From: a virus
IMG/VR virus record: IMGVR_UViG_3300020451_000755
Location: 1 to 27,155 of that record
Strand: one strand, 5' to 3'
Length of the DNA: 27,155 nucleotides
Shown: piece by piece, positions 1 through 27,155 of the stretch
How the letters are laid out: each line of letters starts with the position of its first letter
Numbering within the stretch: position 1 is the stretch's first letter
Translations under genes and position numbers: made by a program
The notes under the pieces: model-generated
What the model saw: only the letters and a program-made list of their open reading frames with translations
Told to the model about the DNA's origin: nothing
Databases searched by the model: none

Positions 1-132
1 GAGGATAATCATCTTGAATTGTGTAAAAGATTAGGTGTAAAACCTGATCATCCGCATTATGTTTGTCATGATGCATTAACTTATGATTATAGTTTTGGAG
101 AACCAGTTGGATTAGAGGCATTTTATGAGTGA
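1..132 (+). CDS. C-terminal end of an unidentified protein (partial)
   Basis: An open frame enters from the left edge and ends at TGA 130-132, giving the last 43 residues of a protein that starts outside the window. The visible part is rich in His, Asp and Tyr (a DHPHYVCHD stretch near residues 16-24). It overlaps the next gene by 8 nt, as the neighbouring genes do, which supports a real gene at the head of the oxygenase block. The fragment is too short to assign a family. Confidence 0.6.
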   Translation, partial: EDNHLELCKRLGVKPDHPHYVCHDALTYDYSFGEPVGLEAFYE

Positions 133-634
133 AGAAAAGAAAAAAGGACCAGAGCATCAACAACTTTTTCCACCTTCAATTGTTATTAAAGATAATATTC
201 CCATACCAGAAGGATTTCTTGATAAGGTTGAAGAATGGTGTAAGAAGTATGGAAAATATGTTGATCATGGAAGACTTTGGACAACTTATGGTACAAAGAA
301 TGAAGCACATATAGTTCCGTGGATTTACAAAGTTTTAGAACCTATAGCTCCTGCAGAAGCATTTGACAATTCTTGGGTTCAAGTGTATGAACCTGGTGGA
401 TTTCATCCTATACATAATCATACAGGAACAAAAATAAGTGGTTCTGGTTGTTTATTTTTAACCGAGGGACAATCTACTTATTTTCAAGATCCGTTGCATC
501 AATGTAACACAACAACATCTAAAGTTAAGGTTGGAGATTTATTAATCTGGGACCCAGAGATTTATCATTTTAGTCCACCTGTTATGGATAAAAGAATTAT
601 TTTAGCATTTAATTTAAAACAACATGATAACTAA
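125..634 (+). CDS. 2OG-Fe(II) oxygenase-like protein
   Basis: A 169-aa protein with the layout of the short 2-oxoglutarate/Fe(II) oxygenases common in T4-like cyanophages. Candidate metal ligands are in HPIHNH (H94, H97, H99) and H148 (in WDPEIYHF); R157 in KRIILAFN is the likely 2-oxoglutarate carboxylate contact. The canonical HxD is not evident: the carboxylate position appears to be Asn or His, so a cupin-like or altered metal site is possible. Family knowledge: such enzymes couple 2OG decarboxylation to hydroxylation or a related oxidation; the substrate is unknown. It overlaps the upstream gene by 8 nt and the next oxygenase by 11 nt, so it is probably co-translated. The ATG at 125 has no strong Shine-Dalgarno; coupling to the upstream stop likely sets the start. 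Confidence 0.75.
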   Translation: MSEEKKKGPEHQQLFPPSIVIKDNIPIPEGFLDKVEEWCKKYGKYVDHGRLWTTYGTKNEAHIVPWIYKVLEPIAPAEAFDNSWVQVYEPGGFHPIHNHTGTKISGSGCLFLTEGQSTYFQDPLHQCNTTTSKVKVGDLLIWDPEIYHFSPPVMDKRIILAFNLKQHDN

Positions 635-1514
635 TTTTGCCGATATGATAGTGCAGTATGATGATGTCATACCTGCTGATAAATGCAAAGAGATCATTGA
701 AAAATTTGAATATGATCATCGTAAAAGTGCGGGAATCACAGCATCTGATACTGAGGGACACGCTGATGGAACAAGTATCAAAAAATCAACTGATCTGTGG
801 ATATCTCAATGGCCAGAATGGGAAGAATATGATGCATACTTTTTTGAAGTACTTTCCCCACATGTAAAAAAATATTTAACTTACATAAAAGAAAAATTAG
901 GTGATGTTGTTCAATCAAAAGGGGACATGGTTGATTCTGGATATCAAGTGCAAAGAACTAATGTTGGAGAAAGTTATGATTGGCATGCTGATGATGATGT
1001 CTCTCCAATTTTAGATACGATAGTATTTCCATTAAGAGGATATAGAGATTCTGGAACTGTTTTGCAAGCAAGAAGATTATTCACATATATGTGGTATCTC
1101 AATGATGATTTTGATGGTGGGCATACACAATTCAGAGTTGGTGGACATAATAATGATATACTTAATGTAGCACCAAAAACTGGAAAGTTGATTTGTTTCC
1201 CTGCTTCATGGTATTTCTATCATAGAGGAGAAACTGTCACTAAAGGTAGTAAGTATGTTTGTACTGGATGGTTAAGTGATCATGTAACCACATTTTCAAA
1301 TGATACAACTGGTATATCACCAAACTTTAGAGAAACTGCTAGAAAGGCAGGTAGAAAAATGCTATTGCAATTTAATGAAAACACAGGTAGAATAGAGATG
1401 GATGACGATATGAAAAAACAGAAACAAAATGCAGATACATTTAAGGGAATGTATCCAAAGTTATCTGAATTAGATACAATCGTTGACGAAAGTACACAAG
1501 ACAAGGGTGTTTAA
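624..1514 (+). CDS. 2OG-Fe(II) oxygenase, prolyl 4-hydroxylase-type
   Basis: A 296-aa protein with a P4H-like double-stranded beta-helix at about residues 100-220. The facial triad is visible: H121-x-D123 (WHADDD), with H200 as the distal His. K210 follows at the position where P4H-type enzymes use Lys to bind 2-oxoglutarate. GGHTQF at 165-170 matches the GGxxxF turn typical of this family. Residues 221-296 form a charged tail rich in Lys, Asp and Glu with no recognised domain. The enzyme should be a soluble 2OG-dependent hydroxylase; whether it acts on protein, nucleic acid or a small molecule cannot be told. It overlaps the upstream oxygenase by 11 nt. Confidence 0.85.
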   Translation: MITNFADMIVQYDDVIPADKCKEIIEKFEYDHRKSAGITASDTEGHADGTSIKKSTDLWISQWPEWEEYDAYFFEVLSPHVKKYLTYIKEKLGDVVQSKGDMVDSGYQVQRTNVGESYDWHADDDVSPILDTIVFPLRGYRDSGTVLQARRLFTYMWYLNDDFDGGHTQFRVGGHNNDILNVAPKTGKLICFPASWYFYHRGETVTKGSKYVCTGWLSDHVTTFSNDTTGISPNFRETARKAGRKMLLQFNENTGRIEMDDDMKKQKQNADTFKGMYPKLSELDTIVDESTQDKGV

Positions 1515-1524
1515 ATTGAGTATT

Positions 1525-1770
1525 ATGGGAACCATACATAGATTACAATCAGACTTAGATGAATCCGAGTGTGATTTTTTAATTGATGTTCTTTTAGGAA
1601 AGGGGATCGATAAATCTGCTAAAAAATTTGATGTTAACAGTCGCACTGTTTTAAAAAAACTAGGTGCTCAAGCAGATAGACTAGAGCAAATTAAAAATAA
1701 TTTCAATGCCTTTGTGCCACCTGTTGAAGTGGATAAACTCAAACACGGAAAAGACTTAGATCTCTTATAA
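1525..1770 (+). CDS. Small protein with possible helix-turn-helix
   Basis: An 81-aa protein of unknown function. Residues about 30-50 (KSAKKFDVNSRTVLKKLG) have the spacing of a helix-turn-helix, followed by a helical, possibly coiled segment. DNA binding is only an inference. The start is uncertain: the frame has TTG codons at 1483 and 1516 and ATG at 1525. ATG 1525 is used here because it avoids overlap with the oxygenase; TTG 1516 has an AAGGGTG at good spacing and would add three residues. It lies 10 nt after the oxygenase stop. Confidence 0.65.
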   Translation: MGTIHRLQSDLDESECDFLIDVLLGKGIDKSAKKFDVNSRTVLKKLGAQADRLEQIKNNFNAFVPPVEVDKLKHGKDLDLL

Positions 1771-1775
1771 AAAAA

Positions 1776-1922
1776 ATGACTGAAAAAAACAATGAAAAGG
1801 ATCCATTATTGGATGAACTGGAGGAGAGGATTGCCGAAGGTCCTGTAATCTTTACTCCAGATGAGGAGTTCCTAAAATTAGTTGAAGAACGTAGAAACAA
1901 AAAGAATGAGCAAAAAGATTAA
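1776..1922 (+). CDS. Small acidic hypothetical protein
   Basis: A 48-aa ORF starting 5 nt after the previous stop and overlapping the halogenase start by 17 nt in another frame. It is strongly charged (LLDELEERIAEG near residues 11-22, a basic tail) and predicted helical, with no membrane segment. It fills the space between two genes without gaps, the main reason to accept it. Function not recognised; it might be a small partner of the adjacent halogenase, but nothing shows this directly. Confidence 0.6.
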   Translation: MTEKNNEKDPLLDELEERIAEGPVIFTPDEEFLKLVEERRNKKNEQKD

Positions 1923-3678
1923 AAGCATATGCATTGTGGGTGGTGGTTCATCAGGTTGGATGTCTGCTGCCACATTTGCAACACAACTTCCGAACATTGA
2001 TGTTACTATCATTGAGAGTCCAGACTTTCCTATATTGGGAGTTGGAGAAAGTACTCTTGGTGGTATAAAGCACTGGTCATCATTGATAGGTCTTGAGGAT
2101 AAAGATCTTTTAACAGAAACAGATGGTAGTTATAAGTTAAGTATTAAATTTACAGATTGGTTAGGAAAAGATACAGGAGGATTCCATTATCCTTTTGGAG
2201 AGGCACAAAGACCAATAGAACAAGTATCACAAAATGACTGGTGGTTCTTAAAAGGAAATAGGGGTGGTCTTGATCAAAATTCATTTGCACGTTGCCACTA
2301 TCCAATTGCTGCAATTTCAGAGAATAATAAGATGTCTGATGATAGTAGTGGAAAGACACCTGGTTTCTCATTTGTTCAAGATGTTGCATTTCATTTTGAC
2401 GCTACCGCATTAGGACAATATCTTAAGAAAAAGATATGTCTTCCAAAGGGTGTAAAGTTAATTAATTCAACAGTTGAAAAGATTAACACAAATGATGATG
2501 GTATAGAGTCTTTAATTTTAGAAAATAAAGAAGAGATAACTGCTGATTTATACATTGATTGCACTGGTTTCAAAAGTTTATTATTAGAGGGTGCATTAGG
2601 AGTTAAATTTAATAGTATTGAGAACATAATTCCAAATAATAAAGCATGGGCAACACATATACCATATACAGATAAGAATAAACAACTAGAACCATTTACA
2701 AATTGCACTGCTCTCAGTAATGGATGGACATGGAACATACCTTTATGGTCACGTATTGGTGCAGGGTATGTTTATAGTGATAAGTATATCAGTGATGATG
2801 AAGCTCTTGAGGAGTTCAAGGATTACATCCGCACACGTTATGATAATGTTCCTATTGAGGATCTTGAATTTAAACCCATTACAATGAGAAATGGAATACA
2901 TGAAAAGACATGGGAGAAGAATGTAGTTGCGATTGGTTTATCAAGTGGTTTTGTTGAACCATTAGAGAGTACAGGATTAATGACAACATATGAGTGGTTA
3001 TTATCATTAATCTATACACTACGCAAAGATTTTGTTAATCAGTGGGATAGGGATGCATTTAATTATGCACTTAGAAATATTTTCTATGGTCATGCAAACT
3101 TTGTTGGTATGCATTATGCATTGAGTTCAAGAGATGATACACCATACTGGCAAGATGTAACAGAGAGAGTTAGAATTGACCCAACAATCAATAATTCATT
3201 GAATTATGAAACTGAAATGGGAGAGAATCTTGAATTACTTTACTATGCTACGTCCGCATACAAATATCATCAATTTAGGGAGGGTACTGCGGGATTCCAG
3301 TGTGTTGCTGCAGGAATGAACTATTCTCCAATTGATGCACAAATGCATAGATCTCTAGGAAAATTGAAAGGATTTGATCCAGAAATGCATTGCGATAGGT
3401 TACAAGAACTATACAGAGAGACCCAACAGAAATATATAAATTATGCAGAGACACTTCCTTCATTGTATGAATACTTATGTAAGACTATACACGACTCAAG
3501 TGGGGATATGACTTTCGTTGGGACAGAAGATGATGTGCCACAACACATATATGATTCAATGCCTGATCGTGTTAAAATGAAAGTTAAAAAGCAAGAAAGG
3601 AAAACTATAGAACCAAGTTACAGAGATAAGAATCCGAAATGGACACAAAGACCCAAGGGATTTGTTACTTATGAATGA
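1906..3678 (+). CDS. prnA: Flavin-dependent tryptophan halogenase (PrnA/RebH-like)
   Basis: A 590-aa enzyme, close to the usual 510-600 aa. The FAD-binding GGGSSG lies at residues 12-17. GVGEST at 45-50 matches the conserved GVGEAT/S segment. The candidate catalytic lysine is K77 in GSYKLSIKF, aligning by motif with Lys79 of PrnA, which carries the chloramine or directs HOCl. The halogenase signature WxWxIP is present as WTWNIP (274-279), and the active-site glutamate segment is EPLESTG (351-357). Family role: FADH2-dependent chlorination or bromination of tryptophan or another aromatic. The substrate is unproven, and no flavin reductase is seen here, so the host would supply FADH2. ATG 1906 is chosen over an in-frame TTG at 1882 because the protein then begins just before the FAD motif. 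It sits inside the oxygenase block. Confidence 0.92.
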   Translation: MSKKIKSICIVGGGSSGWMSAATFATQLPNIDVTIIESPDFPILGVGESTLGGIKHWSSLIGLEDKDLLTETDGSYKLSIKFTDWLGKDTGGFHYPFGEAQRPIEQVSQNDWWFLKGNRGGLDQNSFARCHYPIAAISENNKMSDDSSGKTPGFSFVQDVAFHFDATALGQYLKKKICLPKGVKLINSTVEKINTNDDGIESLILENKEEITADLYIDCTGFKSLLLEGALGVKFNSIENIIPNNKAWATHIPYTDKNKQLEPFTNCTALSNGWTWNIPLWSRIGAGYVYSDKYISDDEALEEFKDYIRTRYDNVPIEDLEFKPITMRNGIHEKTWEKNVVAIGLSSGFVEPLESTGLMTTYEWLLSLIYTLRKDFVNQWDRDAFNYALRNIFYGHANFVGMHYALSSRDDTPYWQDVTERVRIDPTINNSLNYETEMGENLELLYYATSAYKYHQFREGTAGFQCVAAGMNYSPIDAQMHRSLGKLKGFDPEMHCDRLQELYRETQQKYINYAETLPSLYEYLCKTIHDSSGDMTFVGTEDDVPQHIYDSMPDRVKMKVKKQERKTIEPSYRDKNPKWTQRPKGFVTYE

Positions 3679-3865
3679 TGAAGAGATAGAAGAATTTATG
3701 GAATTATTAAAAAAATACATGATTACATCTGAAATCGAAATCATCAAGTGGAAACAGAGACAAGAATACTATAAAGGTCTTGCTCAACATGGAGACTACT
3801 TAGAAAAGGAAGCTGCTAAAATGCAAGTAACAGTTGATTACTATGTGGATGAGTTTCTTGTCTAA
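3671..3865 (+). CDS. Small coiled-coil hypothetical protein
   Basis: A 64-aa protein overlapping the halogenase stop by 8 nt. It is mostly Glu, Lys, Leu and Ile in a heptad-like pattern (EEIEEFMELLKKYM near the start), suggesting a helical or coiled-coil oligomeriser. An AAGGGA about 10 nt upstream of ATG 3671 supports that start over TTG 3662. The last gene of the first transcriptional segment: a promoter for the next gene follows its stop. Function not recognised. Confidence 0.65.
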   Translation: MNDEEIEEFMELLKKYMITSEIEIIKWKQRQEYYKGLAQHGDYLEKEAAKMQVTVDYYVDEFLV

Positions 3866-3878
3866 ATCAATTTATTAT

Positions 3879-3900
3879 GCTATAATAACCATATTCGGAG
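3879..3900 (+). promoter_or_regulatory. Extended -10 promoter and RBS for the oxygenase at 3909
   Basis: TGCTATAAT at 3878-3886 is an extended -10 element (TGn plus a perfect TATAAT at 3881-3886), with no clear -35. GGAG at 3897-3900 lies 8 nt before a TTG start. Spacing from -10 to start (22 nt) matches the cassette promoters farther right. Confidence 0.65.
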
Positions 3901-3908
3901 ATACTTAA

Positions 3909-4724
3909 TTGACAACTGAACATAATTCGGGATGGAATCGTGATGTAAAAATACCATCTGGTAAACCAGAAGGTGGATTTACTATTAATACTGGAGTTGA
4001 AGTAAATCAACTAAGTAATGAACCTGTATCTCCAACAAGGGAGGTTGAAAAAGAAATCAAAGTTACCGACAGGGACATTGGTGTTCTTTTTCCCTCTTTA
4101 CTTTTTAAATCAAGAGTTGATGATGAAGATTTCCTTAAAGATGTTAAGGAAAAAGTCTTAGCAGCAACAAAAGATGAGAATGCAGGAACAATTGCAGGAG
4201 ATCCAAAAGATCCTGTAGGTTGGTACAGTTTCGATGATCTTCACCAGAGAGAAGGTTTTGAACAAGTACATAGTTTCTTACTTAAAGAAGCTGCTGCTGT
4301 ATTTGCATATTATGATTATAAGGTAGAACAAGTCTATTTGACTTCAATGTGGGCAAATGTTGGTTTTAGACCATTATATTGTCACATGAATCATACACAC
4401 CCAAATTCTATCTTTAGTGGAGTATGGCATGTAAGTACCCCAAATCTGGGAACACCATTTGCTCAAACTACAACTTTTAGTGATCCAAGACCTGCTGCAA
4501 GAGTTATTGAACCAAGTGTAAATAAAGATCATGCTGCTCATAACTCAGGTACAGTTTCACCAATCGTAAATAATGGTAGTTTGCTTATGTTTCCATCGTG
4601 GTTGCCACACGGAGTACAGCAATCCTATCAAGATTATAATGGCATTCCTCGTATTACCATTTCATTCAATGCAATGATGACAGGGGATATCACAACCCGC
4701 ACCGCACCAATTAGGTTTAGTTAA
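3909..4724 (+). CDS. 2OG-Fe(II) oxygenase with N-terminal extension
   Basis: A 271-aa protein. Residues 1-55 form a polar, probably flexible extension rich in Ser, Pro, Thr and Glu. The oxygenase domain (about 58-258) has the pattern of the putative 2OG-Fe(II) oxygenase family common in marine phages: H162-x-H164 in MNHTHPNS, D192, FPSWLPH with H234, and R248 in PRITISFN for 2-oxoglutarate. The start is TTG 3909: GGAG is 8 nt upstream, and the next in-frame Met is around residue 147, inside the domain. It has its own promoter yet continues into the tightly coupled genes downstream, so transcription can be boosted midway through the block. The C-terminal half resembles the oxygenase at 5223, suggesting duplication. 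Substrate unknown. Confidence 0.8.
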   Translation: MTTEHNSGWNRDVKIPSGKPEGGFTINTGVEVNQLSNEPVSPTREVEKEIKVTDRDIGVLFPSLLFKSRVDDEDFLKDVKEKVLAATKDENAGTIAGDPKDPVGWYSFDDLHQREGFEQVHSFLLKEAAAVFAYYDYKVEQVYLTSMWANVGFRPLYCHMNHTHPNSIFSGVWHVSTPNLGTPFAQTTTFSDPRPAARVIEPSVNKDHAAHNSGTVSPIVNNGSLLMFPSWLPHGVQQSYQDYNGIPRITISFNAMMTGDITTRTAPIRFS

Positions 4725-4892
4725 ATGACTCAAGAGAAAAAATGGCAAATCGTCCAACAAACAACAATGGGATGGTTTAAATCACCAGAACCAAATACAT
4801 CAGGACTCACAAAAGAACAATGTAAGGTTAGATTAGATCAACTGATCAATGAAGGCATCAGTCCAAAAGACCTTAAAGCAGTTCCCGATTAA
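4725..4892 (+). CDS. Small conserved-looking hypothetical protein
   Basis: A 55-aa ORF starting directly at the upstream stop, with its own stop overlapping the next ATG (TAATG at 4890-4894). The C-terminal half (residues 27-55: LTKEQC, LINEGISPKDLKAV) looks like a short helical domain. The precise fit between two genes supports coding. Function not recognised. Confidence 0.65.
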   Translation: MTQEKKWQIVQQTTMGWFKSPEPNTSGLTKEQCKVRLDQLINEGISPKDLKAVPD

Positions 4893-5239
4893 TGAGTACA
4901 AAAACACAATACATCCCAGAAGTCGATGATTATGTAATCTGGACTACGGATCTGGGAATGAAGCATGAAGGATGGGTTTATTGTAAACCAAAATCTGAAG
5001 ACAATCAAGCAAGAGTTAAGGGTGGATGGAGACCAGTCTCAAATTACATTACGATTGAAACTGCTGTTAAAGAGAAACCAAATTGTAAGTACGATAAGAA
5101 TAATCCACACAGGTACATACATGTTCTTTTATTGTGTTATGAACACTGTTGGCATCAGTTGGAGTTTGTAAAGAAAAGAAATAAGAAAACTCCCGATCAT
5201 TATGCAGAATTTGATGAATTCCATGGAAACGCAACGTAG
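4892..5239 (+). CDS. Cyanophage-type hypothetical protein
   Basis: A 115-aa protein. The N-terminal half (residues 8-60) reads like a small beta-barrel, with alternating hydrophobic strands around VDDYVIWTT and HEGWVYC. The C-terminal half has a Cys/His/Trp-rich motif (LLCYEHCWHQLEFVKKR, about 79-95) that could bind metal or nucleic acid. Its start overlaps the previous stop and its end overlaps the next oxygenase. This architecture looks familiar from T4-like cyanophages, but no function can be named. Confidence 0.7.
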   Translation: MSTKTQYIPEVDDYVIWTTDLGMKHEGWVYCKPKSEDNQARVKGGWRPVSNYITIETAVKEKPNCKYDKNNPHRYIHVLLLCYEHCWHQLEFVKKRNKKTPDHYAEFDEFHGNAT

Positions 5240-5843
5240 AACCATTTTCCCCATCTCTTACTATCAGGGACAGGTAGAGGACAATGAAAGGTTGAAGCAA
5301 GATCTGCTACCATTTATTGAATCGACTCAAAAAACATTAACACCACCAGAAGGATGGTTAACGACAAAGATCAAGACAAGTCATGAAAGAGATGACATCA
5401 ATCGCTTTTTCATGTCGCAAGGAGAATTACAGAGACAGTATCATAATTTAATTAAAACCTTTTTCGATAACAAGTTTGAGGTGGAGGTAGACGAATGTTG
5501 GTATAATTGCTATGAGGACGAGGAGTGGCAAGAATCACACAATCATATTGGAGATCCATTAGACCCAAATCATTTTGCATGTGTACATTTTCTATGTTAT
5601 GATAAGAAAGTGCACAGTCCATTGACCTTTACTGATCCGATGGGCATCATTCGATCTCATTCATTAGAGTTCGATTCACACAATTATGATGAACTGTTCT
5701 CTCCTGACATTAATGAAGGAGATTTGATCATGTTTCCTTCATATCTAATGCATGAGGTTAAAGCAAACAAACCAACACCTGGTAACCCACGTATCTCAAT
5801 TGCATTCAACTTTGCAGTAACTTCTTATAATTCTAGCAAATAA
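5223..5843 (+). CDS. 2OG-Fe(II) oxygenase
   Basis: A 206-aa protein of the same family as the 3909 gene. Metal and cosubstrate positions by pattern: H106-x-H108 in ESHNHIGD, with D111 close by and D138 in FTDP, distal H177 in FPSYLMHEV, and R190 in PRISIAFNF. Which acidic residue completes the triad is unclear. The frame also has ATGs at 5202 and 5214; 5223 gives the shortest overlap (17 nt) with the upstream gene, and none has a good RBS, so the start is uncertain by up to 7 residues. The stop overlaps the next ATG (TAATG, 5841-5845). Likely a soluble dioxygenase of unknown substrate. Confidence 0.8.
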   Translation: METQRRTIFPISYYQGQVEDNERLKQDLLPFIESTQKTLTPPEGWLTTKIKTSHERDDINRFFMSQGELQRQYHNLIKTFFDNKFEVEVDECWYNCYEDEEWQESHNHIGDPLDPNHFACVHFLCYDKKVHSPLTFTDPMGIIRSHSLEFDSHNYDELFSPDINEGDLIMFPSYLMHEVKANKPTPGNPRISIAFNFAVTSYNSSK

Positions 5844-6340
5844 TGGATTTTGTTTACGGAAAGGATGTGCCAGTTCATATACGGGACGACTGGTTAAATC
5901 CACAAGAACAGGCTAATGTGCTTATGTACTGCCAGAATGCGAACTACACCTTTGGCGAAAAGGATGAAGCAGAGGTAGCTCCAACTGGAATGAGTGCAGA
6001 AATCAAGAAGGGAGAGTTTATCTATCGCTTTTTCTATGAGAAGACTCAACCACTTGTACCAAACCGATGTCTGTTAAGAATGTATATCAATTTGTTCGCA
6101 CCAAATGAGATACCATATTATCATACAGATGCAGATGAGGGAGTGACCTTCCTATACTATCCACACAAAGAAATGTGGACACCCAACTTTTTAGGACAAA
6201 CAGAGTTCTATGTAAACGACAAGTCCTACTCAGTTGCACCCGAACCAAATCGCTTATGTTTCTTCGATGCATCAATTTTACACAGAGCCACCTCTTTCCG
6301 CACCAAACACAGATTTACAGTCGCACTTAAATATGAGTAA
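5843..6340 (+). CDS. 2OG-Fe(II) oxygenase (compact, AlkB/P4H-like fold)
   Basis: A 165-aa protein with a clean triad: H94-T-D96 in YYHTDADEG, H147 in FFDASILHRA, and R157 in KHRFTVALKYE, the classic spacing for Fe(II) and 2-oxoglutarate binding. At this length it is essentially the catalytic core. It differs from the 3909/5223 type by a canonical HxD, so it belongs to another branch. Its start overlaps the upstream stop and its end overlaps the next gene, so it is translationally coupled to the other oxygenases. Substrate unknown; related compact enzymes hydroxylate proteins or repair alkylated bases. Confidence 0.82.
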   Translation: MDFVYGKDVPVHIRDDWLNPQEQANVLMYCQNANYTFGEKDEAEVAPTGMSAEIKKGEFIYRFFYEKTQPLVPNRCLLRMYINLFAPNEIPYYHTDADEGVTFLYYPHKEMWTPNFLGQTEFYVNDKSYSVAPEPNRLCFFDASILHRATSFRTKHRFTVALKYE

Positions 6341-6662
6341 ACCTTTTAACTACATCAACTTCTATGAATCAGAAGAAACACTTAATGCAAGTTACTATGC
6401 ATCTTGCGTCGATCACCTAGTAGAACAAATGAAAGAATCAAAAAAAGAAATCAATCCATTAGAGTTTGATACCTACAACACAGACGGATCAATCTGGACA
6501 CCAGGCGAATACCCAGATGATAAACCAAAGTTTACTTTTACATACGAAGATCATACAGTAGGCAAGACTCCGTATCCTACGCATACTATCATATGCTACG
6601 GTAAGGAAACGATGCTCAACGTTATGGAACACTTCGAGGGATATTCATATACTATCCAGTAA
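6333..6662 (+). CDS. Hypothetical protein ending the oxygenase block
   Basis: A 109-aa protein rich in Tyr, Thr and acidic residues, with no motif I recognise. ATG 6333 is chosen because it overlaps the oxygenase stop by 8 nt; the frame stays open further upstream, but only over the oxygenase gene. It is the last plus-strand gene before about 2 kb of accessory DNA. Confidence 0.65.
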   Translation: MSKPFNYINFYESEETLNASYYASCVDHLVEQMKESKKEINPLEFDTYNTDGSIWTPGEYPDDKPKFTFTYEDHTVGKTPYPTHTIICYGKETMLNVMEHFEGYSYTIQ

Positions 6663-6994
6663 CTCTATAATTTCGATATCTTCTCTTCTCCCCCTTTCCT
6701 CTACCATTCTCTCCCGTCGAGAGGCGCGGAGGAAATTTTTTTTGCGTTTTTCTACTCACTGCTCCACATTTAACGAAATACACCGTTTTGTATAGTACTG
6801 ATACCAAACTACTAACGCCAGGATCGCCTGTGAGGTGCCTGTAAAAACTTCTCCTTATGGTAGTAACCCCCCTTATAAGAGAGAAATGGTCTGAGAACCA
6901 TCTTTATGATTTACCACAGTAATTTTATGATTTGGGAACAATTTTTGTAAGAGATTCTTCAAGTTAGTCTCTTTATTCTTTCTAAATGGATTTC
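6663..6994. other. Non-coding gap between convergent genes
   Basis: No convincing gene on either strand. A short hairpin (CTCTC 6709-6713 / GAGAG 6719-6723) is followed 12 nt later by eight T residues (6736-6743), a weak candidate terminator for the plus-strand block. A small ATACA/TGTAT hairpin lies near 6780-6795 and an ATGGT/ACCAT hairpin near 6887-6902. Position between convergent genes fits a shared termination zone. Confidence 0.4.
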
Positions 6995-7531
6995 TCATAA
7001 GTCTCTATCAATTTTACGTAGTCCATACTCTTTAATGTATGCTTCAATGGCATCTTCGATCATCTTCGTGGTAAATGAATAAGAATCAGACGACACATCC
7101 CGAATTCCTTTCTTTTGAGCAACTACATGAATACGCTTTATCTTATTTACCAGTTCTTCCTGTAATACGAAGTCTAATGCTTTCTTCTTCTCCTTTACGT
7201 TCGCAATCCACTCTAAGTTTTCAAGTTGGTTGTTACTTCGATCTTTGTTCTTATGCACAACCCTTCGGGTAGGATCATCACACGGAAGAAATGCTAATGC
7301 TACCAACTTATGAATGTAGAGAGTCTTTGCTTTACCATTATCATCTCTCAATCTACAGGTCAGATATGCACATTCATCTTTACCAGACCATACAGGTTTT
7401 CTTAGCTTCGGTACTTTATACTTCAGAGACCAAAGGTTTCCATCAGTATCAATCGAGTAACCACTGAAATCCTCTAAGTCTTCTATTTCATTCAAAACTT
7501 TATGCTTTCTCACTTCAAGAAACCATGACAC
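6995..7531 (-). CDS. HNH homing endonuclease with NUMOD4-like domain
   Basis: A 178-aa protein, the only clear minus-strand gene in the window. Residues 18-80 match NUMOD4-type modules (FSGYSIDTDGNLWSL, then HKLVALAFLP at 74-83). The HNH core follows: VVHKNKD (H93), SNNQ (N100, N101), LENLEW (103-108), as in free-standing HNH endonucleases of phages. The remainder to residue 178 is helical and probably DNA-binding. It should nick or cut a specific site in a related phage to promote its own inheritance. The start is GTG 7531, only two codons after an in-frame stop, so the N-terminus cannot extend further. It is flanked by non-coding DNA on both sides, typical of an inserted selfish gene. It appears intact. 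Confidence 0.85.
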   Translation of the reverse strand: MSWFLEVRKHKVLNEIEDLEDFSGYSIDTDGNLWSLKYKVPKLRKPVWSGKDECAYLTCRLRDDNGKAKTLYIHKLVALAFLPCDDPTRRVVHKNKDRSNNQLENLEWIANVKEKKKALDFVLQEELVNKIKRIHVVAQKKGIRDVSSDSYSFTTKMIEDAIEAYIKEYGLRKIDRDL

Positions 7532-7593
7532 ATACTAAGGGCGAAACTCCAGTCATACCAAGGGATTCTACCGATGAACCTATCATTTTTTAT

Positions 7594-7896
7594 ACATTGT
7601 ACTTATAGGATGTACTTATTACTAATTTATAAGTACAAGTACATTGAGAATAGGTTTTGGTAAACTGTCTAAATAACTGGTTCTTTTAATTATACCATAA
7701 GTACAAGTACATTGCAAAAGGATGTTAAGTGTGTTATAATATGTGTATAAAGAAGAGAGAAAGTATTATGATTTAATGCTCAGATCTTATGTTGACTTAG
7801 CGAGCGTAGCATGAGACGCGGAGTTTGTCAACCCACGGATCGCGATTTCCTAACACACAGGGTCGCGAAGTACTTGTAGTCTTATAAGTACAATGT
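7594..7896. repeat. GTACAAGTAC-type repeats around a promoter
   Basis: ATAAGTACAAGTACATTG occurs twice in direct orientation, at 7629-7646 and 7697-7714 (68 bp apart). A shortened form ATAAGTACAATGT is at 7884-7896, and its inverse (ACATTGTACTTAT) is at 7594-7606. The second full copy ends inside the -35 element of the promoter at 7712-7740, so a regulator bound there would touch RNA polymerase. Confidence 0.7.
7712..7740 (+). promoter_or_regulatory. Sigma70-type promoter without an obvious gene
   Basis: TTGCAA (7712-7717), a 17-bp spacer and a perfect TATAAT (7735-7740). Transcription would start near 7747. The first downstream ATG with purine-rich leader (7769) meets a stop after two codons, and the next solid gene starts at 8704, so the transcript is probably non-coding or regulatory. 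Confidence 0.7.
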
Positions 7897-7946
7897 TACT
7901 ATATTGTAACAATAGATCCTTTTGCGTACATATATACTACTGTGAA

Positions 7947-8374
7947 TCTCGACGAGCTTGCGTCTAGTCGAGATATGTGCTATACTATAAGTATTCTATT
8001 CATCTCGACTATGTACGAAGACTGCGCAGACTGGTACGATCTCGACTATGAAACAGGTGACGATCTCGACGAGAGTACACAGTCTTATACACAAGACTTA
8101 GATCTCGACGAGGAATATAACTCTCGACGAGACAACAATCAGGATTTCTACGAGCTATCCATCTATCATTATGCATAATCTCGACGAGCTCGCACACATG
8201 AACGCATGCATCTAGACGAGCTTGCGCACATGTATCTCGACGAGCCTGCACATATCATACACACATATGAGCAGGGGCACACATCTCGACGAGGATACGC
8301 ATGTACTAGTAACATATGATACACATCGAGATTCATGCATGTAATACATTATACGACATGTGACGCATCGAGAT
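7947..8374. repeat. CTCGACGAG motif array
   Basis: CTCGACGAG or close variants start at 7948, 8004 (CTCGACTA), 8041 (CTCGACTA), 8065, 8104, 8123, 8180, 8212 (CTAGACGAG), 8236 and 8285. Inverted ATCGAGAT/GTCGAGAT forms lie at 7967-7974, 8325-8332 and 8367-8374. The core is a dyad, CTCG-A-CGAG. Spacing is irregular (19-57 bp) and the copies fall in all three reading frames, so the constraint is on DNA or RNA rather than protein. The array is more GC-rich than its surroundings. It looks like a cluster of protein-binding sites: an origin, partition-like site or operator array. Confidence 0.75.
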
Positions 8375-8703
8375 TGGCACAATGTGACAGTTTAAATTTT
8401 GGTTTTATATACATACCTTTGTATGGTTTGTTCGAGGAAGTGTAACATATTTTAAAGGGAAGGCAACAGCGAGTGTGCCAGTACGAGAATTGGATATCAG
8501 GAAAGGAACACAGAAATATTATAAGGCAGGGGGAGTGGCGAAGATTTTAGAGAGCGTACTTCCGCTCTTTTTTTGTTTATAAATTTATTATAAGAGAAAT
8601 CCAGCTCGAATGCATCAGCCAGTGTGCCAGAAATATTAGTGTCACATAGTATGACCAATTGCTACAGGAACTGATAAGATAAAGATACATACAAAAACAT
8701 CTC
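8375..8703. other. Non-coding stretch with terminator and leader
   Basis: Holds the terminator at 8551-8574, and AGTGTGCCAG at two places (about 8473-8482 and 8623-8632), which resembles the AGTGTCCACT half of the intergenic palindrome. A leader (8675-8697, GATAAGATAAAGATACATAC) resembles the cassette promoters but has a weak -10. A 25-codon GTG frame at 8475-8550 ending at the terminator is too short to call. Confidence 0.4.
8551..8574 (+). terminator. Strong intrinsic terminator
   Basis: AGAGCG (8551-8556), loop TACTTC, CGCTCT (8563-8568), then a T run to 8574. A textbook rho-independent terminator, isolating the accessory region from the small-gene region to its right. Confidence 0.9.
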
Positions 8704-8949
8704 ATGCACAATTTTCAGGAGTTCATCGATTATGTGTTTTCATTCTACGGGCAAGGTGGGTTGTATCCCCTCAACGTCTCTAAAGAGCAAATCGCATATG
8801 CAACGCTCAAATATCTTGATGACTGCAACGACCCGCTTGCTGAATTTAAGGTTACGTGGGGAGATGGAGATTCCCTTGATCGAGAAAGGGTAAGAGATTA
8901 TATGATGGACATGTATCATATCAGTTATGGATTGCCTATGCCAGTTTAG
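8704..8949 (+). CDS. Small cyanophage hypothetical protein
   Basis: An 81-aa protein, first gene of the small-gene region. The motifs FYGQGGLYPL (residues 14-23) and GDSLDRERVRD (about 55-65) look conserved and familiar from T4-like cyanophages, but no function is known to me. It is followed at once by cassette A, whose palindrome begins in its last codons (stop TAG 8947-8949). ATG 8704 is the only early start; no good Shine-Dalgarno precedes it. Confidence 0.7.
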   Translation: MHNFQEFIDYVFSFYGQGGLYPLNVSKEQIAYATLKYLDDCNDPLAEFKVTWGDGDSLDRERVRDYMMDMYHISYGLPMPV

Positions 8950-9017
8950 AAAGTGTCCACTAGTCCCCCGCAAGGGGGATTTTTTTGTCTATAATGAGTT
9001 TATACACGGAGATTTCT
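8941..9017 (+). promoter_or_regulatory. Intergenic cassette A: palindrome, terminator, promoter
   Basis: Palindrome-type sequence at 8941-8961 (half site AGTGTCCACT) containing the upstream stop codon. Then the hairpin CCCCC-GCAA-GGGGG (8965-8978) with a T run, TATAAT at 8990-8995, TATACAC at 9001-9007, GGAG at 9008-9011 and ATG 9018. Confidence 0.8.
8964..8986 (+). terminator. Intrinsic terminator in cassette A
   Basis: CCCCC (8965-8969), GCAA tetraloop, GGGGG (8974-8978), then a T-rich run to 8986, 4 nt before the -10 of the next promoter. Confidence 0.85.
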
Positions 9018-9155
9018 ATGAACTTCAAACTTACTGATGAGCAACTAGATCGCTTCAGTACTGCACTCGACAGAGCAATGGACTGTCCATTCATTCAAGA
9101 AGATGATGAAACTTGGGATGATCTTGCAGCGTTACAGGAAATCATTACGAGATGA
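9018..9155 (+). CDS. Small acidic hypothetical protein
   Basis: A 45-aa protein, rich in Asp and Glu and predicted helical. It is the first gene behind the cassette A promoter, with GGAG 6 nt before ATG 9018. Its stop overlaps the next start (ATGA, 9152-9155), so the two are translationally coupled. Function not recognised. The clear promoter, RBS and coupling make it more convincing than its length suggests. Confidence 0.65.
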   Translation: MNFKLTDEQLDRFSTALDRAMDCPFIQEDDETWDDLAALQEIITR

Positions 9156-9358
9156 AATTTAACGTAACAGAAATTGAGTTTGATTACGATGACGATTATG
9201 CCAACGGATTCAAACTCACATTCGATGAGGAAATCGAATTGCGGGATCTCGCACTCGGTGTTTGGGACGCGGATGATGAGGATGATCTCATCGAAGAAAT
9301 TACAGCATCAGCAGGATGGTGCATTAAATCTATTGACTACGAGGTACAACTTAAATGA
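9152..9358 (+). CDS. Very acidic small hypothetical protein
   Basis: A 68-aa protein with a strong negative charge: DYDDDY near residues 11-16 and DADDEDDLIEE near 39-49. Coupled to the preceding gene by ATGA overlap and to the following one by another 4-nt overlap. Acidic proteins of this size include DNA mimics that block host nucleases or DNA-binding proteins, but charge alone does not establish that role. Function not recognised. Confidence 0.65.
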   Translation: MKFNVTEIEFDYDDDYANGFKLTFDEEIELRDLALGVWDADDEDDLIEEITASAGWCIKSIDYEVQLK

Positions 9359-9579
9359 AAACTTATCAACAGGCAATGTACGACGAAATGCGTAAGAAAC
9401 CACGTAAAACAAAATATGAGATGTTTCAAGAATGGTTGAATGAATGTCCCGTGGAAATCACCAACTATAAAGATTACAGCGACGAGTTTGAAATTAACTT
9501 CTCGGTACCTCTAGAAGCAGGAGAAGAAAAACGGCTGACTAATTTTACATCATATGACACACCTGATGACATGTGGTAG
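9355..9579 (+). CDS. Small hypothetical protein
   Basis: A 74-aa protein with a basic N-terminus (residues 1-20) and acidic remainder, third in the 9018-9579 unit. It overlaps the upstream stop (ATGA) at 9355. Its stop TAG (9577-9579) lies at the start of a diverged cassette, as stops in this region usually do. No motif recognised. Confidence 0.6.
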   Translation: MKTYQQAMYDEMRKKPRKTKYEMFQEWLNECPVEITNYKDYSDEFEINFSVPLEAGEEKRLTNFTSYDTPDDMW

Positions 9580-9656
9580 ACACTTTAAATAGTGGCACAA
9601 CCTTCGTAGCATTCAGTGCGCGGGGACTTTATACTAGTATTACATACACAAATCTT
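9577..9656 (+). promoter_or_regulatory. Intergenic cassette B (diverged)
   Basis: TAGACACTTTAAATAGTGGC at 9577-9596 is a degraded version of TAGACAGTTAAATAAGTGTC in cassette I. CGGGGAC at 9621-9627 precedes TATACT (9630-9635) and TACATACACAAA, as in cassette D. No second hairpin is evident. ATG 9657 follows 21 nt after the -10. Confidence 0.6.
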
Positions 9657-10160
9657 ATGCAACAAGTAATTGGATCTAAAAATGATTTTATTATTGGAAA
9701 ATCAGTAAAGCAAACGGATCAAACGTTTCTTTTATCTTACGTAAAAGACTACTGCAGAGCAATTACTGAGAATTATCGCATCTACCACAAGAGGTCCTTA
9801 ACAAGAAATCTAGAGTTAGAGCGCGAAGATCTTTCAAGTTATGCGAAACAACAGTTAGACGCGATGGAAGACGGGACTGCGAATCTAATGAGATTTCGTT
9901 ATGAGGTAGGCAGGAAGTATTACAAAATCATTCAAGAAGAGTTCGACACTTTTCAAAATAGGAATGAGTATCGCGACGGTAGCGTTCATGCATTCGTAGG
10001 AAAGGATCCATCGATCCTAGGTAACGTATACAAACCCGCATCATGGAAGGCACCGCATACAAAACACGTTAGATTCTCATTTTGCGAACCAAAGGATCTA
10101 CAGAAATTATTAGATCCAAACTTCGTAGATTGGGCAGGAGGATATCTTTACTTAAGGTAG
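9657..10160 (+). CDS. Cyanophage-type hypothetical protein
   Basis: A 167-aa protein, helical and charged through residues 15-115 (RKYYKIIQEEF near 102-112). The C-terminal part has VHAFVGKD, YKPASWKAP and a final WAGGYLYLR. It reads like a widespread cyanophage protein of unknown function. The open frame begins at GTG 9573, but its first 28 codons coincide with cassette B (palindrome remnant, TATACT and leader), so ATG 9657 is the likely true start; it has no clear Shine-Dalgarno. The stop TAG lies at the first bases of cassette C. Confidence 0.7.
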   Translation: MQQVIGSKNDFIIGKSVKQTDQTFLLSYVKDYCRAITENYRIYHKRSLTRNLELEREDLSSYAKQQLDAMEDGTANLMRFRYEVGRKYYKIIQEEFDTFQNRNEYRDGSVHAFVGKDPSILGNVYKPASWKAPHTKHVRFSFCEPKDLQKLLDPNFVDWAGGYLYLR

Positions 10161-10240
10161 ACAGTTAAAAAAGTGTCCACTAGGGGGTTACATGACCCCC
10201 TTTTGCCTTTATAATAAGAACATACACAAACAGGGTTTTT
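10158..10240 (+). promoter_or_regulatory. Intergenic cassette C
   Basis: TAGACAGTT...AAGTGTCCACT at 10158-10181, starting with the upstream stop codon. Hairpin GGGGGT (10183-10188) / ACCCCC (10195-10200) followed by TTTT. TATAAT at 10210-10215, CATACACAAA, then ATG 10241. Confidence 0.8.
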
Positions 10241-10471
10241 ATGAAAAAATCTTCCAAAAGAATTTCAGATCTTGAAAAGGACATCTCTTACTGTATTGAT
10301 GTTCTAGGTCTCAACAATGAACAGATCGGAATGGTCTTTCGTTGTGCTGAAGAATTAGGGAACTTCTCAGTTCAATATTTCATGGAAGAATTCATATTCG
10401 ACATGGAACCAGAACAGTTGATGAACTATGCTGATCCAGAATACCTTAAGATTGACTGGAGGTTAAACTAA
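10241..10471 (+). CDS. Small hypothetical protein
   Basis: A 76-aa, mostly helical protein behind the cassette C promoter (25 nt from -10 to ATG). The N-terminal 12 residues are basic (KKSSKR) and the rest acidic. The stop overlaps the next ATG (TAATG at 10469-10473), coupling it to the Api92-like gene. No motif recognised. Confidence 0.65.
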   Translation: MKKSSKRISDLEKDISYCIDVLGLNNEQIGMVFRCAEELGNFSVQYFMEEFIFDMEPEQLMNYADPEYLKIDWRLN

Positions 10472-10935
10472 TGCCAAATTGGTGCAGTAACCGAGTAACA
10501 GTATCTGGTTGGGACGAAGAAAGTGTTCAAGAGATCAACGAGATCAGAGAAATTTTCTCTCAAGACAATCCATTCGCCAAGATCATTCCACCACCAGACT
10601 GGAAAACAATGCCAAATGAGAAGGGAGAATTACCATCTCTAAGGCAGGAATTCAATCAGGATGGCAAACTCATCTATGAATCCTATTACTTCCCAGATGG
10701 AAAAAATGATGACAGATGGTATGACTGGAATGTTCATAACTGGGGAACTAAGTGGGACATTGGTAAGGATGCAGTCGAATGGGGCGAAGATGAGGAGGAT
10801 TATTTCCAGATTCATTTCGACACAGCATGGGCTCCACCCGAAGACGTTGCCTCTGAACTGAAACGACAATATAAAAAAGTTTCGATCCAGTGGTTCTATG
10901 ATGAACCAGGATGTGAATCTGCAGGGTACTTATAG
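10471..10935 (+). CDS. Api92-like / ferredoxin-like fold protein
   Basis: A 154-aa protein with hallmarks of the phage and plasmid Api92/YubB-like family: MPNWCSNRVTVSG at the N-terminus, WNVHNWGTKWD near residues 89-99, and FDTAWAPP near 115-122, where small strands of a ferredoxin-like fold surround the invariant Trp residues. The biochemical role of this family is not established; it is common on phages and conjugative elements, where it may deal with host defence or DNA metabolism. It is coupled to the preceding gene. Its stop (10933-10935) sits at the first base of the cassette D palindrome. Confidence 0.82.
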   Translation: MPNWCSNRVTVSGWDEESVQEINEIREIFSQDNPFAKIIPPPDWKTMPNEKGELPSLRQEFNQDGKLIYESYYFPDGKNDDRWYDWNVHNWGTKWDIGKDAVEWGEDEEDYFQIHFDTAWAPPEDVASELKRQYKKVSIQWFYDEPGCESAGYL

Positions 10936-11017
10936 GACAGTTTAGAAAGTGTCCACTAAATCCCCATTCGTAAGAGTGGGGACTTATAATAATAGTATAC
11001 AAACAAAGGAGACCAAC
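10935..11017 (+). promoter_or_regulatory. Intergenic cassette D
   Basis: GGACAGTTTAGAAAGTGTCC at 10935-10954: 5 bp, a G-G mismatch, then 3 bp around a 2-nt centre. A 9-bp hairpin (TCCCCATTC 10961-10969 / GAGTGGGGA 10974-10982, loop GTAA) lacks a T run. TATAAT lies at 10985-10990, AAAGGAG before ATG 11018. Confidence 0.8.
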
Positions 11018-11167
11018 ATGAGTTGCCTAGCAAACGAAGAACTATTAGAAGGAATCTTTGAAGATCTACTATTACAGATCGAAGAAGCAGGATTAGATCC
11101 ACATTGCGAAGATGCTCAGTATGTTGCAGGAGTTCGTGCACAGCAAATAATGGAGGAAATGGCATAA
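11018..11167 (+). CDS. Small acidic hypothetical protein
   Basis: A 49-aa acidic, helical protein with an AAAGGAGA ribosome binding site. The reading frame is open further upstream, but only across the cassette D promoter, so ATG 11018 is the start. The next gene begins at the base after its stop. Residues 6-25 (NEELLEGIFEDLLLQ) form an amphipathic helix. Function not recognised. Confidence 0.65.
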   Translation: MSCLANEELLEGIFEDLLLQIEEAGLDPHCEDAQYVAGVRAQQIMEEMA

Positions 11168-11395
11168 ATGGCATATTGCGACAATTGCGGGAACTTCGAT
11201 GATGAACACACCGACGGAGAACCAGCCATTAAGGCATTGCCAGACTATCAACCGTCCCTTTACTATTACTGGGACGGTGATTTCTGTGAAGAGGACTACG
11301 ACTGGCGGGACGCATTACCAAACGCAGATTGCTTATGCGAAATCTGTTTTGATATTTTAAACACTGAGGGTAAACTTAAATGGACAAAGCCTTAA
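11168..11395 (+). CDS. Small protein with zinc-ribbon-like cysteines
   Basis: A 75-aa protein with C4-x2-C7 at the N-terminus and C57-x2-C60 near the C-terminus (also C40 and C55), the pairing expected for a zinc ribbon or knuckle. The intervening segment is Tyr/Asp/Trp-rich. Such small zinc proteins often bind nucleic acid or a host polymerase subunit, which here is inference only. It abuts the previous gene and overlaps the next by 16 nt, so it belongs to the 11018-11622 unit. Confidence 0.65.
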   Translation: MAYCDNCGNFDDEHTDGEPAIKALPDYQPSLYYYWDGDFCEEDYDWRDALPNADCLCEICFDILNTEGKLKWTKP

Positions 11396-11622
11396 TTAAT
11401 GAGCTCAAATCTTTCTTTGTTGAGAGATATGTTGATAACATGGACACTAAAGATTTAGTTGAGTATGTTTACAACGACATGGACAAATATGTTGATGGAC
11501 AAACTGACGATGAATTTCTAAATGATGCGAAGGATTACTGGGGGGATTACTTCGGGGAAGTTATTGATGAAGTCCAAGACTACATGAAATGCGACTTCAA
11601 AAAATCAAGAGTGGACAGTTAA
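11380..11622 (+). CDS. Small acidic protein, paralog family member 1
   Basis: An 80-aa protein. Residues 9-36 (ELKSFFVERYVDNMD, then DLVEYVYNDM) share a pattern with the genes at 12727 and 12969: a helix ending in [VI][ND/ED]DM or NM plus an acidic residue, then L-x(2)-[YW][VI]. This is a locally duplicated family; similar short proteins occur in cyanophages without known function. The stop TAA (11620-11622) lies in the loop of the cassette E palindrome, so the last codons are also regulatory DNA. Confidence 0.7.
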   Translation: MDKALINELKSFFVERYVDNMDTKDLVEYVYNDMDKYVDGQTDDEFLNDAKDYWGDYFGEVIDEVQDYMKCDFKKSRVDS

Positions 11623-11674
11623 ATAAGTGTCCACTTTTTATTGAAAACGACTCAAAATCGTTTATTATATAAGA
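11610..11674 (+). promoter_or_regulatory. Intergenic cassette E: palindrome-terminator and promoter
   Basis: AGTGGACA (11610-11617) / TGTCCACT (11628-11635) with the stop codon in the loop, followed by a T run to 11639: an intrinsic terminator in itself. A second hairpin AAACGA (11645-11650) / TCGTTT (11658-11663) follows. TATTAT (11663-11668) is the best -10, placing a start near 11675, where the structured RNA begins. Confidence 0.7.
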
Positions 11675-11840
11675 GTAGAGGGCAGAGATAGTGAAGAGGG
11701 AGACGCGAAGGTCAAGGAAGCGGGAAAACCGCACTGGTCATAACATCCATTCCAAAACTTCGTTAGTGCGCACTTAGTCCCACTCTTGAAATGTCGAGAT
11801 CGACCCCAGTAGTTAATTGCTCTGGTGCAAGTACCTCTAC
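11675..11840 (+). ncRNA. Candidate structured RNA or leader
   Basis: A set of fully nested complementary segments: GTAGAG 11675-11680 / CTCTAC 11835-11840; CAGAG 11683-11687 / CTCTG 11820-11824; 11694-11704 / 11777-11787 (9 of 11 paired); CGAAG 11706-11710 / CTTCG 11758-11762; GGAA 11716-11719 / TTCC 11750-11753; apical GCGG 11720-11723 / CCGC 11729-11732 with loop GAAAA. A side hairpin GTCG-AGAT-CGAC is at 11793-11804. The outer stem begins where transcription from cassette E would start and is followed by six T (11847-11852). It could be a stand-alone RNA or a cis-regulatory leader of the gene at 11862, which has no visible Shine-Dalgarno. No known RNA class recognised. Confidence 0.5.
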
Positions 11841-11861
11841 AATCCATTTTTTAAAAACATT

Positions 11862-12299
11862 ATGTCAACACGTTCACGAATTGGTTATGTATTACAAGAT
11901 GATTCCATTCTTTCTGTTTATCATCACTGGGATGGATATCCTGAATGGTTGGGTGTAACTCTTGAAGAGCACTACAACACAGATGAGAAAGTTCGCGAAC
12001 TTATCGACGGTGGCAGTATGTCTTCGTGCTATTCTACAACCAAGTATAACAAGGAAACCGAAGAGTTCGAGGATTGCGAAGGTCACGTTGAATATTATGG
12101 CGGGGAAGATGATGGACCAGTCCTATCAAAAAATCTTGATGAACTGGCACAAATTGACTGCGGTTCAGAATTCCTTTACATCTTCTTAAAAGGTAAATGG
12201 CATGCGTATGAAACAGACATCACACATGACGACGATTGGAAGATTACAGGAGTCTACACGAAACCCGTAGAAATCCCAAAGACAACTAGGACAGTTTAA
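11862..12299 (+). CDS. Phage hypothetical protein, SRIG/WDGYPE family
   Basis: A 145-aa protein starting MSTRSRIGYVL, with HHWDGYPEWLGVTLEEHY (about residues 21-38) and an LIDGGSMSS motif, a pattern I recognise from many phage proteins of unknown function. ATG 11862 is chosen over the open frame's earlier TTG (11817), because the motif-bearing domain starts here and the earlier codons lie within the RNA-like region. No Shine-Dalgarno precedes it (the 15 bases before ATG are T- then A-rich), so translation may depend on the upstream leader. The stop TAA lies in the loop of the cassette F palindrome. Confidence 0.75.
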   Translation: MSTRSRIGYVLQDDSILSVYHHWDGYPEWLGVTLEEHYNTDEKVRELIDGGSMSSCYSTTKYNKETEEFEDCEGHVEYYGGEDDGPVLSKNLDELAQIDCGSEFLYIFLKGKWHAYETDITHDDDWKITGVYTKPVEIPKTTRTV

Positions 12300-12368
12300 C
12301 AACTGTCCACTTTTTTCCCATTCGTATTTAATGGGTACTATAATTAAGACATACACAAGGGGTTCTAC
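12288..12368 (+). promoter_or_regulatory. Intergenic cassette F (perfect palindrome)
   Basis: GGACAGTTTAACAACTGTCC at 12289-12308 is a perfect 8-bp inverted repeat with loop TAAC (the stop codon), followed by six T (12311-12316). A second hairpin CCCATT 12317-12322 / AATGGG 12330-12335 follows, then TATAAT 12339-12344 and ATACACAAGGGG. Nearly identical to cassette H over about 45 nt. Confidence 0.85.
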
Positions 12369-12512
12369 ATGGACAACAAAAACAAAGATGTTCAAGGTTT
12401 ACTTGATCTCATCAAATTTGCAGAAGACTTCATCAAAGAAGAAGATGCAAAAGCAGATGCGTTAATCAAACAGATTAATGGAGAAGATGCGTTTTTATGG
12501 AGGAACTTCTAA
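12369..12512 (+). CDS. Small charged hypothetical protein
   Basis: A 47-aa, Lys/Asp/Glu-rich helical protein, first of a six-gene coupled unit (12369-13614) behind cassette F, with AAGGGG as ribosome binding site. Its stop overlaps the next ATG (TAATG, 12510-12514). No motif recognised; promoter, RBS and coupling support it. Confidence 0.65.
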   Translation: MDNKNKDVQGLLDLIKFAEDFIKEEDAKADALIKQINGEDAFLWRNF

Positions 12513-12730
12513 TGAAACCTTATGAACATGAGTTTTATGTAACTCGTAAATGTACCAAGATGGAGTACTTTACAGTTAAGGCAAGTAGTCTTGAAGAAGC
12601 CAAAGAGGAAGCAGAAAATGGTTGGGATTACTATGATTTTGATTGGGAAGAATTCGATTACGAAACCGTAAAGATCGAAGAGGAACAAATTCCACAGCAA
12701 CAATTAGTTCTAGAGGGGTTGGCGGTATGA
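12512..12730 (+). CDS. Small acidic hypothetical protein
   Basis: A 72-aa protein. Residues 5-35 read as strand-helix (FYVTRKCTKMEYFTVKASSLEEAKEEAENG), the pattern of a small alpha/beta fold; the second half is very acidic with many Trp, Tyr and Phe. ATG 12512 is preferred over ATG 12497: GGAGG (12499-12503) lies 8 nt before it and it overlaps the upstream stop. The end overlaps the next ATG by 4 nt. Function not recognised. Confidence 0.65.
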   Translation: MKPYEHEFYVTRKCTKMEYFTVKASSLEEAKEEAENGWDYYDFDWEEFDYETVKIEEEQIPQQQLVLEGLAV

Positions 12731-12972
12731 AGTTAGAACTGGTACAGTCCAAATATGATGAGTTGGTTCGTAGTTGGGTTAACGACTTCGTAGAAGATAT
12801 GGAAGTTAATCAACTCAGAGAATATGTAAGAGACAACCTACACCACAACCTTGAAAATATCAAAATTGTTGATGGGCAAGAGGGTGCATTCGGGGAAATG
12901 ATAGATTTCGGAGGAGAAGATTTCTTCGATGATAAATTAAAACCATTCAATTTAAAACTTTTAGAACTATGA
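12727..12972 (+). CDS. Small acidic protein, paralog family member 2
   Basis: An 81-aa protein with the shared family pattern in residues 8-40 (YDELVRSWVNDFVEDME, then QLREYVRDNL), compared with the genes at 11380 and 12969. ATGA overlap at its start (12727-12730) and 4-nt overlap at its end put it in a coupled unit. The C-terminal half is Gly/Asp/Phe-rich and differs between paralogs. Function unknown. Confidence 0.68.
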   Translation: MKLELVQSKYDELVRSWVNDFVEDMEVNQLREYVRDNLHHNLENIKIVDGQEGAFGEMIDFGGEDFFDDKLKPFNLKLLEL

Positions 12973-13244
12973 TCACATCATTATTTTCAGCAGAGCAAAT
13001 CCAAGACTTAAGGGAAGAATTCGTTGAATTTTATATCAACGATATGAACACCGAACAAATGGCAGATTGGATTCGTACAACTTATCTTGCCGAATTGAAC
13101 AGATGCACGGAGGATGAAATCAGAAATGAGATTGATGATTATGATGAAAACTTGTATGAATTTCTTGCACCTATGGTATTAGATCAAGAAGGTGCATATG
13201 AAGAACTACAAGAATTCATCCACGATAGGAGGGAGCAATTCTAA
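12969..13244 (+). CDS. Small acidic protein, paralog family member 3
   Basis: A 91-aa protein whose residues 11-45 (DLREEFVEFYINDMNTEQM, then ADWIRTTYL) match paralogs at 11380 and 12727. It lies immediately after member 2, the expected footprint of tandem duplication. Acidic, predicted helical, no membrane segment. The start overlaps the upstream stop by 4 nt and the stop overlaps the next ATG by one base. Function unknown. Confidence 0.68.
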   Translation: MITSLFSAEQIQDLREEFVEFYINDMNTEQMADWIRTTYLAELNRCTEDEIRNEIDDYDENLYEFLAPMVLDQEGAYEELQEFIHDRREQF

Positions 13245-13432
13245 TGACAAACTTAGAATCAGATGCTAGGGATGTTATGGAACAAATCCAAATGGCAGAG
13301 TCAAGGCATATGCAGATGGGTGCATTATGTTCCTACCTACTTCAATATCCTGACATGACAATTAGAGACTTTTTTGGTATGGCAGCGGCAGATATAGAAG
13401 AGGAAGCAGAAGAGTTGGGGTATTACGAATAA
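13244..13432 (+). CDS. Small acidic hypothetical protein
   Basis: A 62-aa protein, fifth in the 12369-13614 unit. TAATG overlaps at both ends (13244 and 13432) and an AGGAGGGAG ribosome binding site just upstream make it well supported. Met-rich helical centre (residues 18-32) and acidic C-terminus. No motif recognised. Confidence 0.66.
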   Translation: MTNLESDARDVMEQIQMAESRHMQMGALCSYLLQYPDMTIRDFFGMAAADIEEEAEELGYYE

Positions 13433-13614
13433 TGGAAAACTACTTAAACCTTTTTGAGCATATCCCCGAAGACGAGCATAATCACATTTCTAACAAGATT
13501 TGGGAAGCACTTGATCGAGCAGGGATTAAATTAAGCCAAGATGCGGAGTTAGCCGTTCGTATTTACGATGATAACTATGAAGGCGAATATGATGGCTCGG
13601 ATTATGACAGTTAA
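13432..13614 (+). CDS. Small acidic hypothetical protein
   Basis: A 60-aa protein, last of the unit. Residues 20-45 suggest a helix-strand pair; the tail (about 46-60) is almost all Asp, Glu, Tyr, Gly and Ser. The stop TAA (13612-13614) lies in the centre of the cassette G palindrome, so the C-terminal Asp-Ser codons are part of that element. Function not recognised. Confidence 0.64.
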   Translation: MENYLNLFEHIPEDEHNHISNKIWEALDRAGIKLSQDAELAVRIYDDNYEGEYDGSDYDS

Positions 13615-13668
13615 TTAAGTGTCACACACCCTCTACACAGAGGGTTTTTTATTCGTTATAATAAAGGT
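13606..13668 (+). promoter_or_regulatory. Intergenic cassette G with very short leader
   Basis: GACAGTTAATTAAGTGTC at 13606-13623 with the stop codon in its centre, then the terminator, then TATAAT at 13657-13662. The next ATG is at 13669, only 6 nt after the -10; all other cassettes have 21-37 nt. Transcription should start at or next to the A of ATG. Confidence 0.75.
13628..13650 (+). terminator. Intrinsic terminator in cassette G
   Basis: CCCTCT (13629-13634), ACAC loop, AGAGGG (13639-13644), six T (13645-13650). A clean rho-independent terminator ending the 12369-13614 unit. Confidence 0.9.
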
Positions 13669-14595
13669 ATGAAAAACACACACCTAGAACATCCAGAAGA
13701 CACAATCCTAACAGGGGATTTATCCGTGCTAGATTGGTTTACTGGTGGTGGGAACATCTCATTAAAATATGATGGTGCACCCGCAGTTGTATGGGGTAAT
13801 CATCCCAAGACTCACAGATTTTTCGTGGGTACTAAAAGCGTCTTTAACAAGGTCAAAATCAAGATCAATTACTCACACAAGGATATTGACGCAAATCACA
13901 CAGGAGAAGTTGCAAAGATTCTTCATGCGTGTTTCGACCACATACCACACCATCTAGGTTATATGGTTTTTCAGGGGGACTTTATTGGTTTTGGTGGTTC
14001 TGATGAATACAAACCTAATACCTTAACATATAAATTCCCTGACGTGGTAGATCAAAAGATCATTATTGCACCTCACACGCAGTACATCACCACACAGTGC
14101 ACAGACAATCTTGCAAATGCTGAAGCACACCCTATGAAATCTTTTCCATATTATTACAACTGGGAAAAGATGGACGACTGTTTATTCATCAGAGCAGAAG
14201 TCAAGGAGAGAGAAAACGATCCAATATCTAACTTAAAACCGTCTATTGATTTCATTAGACATATGGCGAAGGGGATCCAGTTCGTAGATAATAAAACCGC
14301 TAAAGAGTTAAAGAAACAAATAAATAAAGACTATAGGGAAGGGAAAGAAGTGGATCCCGTTAACTACGGGATTCATGGAAGGTTGATAAACTACTGGAAG
14401 TTAGTTCAAGAAACTAAAGCGGACGTTATGAGCAGATTAACTCACAGCGATCCAGTTCAAGCATACTTAGGTTATGACAAGCACATAGGCGAAGGATTCG
14501 TAATGACGAATAAATTCGGTATGCACAAATTAGTTTATAGACATATTTTCTCATACGCAAATTTTAATAGTGGTCGCTTTGTGCCAGTTGGTTAA
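13669..14595 (+). CDS. Putative covalent nucleotidyltransferase (ligase-motif protein)
   Basis: A 308-aa protein of a family common in cyanophages and usually annotated hypothetical. Several segments match the order of DNA/RNA ligase and capping-enzyme motifs: K33-Y-D35-G36 (motif I KxDG, candidate nucleotidyl lysine), FVGTKS (52-57), FQGDFIGFG (101-109, motif III-like), EGFVMTN (275-281, motif IV-like), HKLVY (286-290, weak motif V: KLV rather than KxK). Ligase or other nucleotidyl transfer activity is inference; the weak motif V and lack of an evident partner domain leave room for a non-catalytic relative. Its promoter lies so close to ATG 13669 that the mRNA would be leaderless; AAAGG is just 1-2 nt before the ATG. 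The stop is at the cassette H palindrome. Confidence 0.75.
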   Translation: MKNTHLEHPEDTILTGDLSVLDWFTGGGNISLKYDGAPAVVWGNHPKTHRFFVGTKSVFNKVKIKINYSHKDIDANHTGEVAKILHACFDHIPHHLGYMVFQGDFIGFGGSDEYKPNTLTYKFPDVVDQKIIIAPHTQYITTQCTDNLANAEAHPMKSFPYYYNWEKMDDCLFIRAEVKERENDPISNLKPSIDFIRHMAKGIQFVDNKTAKELKKQINKDYREGKEVDPVNYGIHGRLINYWKLVQETKADVMSRLTHSDPVQAYLGYDKHIGEGFVMTNKFGMHKLVYRHIFSYANFNSGRFVPVG

Positions 14596-14660
14596 AGTGT
14601 CCACTACTTTCCCATTCGTTGTTAATGGGTACTATAATTAAGACATACACACGGAGGCAA
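14584..14660 (+). promoter_or_regulatory. Intergenic cassette H
   Basis: Half-degraded palindrome CCAGTTGGTTAAAGTGTCC at 14584-14602 containing the stop codon. Hairpin CCCATT 14611-14616 / AATGGG 14624-14629; TATAAT 14633-14638; ACGGAGG ribosome site before ATG 14661. From TTTCCCATTCG through CATACACA it repeats cassette F almost exactly. Confidence 0.8.
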
Positions 14661-14945
14661 ATGCCAAAACCTGAAATTCATTACTCGCACTCTTTCGGAA
14701 TGGGATTCTGGATTGCTGAAGATGGACTTCTTATGAGTTGTCCCGCAATGGAAGATGCAGAAGGACGTACAACTATGGACGTTGAAAATGCGATTGCTGT
14801 TTCTGAATGGGACGATCCATCAGTTTACACACCCGACCATCTCTTAGCACTGGCAGACATTGCCCAGATATGCACCCTTAAAAGGGACTATGTAAATATC
14901 GGTTATTATGCCGAAAGATTCGGGAGGTCTTATGCAACCGCTTGA
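14661..14945 (+). CDS. Small hypothetical protein
   Basis: A 94-aa protein with a hydrophobic, Gly-rich N-terminal part (HSFGMGFWIAEDGLLMS, residues 9-25) and a helical second half around LLALADIAQICTL. No true membrane segment. ATG 14661 has CGGAGG 3-8 nt upstream; the frame extends to 14619, but only across the promoter. It overlaps the next gene by 14 nt. Function not recognised. Confidence 0.66.
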   Translation: MPKPEIHYSHSFGMGFWIAEDGLLMSCPAMEDAEGRTTMDVENAIAVSEWDDPSVYTPDHLLALADIAQICTLKRDYVNIGYYAERFGRSYATA

Positions 14946-15069
14946 TCCAGAAGTTTACGCAGAACTTCTTAAAGTCTATGAGGACAAAGATTACAATTTG
15001 ATCGTAGACTACAAAAATTACACATCTACATTCGTTCTTAAGGAGGAACCCAAAAATGACAGGAATTGA
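14932..15069 (+). CDS. Small hypothetical protein
   Basis: A 45-aa protein with GGGAGG 4-9 nt before ATG 14932, overlapping its neighbours on both sides by 14 nt. Predicted helix-strand-strand (residues 6-38). Small size is offset by the good ribosome site and coupling. No function recognised. Confidence 0.62.
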   Translation: MQPLDPEVYAELLKVYEDKDYNLIVDYKNYTSTFVLKEEPKNDRN

Positions 15070-15214
15070 ACTTTTAATATTAGTTGGCGGTTGCTATGCA
15101 TTATATACGGTAGGCATGGCAATTGCAACCGAACTTGACTATCGTCGTTTTAATCGTTCGGAGTTAAAAGAACTCAGAAGAAAGAATGATGAATTATTAG
15201 CAGGTCTCAAGTAG
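15056..15214 (+). CDS. Small single-pass membrane protein
   Basis: A 52-aa protein with one N-terminal hydrophobic segment (residues 4-24, ELLILVGGCYALYTVGMAIA) and a basic tail (DYRRFNRSELKELRRK), implying N-out/C-in by the positive-inside rule. AAGGAGG about 9 nt upstream is the best ribosome site in the region. Possible roles include holin-like, superinfection or envelope functions; none is supported directly. It ends at the cassette I palindrome. Confidence 0.72.
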   Translation: MTGIELLILVGGCYALYTVGMAIATELDYRRFNRSELKELRRKNDELLAGLK

Positions 15215-15295
15215 ACAGTTAAATAAGTGTCCACTCAACCCCCATTCACTGGGGGTTTTCTATTATAATAAACATATACACAAAAAGGAGCATCA
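15212..15295 (+). promoter_or_regulatory. Intergenic cassette I
   Basis: TAGACAGTTAAATAAGTGTC then CACT at 15212-15235, beginning with the stop codon. Terminator AACCCCC 15237-15243 / GGGGGTT 15251-15257 plus T's. TATAAT 15264-15269; ATATACACAAAAAGGAG before ATG 15296. Confidence 0.82.
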
Positions 15296-15514
15296 ATGCA
15301 ACTCACACCAATCGCATCAAACATGACCGAGGTTGAAACAAAAGAAGCAAGAATTTTGTTTTCATACCGCACACCTGTTGCTGCTTACATCTTCGGTGAA
15401 GGATTCGTAAAAACAGAGCAGTTTTGGTCAGTAACAACTTCACGCCATATCAACAAGTGGGGTGCTAGAGATGGAAAAGAAATTCCACAATCAAGACTGG
15501 ATTCACTGGTATGA
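15296..15514 (+). CDS. Small cyanophage hypothetical protein
   Basis: A 72-aa beta-rich protein with ILFSYRTPVAAY (residues 20-31), then WSVTTSRHINKW (44-55), a pattern familiar from many cyanophage small proteins without a known role. AAAAGGAG precedes ATG 15296. The stop overlaps the next start (ATGA at 15511-15514). Confidence 0.72.
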   Translation: MQLTPIASNMTEVETKEARILFSYRTPVAAYIFGEGFVKTEQFWSVTTSRHINKWGARDGKEIPQSRLDSLV

Positions 15515-15675
15515 GTTACACTAAAAACGAAATCGCTCTGGAGACTTTTCAGAGCGACATTAACAAACTTTTTTACTACATCGGTGAAGAAGGCGACCAA
15601 GTACCGTTTGAATCTCTCACACGATTTAACCGTTATTGTACAAACTTTATTAATTCTTTGGAGATTGAATCATGA
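15511..15675 (+). CDS. Small hypothetical protein
   Basis: A 54-aa, mostly helical protein with aromatic residues throughout (FQSDINKLFYYIG, FNRYCTNFINSL). ATGA overlaps at both ends (15511-15514 and 15672-15675) couple it to its neighbours. No strong ribosome site, consistent with re-initiation. Function not recognised. Confidence 0.63.
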   Translation: MSYTKNEIALETFQSDINKLFYYIGEEGDQVPFESLTRFNRYCTNFINSLEIES

Positions 15676-15854
15676 AATGGGAACGTGAATTGACAATGAC
15701 TGAAGCAGAGGAATCAGTCCTCGTAAAAATGGGACAATTTTTTATAGAGAATGGATGGGTTGACGCAGAATCAGAAAATGACTTTGACACACTGATTGAA
15801 AAAATATGCGAACCCGCACCATGGGATTATGTACCAAAACATGCTCTCAAGTAG
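15672..15854 (+). CDS. Small acidic hypothetical protein
   Basis: A 60-aa acidic protein, third in the unit behind cassette I. The stop is embedded in CTCAAGTAGACAGTTAA, the same 17 bases as at the end of the 15056 gene, so its C-terminal Leu-Lys and stop seem to have been copied with the cassette. No motif recognised. Confidence 0.63.
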   Translation: MKWERELTMTEAEESVLVKMGQFFIENGWVDAESENDFDTLIEKICEPAPWDYVPKHALK

Positions 15855-15937
15855 ACAGTTAACAAAGTGCACACTAAACCCCCTTTTCTGGGGGAATAGT
15901 GTTTATAATAGTAGTATAAACAAAAGGAGATCCATCC
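15852..15937 (+). promoter_or_regulatory. Intergenic cassette J
   Basis: TAGACAGTTAACAAAGTGCACACT at 15852-15875 (one half degraded: GTGCACACT for GTGTCCACT). Hairpin CCCCC 15879-15883 / GGGGG 15890-15894 without a T run. TATAAT 15904-15909, TATAAACAAAAGGAG, ATG 15938. Confidence 0.8.
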
Positions 15938-16228
15938 ATGAATCAAACAGAAAGACTAATCAACAGAATCAGAGAAGTAGACAACTTTAACGACGTAGCA
16001 GAATTATGCGAAGACTTCTCAACTTTCGTTGATGAGATTCAAGAATGGGGAGTACAAGCAATCGCCAAAGTTGAACTTTACTCTGGTAAAAGAATTGAGA
16101 AGAATGGCAGAATGGAATGGGAACTCAATCAGGATTTAGATTACAAACTACTTGATCAGTTTTTCAGTTCATTTGGTTACACTAAATCAAATCCACATCC
16201 CGCAGGAAACTACGCACACCTAAGATAG
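15938..16228 (+). CDS. Small hypothetical protein
   Basis: A 96-aa mixed-charge protein with a good AAAAGGAGA ribosome site, alone in its unit between cassettes J and K. It is helical at residues 3-40, then strand-rich through WELNQDLDYKLLDQFF. The C-terminus (HPAGNYAHLR) is polar. No family recognised. Confidence 0.68.
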   Translation: MNQTERLINRIREVDNFNDVAELCEDFSTFVDEIQEWGVQAIAKVELYSGKRIEKNGRMEWELNQDLDYKLLDQFFSSFGYTKSNPHPAGNYAHLR

Positions 16229-16233
16229 ACCAG

Positions 16234-16332
16234 TAGTGGACAGTCGAACAAACTGTCCACTATTTTCCCAAAAGAGACAAAAAATTGTTTATAATAGAAG
16301 TATAAACAAAGTTCAAAACAAATTTAAAAATT
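16234..16332 (+). promoter_or_regulatory. Intergenic cassette K (longest palindrome)
   Basis: TAGTGGACAGT (16234-16244) / ACTGTCCACTA (16252-16262), 11 bp perfect with loop CGAACAA, then TTTT: an intrinsic terminator. No second GC hairpin. TATAAT 16290-16295, TATAAACAAA leader, ATG 16333. Here the palindrome lies after the stop codon rather than over it. Confidence 0.85.
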
Positions 16333-16509
16333 ATGTTCATTCAAAAATTCATCGAAGTTCCAAACACAGATATTAAAGAAGAAGTTACAAACGACTTCGG
16401 ATTCGACCTATGTTACGACATGGCACAACAGTTCGGACATGCTCAGTTAGTCTGGTATGCTCTTAACGGTAATAGAGTTGTAGAAGGAGAATATACAGAC
16501 AAAGATTAA
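16333..16509 (+). CDS. Small hypothetical protein
   Basis: A 58-aa protein behind the cassette K promoter; no clear Shine-Dalgarno. It begins MFIQKFIEVP and is acidic overall, with aromatic and His residues in the middle (CYDMAQQFGHAQLVWYAL). Accepted because it fills the only space between a promoter and the next hairpin-promoter. Function not recognised. Confidence 0.58.
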   Translation: MFIQKFIEVPNTDIKEEVTNDFGFDLCYDMAQQFGHAQLVWYALNGNRVVEGEYTDKD

Positions 16510-16574
16510 TCTTCTTTGGGGGTTGTAAAATACCCCTTTATCCTTTATAATTGTACTATACACAAACAAACATT
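16510..16574 (+). promoter_or_regulatory. Intergenic hairpin-promoter L (no palindrome)
   Basis: Hairpin GGGGT 16519-16523 / ACCCC 16532-16536 followed by TTT, then TATAAT 16546-16551 and TATACACAAACAAA. The conserved palindrome is missing, so hairpin-promoter and palindrome are separable parts. Confidence 0.75.
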
Positions 16575-17003
16575 ATGATCTTTTCAGAAACCGAACAACT
16601 TGCAGTAGACACATTCGTTGAACTACAGGATCAGGTTAAAGCATTTGGTCTCCACAACTTTGAGAGAGAAGAGAGACTTTTATTCAAACAAGGAAGAGAA
16701 CTTTTGGAACAAGCAAAAAAACAAGCATCTCAGAAGAAAACACCATACACAGATATGGAAACAGAATGCTTATTAAATGCATACTTACTGAATCATGCAG
16801 ATATGGAGAAAGCAAGGACTGTTTTCTTTAGAGAGTTTCCAAACACTAAGCATAGCACCTCTTCAGTCTGGCAGAAGATCAGTAGAATCAGAACGTTAGA
16901 CAACCTATTTCCAGAGGATACAGAATGGGACACAGATCTACAGGTTAGAACCATGTGCGGAGAATACAACTACTACCACGGAGAGAAGAGGTTCGCAGTA
17001 TGA
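16575..17003 (+). CDS. Putative SANT/Myb-like DNA-binding protein
   Basis: A 142-aa protein. Residues 1-52 are helical and charged (coiled coil likely at 28-52). Residues 57-109 resemble a SANT/Myb-type three-helix unit: YTDMETECLLNAYL, then FFREFPN and SSVWQKISRIRTLD, with Trp 99 in the third helix. DNA binding is inferred from that pattern. ATG 16575 is preferred over an in-frame TTG at 16551, which overlaps the -10. It overlaps the next gene by 4 nt. Confidence 0.68.
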   Translation: MIFSETEQLAVDTFVELQDQVKAFGLHNFEREERLLFKQGRELLEQAKKQASQKKTPYTDMETECLLNAYLLNHADMEKARTVFFREFPNTKHSTSSVWQKISRIRTLDNLFPEDTEWDTDLQVRTMCGEYNYYHGEKRFAV

Positions 17004-17197
17004 GATTAATTATGGCAAGCGATCTCAAATCCAGAGATCGCAGGTGGGTTACATATTCCAACACTGGGACATATGTAAGCATCCAACCACACCTCCCCAC
17101 TGCTGAACTGGCAAACTATTGGAACCCATATTACACAGGCGAACCATTACCCCCATGCCCAGTATCAGGACACCCGCAGAGCACTAATTATTATTAG
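17000..17197 (+). CDS. Small Pro/Tyr-rich hypothetical protein
   Basis: A 65-aa protein starting in an ATGA overlap (17000-17003). The first half is basic with beta character (RRWVTYSNTGTYVS); the second is rich in Pro, Tyr and Asn (NPYYTGEPLPPCP). No motif recognised. It ends inside a 7-bp stem (GCACTAA 17181-17187 / TTAGTGC 17198-17204) without a T run. Confidence 0.6.
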   Translation: MRLIMASDLKSRDRRWVTYSNTGTYVSIQPHLPTAELANYWNPYYTGEPLPPCPVSGHPQSTNYY

Positions 17198-17282
17198 TTA
17201 GTGCAGTGGCAGTATGCCGACCCCGTATATAAAACGGGTAGGTACCGATAAGCTATAAACGACCCGATTCGAGAGGTAAATA
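17198..17282 (+). promoter_or_regulatory. Leader with hairpin and possible promoter
   Basis: CCCGT 17222-17226 / ACGGG 17234-17238 hairpin (loop ATATAAA), and TATAAA at 17254-17259, 23 nt before the TTG start at 17283. GAGAGGT at 17271-17277 is a fair ribosome site. Confidence 0.45.
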
Positions 17283-17519
17283 TTGAACGTTATACATAAA
17301 GTCAAAACCCATACGAAATCCAATACGATTTTTCATGATATGCAAAAAAATCCCGCAGAAAATTTTTCGCCTGTAGAGGTCGATCCCATAACTGGGAACT
17401 TCATGATTGATCTGCCTGAGTGGATGGTTAACGATATGGGGTGGTATGAGGGAACTATGCTACAATTAGACATATCCTCAGATAACGAATTAATCTTAAA
17501 AGAAAAAGAAGATGATTAA
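17283..17519 (+). CDS. AbrB/SpoVT-like DNA-binding protein
   Basis: A 78-aa protein whose residues 32-75 follow the AbrB/MazE swapped-hairpin pattern: VDPITGNFMIDLPEWMVNDM, G-W-Y-E-G, then a hydrophobic strand and ELILKEKE. These small dimers bind DNA as transition-state or antitoxin-type regulators. The start is TTG 17283, with GAGAGGT suitably placed; an in-frame ATG at 17340 would remove 19 basic residues and lacks a ribosome site. It overlaps the next gene by 8 nt. It lies about 210 bp upstream of the palindrome-bearing promoter at 17731, making it a candidate (unproven) regulator of that promoter. Confidence 0.72.
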   Translation: MNVIHKVKTHTKSNTIFHDMQKNPAENFSPVEVDPITGNFMIDLPEWMVNDMGWYEGTMLQLDISSDNELILKEKEDD

Positions 17520-17730
17520 AGAAACTGATACCATATATCATTTTTACGCAGGTAAGGATTGTATATTACATTCGGTAAAAGAAGAAGATTTCAAAGTTAC
17601 TTGGACTACACTTAAAGCAATGGTTGGTCTAATGCATACATCATATAAAGAAGAAGACCTATCATATACTAAGTTACCTGCACAAAAAATAGAGGTGGAA
17701 AACCCCTCTCTTGATGATCATTCATACTAA
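17512..17730 (+). CDS. Small hypothetical protein coupled to the AbrB-like gene
   Basis: A 72-aa protein overlapping the AbrB-like gene by 8 nt. The N-terminal half is strand-rich (IYHFYAGKDCILHSV), the middle helical (TLKAMVGLMH). No toxin or other family recognised; although the pairing superficially recalls antitoxin-toxin operons, nothing in this protein supports toxin activity. Its stop abuts the -35 of the glycosyltransferase promoter. Confidence 0.65.
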   Translation: MIKETDTIYHFYAGKDCILHSVKEEDFKVTWTTLKAMVGLMHTSYKEEDLSYTKLPAQKIEVENPSLDDHSY

Positions 17731-17759
17731 TTGACAACCACTATATAATAGTGTATGAT
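17731..17759 (+). promoter_or_regulatory. Near-consensus sigma70 promoter with spacer palindrome
   Basis: Perfect -35 TTGACA (17731-17736), 17-bp spacer, TATGAT (17754-17759). The spacer contains CACTAT-ATA-ATAGTG (17739-17753), a 6-bp inverted repeat placed where a repressor dimer would block polymerase. A TATAAT also occurs in the spacer but is too close to this -35. Drives the glycosyltransferase at 17782. Confidence 0.82.
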
Positions 17760-17781
17760 ATGAATGTAATTACAACACATT

Positions 17782-18681
17782 ATGGCTAAAGGATTTACAG
17801 TTAAAGCAAAAACCCCCGTCAAGTCCAAACCAAAAAAGGAAGAATGGGATTATGCTTTAGCAAGACAATTAATAAAAGGAAAAACAGTAGTATTCTGTTT
17901 ACCTGGTAGAGGAGTAAGTTATATCTTTTTAAAGTCATTCGTTCAACTATGTTTTGATCTAGTACAAGCAGGAGCAAGTATTCAGATTTCTCAAGACTAT
18001 AGTTCAATGGTGAACTTTGCAAGATGTAAATGTTTAGGAGCAAACGTTCTTCGTGGTCCTGATCAGATACCTTGGGATGGAAAGTTAAAGTATGATTATC
18101 AGTTATGGATTGATAGTGATATTGTATTCAACTCAGAGAAATTTTATCAACTTGTTCTGATGGCAACACCAGAAGAAGCAATTACGAAGGAAGATGTAGT
18201 ACAGGATATACTTGATAAAGATGGTAATGCTGTATTAGATGCTGATGGTAAAACAGCAAGTCAGGTTATTGGACAGAACCTTAAGGTTGATCCGAGTAAG
18301 GAAAGATCAATTGTTGGTGGTTGGTATTGTACTGAAGATGGTCAAACTACTTCAGTTGCACACTGGTTAGAGGAGGATGATTTCCGATCTAATGGTGGAG
18401 TTATGAATCATGAAACTCTTGAAACAATACAGAAAAGACGCAAACCTTTTACAGTAGACTATACAGGTTTCGGATGGTTGTTGATTAAACATGGAGTATT
18501 TGAGCATCCAGAAATGCCTTATCCATGGTTCGCACCTAAGATGCAGGTCTTTGAATCTGGAGAAGTGCAGGATATGTGCGGAGAGGACGTATCTTTCTGT
18601 CTTGATGCGAAAGAAGCAGGTTTTGAAATCTGGTGCGACCCTCGTATCCGTGTAGGACATGAAAAGACTAGAGTTATTTGA
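17782..18681 (+). CDS. GT-A family glycosyltransferase
   Basis: A 299-aa soluble protein. After a basic tail (residues 1-20), a Rossmann-like GT-A domain begins (TVVFCLPGRG, 35-44). D111-S-D113 in LWIDSDIVF is the metal/nucleotide-sugar-binding DxD. GFGWLLIK (229-236) and GEDVSFC (267-273) are the acceptor-side and catalytic-acid segments, and H293 in VGHEKT is the usual third metal ligand. Family knowledge: transfers a sugar from an NDP-sugar. The phage acceptor could be modified DNA, a virion protein or host envelope glycan; nothing here decides. It lies between a strong promoter and the structural genes, and overlaps the next small ORF by 23 nt. Confidence 0.82.
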   Translation: MAKGFTVKAKTPVKSKPKKEEWDYALARQLIKGKTVVFCLPGRGVSYIFLKSFVQLCFDLVQAGASIQISQDYSSMVNFARCKCLGANVLRGPDQIPWDGKLKYDYQLWIDSDIVFNSEKFYQLVLMATPEEAITKEDVVQDILDKDGNAVLDADGKTASQVIGQNLKVDPSKERSIVGGWYCTEDGQTTSVAHWLEEDDFRSNGGVMNHETLETIQKRRKPFTVDYTGFGWLLIKHGVFEHPEMPYPWFAPKMQVFESGEVQDMCGEDVSFCLDAKEAGFEIWCDPRIRVGHEKTRVI

Positions 18682-18817
18682 TATTAAGGTGGACGGGGAA
18701 CTCGTCTACCAAAACTTAACTGAGGAAGAATACTTCGATACTATGATGGATCTTTCTCAGAAATTTTACAGCGAGGGAACCCCTCGACCTGAATCACTCG
18801 AAACAATACGAAAATAA
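18659..18817 (+). CDS. Small conserved-looking acidic protein
   Basis: A 52-aa protein beginning MKRLELFDIKVDGELVY, strand then helix (EEEYFDTMMDLSQKFY). It overlaps the glycosyltransferase end by 23 nt in another frame. The compact alpha/beta pattern and position between two genes argue that it is real; I believe similar short proteins occur in related cyanophages. Function unknown. Confidence 0.66.
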   Translation: MKRLELFDIKVDGELVYQNLTEEEYFDTMMDLSQKFYSEGTPRPESLETIRK

Positions 18818-18820
18818 ACT

Positions 18821-18943
18821 ATGGCAATGAAAGAAGGAGACAGAAAACCTAAAAAGTCTCGACAAGGAAGAGGTAAGCATTCAAAATATGCCCCCACATC
18901 GCGTAACTCGGCTCGTAAGAGATACAGAGGACAGGGGAGATAA
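18821..18943 (+). CDS. Tiny highly basic protein
   Basis: A 40-aa protein in which about 15 of 40 residues are Lys or Arg, with only one Glu and one Asp. GKHSKYAPTSRNSARKRYRG near the C-terminus recalls small nucleic-acid-binding tails. It starts 3 nt after the previous stop (AAGGAG lies within its own 5' end) and ends 5 nt before the next gene. Its charge is opposite to the acidic small proteins upstream. Function unknown; RNA or DNA binding is inference. Confidence 0.66.
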   Translation: MAMKEGDRKPKKSRQGRGKHSKYAPTSRNSARKRYRGQGR

Positions 18944-18948
18944 CTTAG

Positions 18949-19752
18949 ATGCCAGCACTTATTTGTAATTTACCTTCTTATGAAGTGTGGGTAAGAAAGG
19001 AATACTTAACCGACCATAAGAGTGGTCATGGTGAGTTTGTTAAAGGAGTATGGGTATCGGCTAAGAGCATTCCTGGTCGTGCCTTTTATTTTGAGACGTA
19101 TTTACCCGAATATGCTGCGATGTTTGATAAGTTGCCGATTTCTGCGTTTGTTTCAGACCCAGAAACACCAACTCCAGACATGACATTGCATAATTTACAG
19201 TTTTGGAACTGTATGGACTATGGTGTAGTGGCAACTCAGAAGCAATTTGTGGGTTCAATGCACTATGAAATCTATACAAGAGACTTCGGAACGCAAAGTG
19301 GTACATATATTTGTACTTTAGACAACTATCATCAGGATGTAGACGCAATTGATTACTCAACTAGCGAACAACCTGCTGAACATAAGTCTTTTAACCTCTT
19401 AGAACTGGATAATGGGCAGTTTGCACTCTATCCAAACAACAGAATGAGGATATATGATAACAGTTTAACCCCAGAAACACCAAAAGTGCCCGATTTTAAG
19501 GTCTCAACGGTGTATTATCAGGTTGAAAATGGTCATGATAGAGATGGATTGGGTTCTGAGGACAATTATTACTGGAAAACAGCAAAAGAAAGGAATAATG
19601 ATCCGTCAGGTTGGGATCTAGTAGGTGAAGTAGGTGTCGGAAACACTGCATCTGAGTTTTATGTGACTGCAGATCCATCAATTGATGGCATAAACTACGG
19701 AGGTCCCCAAATTGATGGTATAAATTACACAGATTATCCAGAATTAGGGTGA
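18949..19752 (+). CDS. Conserved-type cyanophage protein upstream of baseplate genes
   Basis: A 267-aa beta-rich protein with many aromatic residues. The N-terminal 70 residues (YEVWVRKEYL, GVWVSAKSIPGRAFYFE) are followed by a region with HNLQFWNCMDYG and the motif ALYPNNRMRIYD (about 163-174). Near the C-terminus IDGINYGG and IDGINYTD form a short internal repeat. No family with known function recognised; its place in the run leading to gp25 and gp6 suggests a virion or assembly protein. It overlaps the next gene by 4 nt (GTGA). Confidence 0.7.
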   Translation: MPALICNLPSYEVWVRKEYLTDHKSGHGEFVKGVWVSAKSIPGRAFYFETYLPEYAAMFDKLPISAFVSDPETPTPDMTLHNLQFWNCMDYGVVATQKQFVGSMHYEIYTRDFGTQSGTYICTLDNYHQDVDAIDYSTSEQPAEHKSFNLLELDNGQFALYPNNRMRIYDNSLTPETPKVPDFKVSTVYYQVENGHDRDGLGSEDNYYWKTAKERNNDPSGWDLVGEVGVGNTASEFYVTADPSIDGINYGGPQIDGINYTDYPELG

Positions 19753-20264
19753 AAAAACTACTTTTTATATCAGAAGATAAAGAAAGGGCATTAATACAGG
19801 AATTAGTGTATAAAATGAAGATGGCAAAGATGCCAATTCATCCAAAAAACACTTGTTTCCTGTGTGTTGCTCCTGATTACTCAGGAATTGCGACACAAAT
19901 AATTTCTCATAGTCTAACAGTGGATGAAGAGATATTTAATATTGAATCAGTTAACGTTCCATACCCAGATGAAGACAAAACTGAGTATTTAACTGAATTT
20001 ACACAGAATTTTATGAAGTGGCAGAGAAGATGGGATAAGTTTGTATTAGTTCAGTCTGGTGTAGTGCAAGGAAATAATTTGATGGAGTTATGTAACGTAA
20101 TGACAAGGGCATCAGGTGCTGATTTGTATGCTGTAGCACTTTGTGAGAGCCAACATAGTCGTTTTAAGTGCAATTTAACGTCTTTACAGTACGATAGCGA
20201 CCAATTTGACCTCCATTTTTGGTGGGAACAACCCAATAAACACTATCCGTGTAACTTATTGTAA
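19749..20264 (+). CDS. Unassigned protein with phosphoribosyltransferase-like outline
   Basis: A 171-aa protein starting at GTG 19749 within a GTGA overlap. It has alternating strands and helices (TCFLCVAPDYSGIATQIISHSL near 36-57; DKFVLVQSGVVQGNNLMELCNVM near 96-118). The second segment sits where type I phosphoribosyltransferases have the PRPP loop, but the usual two acidic residues are replaced by Ser-Gly, so catalysis by that mechanism is doubtful. The fold assignment is a guess from pattern. Position suggests a role with the structural genes. The next gene starts 36 nt after its stop. Confidence 0.55.
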   Translation: MKKLLFISEDKERALIQELVYKMKMAKMPIHPKNTCFLCVAPDYSGIATQIISHSLTVDEEIFNIESVNVPYPDEDKTEYLTEFTQNFMKWQRRWDKFVLVQSGVVQGNNLMELCNVMTRASGADLYAVALCESQHSRFKCNLTSLQYDSDQFDLHFWWEQPNKHYPCNLL

Positions 20265-20269
20265 AAAAC

Positions 20270-20279
20270 ATGCTAAATA
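20270..20279 (+). promoter_or_regulatory. Possible T4-type late promoter before gp25
   Basis: GCTAAATAC near 20272-20280 resembles the TAAATA core of T4-type late promoters and lies about 20 nt upstream of the gp25 ATG. TATAAATG at 20296-20303 overlaps the start codon and is too close to act for this gene. Confidence 0.35.
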
Positions 20280-20300
20280 CAATGAAGAAGTATTGTATAA

Positions 20301-20702
20301 ATGGCATCCCAATTAAGATCACGAGAATTTAGAGATATAAGTCTATCTTTTGAACCGCATCCTGTTACAAAAGATATACCTATGTTGAGAGATACTGCGT
20401 GTATTCGTAAGTCTGTAAGCAATATCGTTCAAACTATTCGTGGAGAAAGATTTTTTGATAGTCTCTTCGGATCAAATGTTCGTAGATCTTTATTTGACTT
20501 TGTTGATTTTGCTACAGCATCAGTAATTGAACGTGAAATTACAGAAGCAATACTAAACTTTGAACCAAGAATCTCCAACTTAATAGTTAAAGTGGATGCA
20601 AATCCAGATGATAATCAATTTGAAGTAAATGTAAACTTCAGTTTGATCGGAGAATCTGCACCAACACAAGATTATACTTTCCTATTAGAAGCAACAAGAT
20701 AA
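20301..20702 (+). CDS. 25: Baseplate wedge subunit gp25
   Basis: A 133-aa protein, matching gp25 (about 130 aa in T4). Visible family features: an N-terminal FRDISLSFEPHPVTKDIPMLRD, then ACIRKSVSNIVQTIRGERFFDSLFGSN and a C-terminal half with AILNFEPRISNL. gp25 is a sheath-initiating wedge protein of contractile tails, the counterpart of TssE in type VI secretion; its lysozyme-like name is historic. Immediately followed by gp6 with one base between stop and start, the usual cyanophage order. ATG 20301 is the only good start. Confidence 0.93.
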   Translation: MASQLRSREFRDISLSFEPHPVTKDIPMLRDTACIRKSVSNIVQTIRGERFFDSLFGSNVRRSLFDFVDFATASVIEREITEAILNFEPRISNLIVKVDANPDDNQFEVNVNFSLIGESAPTQDYTFLLEATR

Positions 20703-20703
20703 T

Positions 20704-22602
20704 ATGCCTTTTACTAAATTTACAAACTTAGATTTTGATCAAATCAAGACACAGTTAAAAGATTATTTGAGAGCAAATTCTACTTTTACTGATTTTGATT
20801 TTGAGGGATCTAACTTTTCGGTTCTTTTAAACACTTTAGCATATAATACTTACATTAACTCCTTCAATGCAAACATGGTTGTTAATGAATCTTTCTTAGA
20901 TTCTGCAACTTTGAGGGAAAATGTCGTATCTTTGGCAAGAGGAATAGGATATGTACCTCGTTCTAGAACTTGTTCAAGAGCAAGTATAAGATTGGATGTA
21001 GAATGTTCAGCAAGTTTAGCAACACTTACCCTTGAAGCAAGAGGACCAGTATGTGTGGGTGCTACAGATGATAGTTCTTATATATTTTCTATACCAGAAC
21101 CTATTACCACAGCAGTAGTAGATGGTAAAGCAAGTTTTGGTACACTCGAAGATCCAGTTTTAATATATCAAGGAGCACTTTTAAAGAAGAAATTTACAGT
21201 TGATGGTAGTTTAGATCAACGTTTTTTACTTGATAACCCATTTATAGACATACAAACCATTGTTGTTAAGGTAAAAGGTGTAGGGGAATCAGGTACTGGA
21301 AGAGAGTATTCACTTGTTGATAACATTATTGGTGTTGGATCTGATTCGGAAATATATTTAATACAAGAAGTACAGGATGAGAAATATGAATTACTCTTTG
21401 GAGATGGTATTTTTGGTAAAAAATTAGAAAATGGGGCAGAAATTACAGTAACCTACATCGTTACCGATGGAGAATTGGGTAATGGAGCTGCTAATTTCTC
21501 ATTTGCAGGTACATTTATAAACAGTTTGAACAATCCTGTTACAGTAACATCAGCACAATTAACTACAGTTACTAAAAGTACTAGTGGAACAGACATAGAA
21601 CCCATAGAATCAGTTAAATATTTTGCTCCAAGATTATATGCTGCTCAATTTAGAGCAGTTACAGCAAGAGATTATGAAGCAATCATACAAAATATCTACC
21701 CAAACACTGAATCTATATCAGTTGTTGGTGGCGAAGAGTTAGAACCACCTGAATTTGGTACTGTTAGGATCAGCATCAAACCAAAAAATGGTGATTTTGT
21801 ATCAGATTTTGATAAAGACTTTATTTTAAGTAAATTAAAGAGTTATGCATTAACAGGAATTAACCAAAAACTTGTTGATATTAAAATTCTTTATGTTGAA
21901 GTTGATTCTTCAGTCTATTTTAACTCATCTCAGATTACAAACGTTGATAATTTGAAGACAAACGTTTCAAATTCTCTCCAATCATACTCAAATTCTGTAG
22001 ATTTAAGTAAATTTGGTGGAAGATTTAAATATAGTAAGGTTTTAAACGTAATTGATGACGTAGATCGTTCTATAACTTCTAATATTACAAGAGTAAGGAT
22101 TAGAAGAAACCTAAGAGCACTTGTAAATCAAGAAGCACAGTATGAATTATGCTTCGGAAACAGATTCCATGTAAATAGTGGTGGTTTCAATATAAAAAGT
22201 ACTGGATTTAGAATTATCAATGAACCTGATATTGTTTACTTAACAGATATTCCTAATACAGATGGAAGAACTGGTGTTCTTTCAATAGTTAAACCAATTG
22301 AAGAAACTGGAGAAAATAGAGTTGTTATTAAATCTGCAGGTATTGTAGATTATATAAAAGGAGAAGTAATTTTAACTACAACTTTAATAACCAGTACTGT
22401 TTTAGCAGATGATATAATTGAAGTTCAAGCATTCCCAGAATCTAATGATGTAGTTGGATTGAAGGATTTATATCTTGAGTTTGATGTTTCAAAAAGTACG
22501 ATAAATATGATTAAGGACACTATATCTTCAGGAGAGAAGATTTCAGGTGTAGGATTTAAGGTAACATCTAGTTATAGCAACGGAGAGCTAAAAAGAGGAT
22601 AA
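20704..22602 (+). CDS. 6: Baseplate wedge subunit gp6
   Basis: A 632-aa protein, similar to T4 gp6 (660 aa). The N-terminal FTNLDFDQIKTQLKDYLR and FEGSNFSVLLNTLAYNTYINSFNANMVVNESFLDSA are the signature of this family, related to the J-type wedge proteins of other contractile tails. The centre is beta-rich (GDGIFGKKLENGAEITVTYI). The C-terminal region (from about residue 320: ARDYEAIIQNIYPNTESI) resembles the dimerising part. gp6 links wedges into the baseplate ring and interacts with gp25, encoded just upstream. It is followed 3 nt later by the giant structural gene. Confidence 0.92.
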   Translation: MPFTKFTNLDFDQIKTQLKDYLRANSTFTDFDFEGSNFSVLLNTLAYNTYINSFNANMVVNESFLDSATLRENVVSLARGIGYVPRSRTCSRASIRLDVECSASLATLTLEARGPVCVGATDDSSYIFSIPEPITTAVVDGKASFGTLEDPVLIYQGALLKKKFTVDGSLDQRFLLDNPFIDIQTIVVKVKGVGESGTGREYSLVDNIIGVGSDSEIYLIQEVQDEKYELLFGDGIFGKKLENGAEITVTYIVTDGELGNGAANFSFAGTFINSLNNPVTVTSAQLTTVTKSTSGTDIEPIESVKYFAPRLYAAQFRAVTARDYEAIIQNIYPNTESISVVGGEELEPPEFGTVRISIKPKNGDFVSDFDKDFILSKLKSYALTGINQKLVDIKILYVEVDSSVYFNSSQITNVDNLKTNVSNSLQSYSNSVDLSKFGGRFKYSKVLNVIDDVDRSITSNITRVRIRRNLRALVNQEAQYELCFGNRFHVNSGGFNIKSTGFRIINEPDIVYLTDIPNTDGRTGVLSIVKPIEETGENRVVIKSAGIVDYIKGEVILTTTLITSTVLADDIIEVQAFPESNDVVGLKDLYLEFDVSKSTINMIKDTISSGEKISGVGFKVTSSYSNGELKRG

Positions 22603-22605
22603 AAT

Positions 22606-25600
22606 ATGATACAAACTGGTATCGAATCGAGAGTAAAGGTTCACCAACTGATAGAAGGACAATTACCTGAATATATTTTAGATCAAAGTCCCAAGACAGT
22701 AGAATTCTTTCAGCAATACTACCGTTCACAGGAGTATCAGGGAGGTCCTGTTGACCTGGTTGATAATCTTGACCAGTATTTAAGTCTTGATCAGTTAACA
22801 CCACAAGTTATTGTAGGTGTTACTTCTCTTACTTCAGATGCCTCTTCATCAGATAGTAGTATTACTGTTCAAAGTACAAGAGGATTTCCTAATGAATATG
22901 GACTTCTTAAGATTGATGATGAAATAATTACATATACTGGTTTAACTACAAATACTTTTACAGGTTGTATACGTGGTTTTAGTGGAATAACGTCTTATCA
23001 TAGTCTTAGTGATTCAGAAGAACTTGTATTTGATACATCGGTTAGTGCAGATCATACTAATGAATCTCCAGTACAGAATTTAAGTTCTTTATTTTTAAAA
23101 GAATTTTATAAGAAGATAAAATATTCATATACACCTGGTTTAGAAGATGTAGGTTTCGTACCTGAATTGGATGCTGGTAATTTTATTAAAGAAGCAAGAA
23201 CTTTTTATCAATCAAAAGGTACAGAAGAATCATTTAGAATACTCTACAAAGTTTTATTTGGTGTTTCACCTGCTGTTATTGACTTAGAACAGTTTCTATT
23301 AAAACCCTCTGATGCAGAATATATTAGAAGAGAAATAGTTTTAGTAGAAAAACTATCAGGAGATGTTAATAAATTAGTAGGACAAACAATTTATAGTAAA
23401 AGTAATCCTAGAACAAAAGCAGCAGTATCTGAAATTGAAATATTAACTAGAAATAATAAGACATATTATAAGTTAGCACTGTTTATTGGATATAGTAATA
23501 AAGATCTTATTGAAGGAGATTTTGAAGTAACTCCTAATACAAAATCTATAACTAATGTTTCAGCTGGATCTTCAGTAATTACAGTTGATTCTACTGTTGG
23601 GTTTGATGCAACTGGAACTGTTCTTAGTGGTATTAACACTATAACATATACTGACAAAACAATAAACCAATTTTTAAATTGTTCTGGTATTGATAATGAT
23701 ATTACAGCAGCTGCTGATATTAGATCTGACAAAATTATATTTGGTTATGAAAATGGAGATTTCACTAAACCAGTTAACTTAAGAGTAGCAGCAATAATAT
23801 CAAATATAAATCTTGCAAAAGATGCAGGTCTTGCATTAGTTAATGAAAAAATAACAGTTAAAGAATTAGGAGATGTAATTAATAATCCAGTATCAGCAGC
23901 AGATAGAACTGATAAGGAAAGATTTGCTAATTCTTTCATATACAATACTAGTTCCAGTTATGAATGTTCTGGTATTGATACAGGTGCAAAACAATTTACT
24001 TTAAAATCTTCAATTGATAAAGCAAGTCTAAAAATAAATGACCGTGTTGATATTATAAACGATAGTAATAAAGAGGTAAAATTAACAAATGCTAAAGTTA
24101 CTGCTATTGATTTTAATGATAGACAAGTAACACTAGATTATACTGGATTTAGTACTGATACAAGCATTCCACATTCGCTTAGAAGGGTACCAAAGAAGAC
24201 TACAAGTAAATTTGTACCTCTACAATATTCAGACTTATTTGCGGACGTACAGAACGTTTATAGCGAAGATCTTGACTTTGGATTTTATGGCGAAGAGTTT
24301 ATGTATGTCGCATCTAACTCTCTTCCATCTTATACATTTAGACAAGATACTGTACCCTCAACACCATCTATAGTGGTTGGAACTGCTATAACCTTTATTG
24401 GTGCAGGAAACACTGAAACTAATGCTCTACAAGCAGATACAGGAGAATTAGCATATTCTATTATTAATTTCCCTACTGACGTTCCATTTTTAACTGGTGA
24501 TGAAGTTGTTTATGAACCAGAAAATGTAGCAATCACAGGATTAGATACAGGTAAATCATATTACGTTAGAGTATTAAACGATAAAAATAAAATTAAACTT
24601 TATTCATCAAACTCTTTTATCCAAGGAGATTTAAATCTTGAATTTGATCCTTTAGTTGTAGGAGTTGGAGGAAAACATACTTTTACTTTAAGATCTGTTT
24701 ATCAAAAACAAATTGAACCACAAAAACTTCTTAGAAAGTTTCCGTTAATACCTAGAGAGAATGATGGATTAGATACTACCACAGAAACTGTGGGTATGAT
24801 GATAAATGGTGTTGAGATTAAGAATTACAAATCTCAAGATAAAATATATTCAGGTCCTTTAACATCTGTAAACGTAGTAAACTCAGGAACTGGTTATGAT
24901 GTTATAAATCCACCAACTATGGAGGTTGCAAATACTGGATCAGGAACAACAGCACTTGTAAGACCAGTTCTTAGTGGATCTGTTGATAAAATTTTAGTAG
25001 ATCCTCAAACAAAAGAATTAGATAAAGTTATTTCTGTTAGTATAACTGGTGGAGGTCCTGGTAATGGTGTTGCTCTAGAACCAGTTGTTGAGCAATCATT
25101 CTTAAGTGCTAGTTTTGATGCTAGATTATTAACATTTGGTGGTGGTATAGGAGAGACTGCAGAAACTATTACATTTTTAGGAGACCATAATTTTGCAGAT
25201 GGAGAAGAAGTTGTATATCGAACAAATGGTAATCCTGCATTAGGGATAGGAACATTTGCTGCTTCTAATGCAGATCAGAATAGATTTTTAATAGAGAATA
25301 CAAAATATATCGCAGAATTTGTAAACTCAAAAACAATTAGATTATATTTCTCCGAAACTGATTTCAAAACTGGTATTAATACTGTTGGGTTTACTACTAC
25401 TTCTAATTCTGGTATTCATAGATTTAGGACTTTTAATGGTAAGAAGACTTTAAAATCAATTAGAGTTATAGAAGGAGGTTCTAATTATCAAAATAGAGAG
25501 CTAAGTGTTAAACCAGTTGGCATATCTACTATAGATCATCTTGTTAACTTTAAAAATCATGGATTCCAAGAAGGTGATTTAGTAGAATATCAAAATTCAG

Positions 25601-27155
25601 GAACTGTTATATCTGGATTAGTTACTACTAATCAATATTATATCTTTGAGAAGAGTAAAGATCAGTTTAGAGTTGCTGATGCAGGTGTTGCTGGAACTAT
25701 TAGAGATAATTATGATAGTAAGTTATACATTAAATTAGACTCTGTTGGGTCTGGGTTCCATCAATTCAAGTATCCAGACATAAAGTTAAACATTAACGTT
25801 TCGTTCGGTGCAGCAGGTACAGGGGTTATCACAGCAACACCTTATGTTAGAGGTAATATTATAGATGCTTATCTTTATGAAACTGGAACTGGATATGGAA
25901 GTACAACATTAAACTTTGAGAGATCTCCTAGTGTTAGTATTAAAAATGGTAAAGGTGCATCATTATATCCTGTTGTAGTTGGTGGTAAACTTATTAGAGT
26001 TGATGTTAGATCTAGAGGATCTGAATATTTCTCTGTTCCTGAAGCAATCGTAGTTGGAGATGGTAGTGGTGCAGTAGTTCGTCCTATTATAAGAGATGGT
26101 CAACTTATAGAAGTAGTTGTTATATCTGAAGGAACAAATTATACACAAGCAAAAACTAGTATTAGTGTTACATCAGCAGGTAAAAATGCAATATTATCAA
26201 GTAGTGTTAGATCTCTAACTATAAATGATGCTGAAAGACATGGATCTGAATATTTGTATCCTACTCTTAAGAAAGGATTGGAATATGTTAATATATCTTA
26301 TTCAAATGAAATAGCATCTGGAGAATTTAATGATACAGGAACAACACACTCTCCAATAATTGGATATGCTTATGATGGACATCCAATCTACGGTCCTTTT
26401 GGTTATAGCGATCCTCTTGATACTGCATCAGGTGTAAGACCATTACAAACAGGTTATAAATTAGATTCTTCTATTATTGTAGATCGTCCAGGTGGATTTG
26501 CAGATGGATTCTTCATTGAAGATTACACATATGATGCTACTGGAGATTTAGATGTTCATAATACAAGATTCTGTAAAACTCCAGAATATCCAAATGGAAC
26601 TTATGCATATTTTGCAGGTATAACAACTGATGGTTCATTTACTCCAAAATTCCCTTACTTTGTAGGTAAGAGATTTAGATCATTAAATCAATTAGATGAT
26701 AAAGATCAAAGTTTTGATTTAAATTCATCAGAGTTAGTTAGAAATACTTTCCCACATCAGTTAGGTATAACTGGATCTAGAAATGATTTTATTATTGAAT
26801 CTCAAAGTTTCTTTAGTCAAGAATCAGAAATTGAATCTACTACTAAAGGATCTATTACAGGTGTGGATATTAGAAATGCTGGAGTCAACTATAAAGTAGA
26901 CGATGTAATTAATTTTGATAATGAAGGAACTAATGGTGGTGGTGCAAGTGCAATTATTTCTAAAGTAGAAGGTGCAACAGTAACTTCTATAGCATCTTCT
27001 GTTTCAGAATTTACAAACTGTGCTTTACTTTGGAATACTAATAAAATAACAGTTAAAGTTGATCCTTTCCATACTTTTAATACTAATGATGTAATTTCTA
27101 TAAGTGGTTTATCAACATTTGTAGATCAGATTGCAGGATTGAGAAGAGTCGCAAT
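22606..27155 (+). CDS. Giant YHYH-domain baseplate/virion structural protein (partial)
   Basis: An open frame from ATG 22606 to the window end, at least 1516 residues, unfinished. The N-terminal 250 residues look like a wedge-binding module (FFQQYYRSQEYQGGPVDLV near 31-49; SKGTEESFRILYKVLFG near 205-221). Then come beta-rich repeats: GDEVVYEP..GLDTG.SYYV-type units (about 627-670, 860-900, 985-1010) and Gly/Tyr turn repeats (NSGTGY 759-764, TGTGY 1093-1097, SRGSEY 1136-1141, SEGTNY 1174-1179, AGVNY 1425-1429). A YHYH-type motif, GYAYDGHPIYGPFGY, is at 1253-1267. In cyanophages such proteins follow gp25-gp6 and are virion proteins; it may take the place of T4 gp7. Exact function unknown. Confidence 0.85.
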   Translation, partial: MIQTGIESRVKVHQLIEGQLPEYILDQSPKTVEFFQQYYRSQEYQGGPVDLVDNLDQYLSLDQLTPQVIVGVTSLTSDASSSDSSITVQSTRGFPNEYGLLKIDDEIITYTGLTTNTFTGCIRGFSGITSYHSLSDSEELVFDTSVSADHTNESPVQNLSSLFLKEFYKKIKYSYTPGLEDVGFVPELDAGNFIKEARTFYQSKGTEESFRILYKVLFGVSPAVIDLEQFLLKPSDAEYIRREIVLVEKLSGDVNKLVGQTIYSKSNPRTKAAVSEIEILTRNNKTYYKLALFIGYSNKDLIEGDFEVTPNTKSITNVSAGSSVITVDSTVGFDATGTVLSGINTITYTDKTINQFLNCSGIDNDITAAADIRSDKIIFGYENGDFTKPVNLRVAAIISNINLAKDAGLALVNEKITVKELGDVINNPVSAADRTDKERFANSFIYNTSSSYECSGIDTGAKQFTLKSSIDKASLKINDRVDIINDSNKEVKLTNAKVTAIDFNDRQVTLDYTGFSTDTSIPHSLRRVPKKTTSKFVPLQYSDLFADVQNVYSEDLDFGFYGEEFMYVASNSLPSYTFRQDTVPSTPSIVVGTAITFIGAGNTETNALQADTGELAYSIINFPTDVPFLTGDEVVYEPENVAITGLDTGKSYYVRVLNDKNKIKLYSSNSFIQGDLNLEFDPLVVGVGGKHTFTLRSVYQKQIEPQKLLRKFPLIPRENDGLDTTTETVGMMINGVEIKNYKSQDKIYSGPLTSVNVVNSGTGYDVINPPTMEVANTGSGTTALVRPVLSGSVDKILVDPQTKELDKVISVSITGGGPGNGVALEPVVEQSFLSASFDARLLTFGGGIGETAETITFLGDHNFADGEEVVYRTNGNPALGIGTFAASNADQNRFLIENTKYIAEFVNSKTIRLYFSETDFKTGINTVGFTTTSNSGIHRFRTFNGKKTLKSIRVIEGGSNYQNRELSVKPVGISTIDHLVNFKNHGFQEGDLVEYQNSGTVISGLVTTNQYYIFEKSKDQFRVADAGVAGTIRDNYDSKLYIKLDSVGSGFHQFKYPDIKLNINVSFGAAGTGVITATPYVRGNIIDAYLYETGTGYGSTTLNFERSPSVSIKNGKGASLYPVVVGGKLIRVDVRSRGSEYFSVPEAIVVGDGSGAVVRPIIRDGQLIEVVVISEGTNYTQAKTSISVTSAGKNAILSSSVRSLTINDAERHGSEYLYPTLKKGLEYVNISYSNEIASGEFNDTGTTHSPIIGYAYDGHPIYGPFGYSDPLDTASGVRPLQTGYKLDSSIIVDRPGGFADGFFIEDYTYDATGDLDVHNTRFCKTPEYPNGTYAYFAGITTDGSFTPKFPYFVGKRFRSLNQLDDKDQSFDLNSSELVRNTFPHQLGITGSRNDFIIESQSFFSQESEIESTTKGSITGVDIRNAGVNYKVDDVINFDNEGTNGGGASAIISKVEGATVTSIASSVSEFTNCALLWNTNKITVKVDPFHTFNTNDVISISGLSTFVDQIAGLRRVA

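What the first reader, a model, noticed from the sequence alone, without database searches (positions are those of the whole stretch)
8941..16574. A family of intergenic palindrome-hairpin-promoter cassettes punctuates the small-gene region
Eleven gaps (8941, 9577, 10158, 10935, 11610, 12288, 13606, 14584, 15212, 15852, 16234) carry GGACAGTT..AA[G/C]TGTCCACT-type dyads, in ten of them at or over the stop codon, usually followed by a C/G-rich hairpin, TATAAT and a TATACACAAA-like leader. At 16510 the hairpin-promoter occurs without the dyad. This matches the logic of PeSL elements known from T4-type enterophages (RB49 and relatives) but with a different sequence. The dyad varies from a simple half site to an 11-bp perfect stem, some with T runs, so it may serve as a terminator, an operator, a recombination point, or all three.
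Basis: partly seen in the sequence, partly recalled or inferred. Interest (0 to 1): 0.85.

Follow-up and report, generated by a model that had tools for sequence, protein, structure and literature searches.

The report
Palindromic activator-type promoters in T4-like cyanophages
Viruses of ocean cyanobacteria put the same 24-letter palindrome at a fixed distance in front of many of their non-structural genes, which looks like the docking site of an unidentified protein that switches those genes on.

Summary
Eleven gaps carry the dyad; a twelfth promoter (16546) lacks it. In 11 of 11 the proximal half-site ends 27-29 nt before the -10 box. The dyad is a version of a wider element, TGTG[AC]CA[GC]TT-N4-AA[GC]TG[GT]CACA, centred 41.5 nt upstream of the -10 box (about -53). 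Pooled over ten cultured T4-like cyanophages, 88 half-sites have a -10 box in register against 13.3 at other offsets; T4 has 0, and HTVC008M, which infects Pelagibacter, shows no clear excess. No -35 consensus is seen and a purine start is implied. Stem pairing is not maintained and a T run follows 12 of 380 dyads, so the dyad is not mainly an RNA hairpin. The C/G hairpin between dyad and -10 box is a separate, optional terminator-like part (36% against 13% in shuffles). Best reading: an operator for a dimeric activator of non-structural genes. Host genomes show no clear excess and no binding protein was found. PeSL-like recombination has one comparison for and one against. Listings of ten paper searches showed no description of the element; the Syn9 transcriptome paper was not held.

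The parts
8936..9012 (+). Cassette 1: dyad GCCAGTT-TAGA-AAGTGTCCACT (8940-8961), C/G hairpin, -10 TATAAT 8990-8995
9575..9657 (+). Cassette 2: variant dyad GACACTT-TAAA-TAGTGGCACA (9579-9599), -10 TATACT 9630-9635
10156..10231 (+). Cassette 3: dyad 10160-10181, hairpin 10182-10201, -10 TATAAT 10210-10215, leader ATACACAAA
10932..11008 (+). Cassette 4: dyad 10936-10957, C/G-rich stem, -10 TATAAT 10985-10990
11610..11685 (+). Cassette 5: dyad AGTGGACAGTT-AAAT-AAGTGTCCACT (11610-11635), no C/G hairpin, -10 TATTAT 11663-11668, followed by a long non-coding leader
12286..12362 (+). Cassette 6: perfect palindrome GGACAGTT-TAAC-AACTGTCC (12289-12308, with ACT to 12311), -10 TATAAT 12339-12344
13602..13680 (+). 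Cassette 7: dyad GACAGTT-AATT-AAGTGTCACAC (13606-13627), hairpin 13628-13645, -10 TATAAT 13657-13662, before the DUF6267 gene
14580..14658 (+). Cassette 8: dyad with five central bases (14583-14605), weak hairpin, -10 TATAAT 14633-14638
15210..15286 (+). Cassette 9: dyad 15214-15235, hairpin 15237-15257, -10 TATAAT 15264-15269, leader ATACACAAA
15850..15926 (+). Cassette 10: dyad GACAGTT-AACA-AAGTGCACACT (15854-15875), hairpin 15879-15894, -10 TATAAT 15904-15909
16233..16310 (+). Cassette 11: dyad with five central bases (16233-16261), no C/G hairpin, -10 TATAAT 16290-16295
16510..16570 (+). Promoter without dyad: hairpin 16518-16537, -10 TATAAT 16546-16551, leader ATACACAAA

Best explanation
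Each cassette is a compact composite promoter. The palindrome TGTG[AC]CA[GC]TT-N4-AA[GC]TG[GT]CACA (here ..GACAGTT-N4-AASTGTCCACT) is a DNA binding site for a dimeric transcription factor. Bound about 41.5 bp upstream of the -10 box (centre near -53, proximal half-site about -51 to -42), the factor would recruit host sigma70-type RNA polymerase to a promoter with a TATAAT box, a purine start site 12 nt after its first T, and no -35 box. Where a C/G hairpin with a T run lies between operator and -10 box, it would end the incoming transcript just before the new one starts. The promoters serve non-structural genes: small ORFs, the CobT-like gene, CobS followed by gp45, gp44 and gp62, UvsW-like helicase, DUF6267. 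Shown here: the palindrome, its spacing, lack of -35, spread, and the genes next to it. Inferred: that it is bound as DNA, by a dimer, that the effect is activation, that gene clusters are operons, and early or middle timing. The factor is unknown: probably phage-encoded, less likely a host protein used by the phage.
For: Fixed spacing: of 124 distinct hits (IMG/VR stretches plus the window), a TATAAT (up to 1 mismatch) starts 27 nt after CCACT in 38 and 28 nt after in 45; no other offset exceeds 8. This set was fetched by the dyad pattern alone, so the -10 box was not selected. Ten cultured cyanophages pooled: 88 half-sites have a -10 box at 27-33 nt, against a summed mean of 13.3 in other 7-nt windows; T4 0. 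A consensus-free inverted-repeat scan of the ten pooled peaks at T1-41.5: 44 against mean 22.4, sd 5.7. Symmetry emerges unforced: with only the proximal half required, the distal half matches with up to 1 mismatch in 47 of 96 cultured (13 phages) and 199 of 284 non-seed IMG/VR promoters, against 1 of 288 and 1 of 852 at shifted positions. In 519 promoters there is no -35 consensus, and A or G stands at T1+12 (0.87 together), T at T1+13 (0.72). Read by eye, most orthologous CobT-like, CobS, UvsW-like and DUF6267 genes keep at least the proximal half-site at the same place. Spread: S-CRM01 17 and S-RSM4 10 dyads against 1 and 0 in the control; HTVC008M 0, RB49 0, KVP40 1 with control 3. Host-family chromosomes: 2 of 151 genomes match in each of two searches, one of the two being G011 through its cyanophage-like contig both times. 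Downstream genes: 0 of 32 with a P-SSM7 ortholog fall in its 47-122 kb stretch.
Against: No binding protein was found; among the core families examined none was a known DNA-binding regulator with the right distribution. No transcript data were available, so activation, repression and timing are not shown. Singly, the phages differ: P-SSM4 gives 3 half-sites in register against a mean of 1.3; S-RIM2 gives 2 full dyads against 2 in its control; T1-41.5 was the highest centre, alone or tied, in only four of ten phages. In one search some rows of MbCM1, P-HM2, S-PM2 and S-CAM7 show no site, partly because my ORF starts were wrong or the gene is split. S-TIM5 (3 against a control mean near 0.9) is unconvincing, and two other cyanobacterial phages, LMM01 and P-SSP7, have 0. 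The relaxed pattern gave 20 against 16 control matches in 61 host-family genomes, 7 of the 20 in one genome, G021, without a -10 box in the three copies read. Of 87 promoters, 23 had no ORF within 260 nt and 32 no P-SSM7 ortholog, so the gene classes rest on 32; one of these is psbA of P-SSM7 (recognised by eye). The 47-122 kb stretch is taken as structural from T4-type gene order; only its edges were seen annotated.
Confidence: 0.7

Rival explanations
1. The dyad is an operator for a repressor, so the promoters fire on entry and are shut off later.
For: Palindromic sites upstream of strong -10 boxes can be repressor sites; nothing here measures the sign of regulation.
Against: The centre near -53 does not cover the -10 box or start site, the spacing is held mostly to 27-29 nt as expected for contact with polymerase, and there is no -35 box to make the promoter strong without help.
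Confidence: 0.17
2. The dyad is an RNA stem at the 3' end of the preceding gene (terminator, processing or stability element); its place before the -10 box is a by-product of short gaps.
For: The preceding stop codon lies inside it in 46 of 70 cultured cases; a few copies are perfect stems with T runs, for example 12288.
Against: The variable stem pair is broken in 14 of 24 cultured and 42 of 71 non-seed IMG/VR full dyads, and a T run follows 12 of 380. The fixed distance to the -10 box has no reason under this reading. Where only one half is kept in the orthologous promoters read, it is the promoter-proximal one.
Confidence: 0.06
3. The cassettes are PeSL-like recombination units: their main role is homology for swapping genes, with promoter and terminator along for the ride.
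For: L076 has one extra dyad-promoter-gene module between two cassettes orthologous to those at 11614 and 12290.
Against: In the closest relative, L218 (97.5% and 97.7% identical in its two longest blocks, 93.5% in a third), the two gene differences (window 11168-11378 and 13254-13429) lie inside gene clusters away from dyads. Spacer sequences differ widely while spacing is kept, which argues for promoter function as the selected trait.
Confidence: 0.1
4. A host cyanobacterial regulator binds the dyad, and the phage has simply adopted its site, as reported for Pho boxes in cyanophages.
For: T4-like phages of cyanobacteria have dyads while HTVC008M, placed in the same family but infecting Pelagibacter, lacks them, and no matching phage regulator was found. 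Cyanobacteria supply 6 of the 11 strict matches among 84,980 species.
Against: Of the six cyanobacterial matches only the one on a cyanophage-like contig (L131) has a -10 box in register. Host-family genomes show no clear excess of dyad or composite. LMM01 and P-SSP7, also phages of cyanobacteria, have none.
Confidence: 0.25

Closest known systems
PeSLs (promoter-early stem-loops) of T4-type phages (Arbiol 2010, Comeau 2014; seen only as cited in PMC4503421, originals not held)
   Same: Compact terminator plus early-type promoter between small accessory genes in a variable region, repeated many times.
   Different: Here an upstream palindromic operator at fixed spacing is the conserved part and the stem-loop is optional. 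PMC4503421 (passages) found few PeSL-like items in the S-PM2 region studied and doubted they act there.
P2 Ogr / P4 delta dependent late promoters (TGT-N12-ACA; PMC3931495 passages)
   Same: Dyad upstream of the promoter, read by a phage activator; a dyad centre near -55 and a missing -35 are recalled, not looked up.
   Different: Different sequence and half-site distance (TGT-N18-ACA), different gene class, and no Ogr_Delta (PF04606) match in 14 phage records.
T4 middle promoters (MotA box with AsiA; recalled)
   Same: TATAAT-type -10 box without -35 consensus, helped by an upstream box.
   Different: The MotA box lies near -30 (recalled); here the box is a 24-bp palindrome near -53. Cyanomyoviruses are reported to lack motA and asi (PMC2984593 passages).
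NtcA and Pho-box promoters reported in cyanophages (PMC3037559 passages)
   Same: Upstream regulator site in a cyanophage promoter.
   Different: GTA-N8-TAC or CTTA-N7-CTTA does not fit the consensus.
Halovirus HF2 intergenic repeats that carry promoters (PMC8707807, search listing and start of abstract)
   Same: Repeated intergenic elements that are promoters in a tailed virus.
   Different: Halovirus, AT-rich motifs; no palindrome or spacing claim seen in the part of the abstract shown.

Membership tests
PeSL of T4-type phages | Promoter and stem-loop terminator joined in one intergenic unit | tested here: met
   Hairpin of -8 kcal/mol or better in the spacer in 35.8% of 380 promoters against 13.0% in shuffles and in 7 of 11 window cassettes. 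Met for those copies only; that they are early promoters was not tested.
PeSL of T4-type phages | Breakpoints of gene gain and loss at the units | tested here: inconclusive
   One extra module fits (L076), two missing genes do not (L218).
PeSL of T4-type phages | Sequence of the published PeSLs | not testable with these tools
   Defining papers not held.
Ogr/delta activated promoters | TGT-N12-ACA dyad | tested here: not met
   Outer TGT and ACA are 18 nt apart in the consensus.
Ogr/delta activated promoters | Ogr_Delta zinc-finger activator (PF04606) in the phage | tested here: not met
   0 of 14 phage records at E up to 1.
T4 MotA middle promoters | MotA box near -30 with TATAAT | tested here: not met
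   No strongly conserved letters between T1-29 and T1-1 in 519 promoters (at most 0.23 bits); box position of MotA recalled.
T4 MotA middle promoters | motA and asiA genes | not tested
   Reported absent from cyanomyoviruses in PMC2984593 (passages).
Intrinsic terminator (for the dyad itself) | Stable stem followed by a T run | tested here: not met
   12 of 380 dyads have 5 or more T in the next 8 nt; 18% fold at -8 kcal/mol or better. Single copies such as 12288 do meet it.
Sigma70 promoter with -35 box | TTGACA-like -35 hexamer 16-18 nt before -10 | tested here: not met
   No -35 consensus in 519 promoters; sigma70-type hits in window 7500-18500 equal shuffles, 34 against 33.6.

The most novel reading that the evidence does not exclude
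T4-like cyanophages have a promoter class of their own, fed by an undescribed dimeric activator that reads a 24-bp palindrome near -53 and takes the place of the MotA/AsiA middle switch and of T4 early promoter strength. It coordinates host takeover and replication genes across marine and freshwater cyanophages, and may be the missing early-to-middle control of this group.
Probability: 0.5. Interest if true: 0.85.

Novelty: new variant of a known kind. Interest (0 to 1): 0.72.

Why it matters
How early and middle transcription is controlled in T4-like cyanophages is described as unsettled in a 2010 review (PMC2984593, passages): they lack alt, modA, modB, motA and asi. A defined operator with fixed geometry, found in most cultured T4-like cyanophages tested here, gives a bait for finding the missing regulator and a rule for marking promoters and start sites in uncultured cyanophage genomes. 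Its absence from the Pelagibacter-infecting family member invites a test of whether the switch is tied to the host.

Tried and rejected
Rejected: RNA hairpin or terminator as the main role of the dyad (pair and T-run counts). Rejected as unsupported: host regulon; the one orthologous-looking host pair (L427, L432) lies inside a LysR-like gene, judged by eye from the L432 ORF. Rejected: Ogr-type activator. Regulator hunt without result: Pfam and PHROGs scans of 10 P-SSM7 core proteins and Pfam scans of 16 further proteins, core-family presence in 15 phages, CobS N-terminal region (looks helix-turn-helix-like to the eye; HTVC008M also has CobS). DUF6433 is also in HTVC008M and phrog_507 is missing from S-CAM7 and S-CRM01, so neither matches the distribution. 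Families not core to eight of ten phages were not searched for a regulator, apart from those. The first consensus-free palindrome scan used a strict threshold and showed nothing; one search repeated it with a looser one. Literature: ten searches listed no paper that I could see describes the element; (motif strings) matched 332 papers, of which 20 were listed. Doron 2016 (Syn9 transcriptome), Arbiol 2010 and Comeau 2014 were not held, and supplements could not be opened. No structure prediction was run.


Full report
What is there. The window is a 27,155-base IMG/VR record that reads as a fragment of a T4-like cyanophage (gp6-type baseplate wedge, DUF6267, 2OG oxygenases, tryptophan halogenase). 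In the window the strict pattern occurs 9 times forward against 0 for the reversed control. In 11 of 11 cassettes 27-29 nt separate the proximal half-site from the first T (T1) of the -10 box; T1+12 is a purine in 11 of 11 and T1+13 is T in 10 of 11.

It is a promoter element. Among 124 distinct hits (these stretches plus the window) a TATAAT-like hexamer starts 27 nt (38) or 28 nt (45) after CCACT, with at most 8 at any other offset, although the sequence in between differs widely.

Cultured phages. In ten T4-like cyanophages the degenerate dyad (up to 1 mismatch, both strands counted) occurs 180 times against 10 on reversed sequence, and 0 against 0 in T4; S-RIM2 alone gives no excess, 2 against 2. 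With only the proximal half-site required, 88 have a -10 box at 27-33 nt, against a summed mean of 13.3 for other windows of the same width; the weakest single phage is P-SSM4, 3 against 1.3, and T4 has 0. A palindrome scan that uses no consensus peaks, pooled over the ten, at T1-41.5 (44, mean 22.4, sd 5.7), with T1-42.5 second (38); singly, T1-41.5 is highest, alone or tied, in four of ten. Read by eye, most orthologous promoters of CobT-like, CobS, UvsW-like and DUF6267 genes show the element, or just its proximal half, at the same place; some rows of MbCM1, P-HM2, S-PM2 and S-CAM7 show none, partly because of wrong ORF starts or split genes.

It behaves as a symmetric DNA site. When only the proximal half is required, the distal half reappears: 47 of 96 cultured (13 phages) and 199 of 284 non-seed IMG/VR promoters match with up to 1 mismatch, against 1 of 288 and 1 of 852 at shifted positions. 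The variable pair of the would-be stem is broken in 14 of 24 and 42 of 71 full dyads, and a T run follows 12 of 380. This fits a dimeric protein on DNA better than an RNA stem. A few copies, such as 12288, could still fold and terminate.

Layout of the promoter. In 519 non-redundant promoters (93 cultured; many of the rest are seed sites) there is no -35 consensus. The dyad centre is then near -53 and the proximal half-site at about -51 to -42. Between dyad and -10 box a hairpin of -8 kcal/mol or better occurs in 35.8% of 380 promoters against 13.0% of shuffles, so the terminator-like part is separate and optional. The preceding stop codon lies inside the dyad in 46 of 70 measurable cases, which I read as economy of space.

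Genes served. In P-SSM7 the sites lie before small ORFs (1.6, 33.5 and 39-45 kb), the CobT-like peptidase, CobS (followed by gp45, gp44 and, further on, gp62 and regA), DUF6267 and psbA, the last recognised by eye. Of 87 promoters in ten phages, 32 have a downstream gene with a P-SSM7 ortholog and 0 of these lie in its 47-122 kb stretch, which I take as structural from T4-type gene order (only its edges were seen annotated); 32 have no such ortholog and 23 no ORF within 260 nt. Early or middle timing is therefore an inference. The P-HM2 transcript paper (passages) gives three classes, but its gene table is in a supplement that could not be opened.

Spread. S-CRM01 (freshwater) 17 and S-RSM4 10 dyads; S-TIM5 3; HTVC008M, RB49, LMM01 and P-SSP7 0; KVP40 1 with control 3. 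HTVC008M is placed in the same family but infects Pelagibacter; its half-site count in register (2) is like its controls (0 to 3). Host chromosomes show no clear use of the element: 2 of 151 host-family genomes match in each of two searches, one of the two being G011 through its cyanophage-like contig both times; the relaxed pattern gives 20 against 16 control matches in 61 genomes, 7 of the 20 in one genome (G021), whose three copies read have no -10 box in register. Among 84,980 species 11 stretches match the strict dyad, six of them cyanobacterial. By eye only L131, whose ORFs look like cyanophage genes, and L133, a small metagenome contig not examined further, have a -10 box in register. 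The cyanobacterial bias of the other matches is unexplained.

The factor. No regulator was identified. Among the core families examined none is a known DNA-binding regulator with the right distribution; DUF6433 is in HTVC008M too and phrog_507 is missing from two dyad-bearing phages. No Ogr_Delta protein was found in 14 records. A non-core or fast-evolving phage protein or a hijacked host protein remain possible.

Recombination. L076 carries an extra dyad-promoter-gene module between two shared cassettes. L218, 97.5-97.7% identical in its two longest blocks and 93.5% in a third, lacks two genes inside clusters. One case each way leaves PeSL-like shuffling open.

Novelty. The listings of ten paper searches showed no description of the element (one search listed 20 of 332). 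Review and genome papers speak of sigma70-like early and NATAAATA late promoters and of an unresolved middle mode, with a putative middle promoter reported in P-SSM4 and Syn9 whose sequence I did not see (PMC2984593, PMC3037559, passages). A motif search upstream of cyanomyovirus psbA reported -35 and -10 motifs (PMC5931967, passages). The Syn9 transcriptome paper was not held and may contain part of this.

Noticed in passing
window 11669-11862: After cassette 5 lies a non-coding leader of about 190 nt before the gene starting at 11862. Leaders beginning like GAGTGGAGGGG follow dyad promoters in several other contigs (L094, L107, L269, L330, L337); in L107 the start is mirrored by CCCTCCACT downstream. 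The fold of the window copy is only slightly better than shuffles (z -1.44); no Rfam match at gathering threshold.
   Followed up: partly
window 11168-11378 and 13254-13429: Two small genes present here are absent from the close relative L218; both differences lie inside gene clusters, not at dyads.
   Followed up: partly
L029 record (243,166 bases, handle G003): The most dyad matches of the 21 records: 40 forward with up to 2 mismatches against 0 forward control matches.
   Followed up: no
L331, L290, L295: Several dyads close together, many about 58 bp apart, on two IMG/VR contigs.
   Followed up: no
L127 and L130 (Prochloron contig), L129, L126, L134: Strict dyad matches in cyanobacterial genomes without a -10 box in register; the two Prochloron copies lie about 5 kb apart on one 16.9-kb contig and share upstream flanking sequence. 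Possibly a mobile element end.
   Followed up: no
window 7946-8319: Four to five short direct repeats (ATCTCGACGAGC..) close together just before the small-gene region.
   Followed up: no
window 624-5843: Tryptophan halogenase gene with three 2OG-Fe(II) oxygenase genes around it.
   Followed up: no
CobS of P-SSM7 and relatives: The N-terminal part of phage CobS, itself behind a dyad promoter, looks helix-turn-helix-like by eye.
   Followed up: partly
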